Source of the DNA: Apostichopus japonicus
Lineage: Eukaryota; Echinodermata; Holothuroidea; Aspidochirotida; Stichopodidae
NCBI RefSeq assembly: GCF_037975245.1
Contig: NC_092561.1
Coordinates: 3,391,001 to 3,455,000 of the forward strand
DNA length: 64,000 nucleotides
Reading direction: 5' to 3'
A program made the translations under genes and the position numbers. The notes under the pieces are model-generated. The model was not told the origin of the DNA and did not search any database. It worked only from the letters and a program-made list of their open reading frames with translations. Positions 1 to 64,000 of the stretch are shown here, piece after piece. Position 1 is the stretch's first letter. Each line of letters begins with the position of its first letter.

Positions 1-139
1 GACTGGGTATAAAGGGTGTCACCTTGACAGTAACATGACAAACTGTGTGAGTGAGGCAAATTCAGAGTGCATTACATCGAGACTGACAAGAGCCTCCGCG
101 TTAACAGCTAACGCATTGCTTGCGGAAACGATTGAAAAT

Positions 140-530
140 ACCATATATAACAGTGGGGGGGGGGGGGGGGGAATCAGTGGCGGCGGAACCGGGGGATTGG
201 GGGGGGGGGCTCAGCCCCCCAATGAAAAAGGTGATGGGGCAAATGCATGATAAGCCCCCCCCCCCAATATTTACCAAGGCTCCGAAACGTGCATCTGCCC
301 ATTTTTCAAAGCATATACTTGTCGATCTGTCCGATGCACACGTATACTATATATATATATATAGGTGTAATAATTTTAGTAAATGCTGGGGGGGACACTC
401 GGCCCGTCCCCTGGCTATAGACCACATTTTCACCCCAACCGCGTCTTCAAGTGGTGGGGTGGGAGTGGTGGGGAGGAGGGCGAACATGGGGGGGGGGGTA
501 GGTGCGGAGCATTGCAGCCAGAGCATTTAA
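140..530. repeat. G/C-tract-rich repeat island
   Basis: Long G runs (about 18 G around 154-171, others near 200 and 490) and C runs near 255 sit in otherwise AT-rich DNA. The open frames across it are glycine-rich by-products of the G runs. Similar islands at 1.08-1.24 kb and 10.4-11.4 kb suggest remnants of a dispersed GC-rich repeat family. No coding capacity is recognisable. Confidence 0.5.
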
Positions 531-1084
531 ACGATATGATAATTGATTGTCTGTATCATGCCTCATCGAATATTAGTGTTTTAAATAAGAGTGTAATAAG
601 CTAAACGCTACACTCATCAAAATTTGTGTTTACACTACGAGTACACGCAAGGCGTGGAACATGGCTCTATGTTTAAACGCAATCAATAAACGAACAAAAA
701 CACAATATTAGCATTTCACCTGTACCGTATAGGGTACATGCATTCGTGACAGTACTTGGTTCATAGAAATTTGTTGGCAACTGCACATTTTTTTGGAATT
801 ACCCATTTGTTGACATCAAGAAATGCTTTCTGTTTTTTCTTATGACATTTATTGAATTATTGCATTTAATTGCAAGTAGTAATTTACTACACTCAAAAAC
901 GTCTTTGCGAGTACACTACGAGTAATAGCTACTCTCTTAAAACACCATCGAATATACAAATTACAATGTTTTTACAGATTTTTACGTGCAATCTGAGAAA
1001 TTGCAGGTTTGAGACCCATATTTTAGGGCTAGGTATTCGCAGCATAAAACACTCGGGAAGTGCCGTTTCCGGCCATCTGGGGGT

Positions 1085-1240
1085 TTGAAAACCCCAAAAA
1101 TGTTCCCGTACGCTCCGCGCCGACCTATGGTGGCGCTCCGCTTAGATAGTCTCCACACATTAGCCCCCCAAATAATTTTCCCGTTCCGCCGCGCCTCGGG
1201 GAATCAAAATTCCCCGACTGATTTAGGTTAGCGGCTGAAG
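1085..1240. repeat. GC-rich dispersed repeat fragment
   Basis: A short GC-rich block has recurring GCGCTCCGC/CCGCGCC-type words and a C run. It resembles in composition the block at 10.64-11.15 kb, which has GCGTAGCG and GGCGCGAAGC words. It is likely a dispersed repeat remnant; the family was not recognised. Confidence 0.35.
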
Positions 1241-3670
1241 AGTGTGGAAGGGCCAGAGGCGAATGAAGGATGTCGTAAACTTGGGAAAAGTAGTATCGTG
1301 GGGTCAATTAAGTTGAATCGTATGTGCCCACCCCTTCACCAAAAAAAAAAGAGCATTAAGAATTTACCTCTGAGGGATACTTAGGTTATAACTTAGGTCC
1401 ATTTGGGTAGCTCTTGACGGAACAATGTGCTAATAAATGAACAAACTTAAATATTTCCTCGATTAATTTAAGTAGAGATCGGCATGAATCATGCAATGAT
1501 CAATTGCAAGTTGGTATAATGGTTCATAAATATAAGCTGTTTTGTGGTAGTTGAGATGGTTTTACCATCTATCAGACCGGCGTTTTCCTGCAAAATCCTC
1601 ATACAATCAATGCAAAAATATTACACTAAACAAGGGGAAAATATAAATTATCCGACGATTCGGTGTGGGTAACGTCTGCTTGCTGGCCTCTAGAACCACT
1701 TCGATAATTAAATTAAGAAATTATAAAGACAGAGTATAATCTCTTACATTTGTGTAATTCGTGTAATTGTATTTTATGGCACACAATTGTTTAACATGCT
1801 AAATTAAGCAAGTTGGCGGTTGTCACCTTTTTTTTCTAGTTTTTCTAGTATTTTCGCATTAATTCGACGTGGTCCTTTTGTGGAAACGCCTCAGTGCCAC
1901 TTGCATCTAGACCCACTTCGATTCAAGTGTAATTAAACCAAACACATAATCTCTCTAACATTCGATGATTGTTCACGGGGTTTTAATAGAGCAGTTAATC
2001 CCCCCCCCCCCCCTTAACCCGTTTCCCTTGTTATTGTAGTGCGTATGCGCGCTACAATACTGGGATTACTAGCCCGCTTCATCATCTACATGGCTTGCTG
2101 GTGAATGCCAGCTGAACATACACTTTTCATAGCAATCTGTAATCCACAGGATGGCTACGCAGGAAATAATCCAGCCTCAGATTTGCATAGAATTGTGGCG
2201 GCGAACAATTACTTCTGCACAGGTAAATAAACTAGATCTCCTTGCGTAGCATACTTCTTCAAAACAATACGTAAAATTCTCTAATTTGGTTCGTTATTCT
2301 CGAATTGAACAAGACAGGTTACATTAGAGTTAACAACATCCTGCAAGAAAGCTGCAAGCAACAAATGTTAAAGACCAACTTTGGAGACAATTTTTTTTTT
2401 TGGGGGGGGGGGGGGATTTTCCTTTAATTTGGGAGTTTACATACCCATAATCAACATGTGTGAAAAATAATCTTCGAAAACCTACTATAACCCATCTAGA
2501 AAAGACCACGAAAATGGACATTTTGGGTAGTCACGTGACATGAACCTCTGGAATGTCTGAAAACAGAGATTGACCCAAAGGAGCCTCTGGTCACCGTGTG
2601 ACGTCATTGTTTGTATATCGCGAAAATCAAACGCTGATATAGGCACTGTTTATACACAGATAGCGACCAATTGTACTGTATTTGACTCCCAATTTCGAGC
2701 GTTTGCAAAGCTGTTAGCTTAAAACAAGAACACATGAAGGTTAAAAAATAGTTTTAATACAATTTTAAGAAGAAAATTTAGTTACATTGGTTATTTTATT
2801 AGCAAAATTTCCACTCAAATGGAAGCATCTTTTACATAGCGGAGCGTCAATAGGTCAGTACGGTACAATATACTGAAGAACATGCAAGCAGCTTGGCGAT
2901 TCAGTAATACAATTTGATCGCAAGATACCGTAAACTGAACAGAAGAAAAGACCTAAAAGAAGCCTCATGCGTGATATGTGACGGGAAAATGGCTAAAGTT
3001 ACTGTCAACGAAATGAACGAATTACCAAAAAGACAGTAAACATAATCGAACAACTACGAGAAGACGCTGACCCGAATCGACCAGGGTAGCATATACATGA
3101 CTAAGCTTCAGCTGAACATAGTACTTACTGGTTTTAATATCCAAAAGTACAAACACAGAAAAAGTATCCTTTCTATAAACAAAATTTAGCAGTGAATATC
3201 CAAATCCACGTTTCTTGTTCAATCCTGGGCGAAATACTACCGTGACTCGTGTAATTCCATAGAATTAGGTCTAGTTGAAACAGGCCTTGACCAGTTACAT
3301 CCCACAATCACAAGACAGTCACTAACGAAATGAAACGTCCGATCGCTACATAGAACCGTTTTCATTCAACTCCTTGGACCATGCAGATGCCGAAATAAAC
3401 ATAACGGACAATATAACACAATGTATCACGAACTCACGATACTGGAATACAACAAAGGAAATAGATAAATGCGATGAAATCCTAACATGACTATTTACAC
3501 ATGCTGTGAGCCAACTCACTACATGTACTAACAATGCTACCCCATAGGCACGGTATATACATGGTCATCTCTTACAGTAAATATTATACTGTCAATTGCG
3601 TGATATAAAGTTACATGTAAGGACGTCCAGAGCTTGTTTACGAGGAGACTTGAAAGGGTCAATTTCACAT

Positions 3671-3722
3671 TAGCTATGTCCGACCATGGAGCTATAAATA
3701 GCTCCATGGTCCGACACAGCTA
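3671..3722. repeat. 52-bp near-perfect palindrome
   Basis: Two 25-bp arms (3671-3695 and 3698-3722) are inverted copies with two mismatches, separated by the two bases AA. The central 30 bases, from GACCATGGAGCTAT through its mirror, are perfect. It could form a cruciform or hairpin, or be the collapsed end of a foldback element. No flanking gene is apparent. Confidence 0.85.
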
Positions 3723-5544
3723 TCGACAGTATATAATGTTCGCAGACTGAGACATTCGCAGCATACACAGAGGCAGGGTCATGCATGTGGACTCATGGGC
3801 ATGAGAAACTCCGGGTGCTGGAAAATCTTTCTGCTTGGATCTCAAAAAATTATCCAAAATCTGCGGCGTTTTACGTCGGTTCTTTTACTCGGAAATCTCA
3901 AAAAGCTGATGCTTTTGTTGGATTAGGTTTAACTGCAACCTCCAACAACACAGAATTGTGTAATTTCGGGGGAAAAGGAGTAATATCGTTGATGTTTTTG
4001 GCAGCTCAAGTATACAACTTTACACACTAAAAGTATTGTTGTGAGTGAGGTATACAAACAGTGACGTCACATGGTCACCTGATGTCTTCGGAATGTTTCA
4101 GGAATGTCTGAAATAGGTTTCATAAAAAGCTGACTTTTCTTCCAATGTTTACGTATTTAACGTCCGAAATTGGTAAAGTTAATTACAGCAATGTAATTGG
4201 AGTGAGTTAAGGATTACATACATGCAAAATGGTGGGATTTTATGTTCATCGAAAAGTCTCCATTGTTGGTCTTTAATCTTATTTAGCCGCAACGACTCGG
4301 CGTTATCTGTACTAATTCAGCTCTTGTAACATATTAGGTACTTGGAACGTTATTATTGTCATGGCAGTATATACTATGGCCTTGTATGGCATTTATTACG
4401 AGTTTTGGATGATAAACCAGGGCCAGGAAATCGACCAAGCAGTTTCTTTGTAGACCGGAGGGTGTTACATTTGCAATGATAGACTATTGACCTACCGTTA
4501 GATTGATCGTCCTTTAGGCCTTCGGGTGTTCCGTATGCTCGTCAAATATCAGGAAAGTTAGATGTTCTTCAATTTGACCAATTAGTGTCCAGGATTCTGT
4601 GTATTCTCTGTCACGTCCGAAACAGACGCGACTCGTAATTGACAGCTTAGTTCTGATCGTCTTAGTGATCATTTCTTCATTTATAATGCAGGCACACGCT
4701 AGATAGAGTACTGTTTATAAACATTACACAATATAGCCTAGCTTCGGTCTACGTTAAAGGCCCAAAACGCCGAATTTCCTTCTTTGTGACCGAAATAACT
4801 TCAAAAGGGTTACAGTGACAAAGACCCCTCCATTGAATATGAACAACTAACTAAGTTTGACCTCTACGACGCACTACAATGACGAGTGTTTGTTTACAAA
4901 TACAGTTGTTCTAGTTTAGTTTAATACTTTTGCTTTGAATAGATGGGGGCGCTGCGGGAAAACACCTGCCTGTCGACATCTAGAATCATTTGATTATTCT
5001 AAAGTGTATTAAAAGGAAGGCCGGAATAATGTCCCATACATATGTTGCTCAAGCTAGGATGTTTCCAATCATCTTCCCGAAAAAAATACTAATTTATAAA
5101 ATTTTATAAAACCTGATATGAATATTTTCCTACTATCCCTTCGATAATAGAAACATCTCACTTGACATGGTAAAGTTTGCGCTGCTAAAGTTTTCCGCAT
5201 ATTTCACATGATAAGCTAGCTTTGCTTAGCCTTTTACCCAATAATGAATCTCTGCGACTACAGTGATATGCATTACCTGTGTAATTGTATGACCTTTAAT
5301 ACCCTATTCAGTGTTTGCCAGCTTCAGGCTTCTAAACAACTACTCGAAATAAAAGTAGGAATGGAATTATGTAATCACTGTTCTACTAAATAGGTCACAC
5401 TGCACTGAAAACTACATACAAACAATAACGTACCCTTGCATGACATCCACCATGGCCATCGGTCACTTGTAATGAATAATTGCACACCTTCATTTTTGGT
5501 CTATAAGTATAACTATATTGATCTTTCTTTTGCTTCGGAAGATC

Positions 5545-6475
5545 AGACTTGATGGTGTGTGAGCTAAACCAGGTAGTAGTGCTGATATATCCTATGATGG
5601 TTAAATAGTGGCTTTAGACCTTATGGTCTGTGAGCTAAACTTGATATAGTCCAGTGGTGTTGATTATCTCCTCTGTTTATTAAAGATTGACTTTACACAT
5701 ATTGGTATATGGGCGTGGTATAATCCAGTGTGTTGATAATCCTCTGATTAAAGAGTGGCTTAAGACCTAATGATGGTTAAAGAGTGGCTTAAGACCTAAT
5801 GGTGTGTGAGCTATACTTGGTATAGCCCAGTAGTGTTGATATATCCTCTGATGATTAAAGAGTGGCTTTAGACCTACTGGTATGTGAGCTATACTTGGTA
5901 TAGTCCAGTGTTGTTGATTATCCTCTGATGGTTAAAGAGTGGCTTTAGACCTAACGGATTGTGAGCTATAGTTAGTATAGTCCAGTAGTGTTGATTATCC
6001 TCTGATGATTAAGAGTGGCTTTAGACATTATGGTCTGTGAGATAAACTTGGTATAGACCAGTGTAATTGATTACCATCATATTATTAAATAGTGGCTTAC
6101 GACTTAATGGTCTGTGAGCTATAGGTCTTCTAGGTATAGTCCAATAAGTGTTGATTATACTCTGATAATTCAAGAGTGGCTTCAGACCTAATTGTCTGTG
6201 AGTTATAGTAAGTATTGTTCAGTAGTGTTGATATAATCTGATGTTTTAAAGAGTGGCGTTAGACCTAATGGTCTTTGAGATATACTTGGTATAGGCTAGT
6301 GTCGTTGATTACCATCTGATGATTAAATAGTGGCTTACGACTTAATGGTCTGTGAGCTATAGGCCTTCTAGGTATAGTCCAGTAGTGTTGATTATACTCT
6401 GATGATTCAAAGGTGGCTTCAGACCTATAATGGTCTATGAGCTATAGTAGGTGTTGTCCAGTATTGTTGATTTGG
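5545..6475. repeat. Tandem repeat, about 70-86 bp units, about 12 copies
   Basis: A diverged unit recurs. It is marked by the words GTGAGCTATA, TATAGTCCAGTAGTGTTGAT, CCTCTGATGATTAA and AGTGGCTT.AGACCTAATGG. Successive GTGAG words lie at roughly 5557, 5627, 5802, 5883, 5957, 6033, 6110, 6194, 6274, 6350 and 6436, so units are about 70-86 bp. Units differ by substitutions and small indels, so the array is not recent. No open frame runs through it. Confidence 0.85.
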
Positions 6476-6479
6476 ACAT

Positions 6480-7290
6480 CAAATAGTCCATAAACCAACC
6501 CCAGCATGTGTAGACTATTATCGAATATCACGGACAAATTTGATAGAAAAAAAAACAAATTTCTGCGCCAAAAGGGTTTTCTTTCATCGAGATCGAAAGA
6601 CGTAGGCTATTAATAAAAACTCCAACATATCAAGGTTAGACTATTGTTTGTAGTGAGCTCAATTCCTTATACGAAATTAGGAAGGTTTACACCAATGCGG
6701 CGTACATGATATCACAGGGACTCAACCTTCATGGAATGTCAGGATGGACAATTGTTATATAATGGAGGAATTTGAGGTCCTGGAATTGGTGAGACCGTTG
6801 CTTGGAGTCCTCCTTCAGAAAAAAAGACATTTAGATGAGAATTGTGCATTCTGAGTCATATTAAACTATCAATAATGTATATAATTAGGTATAACAGCAA
6901 GGTTGTGCTAATAAAAGAAAAATTGTATGTAAAAAGGAAAACATCAATTGCTTTCGGATAACTTATTGGTGGTTTTCTCATTAAAAAAACAAAACAAATT
7001 GGAGGATTAGAAGTTTGAAAGATGAAAAGGATTATAACAGAGATTCTAAGAACCCATTTTTAATATAAATGGCTGCTCTGTAGATAAATGAGTTCTTAAA
7101 AAGTATAATTCTAAAAGTTGTCGAGATAGTATGAATTCGTAAATTGTACTTGTTGTTTCTATTGCATGTAACTATGTATATTTTTAGCTAGTCTTATGAA
7201 TTCATTTCTAGCAGCAGTGTTTACTGTACCAACCAGGCTTTCATAGTCTAGAACTCGAGATAAAATATATTTGAACAGTATATCAAGAAA
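6480..7290. other. Intergenic AT-rich stretch, nothing identified
   Basis: No domain, splice-bounded open frame, RNA gene or clear repeat was seen between the tandem array and the RT fossil. Confidence 0.5.
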
Positions 7291-7299
7291 CTTCTGAAT

Positions 7300-7620
7300 C
7301 TTTTTAATCCTTTACATGATTTATAGTCATTTTGACTTTCAAGGTGTGTCCGCTTTGAAATGTTACGGGATAAGCTCTGTATCATCAGCGTACTTACTTA
7401 CATTACACCCCGGGGAAGAACGTATATCATCTGTGTATATTGTAAAGAGTAACGCAGATAGAGGACCTCACTGGGGGACTCCCACTGTAATCTTTGATTC
7501 CTCTGAAAAACCTTTCTGTAGCTTGACTTGTCGGGACCATCCTTGTAAAAAAATAGCCAACAAATGAATAAGCCATGGCTCATCGATAAAACTACACAAA
7601 CTTTGGATTAAGCGATTTGT
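7300..7620 (-). mobile_element. Degenerate non-LTR retrotransposon RT fragment
   Basis: On the minus strand one frame reads through classic reverse-transcriptase landmarks. There is a GVPQ motif around 7472-7484, followed by a stop where the family usually has Gly. Next comes the hydrophobic LLFTIYTDDI segment, then the catalytic YADD box at 7381-7392, then another stop. Upstream residues resemble the strand before GVPQ in LINE RTs. Two in-frame stops and the small size show a dead fragment of a LINE. Only part of the palm domain remains; the clade cannot be assigned by eye. Confidence 0.8.
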
Positions 7621-9159
7621 TAAACGGTATTAAAAGCACCTGGAAATCTAAAAATAACTCTCTTATTTAAACCAGAAACAACACAATGTACGAGTTTGAG
7701 TATAGCATCTGTGCAAGATACGCCTTTTTGTGGGCAAACTGATTTTAATCACCGTATGATACGATGGCCTACGTCAAGTATGAAAATACTAAGTTTTGCA
7801 TACAGTTAAAACCAATACTGGACATGTCAATTGGTCTAAAAGCGTTTACAGATGTTGGAATAGAGATTTTTAGGCACAGGTGATGTTTTAGCATGTTTTC
7901 CATAGGGACGGAATTGAAGTTTCACTTGAGACGCACTTTTAAACCTTACAAGAATTCATTTATTGCTGGTTATCACCGTGGTGTTTTCTTCGTCTGTGTA
8001 GGAACGTATGTTGAGTACATTGTTAATACATCTCCCTTGGAGGGATGGTAAACGACTTGTGAGGAACATGTATCGACCTACGTGTGTAACCGCTGTATAT
8101 CCATACAGCGTAAAGGCTTAATAGCATTATCACAATGGAGCTTCATCACTGTGCAACGATGCATGAAAAGGATCAAGTGTAAACGAATGGAATTGTATGA
8201 CTAATCAAATATTACGCAAAAGGTAAATCACCGATTTTCCCCCAGTCTTATGTATTACAGTATGAGTTCCTGTTAAGTAAACTTTGCGTGAAATTTCAAA
8301 CCCATATCAAAGGTCTTTTGTAACGTCCAAGGATGAAACTGAGGGCAACGTGTACTACCTTACTGACTTAAACTTATGTTTATATGCTTGTATAAGGAAT
8401 AATGTCTTTTGTATCTCAATAGCTCTGATAAATGTTAAAATAATCATAATAAAAAACAATAGAGCAATGCACAGACTTTTTGTAAGAAATAAATACATAA
8501 GTGAAAAGTTTCTTTTTTCATAAATATACTTCAAGTAATGTATTCCCTTGTTTATCACACCTACTAAGAGTTGTTTACGGAGACAACCGAAACATATTAA
8601 ATAAGCCCATGGTACGTGTACATATGTAAAGAGTTCACAAGAACAAATTGAAACCATAAAGATATCAACAATATATATGTCTGGAATACAATTTCAATTA
8701 TTTAAAAATAAGAGAAAATGTTGTATGTTTCTGCTAAAATTATCAATCAAATTTAGTGAAAGCCAAACTGAATGTTTTTTATGTTAAATACTAAGGAATT
8801 CAATGTACACTGTGGTAATTGTAACAGGAATAATACACCAAATGTAAAGTGGCAATCTAGTTTTGTCAGTTCAATATCTCCCAATTAATAAGGATTTTGT
8901 TTTTTTGTAAAGTACCAAAGTTTGATGCAGACGAAAACACCCTTCAAAATACACTCATTGTAAAAATTATTATGTTTAAACAAGATACTAGTGTTTTTAT
9001 ATTTATTTAATACCTCGGTATATCAGGCAAGTACAAAACAAGATAAATTGGTGGGTAAATTATTTGCGCCTCAGTAAATTGAGTATAGTTTCTTTATATC
9101 ATATTACAAGTTGATTTGGTTTACTATGTTATGTTTCTTTTTGAGTTGCTCCATCATCG

Positions 9160-9370
9160 GACCTGTCTTTGGGTTCGTAATCTGAATGACATTGTCTGAC
9201 TCTCCCTCTAGACTTTAATACTTTGTCTTTGTGTTCGTAATCTGAATGAAATTATACGACTCTCATTGTAGACTTTAATACTTTGTATTTGCCTTCGTTA
9301 TCTGGATGACGTTGTCTGACTCTCACTCTAGACTTGAATAATTTGTCTTTGCGTTCTTTATCTGAAGGAA
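9160..9370. repeat. About 63-bp tandem repeat, about 3.4 units
   Basis: The unit has the form TCTTTG.GTTCGTAATCTGAATGA followed by TCTCCCTCTAGACTTTAATAC, and repeats about every 63 bp. Two-unit versions occur at about 12140-12275 and 30865-31000. Read on the minus strand the unit gives a 21-residue peptide repeat rich in S, D, K and R. This copy has a stop, and differences between the other two copies change many residues, so a coding role is unlikely. Confidence 0.7.
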
Positions 9371-9978
9371 GAATGAAGAATGTTTCATCTCCCAATCTTG
9401 CTAAGATGTATTGAGGCATCTGAATTCATTTCTTTGTCAATTGGATTTTAAAATAAGTCACAGTATTGAGGGGAAGCAAAATTCCTGCGACATTTGTCGT
9501 CTTTCGAGTGCAACGCGGAAAACCGAATTCGAGACTTGTGAAGATTTCCTGATGCACTTATCATGGATAAGTGGGGAAGGGGGGTAGGAAGTTTGTGCTG
9601 GACAGACTTGTTGGGACTTATTTCTAACTAGATTAAAAAGAATGGTAGGGTATTTGTGACCTGAATAGTATCTTGAGCATTGCAGTAACATAGCAAAATA
9701 TTCAGTACACCATGCAACGTCTGTCCACTTTAGTATTCAGTGTTTTAACTTTGTCATCAGAAATGTCATGAAATAAGCAAATAGGCGAAAAAATCGAAGA
9801 AGTTGTCGATGTTCAATGTATTTACATTATCTTTGTTTACTTATGAACAGAGTTGTAACAAGTTATGACTAATGAATAGAACATTGACAAAATTTATATT
9901 TGATTTTTTTATTTGAGCCTCTCCCTTTCTTAACTTGTTGGAAACCCTGTGTAATGCCCTTTTCATAAATTTAAAAAT

Positions 9979-10039
9979 CATCGTCATCGTCATCGTCGTC
10001 GTCATCGTCGTCGTCATCGTCATCGTCATCGTCATCGTC
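9979..10039. repeat. (GTCATC)n/(GTC)n microsatellite
   Basis: A run of CATCGT and CGTCGT triplets forms an imperfect hexanucleotide microsatellite at the right edge of the older partial unit. The Met-Thr repeat frame on the minus strand is a by-product. Confidence 0.9.
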
Positions 10040-11420
10040 AATATCCGACAGCCCCACTTTTGAAGGTGTTAAGCCCATTTTTTGTTCAGATTTTCAAAAT
10101 TCACATTTCCCGTGATTAAACTCACTTCAAAACATACCCATAATGTTGCAAAAAATTTCATCTATGGACAACCAATATAGAAAAACCTCCTTGAACCCCT
10201 AACAGACTGGTCAAAATTGCACGAGTAGAGGGAAGTATGATGAAGAATGTTGGTCAGGAAATTTTCGAAAATTCCGACACAGTTAATTTATTGGTGTACA
10301 AATAATGAAACCTCCTATAACGGCTATTATAAAACTTCGTTGAAGGAAATGAAAAACGAACACTACACTCATAGGTCAAGGAGGCGGGGGGGGGGGGCTA
10401 ACGAAATATTTCTTTCTGAAAATTCGGGCAATATGCTGAGAATTTTTCGGGCACCTATACTGAAAGAAAAATACATTGCAATGATGTAGCTAAAGGAAAT
10501 GAATAATTTAAAAATTATCTTCTTGGTAATTAAAATAAAGTTCTAAGCTTGGCCGACTAATTCACCATTACCAATGTAAAAGAGAGTTTTGACATAATTG
10601 GACCTCCACGCCATTTTCATGCTCACTGATATGATGTGATATCTGCTGTTTGCTTTACAAATTCCAACAGGCGCGTAGCGAATAATTTGCCAAGGGAGGG
10701 GCGAAGCCTGTAGGCAAACCATCTAAGCGTAGCGCCACCACGAGTTGGCGCGAAGCGTACAAGAAAATTTTGGCCGAAAATGCCTCCCAGATCGCTGGAA
10801 ATGACACTTCCCATGCCTTGTAAGTTACATCTAAGCATTTTCTATTTCGAATTTACTAGCGATATCATAAAAAAAATATGCTCGGGAGGGGGGGGGGGCG
10901 GCGGTCGCCCCATTCCCGAAATGCGTCATGTTCCCCGACGACTTGGTCGAGTTCGAGACCAACCACAGTTGGTTCCATAGCACAATTGTTTAAGGCGTCC
11001 ATACACACACACGCGCGTTATGATAGACCATATATAGTATATAGATACGTTAGTGAGAGAGGAAAAATGGAAACGTCAAAAATGGAGTTGTCGGTGTAAG
11101 GGGTAGGGTGAGGCGCACGCCCCTTCCGAAATCCGAAATCCGTCACTGGCTACCCGGCCATGTGTATATAATAGGGTTCAACGCTGTAATGATGTCACTG
11201 TTCCTCTTTCTCTTCCCGGTGTCTTGGCGTTTATCTTCTACTCCCTCCTTTTCTTTTTTTTCCTCTCCTTGTTTTTCTTTTCCATTCCTTCCTCTCCTCC
11301 TCCTCCTCTTTTTTCCCCTCTTTTCCCCTCTTTTTTCCTTTTTTCTTCTCTTTTTTTCTCTCTCTTTTTTTCTTACCCGGGGGGCGCGCGCCCCCAACGC
11401 CCCCCCTGGATACGCGCCTG
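10040..11420. other. Unit-specific insert with GC-rich repeats and a polypyrimidine tract
   Basis: This segment lies between the old partial unit and unit A and has no counterpart in unit B. It holds a G run near 10390, a GC-rich block at 10.64-11.15 kb and a strongly pyrimidine strand at about 11236-11376. It ends in a GGGGCGCGCGCCCCC-like block near 11385. Its frames are low-complexity (Arg/Lys or Ser/Phe) and are not credible proteins. Confidence 0.5.
11236..11376. repeat. Polypyrimidine (C/T) tract, about 140 nt
   Basis: The plus strand is almost purely C and T, interrupted by only a few purines. Such purine/pyrimidine asymmetry can form triplex (H-DNA) or be a relic of a pyrimidine-rich repeat. 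It is immediately followed by the GC-rich inverted block near 11385. Confidence 0.8.
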
Positions 11421-12139
11421 GTTATATGTCTGTATAATGGTAATAATTGCGCTTTTTATCATTCCAATATCTTAATAGCTTTGACTTACAATATGTACAA
11501 AAAACATAATAAAAAAAAATAAATAAAATAGAGCGATATGTTTTAAATACATAAGTGAAAATTTTCTTCATAAATATATTTCAAGAAAAGTATTCCCTAG
11601 TTGCTCACAGCTACAATGAGTTGTGTACGAATATAATCTACAAATATTAAAGAAACCCACGGTACAAGGAATTTACAAAAACAAATTAATTACAATTTCA
11701 ATGATTTAAAAATACGAATCCAATTTTGTATGTTTCTGCCAAAATTATCACTGAAACTGAATGCTTTTTGTGTATGTTAAAGCATACAGGTCTCATTATA
11801 CATTGTGGAAACTGTAAAATGATAAAATAATACATCCATAAGATGTAATCTAGTTTTATCAGTATCAATATCTCAATAAATAAGGAAATTATTATTTTTC
11901 CTTGTAAAGCACCAATGATGCAGGTGAAAATGTTTATGTTTTCACACGATACTACTGTTTTTTGTTTTTACATTTTATATTTATTTAATACCTTCTTATA
12001 TCAGGAAGTAAATAAAATGGATTGATGAAATTTTCTTTATTTTATATTAAAAATTGTTTTGGTTTAGTATGTTATGTTTTGTTTCATCCCCATTCCTGTT
12101 GTAGATACATGCATCAACTCCAAACGGGTTTGAGTGGCT

Positions 12140-12275
12140 CCGTCATCGGACCTGTCTTTGGGTTCGTTATCTGAATGATAGTGTGTGACTCTCCGTCTAG
12201 ACTTTAATGCATTGTCTTTGCTTTCTTTATCTGAATGATATAGTCTGACGCTCCCTGAATGTTGTGATGGCGGTA
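12140..12275. repeat. 63-bp repeat, two units (unit A)
   Basis: Two copies of the TCTTTG..TTC.TTATCTGAATGA unit. It matches the 9.2-kb array and the unit B copy at 30865-31000. A minus-strand frame of about 79 codons covers it in A and B, but about a sixth of the residues differ between the two, which argues against selection for a protein. Confidence 0.65.
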
Positions 12276-13734
12276 TTTGTAAACTGATTAGCATTTTGAG
12301 CATTGCAGTAACATAGCAACATATTCAGTACACCATGCAACGTCTTTCCACTTAAGTGTTCCGTGTTTTAACTTTGTCATCAGAATTATCATGGAGTAGC
12401 CAGAGATGCGAATATGATTACTAATTGACCACATGCATTTTTTTTAGAAACTGTCAAGTGCATCGCTTACTCGATTTCCAAGGTATTTACACTATCTTTT
12501 TTACTTACGAACAGTGTTGTAACAAGTCATGACTTGCGTCACTTATATTACTTTGCATTGTGGAGACACATATTGTTAAAATATTGTGTGAATTAATAGC
12601 ACAGCAGCAGGGTTGGTGATGTCATTATTGCAACTGAGCATGAGAAAAGTTTTTTTTTTAAAGGGAAAATGAAGTTTAACAAAACTATTTTCCTTGGAAA
12701 CAATTTGCATGGTGAAGAAATTCTAACGAAGAGAACATTGACAATATTTATATATGAAATTCTATATCTGAGCCACTCTTTTTGTCGACACGCTTTTGTC
12801 AAAACTTCCTTACAAATTTGATCACTTCCGAGAGGACTCATCGACTTTTTATCAATTCTGGAGTTACAATCTGGAATAGTTTAGACAACACAATAAAAAC
12901 ATCCAAAAGTGTTCAATGCTTTTACTTAACGATTATTATCATTAAGCAGTGATTCTTTCTTTCTTGCATTTTTCTTTGTTCTTTGTGCTTGGTTCTTTTC
13001 TTTTTTCTTCTTCCTCTTACCTATCCTTTGTATTCTTTCGTTTATTGTTTTATGTAAAGGGGACTGCTCGTAAAAGCTCTGCTTCTTCAGTCCTTCTCCA
13101 CTTCTTTGTGCTTGAAGTATTGACCATTTTATTTATATTATGTGGAAATAAACTAAACTCAAACTTTGTGGAAACCCTGTATAACGTCCTTTTCATAAAT
13201 CGCAAGAGCCCCTTTCAATTGCTCATTTACGATCGTGCCCTTCTATCTGCTTCCAGCCCCTGGGTAAAGAAATGCACCCTATATTGGGAACTCTCATCTA
13301 TTATTATTATGTTCGTGGAAAACTAGTTGATAGTTGCTGACATAAACAGTGGTATCTTTAATAAAGGGATAACCCACGGCTGAATACGATTACCACACTA
13401 CATTGCTAGTAATTTCTGTATCGTGAGGTCAAACCACAATTTTGTATTCATGGGCGAAGGGCAGAGAAGAGAGGGACAGAAAAGAGCGAACAATTAATAC
13501 ACACTTTTGACGGGGCCCTGCAGGGTATAATCCTTTTCGGATACTTCCAAGAAGTGGTGTTAATCGAAGATACATTAATATGTAATTCTAGAAGGGATGC
13601 TCATATTTTACAGCCTTATATACAAAAATGTACCAACTGATGAGTCAGCCACCGAGTCAGAGACGAAAGGCTTGAGGGGCGGGATGGGATGGGATGGGGG
13701 AGGTAGGGGTGGGATTAACTAGGTAGGTGAGTTG

Positions 13735-13851
<117 letters not shown>

Positions 13852-14069
13852 GTGTGGGGAGGGGGGTGGGTACGACGTGCTGCTTTGAGTGTGGATCTAA
13901 ATGTTACTTTTTTCTTGTCTTGTTCTCTCTGACTATTTTTGGAAGCGCCCTACTAGATAAGTCCCTTGGGTTTATATGGAATGCTTCCTTTCACAATTTT
14001 CCTTGTTGTTTATGTATTTTGCCACTTATTTTACTCCTCTGTATTTAAATTGTGAAGAAACAAATAACT

Positions 14070-14510
14070 GAAGTGAATTACGAAGCCTTTAAATTTTCGC
14101 CTCATTACTCAGGTTATACGAAGCCTAAAAAGTATCGCGTCATGATTCAGGTTATACGAAGCCTGGAAATTATCACCTCATCACTCAGGTTATACGAAGC
14201 CTTTAAAGTATCGCCTCATCACTCAGATTATACGAAGCCTTTAAATTATCGCCTCATCACTCTGGTTATACAAAGCCATACAACATATCGCCTTATCCCT
14301 CAGGTTATGAAATGCCTAGAAATTATCGCCTCACCACTCAGGTTATACGAAGCCTTTAACTTATCGCCTCATCACTTAAGTCATACGAAGCCATTAAATT
14401 ATCGCCTCATCACTCAGGTTATACGAAGCCTTTAAATGATCGCCTCATCGCTCAGGTGATACGAAGTCTTTCATCACTCAGGTTATACGAAGCCTATAAA
14501 TCAGGGTTTC
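14070..14510. repeat. 38-bp minisatellite (unit A)
   Basis: About a dozen diverged copies of a unit built from ACGAAGCCTTTAAATTATCG plus CCTCATCACTCAGGTTAT, about 38 bp long. The 127-codon open frame across it is a repeat artefact. The unit B array is at 32878-33393, with an isolated unit near 32560. Confidence 0.9.
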
Positions 14511-15479
14511 TTTTACTTTATCCCCCCACGAACCCCCTGTGGATGTCAGAGTTGTCCACGAACCACCAACTTTTCGAGACACGATCTGAGTCATTATTAT
14601 ACTATAACACGCATAACAGTACTTCGTAAAAGATCAAGTACATAGTGTAATATTGTAATGAAAAAACAATAAGAGATGAACAAATATTTATTTGGAACAC
14701 CTAAAAAACATAATATTGTTATTTGTTTTTAAAGGTGCACTTTAACTATATATCCTTACTACATGAATATCAAAGGAACACATACATAAGAAAAACTTCT
14801 CTAAATATATTTTTCTAATAGACAATGTAATGCTTTGCTGAGGATTATATAGTTAAATTCTACACGAAAAAGCCAACACGAGGGCTATCAAGTCTACTGC
14901 TCAAACACATTCGACTTTCTCTGACATTCAATAGCGGCGAAAGAAGATTTTCTGGAGGGCAACCAAATTTGAAGAATTGTAAATTTGATTTGCCAAATCC
15001 CCAAACCCCATCTGAAACTTTCAAAAAACGGCCCTCTCTGCATAACACGTATTCATTTGCGATATAAAAACTGGCACATGTAATTTACCAAAAGGTTAAA
15101 ATATGACTTTTCAGTTTGTCACAAGAGTGAAGGGAATGGTGAACACACATCCCCCTGTAACCCCGGTACAATCCCTGCCCCTTTGTGACCAAATGTCAAA
15201 TAGTTTGGGTTTGTGATCAATCGCAAATGACATTTCTTCGATCTCAAAATCATTAGATAAAGAGCATTAAAACAAGTCAATTTACCTTATCTCAATTCAA
15301 GGTAATGAAAGCGTAGTAAGTAATACATGGAAAGGATTGTAGGCCTTCATTATATTTCTCCTAATATTAGCTTTCTACAAAGCAACATATGTACAACACG
15401 TACCAAGTATCGTGGCGGCTGTGGTCGTTCTGTTACATGCACGAAAAAATGTCACGTATTACACACAACGTACTTCTTA

Positions 15480-15828
15480 ACATTATGTTCATTAAACGAA
15501 AATTAAGAAATGGATAACCACTTAGCTGTTTTGAACGTTATGTTAAAAGGTTTGGAACTTGTAACGTTTAATATAAATTGAATTAAGAAATGTACATTTG
15601 TTTGTTGTTTCATTTCATGAAAATATGATTACATCATCCCAATACAATACATAACATAATAATTAATTATCGATAGTAAATATATATAGAAATGAAAGTT
15701 ATTGCCGTTTAGTCAAATGCAATATTTGAGAAAAAATGACGGAAAAGCTTAAAACTCAGTAGCATAAGAGAGCTGTCGGACAATCGAGAATCCAAACAGC
15801 TAACATCACAACAGAACAACAGACCGAC

Positions 15829-15916
<88 letters not shown>

Positions 15917-16880
15917 TGGATAGTTTGTTAAGGATGCTTTAACATCATCCGCCGATTTAAACTTTCTTTGTCTTCTTGTACATAAAATGAAAATAGAAAA
16001 AGGGGTTTAGGCCGTGGTCAATAAGGAGGCCAGGAAAGTTTTTGGGGTTAAGAATAATGTTTTGCGTTACATAATATACATGAGGAAATATGAAGGCTTC
16101 AAAAAGAGGAATAAGGTTACGTTCTCGGGCTCTCCCGCGCCCTGGAAGCACGTGATCTATACATGAATATTCTTTATGATTACGACATAATATGTCGGGT
16201 ATTTTACATGATCCCAGTACAGTCTATTAGCATAATAATCAATTGATCGGTAGTAAATATATACAGAAAATGAACTATTTTCCGTTTATTTAAACGCAAT
16301 ATTTGAGAAAAATCTACAACAAACCTTAAAACTGTTTTGAACAATATGCTATAGGTTTTGGAACGTGTAACTTTTAATATAAACTAAAAAGGGAAAATTG
16401 AAAGAAATATGTTAATTTGTTAGTTGTTTCATGAGTTAAAATTTGGTTATTTACATGATCCCAGTACAGTGCATTAGCATAATAATGAATTTATCCGTAA
16501 TTAATATATACAGAAAATGAAACTAATTTTACGTTGATTCAAATTGAGGAACATTTACGGAAGACCTTAAAACTCATTAGCATAAGAGAACTGTGTCGGA
16601 CAATCGACAGAACAACAGACGGATAGATAGATATAGTTCATATTTTTTTCAAGAATGCTTTAATAGTCATCAGGCGATTGATATTTTCTTGGATTTGTAC
16701 ATAAAATGACAGCAATGGTCTCGGTTCGTGGTCAATAAGGGGGCCAGGAAAATATGGGATAACGAATAACGATTTGCGTTACAGAATATAGATGTGGAAA
16801 TATGAAGACTTCATAAAGAGGGCCGGCAGGTCACGTTCCCGAGCCCGTCCGCGCCCTAGAAGCCCGTAAACGTGATCTAC
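15480..16880. repeat. Two about 0.7-kb direct repeats downstream of the unit A gene
   Basis: Blocks at about 15480-16165 and 16200-16880 share ordered words: ATGATCCCAGTACAGT, AGTAAATATATACAGAAAATGAA, GTGGTCAATAAGG.GGCCAGGAAA and CGTGATCTA. The same paired arrangement is at about 35000-35620 and 36020-36670 in unit B, so this tandem duplication is older than the A/B duplication. No coding content. Confidence 0.7.
15832..15911. repeat. (TA)n microsatellite, unit A only
   Basis: About 80 bp of TA repeats. Unit B has only GACAGATAGATATAATGG at the equivalent point (about 35355). Confidence 0.95.
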
Positions 16881-19800
16881 ACATGACAATTTTCTATGAT
16901 TATGACTTATAAATGAAAATTTGAAATTAACTCTGAACATTGAATGAAATGAAGTTTTGTAGCGATAGATTCATAATTTTAGCTATAAACTTACTTCATC
17001 CCCTCCCTGTATGTTTCACTCCCAAACCAGATAAATTATTGTTTGAGTATATTGTATGAATTAATTTATCGTTTTACTTGAAGCAGTGTATTTGTGATTC
17101 GTCTCACTGTTGACATAGGGTAACTATTTATAATGTAGTTAACAAAGTTTTGAAATACCTTTTGTCATTCAGTGATTTTTCTTGTCGTGATAAATGTATC
17201 GAAATCGAAATGTATCGAAAAAAATCAGCAGGTATCTTGAAAAGAATATTCGTACGCAAAGAAGGTACTGTGTTGTGCTGGAAGTTAACGGAATTCATGA
17301 TGATGTTTGCTTCATATATCATAAACCTCAACAAGTTTATCAAAGCTGAAATTGTGTGAGCCGTAGAATATGTAATTTCCAGCTGTGATTTCATTTATAA
17401 TATGAACACTTTATGGCTGAAGTAAATTAATCGCGTTCCCAGCTTTTAATATTATATTTTACAGCTATGTCTTCGTTTCTACTATGTGTAATTTATGACT
17501 GAACTACTTCGGATTCATCATCTGACAAACTTTCAGGTTCATCATCCGAGGGACTATTAGAACTCGCAGAATCTGCCTCTGTGCTCTCCTCAGAATCTGA
17601 ATCATCCTCTTCATCTGCAACAAGCTTCTGTTCGTCATTATCGTCCTTACTGTGTTGGTTTTGATTCGTTCTCATCTCCGTCGTTAATATTTTATCATCG
17701 ATTAAGCTTTGTACAGCTTCTTCTTCTGTAATATTTAACCAGCTCTCAGGGAACTTTAAATCATAGTCATCATAGTATCCCTCCATATCATGTACAAATA
17801 TCCATTGCCAGAATAGTTTACCAGGATCATTTGTAGAAGGAAGAATATCCCAGTCTGGGTAATACTGTTTGTAATCTTTACAATGGAATACTTTTCCACG
17901 TCTCGTACACATTGCATCAGGAAGTAGGATGGATGAAGAGCAATCCTCTAATACCAGTCCTTTAGTATCAGGGTATGTTTCACATGCCATGCCTCTAGGA
18001 CGATGTAAATGAGAAGAATGTATTGTATGACTCTTCATAATATTATCACAGAACATACCACACATTGGACAGGTTTTCTTACAAACATTCGATAGTCCTG
18101 CTGCTATTTTCAAGGATGAGTGGTCTAATGCAGGACAGTCGTCTTCCTCCCGTGGATTCCATTCATTTATACGCTCTTTTAAAAGACGAGAGACTTCCAG
18201 AGGACAAGGATTATCATAGATGTCGTATGTACGTCGCACTGACGAGTCTATATCAAATGTCTCTAACAGACGACCAATCCAGTCTTGATATGAGTCATTG
18301 CGATCTAAACTATTCTCCAATTTGGTCAGATCGTCGAAGACAGTTAAACGTAATTGATCAATTTCCCTTTTTTCTGTATCTGTTGTAAGTAAGTAATCGC
18401 AGTAGTCTCGAGACCATGCCATGATGTCGCACATAGATGGATAATATAAACTACCTACCCAATCATGCTCAATCACGTCTCGACTTTCGTATTCAAAGAC
18501 GTCCCAAGGTAAACTCAATCGTTTAGTAAGTTCACTGTAATCAAAATTCTTTAAAACATGTTCAAATTTGTTCCGTAACTCTCCTTCTATGTAGTAATAA
18601 AGGACCTCTGATAGGTTGTTTTCCAAGTTTCTTTGCTCTATAAATTTACGAAAGGTGTTTCTCACTATACCATTTTCCTGGTGGAAATAACCACTGTAGT
18701 TATCATCACTAACCTCTGTATACTAAAAAACCTCATTAAATGCCCTACCACATAAGTGTATAAGTCCTTTTGCAATTAAACTAGTTGGTAGTTTTATGGC
18801 ACCTTCTGTCTTTTTCGAAAGATTTTTTAGTGTTTTTCGCACTAGCAATTGAAAAATATTTCTATCAAAATGCATTCTGTTTTGACCCTTGAGCTCATCT
18901 ATCGATGATTCAATAGATTGTATCATGGTATTGATAGCTTTCTGTTTTTCATATTGAATTATTTCATTTTCCGGCGTTTCGCTTTCTCTTTCACTGGGGT
19001 CTTTCTCTTTGAGAGTAGTAGCTTTATTTTTAATCCAAGCCTTGACCTGCTTATCGTTGATGTACTTTGAACAATCTGATAACTCAATGTGTTTCTCTAT
19101 TCCTCCTTCCTTTGATAATATATTATGTATGTCGCTCCCTATAGCCATATCCCGTGTCATTCTTAACAATAACTTATCACATAACGTTTTTATATCAGAC
19201 GGCGATATTTGGATTTGTGTGATACCACTCTCTTGTTTGATTTCTCTCGTCCATTTTTTCCACAAATCATCTAGTTCATGTTTATATCTTCCATGTAAAT
19301 AGTCACTATCTGTATAAAGTAGGTATCCATGAAATGTATTTGCATGCGGTATTTCTTTTGTAACTGCTGTTGTACTTGCTACTTCTTTGACGTCAGTAAT
19401 CATCCTCACCAACCATTTTGGTCCCAGATTTGGCAAATTATGTTCAAGTTTCTTAATCTCGTATTCTTCCGTTATCCTTTGTTGTGCCTGTTGTCTTGCA
19501 TCTTTCACTGCAATATGAACATCCTCCAGGAATCCTCGTTTATGTCTAGAAATCATGCTCCTTCGAGGATGGTCTAAAACGTACTTTTCTACCAAATCTC
19601 TCAGTAGTTCGCTTTGCTTTTCCACTTCATCTTCTAAAGATGTTATCAGTAACTCAACACTGTTACCTATTTCTACTGCAAATTTGACGCGGCCAAGGCA
19701 GCCATTAGATTTATCCATTATTGCTTGTCTCATTTTCACTATCCGTTCATTATAATAGAGGCAAAACTGATTGAAATCTACAGCTCTGACACTGTCCTTA

Positions 19801-22800
19801 AAATTAAAGACAAAGTTTTCCTCTTTAACGGCGCTCCATACATCTTTCACGCGATCTATGAATGTAGATAAGCTTAAATCTGGAGTTATTATTTTATTTC
19901 TGATATCCCGTAAGAGTCCTCGTTTTATTTTGATAACTTTCTCCCCATACATATGATTTGGGGGCGCCATTCCTTGGCACGTATTGCAAATCTTCGTCAA
20001 ATTTTAAATCTACAACGTCGGAAAACTCCTTATAACGACCCTCCAAGCCTTCATCTTCTGCAGCAAACTTTGTCGCCTCATTGAGTGTTTCTTTAATCTT
20101 GTCCGCACTTCCTTTATTTCTGTCTGCTGCTGTTAGATCGGATACTCGTTGTTGAACTATTTTACATCTGCATTCTATATCAACCTCCTTCATCCGCATC
20201 AGCGCATGCGCAGCTATTTGTAAAATACCGGCCACATCCGGACCGATGTTTTCACCACTTATGTTAAAAATCGTTACGTTAGCAATACTCAGTGCGAACG
20301 TGACCAGTTCATTATCATACCTATGGTCATCGTGGTCAATAGACTTTATTCCTTCAGTGTCAACGATAATGAAATACTTGAAACCCAACTCTTTTGCGAG
20401 GTTTTCTTCAATTTTCATAAATCGAGCGAATAGACCACGTGTACAGCGTCCTGCCCGAACAGGAAACCGTAAACCAAACATACTGTTAAGGAGGGTAGAT
20501 TTACCACTACTCTGGACACCAACGACACTAATTACAAGAACCCTTGGGTCGTGTAAATGTTCTGTCATTTTGTCAAGAACCGCGGTAATCCACGTTATTG
20601 GTACAAACCCAGTGTCACCATCCATCAATTCAAATGGATGCATCTGTAAAGCTAAACTCATAGCTATCGACGGAAACAAAGGTATATTAGCCGTTTCCTT
20701 AGAAAGGGCATGTTTGTCATAAATATCCATGTATGCCTCGTACAGTTGACCCATCTCTCTTAGAAAATGTTCACTTCCTAAATTTTCACATCTGACTTTC
20801 TTCAAAAAAACATCGTTAGTTTTATCGCCAATGTTCTGGTTTGTCGAATGAGACGCATCTTTATTCTCACAACTTGTAACTGCTTCTTGTAGGTCTGACC
20901 TATTTACTTCTTCAGAGTCATTGTCTTCTGCAGCAGAGATTAATCTCATAGTTTTGATTGTATCTTCACTTACTAGTTCTTGTATCTTGTCATGACGAAA
21001 ACAAAATATCTACTGAGAACGAGCGAAGTTTTTTCTGTGTCCTTTATACCATTGTAAAATATTTTCATCGTCTGTGAAAAGTGATTTTGAAGTTGTGATT
21101 CTCTTTTGTTTTTCTTTCCTGTATTGGTCTTTTCTCTGTGTTTTTCAAAAGACCAATCTTCCCTAATATTATCTGAATCAAATCGAGTTCTATCTAATTG
21201 CACACACTCCTGCCATGATTCTTGTAGCGGGAAACATTTCTTCTTGAATTCTAGACAGCCTTTGAACGGAATACTCTGGAATATATCTTTGATGAGCTTC
21301 CTTGCATTTTGGTTCTCATTTATCTCGTCATCAAAATCTATATCGCTGTCTGAACTTTTAGTTACATTTTCCAGTGAACCGCAAGCTTTACCTCGCTGGT
21401 AGCATTGACTTACAAATTCACATAATTTTTGTTCAAGGCAGTTTATTTGGATTTCCCCCACAAGTATCGATTGACTATTTAACAGGGGTCTCATATCCGG
21501 GATATTCGTCTCCTTTCTAGCTACCTCGATGAACAGAGATTTGGTTGACGCGCTTTTAATATTTCTAACGTACTCTTCAGAATCTGCCTTGTTTACTTCT
21601 GAAACAAATGTTATGGTCAAGTCTGCTGTTTTGCAACAAAACTCCGTTTGGATCGGGAAAGCTATACAATCTCCTCTTAAATTTAGAAATGTTGTTACAT
21701 TCTTGATTGTTTCTTTCTCTGTGCCTTTCCGAGGAAGAAACCAAATGCTCTCAACAGTTCCTAGTGAATATTTTGGCTTCACTTTGTCACTTTCGCTATT
21801 TAAGAAAAAATGATGTAAATCATATCCTTGACACAAAGACAACATGCGATTAAGTATTTGTGACTTAGAGATATACACATCGCCAATTCGCAAAATGGCC
21901 ACAGTAAATGTTGGGTGCGTTATAATGGATTTTTCCAGGGAGAATAGATCATCTTGTCCTTGCCATTTTTTGACGATTCTACGGCAAGTCCAACGAAGTA
22001 TTTCAGGTTTCTTTTCTCTTACCCCCTGGAGGAGGAAAGGAACTGCCAACTGGCAGGCTGATAGTTTCTCTAAAATATCTTGTCTGAGAAAGTCATCAGA
22101 ACAATGGAGAAGACTAAAAATGAAATCGCGCATACTGATATTTTCTGGAAGAAGATTCTGAGATAAAACAATCCTGTGGTCTAGTGAAGTGATTTTCTGC
22201 CAGAATGTGTGCATTAAACTGGTGTTAGTACTACAATCACGTACAATAAGAAACTCTTGCAGAGTAAGTTTGTTATAATGTTTACCAACTAAACCGATGC
22301 ATTCTAGTAAATCTTCGAATGTTTTTGGTAGGTCGTCTTCCTCTCCATCATTCGAAGATTCTGGTTCACTTGGAAAATCATGGTCGCTGTCAGCTATATA
22401 GTCAATTGAAAAGAACGAAAAAGTTATGATACAATAATTTATATTTTAATCATGCAGGTATACATAGATATTGGCTAGGCTCAAATTCAGTTCAATTTTA
22501 CGGATTTAGAGCTGTTAATTTGAGCAGAAGCGAAACCAGAGATGGGGAGAGGTCAGAGGAAGGTGGAGGTGATTCAACTTGACTGTTGCTATTAATAAAT
22601 ACAAGACAGTCGGATGTGAGTTAGCTGCGTACACCTATACCCACACGTAATATTAGGTAGTTGTAATTGTTTATATCGTTAATATGTGAAAGGACGTAGC
22701 TTCTAAGAGCATTGGGACACGTGCCTATACTCCCATCTCCCAAACTTCTGCCAAATTTCTTACATTTTACAACTCACGCACGCAAAGTCTTATTAAGAAT

Positions 22801-23418
22801 ATTGGTAAACTTACGAAGATGGTAGTACCATTTCGCATGTACACCCTCTTAAGGACCTCTTGATGACCTGCTGTTACAAACCTCCAGAGAAAAGACGTCG
22901 GACAGCCACCCCCACCTATTCCAATTCATAACAGTCGCAATGTCATGACATGTGTATTAGTAAAATCTTTAATTCCCTGACTTTTAAACTGAGAACAAAC
23001 TTTGGCTTTTCCCCTTACACCACAAAGAAAAGCTACGCCCCTGCAGCTAAGTATCCGTAAAATTAAAATGTCACGTAAACTGATAGTTCTCTTCAAATAG
23101 TCAGTATATGCAAAGTTTATTTCTGAAGGCATTTACTTTAAAATCTGTTTTTTGTTTCGCGTTATGGCGGAGAGTGATATCCAATAATTGAAACGTTTGG
23201 GATTCTAAAATTGTATCGAGTATACCCTTCCCCACCCCGCATTACAATACCATATTGAACCATGACACGGGGTTTTATGGCTTTCGAAGCGATATTTTAG
23301 GTGGTAATCGAGTCGGTTAATTTCTATGAGGATAATAGCTTATTCTAGTCACTTTTGAAGTTAGTGATTCGAGGCAATTCGAGGCAAAAAGATAATGTGC
23401 TGAACATGTATTCGTTAC

Positions 23419-23676
23419 CTTTCCCGTATGCAAAATTGCATACAATGTTAGCTGCATCACGATTGTGGACCTTCATCAGAGCAGCTTCCAGCCATGACAG
23501 ATCATTCTCTGTAAATAACCCGTTGTTTCCAATGTTTGCCAAAACTTTTGGTTGTACACCCTTGTCTTCGAACCAAAAATTCTTATCCTCATGTTTTGCT
23601 ATATCAACTAATTTCTCCAGATCTTCTGTGCCAAGTTCAGCTTCAACTTCAGTTAGCATATTCAAATATCGAGAGC
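23419..23676 (-). CDS. DED-like exon of copy 1
   Basis: A 258-bp exon, phase 1-1. The 85 residues fit a six-helix death-effector pattern. An N-terminal helix (YLNMLTEVEAEL) is followed by ..EDLEKLVDIAKHED, then a G-rich turn. Near the end LFTENDLSWLEAALMKVHNRD matches the usual DED helix 5/6 region (hydrophobic-x-x-DDLxxLExxLxxxxRxD). DEDs mediate homotypic adaptor-caspase contacts. The exon is intact although the gene downstream is broken. Confidence 0.7.
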
Positions 23677-24352
23677 CTGTAAATAAGAAAAACGTTCTAT
23701 CAATCGCCAAATAGCTCAAAATAGGGATCAAATATGATTTACCAACCCCGTTATATAATTTTCAATTTTCATCTGCGATAGATATTAATTTTTTATAGTA
23801 TGTTGATCGAAGAGTTGATAATTACTCAATTTTGGCAAGGTCCGGCAACTAAAAGCGACTGGTTGCGTATGTGTAAAGTCTATACTATCAGGGAAATATT
23901 CGTGATCTAAAAAATTAAGTTCTTAATGGTTGATAACTCGAGACTATTACTTTCAAAAGAAATATCGTCACTTTACCTGGTTGACTTAAAAAAATATTTA
24001 ATGGGTAGTGGATTAAGCTATATTAATTTGTGAGCAGAAACCAATTGTAAATTACTCAACATCATATCTTCATAGAAAGAGATAATCACAGAGTTTAGGA
24101 AACATTCTAGTAGTAAAATATCCGATAACGTTAGAAAAGGCAAGATCGAATACTTTATAGTGTATTTAGTAAAGCAAACTGACGTCAACAAGCAGTGAGA
24201 ACAACAAGTGAAAGGAGATTCATGACATTTGTTTGTACGGGACCTTAATAAAGGAATAAAGAAAAGAAATATAAACACAACAGTGATTGAAACCTTAGCG
24301 GTAAACCACAATGTTATATGCATCCGATTATAAATATGTTTATATAACATAC

Positions 24353-24360
24353 TGTTCTCT
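24353..24360 (-). promoter_or_regulatory. 5' splice-site-bearing end of the copy 1 leader exon
   Basis: The exon end GAACA is followed by GTATGT on the minus strand (plus-strand AC at 24351-24352). It is conserved with copy 2 at 44099-44101 and fixes the phase-1 join to the DED-like exon. Confidence 0.6.
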
Positions 24361-24419
24361 TCGTGAAACGTCTTTCGACGCTTCGCAGGTTGACTTCCAC
24401 TCGGTTCTTCTGCATCCAT
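24353..24419 (-). CDS. Leader coding exon of copy 1
   Basis: Encodes 22 residues starting MDAEEPSGS with a basic KRRK patch, then donor GTATGT. It joins in phase 1 to the DED-like exon, forming a Ser codon. Copy 2 has three extra residues at the start. A small basic leader before a death-fold domain has no clear function from sequence; KRRK could be a nuclear-localisation-like patch. Confidence 0.65.
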
Positions 24420-25560
24420 CTTCCTTTCACGGATTGTGTAGATTACTCCAGTGTAGCGTCAACTGCAGAGGGAAGATTGTTTCATGTTAGGACGTGCTAT
24501 TACAGTACCAAACCCGACTATCAAAACTACATAGTGTTTGTACCCATGAACGCATTCGGTGCCAAAATAATCATTAGCGTTTAATTTTTTCTTAAACTAT
24601 GCATTTATTCGTAGACATTTTGTAAAAGTCATAAACGAGCATTAAACTATACCAAACTGTCACAGATTGAACAATAAGAGTTGGAAGAGAATATGGTCAC
24701 CATTTCATTAATTAGACTCTATAGTAAACCAGATTATATGTTCAATATTTATGTTAATCGAATCCGCAGTTCCTATTAGCTTATGTATTACATGAAGACG
24801 TTATGACGAACTGGCAAATCGACGAAACAATCATTGCACAATTCTTTGTTTACAAATGTGACTCCATTAGTCCGGTGATGTACAACTAAAACAACCGAAA
24901 AATAATGAGGTCGCACTATTCAGTGGCGCTCAAATTGTCAACAAAACAAAATCCCATTACATGTTTCCCTTTTTCAATTGGACGTTGCTAATACGCAATG
25001 TATAGCAGCTAAACATCATACCCCGCAAAGCAATCCTCCGTGACACAGTATTACGAAAACAAAATGGCGATCTGAGGTCTCATGACGTGATACAAACAAA
25101 TCTATGTCCCGAAGTTTAACTACCATAACGTATTTTAAAGGCTTCAAAATTTCTTTTCCAAGTTGCAATATTCGCAACCTGCGTCCACGTTTATGGAAAC
25201 TTCTACATATTAATGGATCGTTTCTCGGTTTGATTACAAGCCATATCTTCCTTACAGTAATATCAACGGATCACTATCATAAGATCAGAGTTATTCAAAT
25301 TAAACAATCGTTGCTATGTAGGAACGCCCAGAAAAGAAAATCCAGCTAAACTCACCACGATTTTTTAGACATATTCGATGGATAGTGATATTTCTTCTGT
25401 CAGATTTGTAAGCACTACCTTATAATACCACCATTGGTTCAATAGTCATTAAGCATGCTAAGTTAAACAACACCTTATTGCAAAGTACACCGAACAGTCC
25501 ACGGTGTAGCCTATATATGTGTGTGCAGTTATACAAGTTCAACATATTTGTTATACGTAT
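24420..25560. other. 5' flank of copy 1
   Basis: Upstream of the leader ATG. It aligns with the copy 2 flank at 44177-45360, so any promoter or 5' UTR exon was duplicated with the gene. I could not place a TATA box or initiator with confidence, and saw no other gene. Confidence 0.4.
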
Positions 25561-26003
25561 ACAACAAAAGTTCAAAACGCAAGAGTAAACAATCGACACG
25601 ATTCATCAAATCTTATTTGTCACAATGTAACGAACCGGCTGTTAAATAATTTAATGGATGAAAAAGTCTGTAACAATGTGTCTACTATCGTCCAAATTGT
25701 GCTCTATGCATTATTGCCATCTCCACAAAACAGTGAAAATCTTGCCTGCACAATAAAAGCTGCAGCACTGATCATTCTTGCTTGGCTGCCAATCCGAGGC
25801 AGCGAATCATTTAAAGAATGTTATGCTCTGTTTTGAAACTATATATGGCAATGCGCCGACCCACACTTGATGAACTGTTAACTTGCCGTTAAAGCGGGCG
25901 CATTTTTCGCTCGAAAACCCCAGCACTGCACTAGCCATGTGTAAATCAGAGGTTTATCATGATGGGGCGTTTCATATTTGTGCACCACGTCTGTACAATA
26001 TGG
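25560..26003 (+). mobile_element. LINE 3'-end RT remnant, left part (unit A)
   Basis: The plus strand keeps pieces of the C-terminal region typical of CR1/L2-like non-LTR elements. A WLPI..SES segment is near 25785, a degraded Y-G-N-A-P-T stretch near 25840-25865, and an R/GAF-I-CAPRL stretch near 25965-25995. Frames shift between pieces, so it is dead. A foldback element splits it; the right part resumes at about 26763. Confidence 0.7.
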
Positions 26004-26767
26004 AACGCCAAAACCGAAAAAAAATATGTAAACCTAAGTCACTATGTGAATACAAAGTTATCGCCACATAATGACCAAGAACAATTTAAGTCCTTATGTG
26101 GCACCTTAATAGCTCCTCCACATAGCGACCAGGAACATTTTATTTATCATGCGATCATTACACTGCCACATATGACCGTCAATACCGACAATATTCACAA
26201 TTCCCTATGTTTATCGCCACACAAGGACTAACGAACTGTGTTATTCTTTATGTGGCGATATGCAAATCCCCATTAAGGACTAACGCAGTTCGTTAGTCCT
26301 TATGTAGCAATTTGCGAGTATCCACATAAGGACTTACGCAGTTCGTTAGTCGTTATGATAAATAAAATGTTCTTGGACAGTATGTGGAGGAGCTATTATA
26401 GTGCCACATAAGGACTTAAATTGTTCTTGGTCATTAAGTGGAAATAACTTTGTACTTATGATAATTCATAGGGCATTTGTCACGCTACTGTGATCCTCAT
26501 GTCAAATTTAATGTTATTATTGTGTTGCCACTATCCATCTACACTAAATGAAACCTAAAGATATCTACCATGACAATGTTGTGTCTTAAATTTGGTTAAA
26601 ATTTGGCAAAAAAGGCAGAAATTTGTGACATTTAAATCTGTTATAATAATAATATATTCTCTTCCTTTATACATGGCTAACATGCCTATTTGTAAATTAA
26701 AATGATTCACATAATGACTTAGGTTTGCATAATGTTTCGGCATATTTGTCGGTTTTGGCGTTATATA
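26004..26767. mobile_element. Foldback/MITE-like DNA element with nested inverted repeats
   Basis: The ends are inverted: AACGCCAAAACCG at 26004-26016 and its mirror at 26750-26762. The match continues inward (AAACCTAAGTCA.TATGTGAAT). Inside, about 26055-26160 is inverted against about 26355-26450 (CCAAGAACAATTTAAGTCC and mirror), and a hairpin around 26265-26310 carries GGACTAACG..GTTCGTTAGTCC. GGAACGCC occurs at both flanks and once in the empty unit B site near 45822, consistent with a target duplication. No transposase frame, so non-autonomous. Confidence 0.8.
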
Positions 26768-26900
26768 GGAACGCCCTGCTGCCGGTACTTATTTTAATAA
26801 CTTCTGATATTTTTACGTCCCAACTAAAGACTCATTTTTTATCATGACTGATCTTGTTTTTTGTCTTTAACTTGTTTATATTAGTTTAATTTATATGATC
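26763..26900 (+). mobile_element. LINE 3'-end RT remnant, right part (unit A)
   Basis: Resumes the interrupted LINE fragment. GGAACGCCCTGC.GCCGGTACTT and then ACTCAT.TTTTA..A.G...ACTGATCT match the uninterrupted unit B copy at 45820-45930, which reads LWNALP and a C-terminal K.HL segment. Confidence 0.65.
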
Positions 26901-27848
26901 GATTGACATATTTTTCCATTTTGCTTTGACTACTTTAAATCTTATGTATCGTATATTTGTAGTTTTTTATTAGGAAATATCCACAAATTTAAATAAAGTG
27001 TGGCTAATTTAGATGACGGCACCGGTAATTTTCACTTTGGGATTGTATTTGGATGCTACTTTGTCACTACGGGTTTGTTACTGTAAAGTTTTTTTTAACA
27101 ACATGAAGAGATATTTCTGTTTACAATTTGTTATAGAGAGCTAAAACCATGTTACCATATTTGGATAGACTTAAGTATAATGGTCACAACATGAATATAA
27201 CTGGTATTGGTTCATGAACAGAAGAGACAACAGTATTATGAGATTTACTGGTATAAATTTTAAGATCATATAGATCGATATTGTAACAGTAAACAGGATA
27301 TTCAAATTCTGAGAACCAATCGGTCTTGAATGTCATTCATGATAACGTGTGGCGTCACAGGTCATTTAATGTTTTCGAACGTTTATCTCGGTAAAACTGT
27401 ATCATGCAAACATGATGAATGAGTCTTAAAAGGATATACTTAAATGATCAAGCATGAGTGATGCTTTATGTTGGAAATGTTAGAAAATTGTGAAATGTTT
27501 AGTTCGATGCCTCGTTTGTGAACCAACAAATGCTTGTTGATGCCGTAATTAGTTCAAAATCTTTTCTATGGCTTTATAAGATTATTTCGCAATTAGTATG
27601 GCAAAGATCGAATGTTCAAGCAACAGCTTTCCAGTAGAGAACTCAGAAGGCGTTGAAGACGGGGACAAGCAAAACTCATATTTTTCAAACTTTAACAATG
27701 ATATGGAGATTTTATGAATTAGTAGCAAGTACCTGTTCATTCATCTTTATTCATAAAACTTTATTTCTGTCCCTTTTGAAATAAACAACATAAGAATGCA
27801 TAGAACATAGCGATTTTAAAGAGAAAGAGACTGACATGTACCCACAAG

Positions 27849-28084
27849 AAGCTTGGAGAAGCTTATAAACGTGAACACCCCTTTACAAAATAAAATACGT
27901 CTCAATATGAAACAATAAAACAAGAGCGAGTGAAAAAAAACACAAAGGAAAGGATCACAGCTATTTAAGCTTGGAGAAGCTTATAAACGTGAACACCCCT
28001 TTACAAAATAAAATACGTCTCAATATGAAACAATAAAACAAGAGCGAGTGAAAAAAAACACAAAGGAAAGGATCACAGCTATTT
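27849..28084. repeat. Perfect 118-bp tandem duplication
   Basis: 27849-27966 is repeated without visible change at 27967-28084, starting AAGCTTGGAGAAGCTTATAA. Unit B has a single copy at about 47133, so the duplication is recent and specific to unit A. An assembly artefact should be considered. Confidence 0.95.
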
Positions 28085-28099
28085 AAGCGGTAAAATGTT

Positions 28100-28760
28100 A
28101 TAACACAGAACCAAGAAATTGTTAAACACAGCTTTTTGGTACTAAGGGCACTTTTGAAAGTAATATTTGGGAGACATTTAATAACATTATCGTGGAGTGA
28201 ATTCCAGATATAAGTCCTTGGACACGAACACTGTGTTGCAAGGAAGTGAGTCTAAAACGTGGAATCGATATAAAATTACATGTATACGGGTAGGATACGA
28301 ATACGTGTCTGTCATTACATACATTAAAGAAACTATTAACATGGATAGAAGAGTAGCTTGTAACAGTTTTAAATAAAAACACCAGTGTGGTAACGATTAA
28401 TATCACATACTGAAAGGGTGTTCATTTAAACAAAAACAAACCATAGTTGGATGATTAACATATTTTTTACTTAAAACAGAACGAATGGCCCTTTTTGGAG
28501 GATAAAAATATGTTGGATTTTAGAAGCATATGTACTGCCCCAAATAATATTTAAATACGATAGGCAAGGTAGAATAAAAGTTCTGTAAAGGACAATAAGA
28601 ATATTCCTAGGTAGCAGGTAAAAAAGGCGATTTATAATTCCAACACAATTTGAAATTTTAATGGAGATATACATATTGTGATCTTTCCAAGAGAGATATT
28701 TGTCAATATAAACTCCAAGGAGCTTGTTGGATATTTCAAATTAATCAACCCCACGAAACG
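28100..28760 (-). mobile_element. LINE RT C-terminal remnant (unit A, minus strand)
   Basis: Minus-strand frames contain the region after the RT catalytic core. At 28471-28674 a piece reads ..KIS..VGIINRLFYLLPRNIL..LYRTFILP.LSY...IWG and ends in an I..LQK block. At 28122-28406 a piece has N...FR...RFRLTSLQHSVRVQG. Frames shift between pieces. This is a second LINE fragment, opposite in strand to the one at 25.6 kb, and is also present in unit B at 47.3-48.0 kb. Confidence 0.75.
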
Positions 28761-30115
28761 TATGATATTGTTACATGATATTGAAATGATGTTAAATAAA
28801 TGTAGCTAACAATTTTATCATAATTTCTCCTTAAGCGGATGATGCTTGGTTTATTTTAACAAAATTTGAGGTCGGATCAATACGTCACAGACAGAAAGTG
28901 CTTTTAATTGATTAATTTCTTTGTTCATAACTAGCAAATTGTGAACATATTGATATTGATTACAAATATATAAATTGTCAATTATTTTTGAAGACCAATT
29001 TGTCTCAAGAAGTTTAAACAGTATACTAATTGGAATGTAACTCGCAGAGAATGGAATCCTCATGAGCATAACTGATTCCAAATATTCCGAAATTTGGAGA
29101 TTCAATAGTAGCAAGTAAAACTTAAGACGCATAGTTTAGAATGAAAGGCGAAAGTGAATAAAGGAAATCTCGAAATATCAAAATATAGACTTCCATTAAT
29201 ATTAGTATTCCTGATATGACACAACTGATAGAGACTTACAGAAATGAGTAATTTCTATTAAATTCTGCCAAACATTTTTAAACCGTTGTTAGAAAAGGCC
29301 ACGTAAATATTTTACAACAACGTGTGCTTCAGTTTCAATGTGAGAAGTTTGTCAGTATTTCCTCAACTGTAAATTTATCGTTCTAACTTAGCTGATATGA
29401 ACATATCTGTTTGTAACCACATATCCTGATTTTCACCTTATCAAAGATTCATGAGTTACGAGATTTGAGGCTTTATCCTTGTCAAGTGGCATATTGTGAT
29501 ACTATGGTATAGATGCGCAAGACTCAGATAATAGCTTTGTTTCGTATATTGTCTTCTTAGTATACCAAAGAAACTGTCACCCATACTCAAACTTTAGCAA
29601 GCATTTTACTGCCACTTTAAAAGTAATATATACCACACAGAAATATTCAGCAGTTTTTCGGATAAACTGCTTTGACTGATGACATTATTGGTGTGTTTTC
29701 GCATTAAAAATATGATTCCCGTGAGACGCACTTTAGGATTTCTTTAACCGTGTATTGCTGATTCACATCTCTTTTGGATATGACAAACGGTTTATGTAAA
29801 GCCTATACGTGTGTAACCACTGTGTATACATACAGCGCAAAGGCTTAATAGCAGTATCACAATGGAGCTTCACTAATGTGCAACGATGCATCAAAACGAA
29901 ATGTAAAAGATATGGTAATAAAAGAATGGAATCGCATGACTTAACAAAATATTACGCAAAAGGTATAGCAACGAATTTTCCCCAGCCTATATTACAGTAT
30001 GAGTTCCTGGTAAGTAAACATGGTAGGCGTGAAATTTCAAACCCAGCTCAGATGTCTTTTAGAACGTCCAATGATGGACGTGAAAGCAACCTTTTCTACC
30101 TTACTGTTTATAGGT

Positions 30116-32040
30116 TTATGGTTATATGTCTGTCTAATGGTAATAATTTGAGTTTTTTATAATTACAATATCTCAAATAGCTCTGACTAATAATATGTAC
30201 AATAAAACATCATATTAAATAAAATAAAATAGAGCAATACGTTATAAATACATTATTGAAAATTTTATTTTCTTCATAATAAATATTTCAAGAAAAGTGT
30301 TCCCTAGCTGCTCACAACTACAATGAGTTGTGTACGAATATAATCTACAAATATTAAAGAAACCCACGGTACAAGGAACTTCAAAAACAAATTAATTACA
30401 ATTTCAATGATTTGTAAATACGAGTCCAAATTTGTATGTTTCTGCCAAAATAATCACTCAAATTTAATGAAACACAAACTGAATGCTCTTTTGTGTTATG
30501 TTAAAGCATACAGGTCTCATAATACATTGTGGAAACTGTAAAATGATAAAATAATACACCTATAAGATGTTAGCTAGTTTTATCAGTATTAATATCTCAC
30601 AATAAATAAGGAAATTTTTATTTTTTCTTGTGAAGCACGAATGTTGCAGGTGAAAATGTTTATGTGTTCACACGATACTACTGTGTTTTGTTTTTACATT
30701 TTTATATTTATTTAATACCTCGTTATATCAGGAAAGTAAATAAAATGGATTGATGAAATGTTCTTTATTTTATATTAAAAATTGTTTTGGTTTGGTATGT
30801 TATGTTTTGTTTCATCCCCGGTGCTGTTGTAGATACATGCACCAACTCCAAACGGGTTTGAGTGGCTCCGTCATCGGACCTGTCTTTGGGTTCGTTATCT
30901 GAATGACATTGTTTGACTCTCCCTCTAGACTTTAATGCATTGTCTTTGCTTTCTTTATCTGAATGAAATAGTCCGACTCTCCCTGAATGTTGTGGTGGCA
31001 GTATTTGTAAACTGATTAGCATATTCAGCATTGCAGTAACATAGCAAAATATTCAGTACACTATGCAACGTATTTCCACTTAAGTGTTCAGTGTTTTAAC
31101 TTTGTCATCAAAATTGTCATGAAGTAGCCAAATATGCGTATATGATTATTAATTGATCACATGCATTTTTCAGAAATGGTCAAGTGCATCGCTTACTTGA
31201 TTTCCAATGTGTTTACACTATCTTTGTTTACTTACGAAGTGTTGTAACAAGTCATGACTCGGGTCACTTATATTTCTTTGCATTGTGGAGACACATATTG
31301 TTAAAATATTGTGAATTAATAGCACAGCAGCAGGGTTGGTAACGTCATTATGGCAACTGAGCATGAGAAAGGTATTTCTTTAAAAGAGAAAATGAAGTTT
31401 TACAAAACTATTGTCCTCACAAACAACTTGAAATTCTGGCTATATTTCAGCCACTCCCTTTCTCGACACGCTTTTGTCAAAACTTCCTTACAACTTGATA
31501 ACTTCCAAGAGGACTAATCGACTTTTATCAATTCTGGAGTTACAATCTGGAAAAGTTTAGACAACAAAATAAACACATCCAAAGGTGTTCAAGGCTAATA
31601 CTGAACGATTATTATCATTAAGCAGTGATGCTTTCTTTCTTGCTTTTTCTTTGATCTTTGCTCTTTGTTTTTGGTTCTTTTCTCTTTTCTTCTTCCTCTT
31701 ACCTATCCTTTGTATTCTTTCGTTTATTGTTTTCGTAAATAGGGACTGCTCGTAAAAGCTCTGCTTCTTCAGTCCTCCTCCACCACCTTGAAATTTAGGT
31801 ATTCACAATTTATTTATATTATATTGAAATAAATTAAACTCAAACTTTGTGGAAACCCTGTATAACGCCCTTTTCACAAATCGCAAGAGCCCCTTTCGCA
31901 CTCTTTCAATTGCCTATTTACGATCGTGCCCTTCTATCTGCTTCCAGTCCCTGGGTAAAGGAATGCACCCTATATTGGGACGGTCTCATCTATTATTATT
32001 ATGTTCATGGAAAACTAGTTGATAGTTGGTGACATAAACT
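30116..32040. other. Start of unit B, no gene supported
   Basis: Aligns with 11.42-13.34 kb and, more weakly, 8.3-10.0 kb. It contains the two-unit 63-bp repeat at 30865-31000. A block at about 31847-32035 (CTTTGTGGAAACCCTGTATAACG and following) recurs at 13163-13340, and more degenerately at 34030-34220. Frames of 60-117 codons exist but none shows a recognisable domain or conserved splice boundaries. Confidence 0.5.
30865..31000. repeat. 63-bp repeat, two units (unit B)
   Basis: Two units of the TCTTTG..TTC.TTATCTGAATGA repeat, counterpart of 12140-12275. Confidence 0.65.
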
Positions 32041-32877
32041 ATACAGTGTAATCTTTAACAAAGGGATATCCCACCGCTGAATACGAATGTCACACTACAT
32101 TGCTAGTAATTGCAGTATCGCAATGTCAAACCACAATTTTGTATTTATGGCGAAGGGCAGAGAAGAGAGGGACGGAAAAAAACGAACAATGATTACACAC
32201 TTTTGACGGGGCCCTGCAGGGTATAATTCTGTTCGGATACTTCCAAGAAGAGGTGTGAGGAATCGGAGATTAATATGTAATTCTAGAAGGGATGCTCATA
32301 TTGTACAGCCGTATATACACAAATGTACCACTGATGAGTCAGCCGCCGAGTCAGAGACGAAATGCTTGAGGGGCGGATGGGATGGGGGTGATGGAGGTAA
32401 GGCCGTAGGCGTGGGATAAACTAGGTTGGTGAGTTGCTAGAAAATGGGATAAATACCCCGGTAGGTCAGGTGTAGCGATACAAATCTATCCCTGCTGATT
32501 AAAAGTTAGGTTATAGGTCTTTAGATAATACTAATAATTGGTTATTATTATTATTGTTAGGCCTTTAAATTATCGCCTCATCACTGAGGTTATGTGGCAC
32601 TAGTAATACCGCTTTAAGAAAGTTATTTGTTTTCCAGAAAAAGAGCTATCAGACACATTACAAATTCTGCTCCACGTTAAGACGCCAGTGCACATTTTAA
32701 ATCACTTAAGTTGTTAAAATTTAATGGTATTATCAGAGTAAATAGTGCAACTTTCACAAAGCGCTAGCTTCAGGGCTTTCTAATTCCCTTTCCAAAAAAA
32801 AAGGTCTTCGTCTTCTTGGTAATCGGCCACCGGTATTTTATTCCTCTGGATTTGAAGAAACAAATAACTGTAGAGAA

Positions 32878-33393
32878 ATACGAAGCCTTTAAATGATCGC
32901 CTCATCACTCAGGTTATACGAAGCCTAAAAATTATCGCCTCCTCACTTAGGTTATACGAAGCCTATATGTATCGCCTCATCACTCAGGTAATACGCAGCT
33001 AGAAAATTATGGCATCATCACTTAGGTTATACGCAGCCTAGAAATTATCGCCTCATCACTCAGGTTATACGAAGCCTTTAATGTATCGCCTTCACTTAGG
33101 TTATGCGAAATGCAGAAATTATCACCTCATCACTTGGGTTTACGAAGCCTATAAAATTATCACCTCATCACTTAGGTCATACGAAGTCTTTAAATTATCG
33201 CCTCATCACTCAGGTTATACGAAGCTTTTAAAGTATCGCCTAATCACTAAGGTTATAAGAAGCCTAGAAATTATCGCCGCATCACTCAGGTTATACGAAG
33301 CCTTTAAATTATCGCCTCATTACTCAGGTCATACGAAGTGTTCAAATTATCGCCTCATCACTCAGGTTATACGAATCCTTTAAATTATCGCCA
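32878..33393. repeat. 38-bp minisatellite (unit B)
   Basis: About 13-14 diverged 38-bp units of the GCCTTTAAATTATCGCCTCA-type, counterpart of 14070-14510. Unit boundaries and copy number differ between A and B, so the array kept changing after duplication. Confidence 0.9.
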
Positions 33394-35620
33394 TATTTGG
33401 TAATGATCCATTTCATTTACTCCTGAAGTAATATTGACTCATTATACCTATATTTAAAAAAAATAATTGGGGACACAAAGTTTCCAAATTTAATGAAGAC
33501 ATCACACAGCATATATGTTTGCGCACCGAAAGAAATTATTATGGCGAGAGCAATGAGAACCAAGCAAACATTATATAATACAAACTTCAGTAACAATATT
33601 AAATAACTTATGTTCACAGACCACATGCAATCGCTTCTGGGAATAAGGGACGCCGTTTGTGTTAAAAAAGACGTACATTAAAAGAACCATATCCAGAGAT
33701 GGAAACATTATCAAGAATTTGATGTAGGGGATGAGTGGGGCGGAGGTTGGGGAGGGAGGGTCAAGTCATGTGTTTTTTCATGTGATTGTCACAATGTCCT
33801 CTACTGGAATAGAATTTTAAGCGGTGGCGCTCTTTGAATAAATGAAATGACATTAAAGAAATGATCTATCACCGTGATAACACCTAATAAAACATAAGAT
33901 TATTTTACCGGGTTATGTTGTTGTCTATATGCTAATGAGTAGTTAATGCAGTCCCTTGATTGTAACACAGGTTGTTACGAAATTTACTCTTCCAAGAAAT
34001 AGCTTATTATAAATTTCTACCACTCTTCCGGTTTTGTGACAACCCTATACAACGCCCATTTTATAATTACAAGAGCTTTTCACTCATCCCTTTACCATTG
34101 GACCCCTCCCCCCCCCCCCACTTGCTTCTTTCCCTTTCAGCCAGAGGTTCAGGAATTGACCCTATATTTGAACGCTCCAACTGTTTTCATATCTTCCACG
34201 ATAATATTATAGGTACCATGATATTGTCGGCCTGGGTCCTCCTTTGCTTTACACAATGAAACGGGCACACAGAGAAATAAACACAAGATAACTCAAGTTT
34301 TTGTGATTCACTCTTTTATTACCATGTAACTTCAGAATTATGAATGAAATATAATAAACAGTAGTGAAGCACAGTTTAACCGAAAAAGTATATCTGAAGT
34401 CGAACGGAACTTAAAGTTATTTGTTTTAACAAGTGCATTGAAACTATCATAGCTTACTACATGAATATCAAAAGGAACACAAACATAAGTAAAACATCTC
34501 AAAATATATTGTTCTAATAGACAATGTAATGCTTTGCTGAGGATTATATGACTCAATTGAATTCTACCAAATTTGAAGAATTGTAAAGTTGATTGTCAAA
34601 TCTCCAAACTCCATCTCAAACCTTACCGAAACGGCCCTCTCAGCAAACCACGTATTTATTCCGAGTAAAAACTAGCATATGTAATTTACCAAAAAGTAAA
34701 AATGTGACTTTTCAGTTTGTCACAAGAGTGAAGGGGATGGTGAACACACATCCCCCTGTAACCCCGGTACAATCCCTGCCCATTTGCGACCAAATGTCAA
34801 ACAGTTTGGGTATGTGATCATTCCCAAATATGGAAAGCGTAGTAAGTAATACAGGGAAAAGATAGTAGGCCTTTACTATATTTCTCCTAATATCAGCTTT
34901 CTACAAAGCAACATAATGTACAACACGTACCAAGTATCGTGGCGGTTCTGGTGGTTCTGTTACATGCACGAAAAGAAGTCACGTATTACACACAACGTAC
35001 TTCTTAACATTATGATCATGATACGAAAATTAAAACTGTGGATTACAACTTAGCTTTTTTGAACGTCATGTTAAAAGTTTTGGAACTTGTAACTTTTAAT
35101 AAAAATTGAATTAAGAAATTTACATTTGTTTGTTGTTTCATTTCATGAAAATATGATTACATGATCCCAGTACAATACATAGCATAATAATTAATTATCA
35201 ATAGTAAGATATATACAGAAAATTGAAGTTATTGCCGTTTAGTCAAATGCAATATTTGAGACAAAATGACGAAAAAGCTTAAAACACAGTAGCATAAGAG
35301 AGCTGTCGGACAATCTAGAATCCAAACAGCTAACATTATAACAGAACAACAGACTGACAGATAGATATAATGGATATTTTGTTAAGAATACTTTAATATT
35401 CATCCGTCGATTTAAACTTTCTTTGACTTATTGTACATAAAATGAAAATAGAAAAAGGAGGTTTCGGGCCCGTGGTCAATAAGGAGGCCAAGAAATGTTG
35501 GGATAAAGAATAATGCCTAGCGTTACATAATATACATGAGAAAATATGCAGGCTTCAAAAAGAGGGCCGGCGGGTTACGTTCTCGGGCCCTCCTGCGCCC
35601 TGAGAGCCCGTAAATGTGAT
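33394..35620. other. Unit B intergenic stretch, no gene seen
   Basis: Holds a C run near 34110, a degenerate copy of the GTGGAAACCCTGTATAACG repeat, and the left member of the paired 0.7-kb repeats. Part aligns with 14.6-16.15 kb of unit A. Nothing supports a gene. Confidence 0.5.
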
Positions 35621-35623
35621 ATA

Positions 35624-36017
35624 TTATACAAATAATGAATGGTTATGAGTGCAATAGTGCAAATATTTCATGAGTTGAAAGATGGAACGTTCCATTCAAC
35701 GAGGCGCAGCCGAGTTGAATGGAACAAATTACATCTTTCAACGAATGAAATATTTGCACTTTGCACGAATGGAAACCATTCATTATTTGTTTTATACAAC
35801 ACCTTAAAATTTGGATATAATTGGATGTAAAATGCACTCATGCAACAGATTGTTTTGAACAGACAGGTTTCTCTGCTCTCTTACCATTGAAAAAAGTGCT
35901 ATCAAAAAAGTATAACGCATGGTTCTATCATCATAGCGTGCAGTAGAGCGGATTTTGCATGCAATCGACGAGCAATTGACCAATCAAATGGCCGGAATAT
36001 AATTAGGTGTTGTATAA
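35624..36017. mobile_element. 394-bp MITE with TTATACAA inverted ends (unit B)
   Basis: Ends TTATACAA (35624-35631) and TTGTATAA (36010-36017) are perfect 8-bp inverted repeats. The left part holds a further inverted repeat of about 55-60 bp arms (GTGCAATAGTGCAAATATTTC at about 35648 and its mirror ending near 35766). The empty site survives in unit A near 16153 (TGATCTATACATG), so it inserted after the A/B duplication. A relative sits inside an intron at 58861-59206. No transposase is encoded. Confidence 0.85.
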
Positions 36018-37159
36018 ACATGTATATTCGTTATGGTTATGACTTATATGTCGGGTATTTACATGATCCCAGTACAGTCCATTAGCATTATAATCAATTT
36101 ATCCGTAGTAAATATATACAGAAAATGAACTAGTTTCCGTTTATTAATAACGCAATATTTGAGAAAAGTTTACGGAAAATCTTAAAACTGTTTTGAACAA
36201 TTTACTAAAAGTTTTGGAACGTGTAGCTTTTAATATAAACTAAAATAGGGAAAAATGAATTAAATATGCAAATTTGTTAGTTGTTTCATGTTTTAAAAAT
36301 GTGTTATTTACATGATCCCAGTACAGTGCATTAGCATAAAAATGAATATATCGGGAATTCATATATACAGAAAATGAAACAAATTTTACTTCGATTCAAG
36401 TTGAGGAACATTCGGACAATCGACAGGACAACAGACGGATAGATAAATAAAGTTCATATTTTGTTAAAAATGCTTTAATATTCATCCGCCGATTGAAAGT
36501 TTCTTGGATTTCTTGTACATAAAATGACTGCAATGGTCTCGGTTCGTGGTCAATAAGGGGGCCAGGAAAATATGGGATAAAGAATAAGGATTTGCGTAAC
36601 AGAATATACACGTGGAAATATGAAGACTTCAAAAAGCGCCCTGGAAGCCCGTAAACGTGATCTATACATGAACATTTTCTATGATTATGACTTATAAATG
36701 AAAATTTTAAATTAACTCTGAATATAAAATGATATCGAGAGACTCATAACTTGTAGTTATAAACTTACATCATCCCCTCCCTGTATGTTTCACTCGCAAA
36801 CCAGATAAATTATTGTTTGAGTATATTGTATGAATTAATTATCGTATTACTTGAAGCAATGTATCTGTGATCCGTCTCATTGTTGACATAGGTTAACTAT
36901 TTATAATGTAGTTAACAAAGTTTAGATATATCTTTTGTCATTCAGTGATTTTTCCTGTCGTGATAAATGTATCGAAATCGAAAAAAAAAAATCAAAAAAT
37001 TTAGCAGGTATCTTGAAAAGAATATTCGTACGCAAAGAAGGTACTGTGTTGTGCTGAAAGTTAACGGAATTTATAATGTTTTCTTGATATCATAAACCTC
37101 CACAATTTATCAAAACTGAAATTGTGTGAGCCGTACAATATATAATTTCCAGCTGTGTT

Positions 37160-37165
37160 TTTATT
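37160..37165 (-). terminator. Candidate polyadenylation signal for copy 2
   Basis: Minus-strand AATAAA about 100 bp after the stop codon at 37263. The matching place in copy 1 is no longer AATAAA. In AT-rich DNA this hexamer occurs often by chance. Confidence 0.35.
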
Positions 37166-37262
37166 AATAATATGTACACTTAATGGCTGAAGTAAATTAA
37201 TCGCGTTCCCATCTTTTGATATTATATTTTACAGCTATGACTTCGTTTCTACTATGTGTAAT

Positions 37263-40200
37263 TTATGACTGAACTACTTCGGATTCATCATCTGACGAAC
37301 TTTCAGGTTCATCCTCCGAGGGACTATTAGAACTCGCAGAATCTGATTCTGTTCTCTCCTCAGAATTTGAAACATCATCTTCATCTGCAACAAGCTTCTG
37401 TTCGTCATTGTCGTCCTTAGTGTGTTGGTTTTGTTTGGTTCTCATCTCCGTCTTCAATTGTTTATCATCGATTAAGCTTTGTAAAGCTTCTTCTTTTGTA
37501 ATATTTAACCAGCTGTTAGGTAACTCAAAATCATAGTAATCAAAGTATTCCTTCCTAGTCTTTACAAGTGCCCATTGCCAGAATAGTTTACCAGGATCAC
37601 TTGTAGAAGGAAGAACATCCCAGTCTGGGCAATACTGTTTGTAATCTTTACAATGGAATTCTTTATCAGTAATCGTACACATTGCATCAGGAAGTAGGAT
37701 GGATGAAGAGCAATCCTCTAATACCAGCCTATTAGTACCAGGGTATGTTTCGTCTGCCATACCTCTAGGACGATGTAAATGAGAAGAATGTACTGTATGA
37801 CTCTTCATAATATTATCACAGAACATACCACACATTGGACAGGTTTTCTTACAAACATTCGATAGTCCTGCTGCTATTTTCAAGGATGAGTGGTCTAATG
37901 CAGGACAGTCGTCTTCCTCCCGTGGATTCCATTCATTTATACGCTCTTTTAAAAGACGAGAGACTTCCAGAGGACGAGGATTATCATAGATGTCGTATGT
38001 ACGTCGCACTGACGAGTCTATATCAAATGTCTCTAACAGACGACCAATCCAGTCAAGATATGAGTCATTGCGATCTAAATTGTTCTCCATTTTGGTCAGA
38101 TCGTCGAGGACAGTTACAAGTAATTTATCAATTTCTTTGTTTTCTATACCATCACTGTTTTGGGGTATTAAGTACTCACAGTAGTCATCAGACCATGCCA
38201 TGATGTCAAAAATAGTTGAATGAAATAAATCACCTTCATATGCATGCTTAATCCCGTATCGACTTTCGTATTCAAAGACGTCCCAAGGTAAACTAAATCG
38301 TTCAGTAAGTTCACTGTAATCAAAATTCTTTACAAAATGTTCATATTTTTTCGTTAAGTCTCTTCTCATGTAGTAATTAAGGACCTCTGATAGGTTGGAT
38401 TCCAAGTTACTTTGAGTTATAAAACTACCAAAGGTATTTTTCACTATATCCTCTTCCCGGTCAAAAAAAATACTGTAATTATCATCACTAACCTCTGTAT
38501 ACTGAAAAACCTCATTAAATGCCCTACCACACAAGTGCATAAGTCCTTTTGCAATTAAACTATTTGGTAGTTTTATGTCACCTTCTGTCTTTTTCGAAAG
38601 ATTTTTAAGTGTTTTGCGCACTAGCAATTGAAAAACATTTCCATCAAAATGCTTTCTCTTTTGACCCTTGAGCTCATTTATCGATGATTCAATGGATTGT
38701 ATCATGGTATTGATAGCTTTCTGTTTTTCATATTGAATTATTTTATTTTCCGGCGTTTTGCTTTCTCTTTCACTAGGGCCTTTCTCTTCTTTGAGAGTAG
38801 TAGCTCTATTTTTCATCCAAGCCTTGACCTGCTTATCGTTGATGTACTTTGAACAATCTGATAATTCGATGTGTTTCTCTATTCCTCCTTCCTTTGATAA
38901 TAAATTATGTATATCGCTCCCTATAGCCATATCTCGTGTCATTCTTAACAATAACTTATCACATAACGTTTTAATATCAGACGGCGATATTTGGATTTGT
39001 GTGATACCACTCTCTTGTTTGATTTCTTTCGTCCATTTTTTCCACAAATCCACCAGTTCATGTTTATTTCTGACATGCATATACATTCTACGTGTATAAG
39101 ATAGGTATCCATGGAATGTATTTGCATGCGGTAATTCCTCAGTAACTGCCGTTGTACTTGCTACTTCTTTGACGTCAGTAATCATCCTCACCAACCATTT
39201 TGGTCCCAGATTTGGCAAATTATTTTCAAGTTTCTTAATCTCGTATTCTTCCGTTATTCTTTGTTGTGCCTGTTGTCTTGCATCTTTCACTGCACTATGA
39301 ACATCCTCCAGAAATCCTCGTTTATGTCTGGAAATCATGCTCTTGCGAGGATGATCTAAAACGTACTTTTCTACTAAATCTCTCAGTAGTCCGCTTTGCC
39401 TTTCCACTTCATCATCTAAAGGTGTTATCAATGACTCAACACTGCCACCTTTTTCCACTGCAGATTCTACGCCGCCAATACTGTCATGAGTTTTATCCAT
39501 TATTGCTTGTCTCATTTGCACTATCCATTCATTATAACAGAGGCAAAACTGATTGTAATCTACAGCTTTGACACTGTCCTTAAAATTAAAGACAAAGTTT
39601 TCCTCTTTAACGGCGCTCCATACATCTCTCACGCGATCTGTGAATGTAGATAAAGTTAAATCTGGAGTGATTATTTTATTTCTGACATCTTGTAAGAGTC
39701 CTCGTTTTATTTTGATAACTTTCTCTCCATACATATGATTTGGGGGCGCCATTCCTCCGGTCCATAGGCTTGGCACGTACTGCAAATCTTCGTCAAATTT
39801 TAAATCTACAACGTCGGAAAACTCCTTATAACGACCCTCCAAGCCTTCATCTTCTGCAGCAAACTTTGTCGCCTCATCAAGTGTTTCTTTAATCTTGTCC
39901 GCACTTCCTTTATTCCTGTCTGCTGCTGTTAGATCGGATACTCGTTGTTGAATTATTTTACATCTGCATTCTAAATCAACCTCCTTCATCCGCATCAGCG
40001 CATGCGCAGCTATTTGTAAAATACCGGCCACGTCCGGACCGATGTTTTCACCACTTATGTTGAAAATCGTTACGTTAGCAATACTCAGTGCGAACGTGAC
40101 CAGTTCATTATCATACCTATGGTCATCGTGATCAATAGACTTTATTCCTTCAGTGTCAACGATAATGAAATACTTGAAACCCAACTCTTTTGCGAGGTTT

Positions 40201-42148
40201 TCTTCAATTTTCATAAATCGAGCGAATAGACCACGTGTACAACGTCCTGCCCGAACGGGAAACCGTAAACCAAACATACTGTTAAGGAGGGTAGATTTAC
40301 CACTACTCTGGACACCAACGACACTAATTACAAGAACCCTTGGGTCGTGTAAATGTTCTGTCATTTTGTCAAGAACCGCGGTAATCCACGTTATTGGTAC
40401 GAACCCAGTGTCACCATCCATCAATTCAAATGGATGCATCTGTAAAGCTAAACTCATAGCTATCGATGGAAACAAAGGTATATCAGCCGTTTCCTTTGAT
40501 AGGGCATGTTTGTCATAAATATCCATGTATGCCTCGTACAGTTGACCCATCTCTCTTAGAAAATGTTCACTTCCAAAATTTTCACATCTGACTTTCGAAT
40601 GAGATGCATCTATATTCTCACAGTTTGTAATTGCTTCTTGTACGTCTGACCTATTTACTTCTCCAGAGTCTTTGTTTTCTGCAGTAGAGATTAATCTCAT
40701 AGTTTTGGTTGTATCTTCACTCACTAATTCTTGTATCTTGTCATGAAGAAAACAAAATATGTACTGAGAACGAGCGAAGTTGTTTTCTGTGTCCTTTATA
40801 CCATTGTAAAATATTTTCATCGTCTGTGAAAAGTGATTTTGAAGTTGTGTTTCTCTTTTGTTTTTCTTTCCTGTATTATTCTTTTCTCTGTGTTTTTCAA
40901 AAGACCAATCTTCCCTAATGTTATCTGAATCAAATCGAGTTTTATCTAATTGGACCCACTCCTGCCATGATTCTTGTAACGGGAAACATTTCTTCTTGAA
41001 TTCTAGACAATCTTTGAACGGAATACTCTGGAATATATCTTTGATGAGCTTCCTTGCATTTTGGTTCTCATTTTTCTCGTCATCAAAATCTATATCGCTG
41101 TCTGTGGAAATTTTGGTCACATTTTCCAGTGAACCGCAAGATTTATCTCGCTGGTAGCATTCACTTACAAATTCACATAATTTATGTTCAAGGCAGTTTA
41201 TTTGAGTATCCCCCACAAGTATCGATTGACTATTTAACAGGGGTCTCATATCTGGGATATTCGTCTCCTTTCCAGTTACTTCGATAAACAGAGATTTGGT
41301 TGACGCGCTTTTAATATTTCTAACGTACTCTTCAGAATCTGCCTTGTTTACTTCTGAAACAAATGTTATGGTCAAGTCTGCTGTTTTGCAACAAAACTCT
41401 GTTTGGATCGGGAAAGCTCTACAATCTCCTCTTAAATTAAGAAATGTTGTTACATTCTTGATTGTTTCTTTATCTGTGCCCTTCCGAGGGAGAAACCAAA
41501 CGCTCTCAACAGTTCCTAGTGAATATTTTGGCTTCACTTTGTCACTTTCGCTATTTAAGAAAAAATGATGTAAATCATATCCTTGACACAAAGACAACAT
41601 GCGATTAAGTATTTGTGACTTAGAGATATACACATCGCCAATTCGCAAAATGGCCACAGTAAATGTTGGGTGAGTTATGATGGATTTTTCCAGGGAGAAT
41701 GGATCATCTTGTCCTTGCCATTTTTTGACGATTCTACGGCAAGCCCAACGAAGTATTTCAGGTTTCTTTTCTCTTACCCCTTGGAGGAGGAAAGGTACTG
41801 CTAACTGGCAGGCTGATAGTTTTTCTAAAATATCTTGTCTGAGAAAATCATCAGAACAATGGAGAAGACTAAAAATGAAATCGCGCATACTGATATTTTC
41901 TGGAAGAAGATTCTGAGATAAAACAATCCTGTGGTCTAGTGAAGTGATTTTCTGCCAGAATGTGTGCATTAAACTGGTGTTAGTACTACAATCACGTACA
42001 ATAAGAAACTCTTGCAGGGTAAGTTTGTTATAATGTTTACCAACTAAACCGATGCATTCTAGTAAATCTTCGAACGTTTTTGGTAGGTCGTCTTCCTCTT
42101 CATCATTTGAAGATTCTGGTTCACTTGGAAAATCATGGTCGCTGTCAT
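37263..42148 (-). CDS. Giant exon of copy 2: complete VLIG GTPase
   Basis: A 4886-bp exon with acceptor TATATAG and phase 1 entry (GAT Asp codon split). The N-terminal part (KLTLQEFL..., then FWQKI..LDHR) matches the start of VLIG proteins. The G-domain region is almost identical to copies 1 and 3. I see no canonical NKxD; the place after QRVSDLTAADRN may fill that role, as in other VLIGs (inference). The C-terminal third has the Cys/His cluster. Confidence 0.85.
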
Positions 42149-44176
42149 CTATATAGGCAATTAAAAAGAACGAAAAGTTATGAAACAATAATTTATATTC
42201 AAATCATGCAGACTTACATAGATATTGGCTAGGCCCAAATTCAGTTCAATTTTACGGATTTAGAGCTGTTATTTTTGGCAGAAGCGAAACCACTGGGGGA
42301 GGGGAGAAGAGGGGGTGTTGCAACTTGACTGTTGCTATTAATAAATACAAAACAGTCTACAGATCTCATTTTGGACCACTCGGATATGAGTTAGCTGCGT
42401 ACACCTATACCCACACGTAATATTAAGTAGTTGTAATTGTTTCATACCGTTAATATGTAAAAGGACGTTGCTACTAAGAGTATTGGGACTCGTGCTTACT
42501 CTACTCTCCCAAACTTCTGCCAAACTACTTACATTTTAAAACACACGCACGCAAATCCTTATTAAGAATATTGGTAAACTTACGAAAATGGTAGTACCAT
42601 TTCGCATGTTCGCCCTCTTCAGGATCTGTTGATGACCTCCCGTTACAAACCTCCACAGAACAGACGTCGGACAGCCACCCACGCCTATCCCAACTCGTAT
42701 CAGTCGTAATGTCATGCCATGTGTATTAGTGCAATCTTTAATTCCCTGACTTTTAGTTGAGAACAAACTTTGGCTTCCCCTTACACCACAAAAAAATAGC
42801 TACGCCCCTGCAGCTAAGTATCCGTAAAATTAAAATGTCTCGTAAACTGATACCGTAGTTCTCTTCAAATATTCAGTATATGAAAGGTTTATTTCTGACG
42901 GCATTTACTTTACGTTCTGTTCGTAGTTTTGTGTTACGGCTGAGAGTGATATCCAATCATTGAAACGTTTGGGATTCTATAAATGTATCGAGTTACCCTC
43001 CCAGCCCCCCCCCCCCCCCGGCCCCACCCGCATTACAATACCATATTGAACCATTACATGGGGTTTTATGGCTTTCGAAGGCATAGTTTAATGGTAATTG
43101 AGGCGGTTAATTTCTATGAGGAAAATTGCTTATTGTAGTCACTTTTGAAGTTAGTGATTCGAGGCAATTTGTCCGACAAAATGATAATGTACTGTTTTCG
43201 TTACCTTTCCCGTATGCAAAATTGCATAAAATGTTAGCTGCATCACGTTTGTGGACCTTCATCAGAGCAGCTTCCAGCCATGACAGATCATTCTCTGTAA
43301 ATAACCCGTTGTTTCCAATGTTTGCCAAGACTTGTGGTTGTACACCCGTGTTTTCAAACCTAAAGTTCTTATCCTCATCTTTTGCTATATCCACTAGTTT
43401 CTCCAGATCTTCTGTACTAAGTTCAGCTTCAACTTCAGTTAGCATATTCAAATATCGAGAATCTGTAAACATTAAAAATAAGAAAATGTTCTATCCATCA
43501 CCTAATAGCTCAAAAGAGAGATAAAATATGATTTATCAAATCCCGTTTTTTAATTTGTAATGTTTATATTCGATATATATATATATTAATTTGTTAGTAT
43601 GTTCACTGTAGAGTTCATAATTACTCAATTTTGGCAAGGTCCGGTAACTAAAAGCGACTGGTTGCGTATATGTAAAGTCTTTAATATCAGGGAAATATTC
43701 GTGATCTAAAAATTATGTTCTTAATGGTTGATAACTCGAGACTATTACTTTCAAAAGAAATATCGTCATTTAACCTGGTTGACTAAAAAAAATACCATGA
43801 GTAGTGGATTTAGCTATATAAATTTGTAAGCAGAAACCCATTTTCATAGAAAATTCTAGTAGTAAAATATCCAATAACGTTAGAAAGGCATGATAGAATA
43901 CGTTATAGTGTAGTTAGTAAAGCAAACTAACATCAACAAGCAGTGTGAAAAACAAGTGAAAGAAGATTCATGACATGTGTTGGTACGGGACCTTAATAAA
44001 GGAATAAAGAAAAGAAATAAAAACACATCAGTGATTGAAACCTTAGCGGTAAACCACAATGCAATATGTATACGATTATAAATATGTTTCAATAACATAC
44101 TGGTCTCTTCGTGAAACGTCTTTCGACGCTTCGCAGGTTGATTTCTACTCGGATCTTCTGCATCCATCAGTTCCAT
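37263..44176 (-). CDS. DED-VLIG giant GTPase, intact (copy 2), 1739 aa
   Basis: Three coding exons: 44101-44176, 43205-43462 and 37263-42148. Joins are phase 1 with canonical GT-AG sites, giving one frame of 1740 codons including the stop. Residues 1-25 are a basic leader, 27-111 a DED-like domain, 113 onward a VLIG/GVIN/URGCP-type large GTPase with an acidic N-terminal segment. The P-loop GVQSSGKS is at about 723-730, the switch-I-like GRCTRG follows, and DTEG is at about 776-779. A C-terminal Cys/His cluster (CPMCGMFC...SSHLHRPRGM) precedes an acidic Ser/Asp/Glu tail. Encoding the whole GTPase in one giant exon is a known trait of vertebrate VLIG-1. These are cytosolic or nuclear dynamin-superfamily-like GTPases, interferon-induced in vertebrates; the DED front end suggests cell-death or immune signalling (inference). 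Two ATGs lie in frame (44176 and 44167); the first has A at -3. Confidence 0.85.
43205..43462 (-). CDS. DED-like exon of copy 2
   Basis: A 258-bp phase 1-1 exon, same length as in copy 1. It keeps the SRYLNMLTEVEAEL start and the LFTENDLSWLEAALMKVHKRD end that mark the DED fold. Several substitutions from copy 1 fall in the middle (DEDKNFRFENTGVQ). Confidence 0.7.
44101..44176 (-). CDS. Leader coding exon of copy 2
   Basis: Encodes 25 residues (MELMDAEDPS ... KRRKTFHEET), donor GTATGT. It has three more codons than copy 1, by a 9-bp in-frame difference at the start. Confidence 0.65.
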
Positions 44177-45360
44177 CTTCCCTTCACGGATTGTGTAGAT
44201 TATTCAAGTGTAGCGTCAACTGCAGAGGAAAGATTGTTTCACGTTAGGACATGCTATTACACTGCCAAACCCGACTATCAACACTACATAGTGTTTGTAC
44301 CTATGAACGCACTGAGTGCCAAAATAATCATTAACATTTCTAACATTGTCAAATATGAATTTATTCGTAGACATTTTGTTAAAGACATAAACGAGCATTA
44401 AACTATACCAAACTGACATAGATTAAACAGTGAGAGTTGGAAGAGAATGTGGTCACCAATTCATTTATTTAACAGTTACTTATGTAGATTGTGAGTAAAC
44501 TAGATTACATGTTCAATATTTCTTTTAATCGACTATTAATTTACATTTTACGTAAAGGCGTTATGACGAACTGGCCAAGTGACAAATCAATCATTGCACA
44601 ACTTTTTGTTTACAGTTGTAAGTCTGTTGATGTACAACTAAAACAACTGAAAGTAATGAGGTCGCATCATTCAGTGGTGCTAGCTAACATTGGGAACAAA
44701 CCAACATACCAATATTTGTTACTCTTTTCCAATGGGACGTTACTAATACGCACTGTTTAGTAGTTAAACGTCATACCCCGCAAAGTAGTTCTTCGTTGCA
44801 CAGTAGTACAAAAACAAAATGGCGATCTGAGGTCTCATAAAAGGAGATCAAAGTGCAATCTTTCTCTTTGTCCCGAAGTTTAATTACGACAACGCAATTT
44901 TAAGTCTTTCAAAGGCTTCCAGGTTTGGTTTTCTATGTTGCGATATATCCGTAACCTGAGTCCACATTTACCGAAACTTCTACATATTAATGGATCTTTT
45001 CTCGGTTTGATTACAAGCCATAACTTCCTTACAGTAATATCAACGGATAACTTTCAAATGATCGAAAGATATTAAAACTAAACACGGTACTTCCAGAAAA
45101 GAAGTCCAGCTAAACTCACCACGATATTATTAGACCTATGCGATAGAAAGTGATATTTCTTCCGTCGGATTTGGTAAGCAATACCTTATAATACCACCAT
45201 TGGTTCGATAGTCATCAAGCATGCTGACTCAGAACCACCGTATTGCAAGGGATATTCAACAGTCCATGATGTAACCTACTTATGTGTGAGCAGTTATACA
45301 TGTGTAAGCTGTTTGTAATACGTGAGTAGAATGTAGCTTGAATTTATCGTTCAAACTTCA
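44177..45360. other. 5' flank of copy 2
   Basis: Conserved with the copy 1 flank. It probably contains the promoter and any 5' UTR exon, but no element can be placed with confidence. Frames here of 60-96 codons have no recognisable content. Confidence 0.4.
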
Positions 45361-45479
45361 TATTTACCCAGCGAAATTTCGCGAGTTCAAAACGCAAGAG
45401 TAAGCATATACATAGACAGTGTCCATCAAACTTTATTTGTCACATTGCAACGAACCAGCTACTAAATAATTTAATGGAT

Positions 45480-45960
45480 GAAAAAGTCTGTAAAAATGGG
45501 TCTACTAACGTCTAAATTGTACTTGATGCGTTATAGCCATCTCTACTATACATTGAATTTATTTTTGCCTGCGTGATGAAAGCTGCAGCACTGATCATTC
45601 TTACTAGGCTGACAATTAAAGGCAGCGAATCCTATTCAAAATGGTATGCTTTGTTTTTAAAACTCTACATGGCAATGCGCCGACCCACACGTGGGTGAAC
45701 TGTTGACTTGACGCTATTGTGGGCACATTCTTCGCTCGTAAGCCCCGTCACTGCACTAACCATGTGTAAATCAGAGGTTTATCATGATAGGGCTTTTGAT
45801 ATTTGTGCACCACGTCTATGGAACGCCCTGCCGGTACTTTTTGTTTCACTACCGTCAGATTGTTGTAAGTCACAAATTAAAACTCATCTTTTACCACGTA
45901 ATTTAATGACTGATCTAGCTTTTGGTCTTTAACTTTTTATATTAATTTCAATAATTTTAT
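45480..45960 (+). mobile_element. LINE 3'-end RT remnant, uninterrupted (unit B)
   Basis: The plus strand keeps the CR1/L2-like order: LPIKGSES near 45610, KTLHGNAPTH near 45655-45690, then ..DRAFDICAPRLWNALP near 45795-45835 and a C-terminal KSQIKTHLL segment. A stop and frame changes mark it as dead. The 45.8-kb part is the empty site for the foldback element of unit A. Confidence 0.8.
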
Positions 45961-45999
45961 TGATTGAAATTTTTTTCCTTTCTTGACTTTGATTACTTT

Positions 46000-47250
46000 A
46001 CTCTAATGTATCTTACATTTTTTAAATAAATAAATGTTTATTATTAGTTATTGTTATTATTGTTAATTATAACTGTTTATAACTGTTTTTGGTTGGCGTT
46101 ACAATCAAATTACTTTTTTACTTGGTTGGCTCATTGTCATAGAAACCTTCCCGTTTCTTTCATCAGAGTTTATCAAGTTCCTTTATTTCGTGTATTGTAG
46201 CACGTTGTCAGACAAGTTAGGAATTCTCCACAGATTTAAGTAAAAGTATTCGTAATTTCGATGACGGCACCGGCAATCTCACTTTGGGATTGCATAAGGA
46301 TGCTACCTTGTCACCACGGGTTTCTCACTGTAAAGTATTGCCATTAGAACACGAAGACATATCTCCGTTTACAATTTGTTTTGGAGAGCTAAATTAATGT
46401 TATCCTATTTGGATAGGCTAAAGTATAATGGTCACACCATGAAATACAACTGGTATTGGTCCACGAACAGAAGCAACAACAGTATTATGAGAAGGCAGCT
46501 TGAAATGATTGAAAAATCAGTTTTTAGATCATATAAATACATTTTGAAAAAATAAACAGCATGTTAAAAATTCTGAGAGCCTATCGGTATTTGACCAGCA
46601 CTAATGACAACGTGTGACGTCACTGGTCATTTGCTGTTTTCGAAAATGTAATAAATATTACTTCATAACGGTTATCCTTGGTAAAATTGTATCATAGAAA
46701 CTGATCAATGAGTCTTAAAAAGGATATACTTTAATTGTCAAACATGAGTGATGCTTTATGTTGGAAATGTAAGAATATTGTGAAATGTTTAGTTCGTTGC
46801 CTCGCTTGGGAACCAATAAATGCTTGTTGAGGCCGTAATTATTTCAAAATCTTTACTATGGCTTTTTTAGATTATTTCGCAATTCGTATCGTAATGATCG
46901 ATTTTCAGGCAACAGCTTTCCATTAGAGAGCTCAGAAGGCATTGAAGATGGTAACAAGCAAATGTAATACTTTTCAAACTTTAACATTCATTTTATGAAA
47001 TAGTAGCAAGTACCTGTCCATTCATTTTCATTTAAAACATAACTTTATTTCTGTCACTTTTGAAGTAAACAACATAACAATGCATAGAAAATAGTAATTT
47101 TACAGAGAAAGAGACTGAGATGTGCCCACAAGAAGCTTGGAGAAGCTTATAAACGTGAACACCCCTTTATAAAATAAAAATGTGACGAAATATGAAACAA
47201 CAAAACGAGAGAGAGAGAGAGGGTGAAAAAAGGGGATCACAACTATTTAA
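46000..47250. other. Unit B intergenic stretch, no gene seen
   Basis: Aligns with 26.9-28.0 kb of unit A. AT-rich with no domain or RNA gene recognised. It has the single-copy counterpart of the 118-bp duplication at about 47133 and a short (GA)n run near 47210. Confidence 0.5.
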
Positions 47251-47279
47251 GATGAAAAAGGCTAAAACAGAACCAAGAA

Positions 47280-47960
47280 ACTGTTAGTCACAGATGGTTG
47301 GTAATAAGATTATGCCTCAACTCCCTTTAATAGTAATAATTGAGAGACATTAATTGAGAGACATTTAATAACATTATCGGGGAGTGAATCCCAGAGTTTA
47401 GAAGCTTGGGCACGAACACTGTGTTGTAAGGAAGTGAGTCTAAACGTGGAATCGATATACAATTACATGTATACGGGTAGGATACGAATGCGTGTCATTA
47501 CATACATTACAGAAACTATTAACATGGAAAAGAAGAGTAGCTAGTATCATTTTAAATAAAAACACCGGTATGGTAACGATTTATATCACAAACTGAAAGG
47601 GTGTTCATATGAACGAAAAAAAAAACATAGTTGGATGATGAATATATTCTTTACTGAAAACAGAACGAAATGGCCTTTTTGGAGGATAAAGATTTAAGAA
47701 GCATATGTACTGCCCTAAATAATACTAAAATTGGATATGCAAGGTAGAATAAGAGTGTTGTAACGAAAAAATAAGGATATTCCCAGGTAGCAGGTAAATA
47801 AGGCGATTTTTAATTCCGATACCATTTTAATGGAGATATACCGGATGTGATCTTTCCAAGAGAGATGTGTGTCAATATAAACTTCATGGAACTTGTTAGA
47901 CATTTGTAGTTTATCCACCCTACGAAACGTATAATATCTTTTTCATGATACTGTATTGAT
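47280..47960 (-). mobile_element. LINE RT C-terminal remnant (unit B, minus strand)
   Basis: Counterpart of 28100-28760. The minus strand shows F.EVYIDTHLSWKDHIRYISIK, a common motif after the RT thumb in LINEs, then ..YNTLILPCIS. Further on are R-rich C-terminal pieces. Frames are broken. Confidence 0.75.
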
Positions 47961-49049
47961 GCTAAATTAATGTATTTAACAATTTTATCATACCATCACC
48001 TTAAGCCGATAATTATTGGTTAATGTTAAAAAGGTTTGAGGTCGTATAAATACGTCATTACACAGACAATAGTTTTAATTAACTGATTTTAAATGATTAA
48101 TTTATTGTCCATAACTAGCAAATGTTAACATATTGACACAGATTATACACACATATATCAATTGTCAAATTATGTTGTTAAGACAAATTTGTCTCAAGAA
48201 GTTTAACAGTATAAACATTTGAATGTAACTCACAGAGAATTGAACCCTCATAGGCATAGCTGATTCAAAAATATTCCAAATTTGGAATCTTTACTTCAAT
48301 AGTAGCAGGTAAAACCTAGCATAGCTTAAAATGAAAGGCGAAAGTGAACAAAGGATAGCTTCAAAATATCAAAATATAAACTTCTTTTAATATTCCTTAT
48401 ATTCCTTATTTGACATACCTGATAAAGACTAACAAAAGTTAGTACTTCCTATTAAATTCTGCCAAACATTTTAAACCGTGTTTAGAAAAGGCCACGTAGA
48501 CATATTGTACAACAACGTGTGCTTCAGTTTCATTGTAAGTCGTATGCAAGTATTTCCCCAACTTTACAGTTATCTTTCTAACTCCGGTCATATGAACGTA
48601 TCTGTAGGTAACCGCATATCATAATTACACCTACTCAAAGGTCCATTAATAACGAGATTTCATTTTTTATACTTTTAATCCAGTTTGGTACCGATATACA
48701 ATAGTTCACACTTAGTTTACAATAGAAAGTGCCACCCATACTCAAATTTTAACTAGCATTTTATTACCACATTAAAAGTAATTAACCACATTGAAATATT
48801 TAGCGGTCTATTTTACTCAGAGGCTGTGAATTATTTCAAGGATCAGAGCTTCTATAGAAAATTATTTTAGAAAAATTCTACCGATCTTTTACGTGTAAAC
48901 ATTTCGGGCGAATACTGAAGGTCTTTAGGAGTGCCTGATAATGGAACAAATTGAAAAACGCACGCCAGAAGATGTGTTACTCTACGTAATAATGGCTCTA
49001 CATTATAATGATTGTAAAGATCGTGCGTTCATCAACTCCCAACATATGG
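47961..49049. other. End of unit B and downstream flank of the multi-domain gene
   Basis: No gene. Similarity to unit A (28.8-29.66 kb) fades near 48820. A minus-strand AATAAA at 48760-48765 lies about 285 bp past the stop at 49050 and could serve as that gene's polyadenylation signal, in which case its 3' UTR crosses the duplication edge. Confidence 0.4.
48760..48765 (-). terminator. Candidate polyadenylation signal for the multi-domain gene
   Basis: Minus-strand AATAAA about 285 bp downstream of the stop codon. Weak evidence, since AT-rich sequence makes chance hits common. Confidence 0.3.
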
Positions 49050-52000
49050 TTAATTAAATGAAGCTCCTCCATGAAATGTTGACCGTCCTTTTGTCTTCAG
49101 ATTTTTGTCTTGCTCTAAGCTATCAAGCGCTTCTTGCTCGCTTATGTGAAACCAACTTTGAGGTATATCAGCAGGTTTGCAGTCAAAAGTGAGCGCGATC
49201 CAGTCGTTTTGAGTAGCAAATAGCCATTGCCAAAAGCGCTTACCGAAGTCACCGTTCGTCGGGCGAATGTCCCAATTTGGGAAACGCCGTTTGTACATTG
49301 CGCAAGGAAGTGTTTCATTGCCGACTGTAAATGTGGCATTTCGTAGGAGTAATGAAGAATTACAATCCTCCAATACAAGTTTCGATGTCTCTGAATAAGC
49401 TTCCCCTTTCATTCCCCTGGGGCGATGAAGGAAGGAAGAATGAACCGAGTGGCTCTCCATGATGTTATCGCATGGGCTCCCACACATAGGGCACACCTCA
49501 TCACACAGATTCGATAAGCCAGTTTCGGTCTTAAAAGAAGAGAAGCTGTACTGAAAATCATCATACACCCCTACTTCGTTAAACTTTTTTCTAAAGTACT
49601 TTCCTAAGCATTTCTTCAAAATGGTAGAAACTAATGAAAATTCTGCTCCAACATAAATAGACTCGATTTCTTTTACAAATGGTCCAAGTTCGTCAAAACA
49701 ATTCTGCAATTCGTTGACCCACTCTTGAAACGTTGTCTCTGAAGATACTCGTTGGTCGACAATTTTTATCTTTCGTAATCGAGTGTCTGATATTTCCTTT
49801 TGCCTGGTACGGATATCTTTGTCTATCCTCTTGCAGCATTTCTCCCACTCTCGTTGTAAGTAATTCTCAGCCTGCTGCTTCATAGAATGTCGATACCAAT
49901 CATCAGCATACAGGAAATGGTACAAGCTATCCACGCGTGATGACCACTCCTGATCACGTACCACCGACTGCTTCAGTAAATCCCAAGGTAGTTGCAGCCT
50001 TCTGGTGTAATTAGCATACTGAATATTATTCAGCACATACTTCTTCAAGTGTTCAATTTCCATATCTATGTCTTTTCTTAGATAGTAGAAGATGTAATCT
50101 GCAGCACGGTTGTTTATATTAGTTTGACCATAGAAATCAATGAAGTGATCCTGTATCATATAGTATTCTTCACTGAATATTTCACTCAATTCATCTTCGT
50201 TTTCCTTACTGTCCCTATAAACCTCTTCAAACGCTCGTCCGCATAAATGCAAAAGTGCTTTTGCGATGAGAAGATGAGGAAGCTTAAATCTGTCACGTTG
50301 AGACGATAATTCCATTAGAGTTTTCCGAACCACCAACTGAAATATATTTGTGTCAAAATATTTACCCCTCTGATTTTGAAGTTCACTTATTTGAAGGTCG
50401 ATTACTTGCTTTACGTATGTACTGGCCTGTTCTGTTTCATTTCGAATGATGCCATCTTCTCCTTCCTCATCTTTGTGAACGGCTCCATGTTGCTCGCTCA
50501 TACGTTTATGCCGGATCCACGCCTTTACATATTTTACGTGAATGTACTTAGCAAATTCAGGTAGTTCAACATGCTTCTCTATTCCCCCTTCTTGGGATAT
50601 TAGGTTTTGAATTTCATTTCCAACTGCCATATCCCTGGTCATCCGTAGAAGTAACTTTTCGGACAATGATTTCAAAGAGGATGTTGTTTTTTGTTGCCGA
50701 GTTAAACTGCCTTCTTGCATGAGATTGCCAATCCAAAATCTCCAATTGTCTTTAAAATGCTGTTCTAAAGCGTCTTTATCTTTACCCTGATCACCTGTAG
50801 CTTGTAGCATTTTAGTGGCCGTAAATTTAGCTTCCATTAACATCTTTGGAAGATACTTCCTTTGAAGGCTTGGTAAGTTAAATCTTAGTTTTCTGATCTC
50901 GTATTCTTCTGAAAGTCTCATAACCGCTCGGTTTTTTGCATCTTTTAGTCCAATCGATATATCGTCGCGGAAGCCCTGGTTGTGTTTCATCATGATATTC
51001 TTACGAGGATGGTTTTCAATGTATTCCCGTACCTTCCGGTTTAAAGTTTGTCTTTCATTTTCTACTTCTTCGCTTAAGGAATCTTTCAAAGAATCGATAT
51101 CAGGAGCTACACCGATTCCAAAACTCGATTCAACTTCTGTTATGCAAGTTTTTGATTTTACCATTACTGCATTCCTCATGTCAACCACCCACCCGTTGTA
51201 TTCAAGGCAAAATTTGTTATAGTCAACCGCCCTAACACTATCTTGAAAGTTGAAAACGAAATCCTCTTCCTTAAGTGCTTTCCAAACATCTCGTACGCGC
51301 TCCGTGAATGTTGTCATTGTTAATTCAGGTGTTATGATCTTATTTTGGATATCCTGGAAGAGCCCGTTCTTTATTTTGATCACCTTTTCGCTATACATGT
51401 GATTTGGTGGCGACATTCCTCCCTTCCAAAGACAGGGTATATACTGCAAGTCCTCATCTAGCTTCAGTTCTACAACATCTGAGAATTTCTCATACCTCCC
51501 CTCTAATCCTTCCGCTTCCGCAGCAATTTTCGTAGCCGCGTCGAGGGTTTGTTTGATTCTAAAGGTACTCACTTTATTTCTGTCTGCAGCGGTCAAATCA
51601 GCTACGCGCTGTTGAACTATTTTGCATTTGCATACTAAATCAACTTCCTTCATCCGCATCAGAGCATGTGCTGCTATTTGGAGTATGCCTGTCATATCAC
51701 TGTCAATGTTTTCTCCTTCTATATTGAAAATTGTTACGTTAGCAATACTAAAAGCAAACGTGACAAGTTCATTATCGAATCTTCGATCGTCATGATCAAT
51801 GGATCGTATGCCCTCAGTATCGACAACGATCAAGTAACTGAACCCAAGCGTTTCCGCTAATTTTTCTTCAATTGGGAGAAATCTTATGAAAAGACCCCTC
51901 GTGCATCGTCCTGCTCGAACTGGGAAACGCAGACCAAACATACTATTGAGAAGTGTAGACTTACCACTGCTCTGAACACCAACCACACTTACTACCAAAA

Positions 52001-53872
52001 CCTTCGGATCATTTAGTTTGAGACTCAATTGATCTAAAACAGCAGTGACCCATGTAAGAGGCACACGGCCAGTGTCGCCGTCCATTAGTTCTAACGAATG
52101 CATCTCCATTACCAAACTAGCGGCAATTGATGGGAACAAAGCAATATTTTTTGATTGGTGTTTCTTCTCAGAAAGCTCTTCATATGCTTCGAATAATTGC
52201 CCAATTTCTCTCATGAAGTGTTCAAATCCAAGATTGTTATCTCGACACTTTTTCAACAGCAACTTACGTTCTTGCCTCATATTTTCACACGTTCGAACAG
52301 AGCGACCCTTTTCACCGTCTTTGTCAACCACATCATCAACAGACACAGCTGAAGATTCTTCCTTTAGGCTTTCTTTTTGGCTTAATTCTTCTTCAAGTTT
52401 TAGAATGGTTTTCATGCCATCTAATATCGTGTCACTTACTGTTTGGTATATTTTGTCATTTAGGAAGCCAAGGAAATATTGCAAATAATCATGATTATTC
52501 TTTTCTCTCTCGATTGTACTGTGATACAGCTTCATAGTGTTTGAAAGCTGAGCTTCCAGCTGAATTTTCCTTTGCTTTGTTTTGGCCTGTATTATTTTTT
52601 CTCGTTGCAGTTCGAAAGACTCATCATCATCGTTTTCTGATTCAAAATGGGCTTTATCCAGCTCAACCCATTCCCGCCAAGATTCTTGCAACGGAAAACT
52701 CTTTTGTTTAAATTCTAAGACATCCTTGTATTCAACACTTCCAAAGATGTCCTTAACAAAGGTGTGAGCCTTATTACATTCTTTTTTGTCCTCGTCGACA
52801 TCTAAGTACGTTCTGCATTTCTCTGCTATTTGCTCAATACTCAACAGAGTTTCATTTTGTCTATTTCTATTGCATGAATCCGCTATGATTTCGCAAACCA
52901 TTCGGCTGATGGTGTCGACCTGAATAGTTTTGACAAAAATCCAGTTATCCTTTTTCGTAGGTAGAGAAGATCTTTCTGATCCATTTGTATTCCTTTTATC
53001 TTTGACTGCAATAAATAGCGTCTTGGAAGAAATCTTTTTCAATTCTCTGATTGTGTTGACGTATTCGCTACGCTTTTCTGTCGCAATTATTGCAATGGTT
53101 AAATTGGCAGACATGCAAGCAAACTTACGTTGTACAGGATAATCCCTACAATCACCACGTAGGTTGAAAAAAGTAGTGACATTCTTAAATATTTCTCCGT
53201 CGTTACCTACCATTGGAAGGAACCAAGCACTTTCGATCGATCCATGCGAAAAACGTGGATCTAACTTGTCATTATCTTTATTTAAAAAGAATGGATGTAA
53301 CCCATAGCCTTGGCTATAACCTAGCATATAGTTTAGTAATTTCGATTTTGACATCCGTACATTACCGATTCTCAAAACTGATACAGTGTAGGTTGGATAT
53401 GCTACAATTGGTTGTTCAACAGCAAATGCATCTCCCTCACCTTTCCATTTTTTAACTATTCTTCGGCATGCCCAAAGTAATAGTTGGGGATTTTTGTCTT
53501 TGACACCTCCGAGAACTAGAGGTACTGCCAACTGGCAAGCTGATAGCTTTTCTATAATATCTTGTTTGAGAAACTCGTCCGCGCAGTGAAAAATGCAAAA
53601 AATAAAGTCACGCATAGAAATATCACTCGGTACAAGATGTTGGGGTAACACAGCTCGATAATCTAAAGAAGTAATTTTTTGCCAAAAAGATGTAACATAG
53701 TCTATAGAGGTATGACCATTTCTTACTTTGAGGAAATCTTCCAAAGTCAGTTTACCAGCATTTAAATTACTTATTCCTATCTTATGAAGAAAATCGTCAA
53801 AAGGATCGTTCGTATCTGTTCTTTCGTTTCCTACATTCGATGATGTCCCGGGATAAATGCCACCTTTTTCGG
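49050..53872 (-). CDS. Exon 12: VLIG-type GTPase
   Basis: A 4823-bp exon, acceptor TATTTCTTCCAG. It starts EKGGIYPG and DPFDDFLHKIGI, then KLTLEDFL, the usual VLIG opening. G1 is GVQSSGKS (51957-51980), switch-I-like GRCTRG, G3 DTEG (51810-51821). A Cys/His cluster CPMCGSPC starts near residue 2399, with HRPRGM after it. It lacks the acidic tail of copies 1/2 and ends GASFN. It is more diverged from them than they are from each other, but the GTPase core is nearly identical. Confidence 0.9.
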
Positions 53873-56800
53873 CTGGAAGAAATAGAAATATTTGTGATGT
53901 GTCAAGTGAAATTAGTTAACTCACCGGTCAAAAGCCACATTATCTTGCTTTCTTATGGCGTAATGACTCATTTCATTATATTATTTATTTGTATTTCCAT
54001 AATAATTTAAACATGTGGTCTTTCACGATTGAAATAATGCATGGAAAAATATTACTTTCTGTGAAAAATTGTCTAGAGATTCCCCTAAAACTTTTTCTTG
54101 CAAAGTTATGTTTTGCAATATTTTAAATATAAATTATGATGTTCTCGTTTGATAATTTCCAAGTCTTTGTTTAAGGTTGATTGGTTAAGTTCAATACAAT
54201 TGAATTCAAAGAGGAGGTGTAAACAATTTGAGAAATGTGAATCACTTCGAATTACCTAACTCTTCGACTTCTTTTGTAGTCTTCAATCGTTTATGTGTTG
54301 ATAGGGATGCAACCATTTGTTCATCTTCAACAAACCTTTTGGGAGGAGCTCGTACAATGTTCCAGTTCCTACAAAGAATGATACAAAGTTGTACACCACC
54401 GTTTGTAAGTAAGATACTCACCAGTTACTAACATGTTTTGGAACGGGCGACAAACTGATTTGCATTATATTTAGATGAACAAATGGATTAGTGGGTAAAC
54501 CATCTGATTACAGTTAATATGCAGTGTGTTGTCCATGAAATATAACATTACAACAATAAAATGTTTGACAAAGTATTTCGAACAAATAAAAAATATATAT
54601 ATTTAGCTTTCTCATAATGCATTAATTATGATGATAAATACAGCAATAAGAATTATACGAATTAATGGTTTAAATGTACCCAAGACCAGTTATCAGAACT
54701 TTCAAGGCACAGGAAATAGCACAAATCAATCCAATGTAAACACAAAAATTGACGATAGAAGTAATAATAGATGTTTTTTTTAAATCCACAGTAATCAAGT
54801 AAATTTTGACTTTATTCTTAGAAGTATTGATACCTGGTGCAGGCCGAATGTAAGGTATTTATGCCATTAACATGTTGTTACACTTACAGAGATGATTCTC
54901 ACATTCAATTTTGCTTGCCCTCTTTTAATAGAAAAAAAGTCGGATACAGAAAGGGAAAAAAATCTATGCTAAATTTGAATGTGATGTTAAACTTACCCAC
55001 TACTTTCTAAGAAAATATCAAAATCCACTTCTTCGGTTGAACATTGTTGACTAATTTCATCTGTTTTACCAGACACCTGACTCCCTTCAGTCATATCCTC
55101 TGTAACGCCACTTAAAAGGTAACCTTCAAATGACAAGAGGAATACATTACAGATGAAGAGCGTTCAATTCTATGACATAGCGGCTGTATTTTTCAGTGTT
55201 TGGATTGAATAGTTAAGTAGTAAGACTCTTATGGTGATAAAAGCAGTAACATCTCATTCTAAATACCAACACAGTGCAGTCAATTGGATATTCGCAGCTT
55301 CTTTTAAAACTTAAAATCACCTGATTGACTCCATTTTACTTCAGAATTCAACGCCTTTGCTAGTTCTTCGTAGTAAAAACACCCTTCCAACGCAAGAAGG
55401 AACGAATTGAATGCGGTCTCCTCTTTGGTTTCGAGAAATGAAATGAATAAACGGACACGTTGCTTTCGTTTTGCAGTGGCTTTCAGTGCATCTACTTCAG
55501 TACTAGTTAATGTACCATTGCTAGTGAGAATCTCTATGAGACTGAAGGGATCAAAATCTTCTTCCATGAGTGATTGTACTCTCATCAGAGCTCGTTTCCA
55601 TTGATCTTTTATGGTGAAAACTGTGAAATATTGGTGTTAAGAGAGAAAACAGAACAAATTAGTGAAATATTACTGTTATCAAGTTAGCTTCATCCGCTAT
55701 GTTAGCGGAAATAATCGTGATTCACGACATACAGATCGTTGTTGAACTACTTCAGTTCTTCATGTTTTAAAGTAGTTTATTCCATTTCTATGTAACGGGC
55801 ATGCATTTTGGGCAAAATTAGCAGAAAAGCAAAGTGGAAGGTGAAGCAGACGTTGAATAATGGTATGTGTCAACTTTTGTCAAATAATATCTTATAATAC
55901 ACCTCTATGCCCCATAACAGCTAAGAACAACTTCTTTCAGAAGTTATTATCGTCATGATGGTCCTTCAGACAGAAGATCGAAGACCTCCAAGAGCCCGAT
56001 ATGACGCCATTTAGAAACTTTCCTTATACCGTAGCAACGTTGTGTGATACTATAAACTCCTAAGCCATATTTAATGTTGCCAGATTCATACTCACTGGGC
56101 TGTTTTAAGACATTGCTAGCATCCGTCACCTCTTTGGTGTCGTAAGACAGTTTTATTGACAATTTTCCATCTTCGAGTATCGTTATTGTTTCTTTTTGTG
56201 TCCTCTCGTTATACATTGTCATGAGTTTTTTCAAGAGTCTTCCACTGTGGATGTCTCCGATCAGTTGATCCAGGGAATCTTTAGATGGTACTTTCAATCG
56301 AAATACAATGCTTCCCTTTTCGCAATCAACAAGATGTACTTTAAATTCTCTTCGAAACTCGGTATCCAGCCGCTTTTTACTTGATAAAAGGAACTCCTCA
56401 AACTCTGCCATGGCACCACTTGGTACGTTTGACTTCATCGTCAATGTCACCTCTGTCACAGAAAAAGAAGTCGTGGTTGTATAAAATTTTGATACCAATA
56501 ATAATGTTATTAGAATGTTATCTAAAGAAAATAAAACCTGAACAAAACAATAAATACACTTAGTGTCACATTTCATTCATTGGCTTGATAAAATCTTTTC
56601 TTGTTAATCTTTCAGAGTTGTATCGCAATTGCAAGAAATACGTAATTGGAACGATTTAAATTAGACGTAGATTAGAATGATCAATGATATCTAGCAGCTT
56701 GCTTATTTTTCCCAAAATCTTGGACAATTTCACCTCGATTGACTATCGTTATTATTCAATTTTCCGCAGAATTGTAATATGTTAAATATTTACCTGGACA

Positions 56801-59800
56801 AAGAGACATATCATTGAAATCTTCAATGATGCCTTGCAGCCGTGTAAGCTGAGTAGATCTAACAGCCTCCAGGAGGTGTAATGTATCCCCACTTGTCCAA
56901 ATCTTCTTACGTCGGCACACATGCATAAACTCCCGTTTAGGATTGATACTTCCTTGAATTCTTTCCAAGGATTTGTGATCCATATTGAAGTATTTACACA
57001 GTAGGTCAATATCTGAGACATCCATGGATTCGATTAGTCTATCCATCATGTCTAGATAGTCGAATGCATGTTGTCTCGATTTCTCTTCGTTGGCTCCTGA
57101 AGTTTAATATACGAAAACATAGAAATTGTTTGGTAGAAATATTGCTATTGTAATTTGTAGAGCTCTCATTCTGAGATTAGTAAGTAACACATGACTGTGT
57201 ATATGTAGGGCTTTGTATCCAGGACCACTGGTTATAGGAGTAAACCTAATTACCTATATCACATCCAACAAGACTTGAGCATGATGCGGCTCTACGTGTC
57301 TTAGTTTCCGTCACCTAAAAATTGTTTATAAAAACGGTTGTATATAATTTGACACTGAAATTTTGGCCAATAAATATGACAAAAAGGTTAGTATAGTTTA
57401 TCTTTTTACCCCAAGTTGTTAATTAAAAAGTACTCACCATGTTGTAAGAGTTCTTTAAACTGTTTCTCTTCGTATATAAGCTCAATTGATTTTCGTTCCC
57501 TTAGTGAACCTATCAAGTCATTATCGCCCGTCTCGTCTTTATAAATTGTCAATATATCTTGCAGAAATCTTCCACTGTCAATATTTGTCTTGAGTTTATC
57601 CAGCGATTCTGCTGTAGGCACTTTGAATAGCAACTTCATACCAAACTCTTCCTCTTCTACAGATTTCGAATCTCTTCTTTTCCCCATCAAGAATTTTTTG
57701 AGTTTGGTAAATGTTGGGTGATTTGGTTTCGTTGGATTTATTTGCACTGTTACTTCTGTTAAAAGTAATAAAATAAATAATAAAAACAAGATAAATACAT
57801 GAAGTTCGTTATTTTTATGTTACCTGAAACTTGATTAATAAATAAGCCAACATATTTTAATACAATGGGATAAAAGGCAAATAGTATGGAGCTATAATGA
57901 ACCACAAGGCAGGTCAGGGAGAACACTTTGAACAAATATGCACTCTAACAACACAGTTACTTGAATCCTTTTTGAACGTATTTGGTTAACATTCTGTACT
58001 CGAACAAGTATCATAAATGTCTATTTCGTTAATTGACACATTTATGACAATTTTTTTTTGGCAATCGTTGACCTTGGACGCAAGCCAGCCATCATCATAA
58101 ATTGATGCAATGAATTATGTGGACATCATAGGTGTTAATTATTTCTTGATAATTGGAGTAGATTGTACAAGAATATGCAAAACTGTTCATTGAAAGCCAT
58201 GTGCAATTCATGCCACTAGTTGTCAAGAAGAATGTCGTCAATTCTAGTATACATGATTTGTCACTGCCAGTAACAAAAAGGAACCATATGAAGCATTACA
58301 CTAACCTGGCCATAGAGACATATCATTGTGTCTTGCAGATATGATGTTCTCCAGGTTTGTAAGCTTATTCGACCTAACAGCGTCCACCAGTCTTGACCTG
58401 TCCTTGCTTGTCCAAATTTTATTTTGTCGACACACGTGTATGAACTTTCGTTTAGGATTGCTACTTCCACGAATTTTTGCCATAGAGTTGGAATCAATTT
58501 TGAAGTAATCACACAATAGTTCAATGTCTGATATATTAATGGCCTGGATGAGCCTATCCATCGTGTCTAGGTAATCAAAAGTAGATTGTTCTTCATTGTA
58601 ACCTGAACATAAACGTAAGATGGAGGTAAATGTTATAAAAAAAAAACATTCAATAACAAAATATCAAACTAAATGGTATAGTAGGTCTCTGATATACGGT
58701 TTATTCATGCAGTATTGCATTATTTGGGCCTGCAAAACAAGTAAGTATTTGCTTCGGAAATTTCTTTTTACCTTTTAAGGGTTTGTCTAAAATGCTTCTG
58801 GCTTAAAAGTACTTTTTACCAAGGTAGACAGCTTGATGAATTTGTTTCCGAAAGCCTTCATTATACAAATAATGAATGATCATGAGTGCAATAGTGCAAA
58901 TATTTCACAAGTTGAAAGATGTAATTTGTTCCATTCAACGAGGCGCATATTTGCACTATTGCACGAATGGAAACATTTCATTTTTTGTTTTATACAACAT
59001 ATTATATAAAGATGGGTAAAATGCACTCATGCAACAGATTTTTTTGAACAGGCATGTTTCACTGCTCTGTTACCATTGAAAAAAAGTGCTACCAAAAAAG
59101 TATAACCCGTGGTTCTATTACATAGAGTGGAATTGAGCGGATTTTGCATGCAATCAACGAGCAATTGACCAATCAAATGACCAGAATACAATTAGGTGTT
59201 GTATAATAGCTACTAAACCTCCCTTGTGCGACATCAATGGCATTAAAAATACCCAGACCTACCTGCTTCAAAACTGGCAAGACTTGAGCATGATGATAAT
59301 GACGACGTTTCACCTGACAAGGAACAAAAAAACATCACATTAGTTAAGTTCATTCATTAGAACCCTTCTGTACCCTTTATATAAGCAGACGCCAATACAA
59401 CAAATTTAGAAAAAAAAAAAACTTTGGATTAAAGATGTGTTACAAAATCGTCTTACCTACTGAAGTTGACAGCTGTTTTCTGATATTTTCAAGTTTTGAC
59501 TTGATAAAGTCTAGTCGAATGTGTGGTGTGGATCTGGAACCGTTGATCGGCTTGTATAGGCGCTTTGCCACATTTCTTCCAAACACATCACTTTCATTAT
59601 CTTCTAGTAACTTGTCAAGGGCTCGCTTGGAAGTAATTCTCAGGGAGAGGGACTTGGCTTCATCGCAAAGTTTCACGAAGTGTATATCATACTCCCCACG
59701 AAAGAAAACGTATAGCTGTATACTTGCTTCCTTTGGAAATAGTGAACTCTCCCACAATGTGCCGCTCTCCAGCAACGAAACCTTTTTATGTGATCCTGAA

Positions 59801-61612
59801 GCTGGAAGCTTCACCAAAAAGTTACCTTGTAATTCTGGTGATTAAAATGACATATAGAGTTTCGTGACTGATTTGAGTATAGAATCGTTTTTGGAAACTC
59901 TTATAGTTGAATGCAAGCTCAATTGATTTTCTGTATGAGCTCTGATTTATTTTTATACTATCATAGAAACTTTCACCACGCTATTAAGGATACACAAACC
60001 CAGTCATGATTGTTTAGCTTATGTGACATAAATCTTCCTATTTCAAACAGCTAGGAAACTTTTGCTACGTCGGGACATATCTTTGTCTACAAGTCGTGCC
60101 TAGGAATGTCGCCTTTGCAAAGCTGTGTTTTTATAGTGACACCATGATGTTGCTGTATCTTTTCTTTTCTTGTTTTCATATTTGGAAGGTATAACGTTAA
60201 CGTGCTGACAATAAAACAAATAACGATAGATGGAAGAATTAAGAGGCAAACACCTGTGATATATCCCAAATGGATTAATACGTTTCAAAGCTATTCGGGC
60301 TGTTGTTTATGAAACTAACTTTATCCAATGATTGTTGCGTTTGTGTCTTCGACGTAATATTAATATTTTCAATTATTCACCCCGTCTGATCAATTAACAT
60401 CGTTGTCCTTTCTAACACATGAAGCATCGGTTAACTACGTTGATAAACAAGTGTTATACATTAAACTAGATTTGATATAAGCAGTATACATATTTTACTC
60501 TAAAAATTTCCAAGTATATCAATACAGTTGTATCAAATAGTTGAAAACCACATATTTGAGATCAACTTTGATTTCATACAAGGAATTCTTTTTAATTGAA
60601 GGTTAGCATAGAATGGGTGTTCGAAAAGTATTTATGCAACAGTTTTTTTGCATCATTGTATATGTCTTCCGATGAGCGAGAATATACCAAGGTCTAGGAT
60701 ATGTGATACAATTGAACATATGACAGATCCCAAATGTATGCTCTGTGGTTATTCTAGTTCAGTTTCAAAGCGGCCTTTTGTCTGGTGATATTTCTTACCT
60801 GGAAAGGACAGTATCATGTCATGCTTGGCGTTGATATCTTGAAGATATTTTAACTTGTATTTATTGCATGCCTCCTTTAAGCGGAGAATTGGTATTTTAT
60901 TACACAACAGAAATTTAACCAATGTTTTTCCAAGATCATTGCTGTTGGTATTTGGTACTTGAAAGTATTCAAGTAACTTCCTTGCGTCAGACTCTTGTAT
61001 TGCTGTAGCAATATGTAATAAGTGGGAGAGACAAAGAAACGATTCGTCTGGGACACTGTATAATTCTGTAAAATATGGGAATGAATAAAAGAGAAGGCGT
61101 TCAATGATAACATAGTTTATCGTAATTGTTAATTTAGCACACGCGTGAGTAGTAGGCAGAGAGAAGATAAGAATAATCATAACGGCTTATTACTCTTGGC
61201 ATACAATATGCAAATAAACATTGCTCATATGAATATACTATTGATAAAAGTAGATATCAGGACATTAATGTAACCTCATATTTTCGAAGATATTACCTTG
61301 TAAATCTTCAATTTCCTTGATGACCCGTTTCGTTTCCTTTCTTAGCTTTTCTCCAAGTGTTCTATACCAGGCAGAGACTTCCAGTACTTCAGCAAATCTC
61401 AAAAGCCACCTATCATCATAATGTTTGCATTGTAGAGCAGACCTAGTAATCATTACTCTTTCCTCCCGAGACTTTCTTGCTTTTATCTGATTCTCGTCTT
61501 CTTCATCGACGATATTCTTCTGAACCAGTGCAGCTAAAACATGTATTGGCTCAAACTCTTCTAATAGTTCTTTCATCATTCCGTCCAATACTTTTGTTTG
61601 AACGTACTCCAT
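49050..61612 (-). CDS. CARD-(DED-TRADD-N-like)x3-CARD-VLIG GTPase, 2549 aa (12 coding exons)
   Basis: Exons, 5' to 3': 61297-61612, 60799-61065, 59457-59834, 59263-59313, 58306-58602, 57438-57755, 56794-57096, 56096-56452, 55321-55620, 54997-55123, 54256-54368, 49050-53872. They total 7650 bp, one uninterrupted frame. Every join has GT-AG and matching phase. Domains in order: CARD about 8-95; DED-like 110-190; TRADD-N-like 215-310; linker 322-337; DED-like 345-430; TRADD-N-like 438-540; DED-like 550-640; TRADD-N-like 645-760; CARD 766-860; linker 864-942; VLIG 944-2549, P-loop at 1574-1581, DTEG at 1627-1630. The ATG at 61612 has A at -3 and G at +4 and follows GTGCAG, so a 5' UTR exon probably lies upstream. 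Likely a cytosolic immune or death-signalling GTPase scaffold (inference). Separate adjacent genes are the main alternative, but phase continuity argues against it. Confidence 0.8.
54256..54368 (-). CDS. Exon 11: basic linker
   Basis: A 113-bp exon, enters phase 2 and exits phase 1 (acceptor TTCTTTGTAG, donor GTAATT). It encodes NWNIVRAPPKRFVEDEQ and a KRLKTTKEVEEL helix. No domain recognised. Confidence 0.7.
54997..55123 (-). CDS. Exon 10: acidic linker
   Basis: A 127-bp exon, enters phase 1 and exits phase 2 (donor GTAAGT). It encodes YLLSGVTEDMTEGSQ followed by an acidic Ser/Glu stretch and FDIFLESS. It is followed by exon 11, which corrects the phase; the pair must be included or skipped together. 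Confidence 0.7.
55321..55620 (-). CDS. Exon 9: second CARD
   Basis: A 300-bp phase 1-1 exon (acceptor TTTCACAG, donor GTGATT). It has DQWKRALMRVQSLMEED, SLIEILTSNGTLTSTEVDAL, KRKQRVRLFISFLE and AFNSFLLALEGCFYYEELAK. It fits the CARD pattern closely (hydrophobic repeat, L-T-x-x-E-x-x-x-L turn, F...L......L). Confidence 0.75.
56096..56452 (-). CDS. Exon 8: TRADD-N-like domain 3
   Basis: A 357-bp phase 1-1 exon (acceptor TTTCTGTGACAG, donor GTGAGT). It has strand EVTLTM, helix AEFEEFLLSSKKRL, EFKVHLVDCEKGSIVFRLKV, then PSKDSLDQLIGDIHSGRLLK, and strand KLSIKLSYDTKE. It aligns throughout with exon 6. The pattern of a variable strand pair, G-S-I-V-x-R-L-x-V and a G-R-L-L helix is what suggests TRADD-N. 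Confidence 0.6.
56794..57096 (-). CDS. Exon 7: DED-like domain 3
   Basis: A 303-bp phase 1-1 exon (acceptor AAACTTCAG, donor GTAAAT). It has DYLDMMDRLIESMDVSDID, LLCKYFNMDHKSLERIQG, HVCRRKKIWTSGDTLHLLE, AVRSTQLTRLQGII and the DMSLCPG end. Closest relative is exon 5; the pair arose by internal duplication with the preceding TRADD-N-like exon. Confidence 0.65.
57254..57314 (-). pseudogene. Ghost linker exon in the intron between exons 6 and 7
   Basis: On the minus strand a 61-bp piece has acceptor TTTTTAG and donor GTAATT. It contains the words ATCATGCTCAAGTCTTG shared with exon 4. Its length is not a multiple of three, and entering in phase 1 gives a TAA at once. It looks like a duplicate of the linker exon that has lost its frame. 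Including it would end translation, so it is probably always skipped. Confidence 0.55.
57438..57755 (-). CDS. Exon 6: TRADD-N-like domain 2
   Basis: A 318-bp phase 1-1 exon (acceptor TTTTAACAG, donor GTGAGT). It has an opening strand EVTVQI, helix FTKLKKFLM, and strand MKLLFKVPTAESLDKL. Then comes SGRFLQDILTIY and a closing strand SIELIYEEKQF. This strand-helix-strand-helix-helix-strand layout with a GR/GxL-L.....Y signature is like the N-terminal domain of TRADD. That is a pattern match, not a search result. Confidence 0.55.
58306..58602 (-). CDS. Exon 5: DED-like domain 2
   Basis: A 297-bp phase 1-1 exon (acceptor TATGTTCAG, donor GTTAGT). It has DYLDTMDRLIQAINISDIE, LLCDYFKID, RKFIHVCRQNKIWTSKD and AVRSNKLTNLENII, ending HNDMSLWPG. 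It is clearly a paralogue of exon 7. The pattern fits a six-helix DED or a related death-fold domain. Confidence 0.65.
58861..59206. mobile_element. 346-bp MITE inside the intron between exons 4 and 5
   Basis: Same family as 35624-36017: ends TTATACAA and TTGTATAA, internal GTGCAATAGTGCAAATATTTC and GAGCAATTGACCAATCAAATG. It is shorter because part of the internal inverted repeat is missing. It lies wholly in the intron and does not touch the splice sites at 58602 and 59263. Confidence 0.85.
59263..59313 (-). CDS. Exon 4: 17-residue Ser-rich linker micro-exon
   Basis: A 51-bp exon, acceptor TTGTTCCTTGTCAG and donor GTAGGT, phase 1-1. It encodes ETSSLSSCSSLASFEA. Its length is a multiple of three, so it can be skipped without changing the frame. 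A related but frame-breaking exon-like piece sits in the next DED/TRADD-N-like intron at 57254-57314. Confidence 0.6.
59457..59834 (-). CDS. Exon 3: TRADD-N-like domain 1
   Basis: A 378-bp phase 1-1 exon. The core (SLSLRITSKRALDKLLEDNE..., then a K-R-L-Y helix, then a hydrophobic strand and K-L-E-N-I-R helix) matches the strand-helix-helix-strand order of the other two TRADD-N-like exons, but it is more diverged. Its donor GTAAGA leads to a tiny linker exon. Confidence 0.5.
60799..61065 (-). CDS. Exon 2: DED-like domain 1
   Basis: A 267-bp phase 1-1 exon (acceptor ATTTTACAG, donor GTAAGA). It is the most diverged of three related modules. It has ..DARKLLEYFQVPN early, a ..KFLLCNKIPILRLKEACNKY centre and ends DMILSFPG, matching the DM.L.PG ends of the other two. 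A death-fold relative; DED is the best guess. Confidence 0.6.
61297..61612 (-). CDS. Exon 1: N-terminal CARD
   Basis: Encodes 105 residues plus one base, donor GTAATA. The helix pattern LLEEFEPIHVLAALVQKNIV, then DEEDENQIKARKSREER, then ..ALQCKHYDDRWLLRFAEVL fits a CARD. The hydrophobic-rich first helices are followed by the acidic E-x-x-x-I stretch and a terminal W..L..F...L helix. CARDs recruit CARD adaptors or caspases by homotypic contacts. Confidence 0.7.
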
Positions 61613-61615
61613 CCT

Positions 61616-62340
61616 CTGCACAGAAATAATTCAAAAACACTTTTAAAAATCTATTGATTATAAGTTATGACTGATGTTTGCACGATTAAAATTTAAAAAA
61701 GTGTAGTATTTGTTCAAGCAGGAATCAGGATCTGACGCTTATTTCTTTTGGACTGTTTTATATTAGTATCACTTGCCAAAACAATATCGGAAAGAGATTT
61801 TGAAGAAATTCATTACAACATTCGTCATGAGTATTTTATCCTTTTCTTAATTTAGCAAAATGACGTTCGTGGTTCGGTTATATATAGATATTAATCTCTG
61901 CTGTTATTGGTCACCTTTAGTGAACCCGGCGGCTAGCAATACAAAACCATTGACCGTAACTTAGTAATGCTATTAGGTGAACGACGTATATCACTGTCAC
62001 AGTTTGGGATCTAATGAAAAAGCGATGTCAAAGAATGGTATGTTCTGTGTGGTGTCGTTGACCTACAAACATTAACTTATCATACTGGTATCATTATTTC
62101 CCAGCCTATACTGTACTGGAATCAACTGTAACCATAATGTCAGAAGTGTCAACTCCTTGATGACGTAATCGTGAGCTACTCACATCATTGTTCATGAGTA
62201 GCCAAACTAATAACTATTAAAAGATCATTGTAGGGAGAATTTAAACTGCAGGCGCAACGTTAAGCAGCCAATGTAAATAGTGTTCGAAATCGTAGCAGGT
62301 GTATGCTAAAGTAATGCCACTGATGGCTAGAAAACATGAG
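61616..62340. other. 5' flank of the multi-domain gene
   Basis: Begins with the intron acceptor before exon 1 (TTTCTGTGCAG at 61616-61626). A 5' UTR exon and the promoter are expected further right, but I could not place them. Confidence 0.4.
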
Positions 62341-62342
62341 TG

Positions 62343-64000
<1,658 letters not shown>

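Follow-up and report, generated by a model that had tools for sequence, protein, structure and literature searches.

The minus strand of the window (the whole 64,000-nucleotide stretch of Apostichopus japonicus DNA analyzed here) carries, between positions 61612 and 49050, a single gene of 12 coding exons that join into 7650 bp and encode 2549 amino acids, as determined by script and by direct reading (Table 1). The joined frame contains a single stop codon, at its very end, and all 11 introns have GT-AG boundaries with phases that agree throughout. An earlier note on this DNA, made from the letters alone, was exact in both its exon count and the length of its stop-free frame, and the splice sites and matching phases that it described were borne out at every intron. 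The locus is one intact VLIG/GVIN-class giant GTPase gene whose N-terminal half is a death-signaling adaptor array, in the order CARD, three DED-like/TRADD-N-like pairs, and CARD, followed by the VLIG portion.

Table 1. Exons and domains of the VLIG gene, in window coordinates (aa, residues of the gene product).
Feature	Position	Strand	Evidence
Exon 1: start codon and CARD-like domain 1 (aa 1-105)	61297..61612	-	Pfam CARD 5e-4, 20.5 bits, cut-off 23.9
Exon 2: DED-like domain 1 (aa 106-194)	60799..61065	-	Held-out DED profile; Pfam none
Exon 3: TRADD-N-like domain 1 (aa 195-320)	59457..59834	-	Held-out TRADD-N-like profile; Pfam none
Exon 4: Ser-rich linker, 17 aa	59263..59313	-	94% identity to P0001
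Exon 5: DED-like domain 2 (aa 338-436)	58306..58602	-	58% identity to exon 7; all-helical P0005 model
Exon 6: TRADD-N-like domain 2 (aa 437-542)	57438..57755	-	29% identity to exon 8 (7e-7); held-out profile
Exon 7: DED-like domain 3 (aa 543-643)	56794..57096	-	
Exon 8: TRADD-N-like domain 3 (aa 644-762)	56096..56452	-	
Exon 9: CARD 2 (aa 763-862)	55321..55620	-	Pfam CARD 9.3e-8, 32.4 bits, cut-off 23.9
Exon 10: linker (aa 863-904)	54997..55123	-	98% identity to P0001
Exon 11: linker (aa 905-942)	54256..54368	-	Identity 100% to P0001, 89% to P0005
Exon 12, 4823 bp: VLIG body and stop codon (aa 943-2549)	49050..53872	-	Single open frame; 97.6% identity to P0001
URGCP domain (aa 1028-1318), in exon 12	52746..53618	-	Pfam PF25496 1.7e-60
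URGCP/VLIG-type GTPase domain (aa 1469-1769), in exon 12	51393..52295	-	Pfam PF25683 1.8e-87; GBP 3.2e-8

Exon 1, within which the start codon lies, exits in phase 1, while exons 2-9, including the 51-bp exon 4 that was placed with the help of an A. japonicus protein, both enter and exit in phase 1, indicating that each of exons 2-9 is a self-contained, shuffle-ready unit. The start codon sits 3 bases past a good splice acceptor at 61615, which suggests that a 5' non-coding exon may exist; none was found upstream of exon 1. The start codon is preceded, at a distance of approximately 0.7 kb, by a 225-bp AT dinucleotide repeat (62345-62569).

In the GTPase half, the URGCP and URGCP_GTPase domains occur in that order with matches far over the Pfam cut-offs, and exon 12 contains an additional, weaker GBP match. 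Both the P-loop (GVQSSGKST, residue 1574) and a GBP-like DTEG motif (residue 1627) are intact. A body coded by one very large exon is a trait of the VLIG/GVIN class, and exon 12 shows the same arrangement here. In the accessible part of a published transcript study, a Gvin1-like transcript that is not assignable to a particular gene was down in A. japonicus coelomocytes upon Vibrio challenge, with a log2 fold change of -2.67 (PMC4519954).

The earlier note had proposed two CARDs, three DED-like and three TRADD-N-like domains ahead of a VLIG GTPase. Pfam upheld URGCP, URGCP_GTPase, and the exon 9 CARD, whereas exon 1 and the DED and TRADD-N assignments stayed under its cut-offs. Exon 1, which scored 20.1 bits against Pfam CARD when the search was repeated, is hence termed "CARD-like"; in the whole of P0005, an A. 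japonicus predicted protein described below, Pfam identified two CARD stretches. A profile built from the CARDs of exons 1 and 9 weakly matched the solved structures of RAIDD (0.0066) and Apaf-1 (0.04). No meaningful Pfam match was obtained for exons 2, 3, 5, 6, and 7: exons 2, 5, and 7 did not match Pfam DED, and exons 3 and 6 did not match TRADD-like_N, so that we use "DED-like" and "TRADD-N-like" for them. Exon 8 matched TRADD-like_N at 0.0031 (17.7 bits, under the cut-off of 23.7).

These exons were also scored against profiles built without the exon under study, with 1000 shuffled sequences as control. Exon 1 reached 14.3 bits against the held-out CARD profile, exon 2 reached 10.5 bits against the DED profile (best shuffle 8.3), and exons 3 and 6 reached 14.9 and 50.6 bits, respectively, against the TRADD-N-like profile, with 0/1000 shuffles scoring as high in each case; window exons of the other types scored no more than 2 bits with any of these four profiles. 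The DED profile of the modules also found the DED of P0023 (13.3 bits, 0/1000 shuffles), a domain that the DED model of Pfam detects as well (2.8e-6, or 7e-7 with the piece alone), albeit under its own cut-off. Two links are weak: exon 7 scored only 6.9 bits with a profile of the other DEDs, and for the DED of a neighboring VLIG copy (copy 2, below) 1/1000 shuffles scored higher. TRADD-N is the likeliest, if not a decisive, assignment for exons 3, 6, and 8.

In the structural model of P0005, exon 5 is all-helical, with pLDDT blocks of 47-78. One of the three DED-like domains, as modeled there, forms a six-helix death fold nearest to solved DEDs, with the PEA-15 DED among its matches, and the other two were called by sequence likeness to it. 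The RxDL charge motif is a DED trait, and none was clear in a by-eye alignment of the three DED-like domains. Structural matches of the modeled domain also include cFLIP/caspase-8 DED assemblies and MC159. Together with the presence of three DED-like domains per chain and the lack of any Pfam match to a protease domain, these would fit a regulated sink or inhibitor, in which the DED/CARD array holds adaptors and blocks their assembly in the manner of FLIP-type tandem DED proteins, while the GTPase sets their release. We consider this unlikely, since CARD and TRADD-N parts are, to our knowledge, absent from known FLIPs. Furthermore, the nearest CARD-GTPase precedent, zebrafish Gbp4, activates, according to the accessible part of its description (PMC4932187).

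The front 925 residues (without exon 4) were compared with 5.8 billion proteins at E <= 0.001, and 2 proteins were returned from 7002 candidates, both A. japonicus VLIGs. The predicted protein P0001 has the same length as our gene product, 2549 amino acids, and aligns with 94.6% identity and no insertion or deletion once exon 4 is included. P0005, a predicted protein of 1092 amino acids from a second search, corresponds to residues 1-1077 at 89.8% identity; its front half is the same and its sequence ends inside URGCP. It is encoded on a contig of 462 kb, far smaller than the 21.65-Mb contig of P0001. Both share the domain order of the gene, but their records do not describe the front array: P0001 is named after its GTPase, while P0005 is called "hypothetical protein" or "CARD domain-containing". 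These two annotations support one gene rather than two, as the earlier note had held. Because this support consists of predicted sequences, two adjoining genes could in principle have been misjoined; with phase-matched splices running through linker exons 10 and 11 (98-100% identical to P0001) and both annotations spanning the boundary, we regard a misjoin as extremely unlikely.

Identity to P0001 varies widely along the gene, being 76, 85, 87, and 76% in exons 1, 2, 3, and 6, 94-95% in exons 4, 5, and 7 (95% in exon 5, 94% in exon 7), and 97-100% in exons 8-12. Between P0001 and P0005, both from A. japonicus, the difference amounts to 22% for exon 1, 15% for exon 2, 16% for exon 3, 5% for exon 6, and 11% for exon 11. 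This uneven exon-by-exon change is mosaic, and selection, conversion, or paralogy may lie behind it. It could also be read as the trace of an arms race if the front exons were an integrated bait, that is, if they mimicked host adaptors attacked by pathogens and damage to them fired the GTPase; the faster change of exons 1-3 and 6 and the divergence of exons 1-3 between P0001 and P0005 would both fit. We judge such a bait quite unlikely, given that exon 6 differs little between P0001 and P0005 and that paralogy or mosaic alleles could produce the same pattern in what are protein sequences only.

Within the VLIG family, the GTPase survey comprised the best 120 of 245 matches, and N-termini longer than 60 residues ahead of URGCP were tested with iterated profiles in 120 proteins (122 examined). 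Among these 120 N-termini, 27 matched the DED-like, 6 the CARD, and 6 the TRADD-N-like profile, with overlap between the sets, and 90 matched none of the three, a figure that is an upper bound on "none" owing to the sea cucumber seeds of the profiles. A species name is attached to 22 of the 27 DED-like VLIGs, in every case A. japonicus or Holothuria leucospilota; since the seeds are sea cucumber sequences, absence in other groups says little. The 90 N-termini could be taken to favor an ordinary VLIG whose front domains merely localize or stabilize the protein and play no part in signaling. This seems very improbable to us, as the full domain order is common to the gene and the A. japonicus annotations and a simpler form is present in a second genus.

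That simpler form is H. leucospilota P0042 (1762 aa), in which CARD (45.7 bits), DED (17.7 bits), and TRADD-N-like (18.4 bits) matches, each with 0/1000 shuffles as high, precede the VLIG portion. P0042 shares the CARD-DED-TRADD-N-URGCP-GTPase order with the gene but has one DED-TRADD-N unit and one CARD instead of three and two, and its identity to the gene is 16-20% over the DED-TRADD-N unit and 24% over the first 142 residues. Like the gene, the A. japonicus VLIGs P0002, P0003, and P0004 have DED-TRADD-N fused to VLIG; unlike it, each has a single unit, and no CARD match was found in them. In an unrooted tree of 13 sequences, module 1 clusters with P0042 at a support of 0.960, and modules 2 and 3 form a sister pair at 0.971. 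We infer a simpler CARD-DED-TRADD-N-VLIG ancestor, which would later have gained module copies and a second CARD, with the array probably growing through shuffling and tandem duplication of its phase 1-1 exons.

Other VLIGs listed in the survey carry further domains. P0048 has a Death domain in its Pfam column, confirmed by Pfam search; P0015 lists PF07686, which we take to be an Ig-type domain, and P0080 lists PF02494; and seven fish VLIGs (P0019, P0046, P0054, P0060, P0067, P0116, and P0118) list PF04548, presumably AIG1. By their sequence annotation, this suggests that VLIGs have been fused to varied partner domains.

Downstream of the gene, its strand carries two more VLIG copies. Copy 2 (37263-44200, running from about 44.2 to 37.3 kb) has a start exon, a DED exon at 43.5 kb, and a body in a 1646-aa frame, and is apparently intact. 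Copy 1 (17493-24458, from about 24.4 to 17.5 kb) comprises DED, URGCP, and GTPase parts with an in-frame stop at approximately 18.72 kb and frame changes at approximately 20.0 and 21.0 kb, reflecting either a pseudogene or assembly errors. The DED exons of both copies are 90-93% identical to those of A. japonicus P0006, P0007, P0008, and P0012, which are encoded on a contig as long as that of P0001 (21.65 Mb). Both copies are contained in a tandem segmental duplication of approximately 19 kb (11419-29654 and 30119-48807), whose larger blocks are 77-92% identical and whose halves each include a 38-bp tandem repeat (14079-14471 and 32878-33392). Just downstream of the gene, at 47640-48000, a fragment resembling by eye the terminal part of a reverse transcriptase (FHEVYIDTHLSWKDHI) was noted, which Pfam did not support. 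A repeat of 78% identity is present at 35623-36017, in the stretch that lies downstream from copy 2, and at 58860-59206, in the intron between exons 4 and 5, and is perhaps a mobile element.

Parts of this architecture have precedents. In the DEDD2 clade of marine invertebrates, of which echinoderms have 18-23 copies, DED-TRADD-N constant parts are fused to variable parts that include GBP and AIG GTPases (Kaur et al. 2021, PMC8195603). Our gene may share the DED/TRADD-N pairing of these constant parts, with three pairs of DED-like and TRADD-N-like domains ahead of its GTPase; the term "VLIG" has 0 occurrences in the accessible text of that paper, nor is the CARD-bracketed triplication met there (PMC8195603). 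Zebrafish Gbp4 resembles the gene in joining an interferon-type large GTPase and a CARD in one chain, and the inflammasome role is Gbp4's own: inflammasome activation depends on its GTPase activity, and loss of the CARD keeps it out of the Asc speck (PMC4932187). Gbp4 is, however, a GBP and not a VLIG, with a single C-terminal CARD and no DED or TRADD-N mentioned in the accessible text (PMC4932187). The resemblance would be a likeness of design only. Human GVIN1, a coat-forming giant GTPase of the same VLIG class, coats bacteria and has been modeled as dimerizing via its large GTPase domains; it has one N-terminal domain on a flexible linker, and the accessible text does not describe an adaptor array (PMC11974893).

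The earlier note knew of no characterized protein with the full order. This holds insofar as the literature searched, mainly in open text, yielded no paper on a CARD/DED/TRADD-N VLIG, but an annotated predicted protein has the same order, and other sea cucumber VLIGs have simpler forms. The novelty lies in a VLIG that combines triplicated units with two CARDs; fusions of DED-TRADD-N with GBP GTPases were already published in 2021.

With somewhat better than even confidence, we propose that the GTPase half clusters the front array to seed CARD/DED assemblies. Upon infection or damage, the GTPase half would bind GTP, dimerize, and polymerize on a target, a mode of action proposed for human GVIN1 and GBPs. 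Polymerization would gather many front arrays, whose CARDs and DEDs could seed assemblies with the corresponding domains of adaptors and caspases while TRADD-N recruits a further partner, and inflammation-like or cell-death signaling would then issue from the coated target. Beyond the domain assignments these steps are inference, drawn by analogy with GVIN1 and Gbp4, from which it follows that GTP-driven clustering should cluster the adaptors as well. A bolder form of the proposal, which we hold tentatively and at less than even confidence, is that every subunit carries a complete platform of two CARDs and three DED-TRADD-N pairs, such that coating and the launch of death or inflammation would be one event, the array being an exchangeable phase 1-1 cassette diversified by selection.

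Mammalian GBP coats recruit separate caspases. If the proposed mechanism is true, the coating and alarm halves would, unlike in those coats, be fused in one chain. This natural fusion, in which a VLIG shares one chain with CARD, DED-like, and TRADD-N-like domains, links the class to death-fold signaling and provides a directly testable protein. The locus also shows the addition and multiplication of exon-sized adaptor modules in an invertebrate immune-type family.
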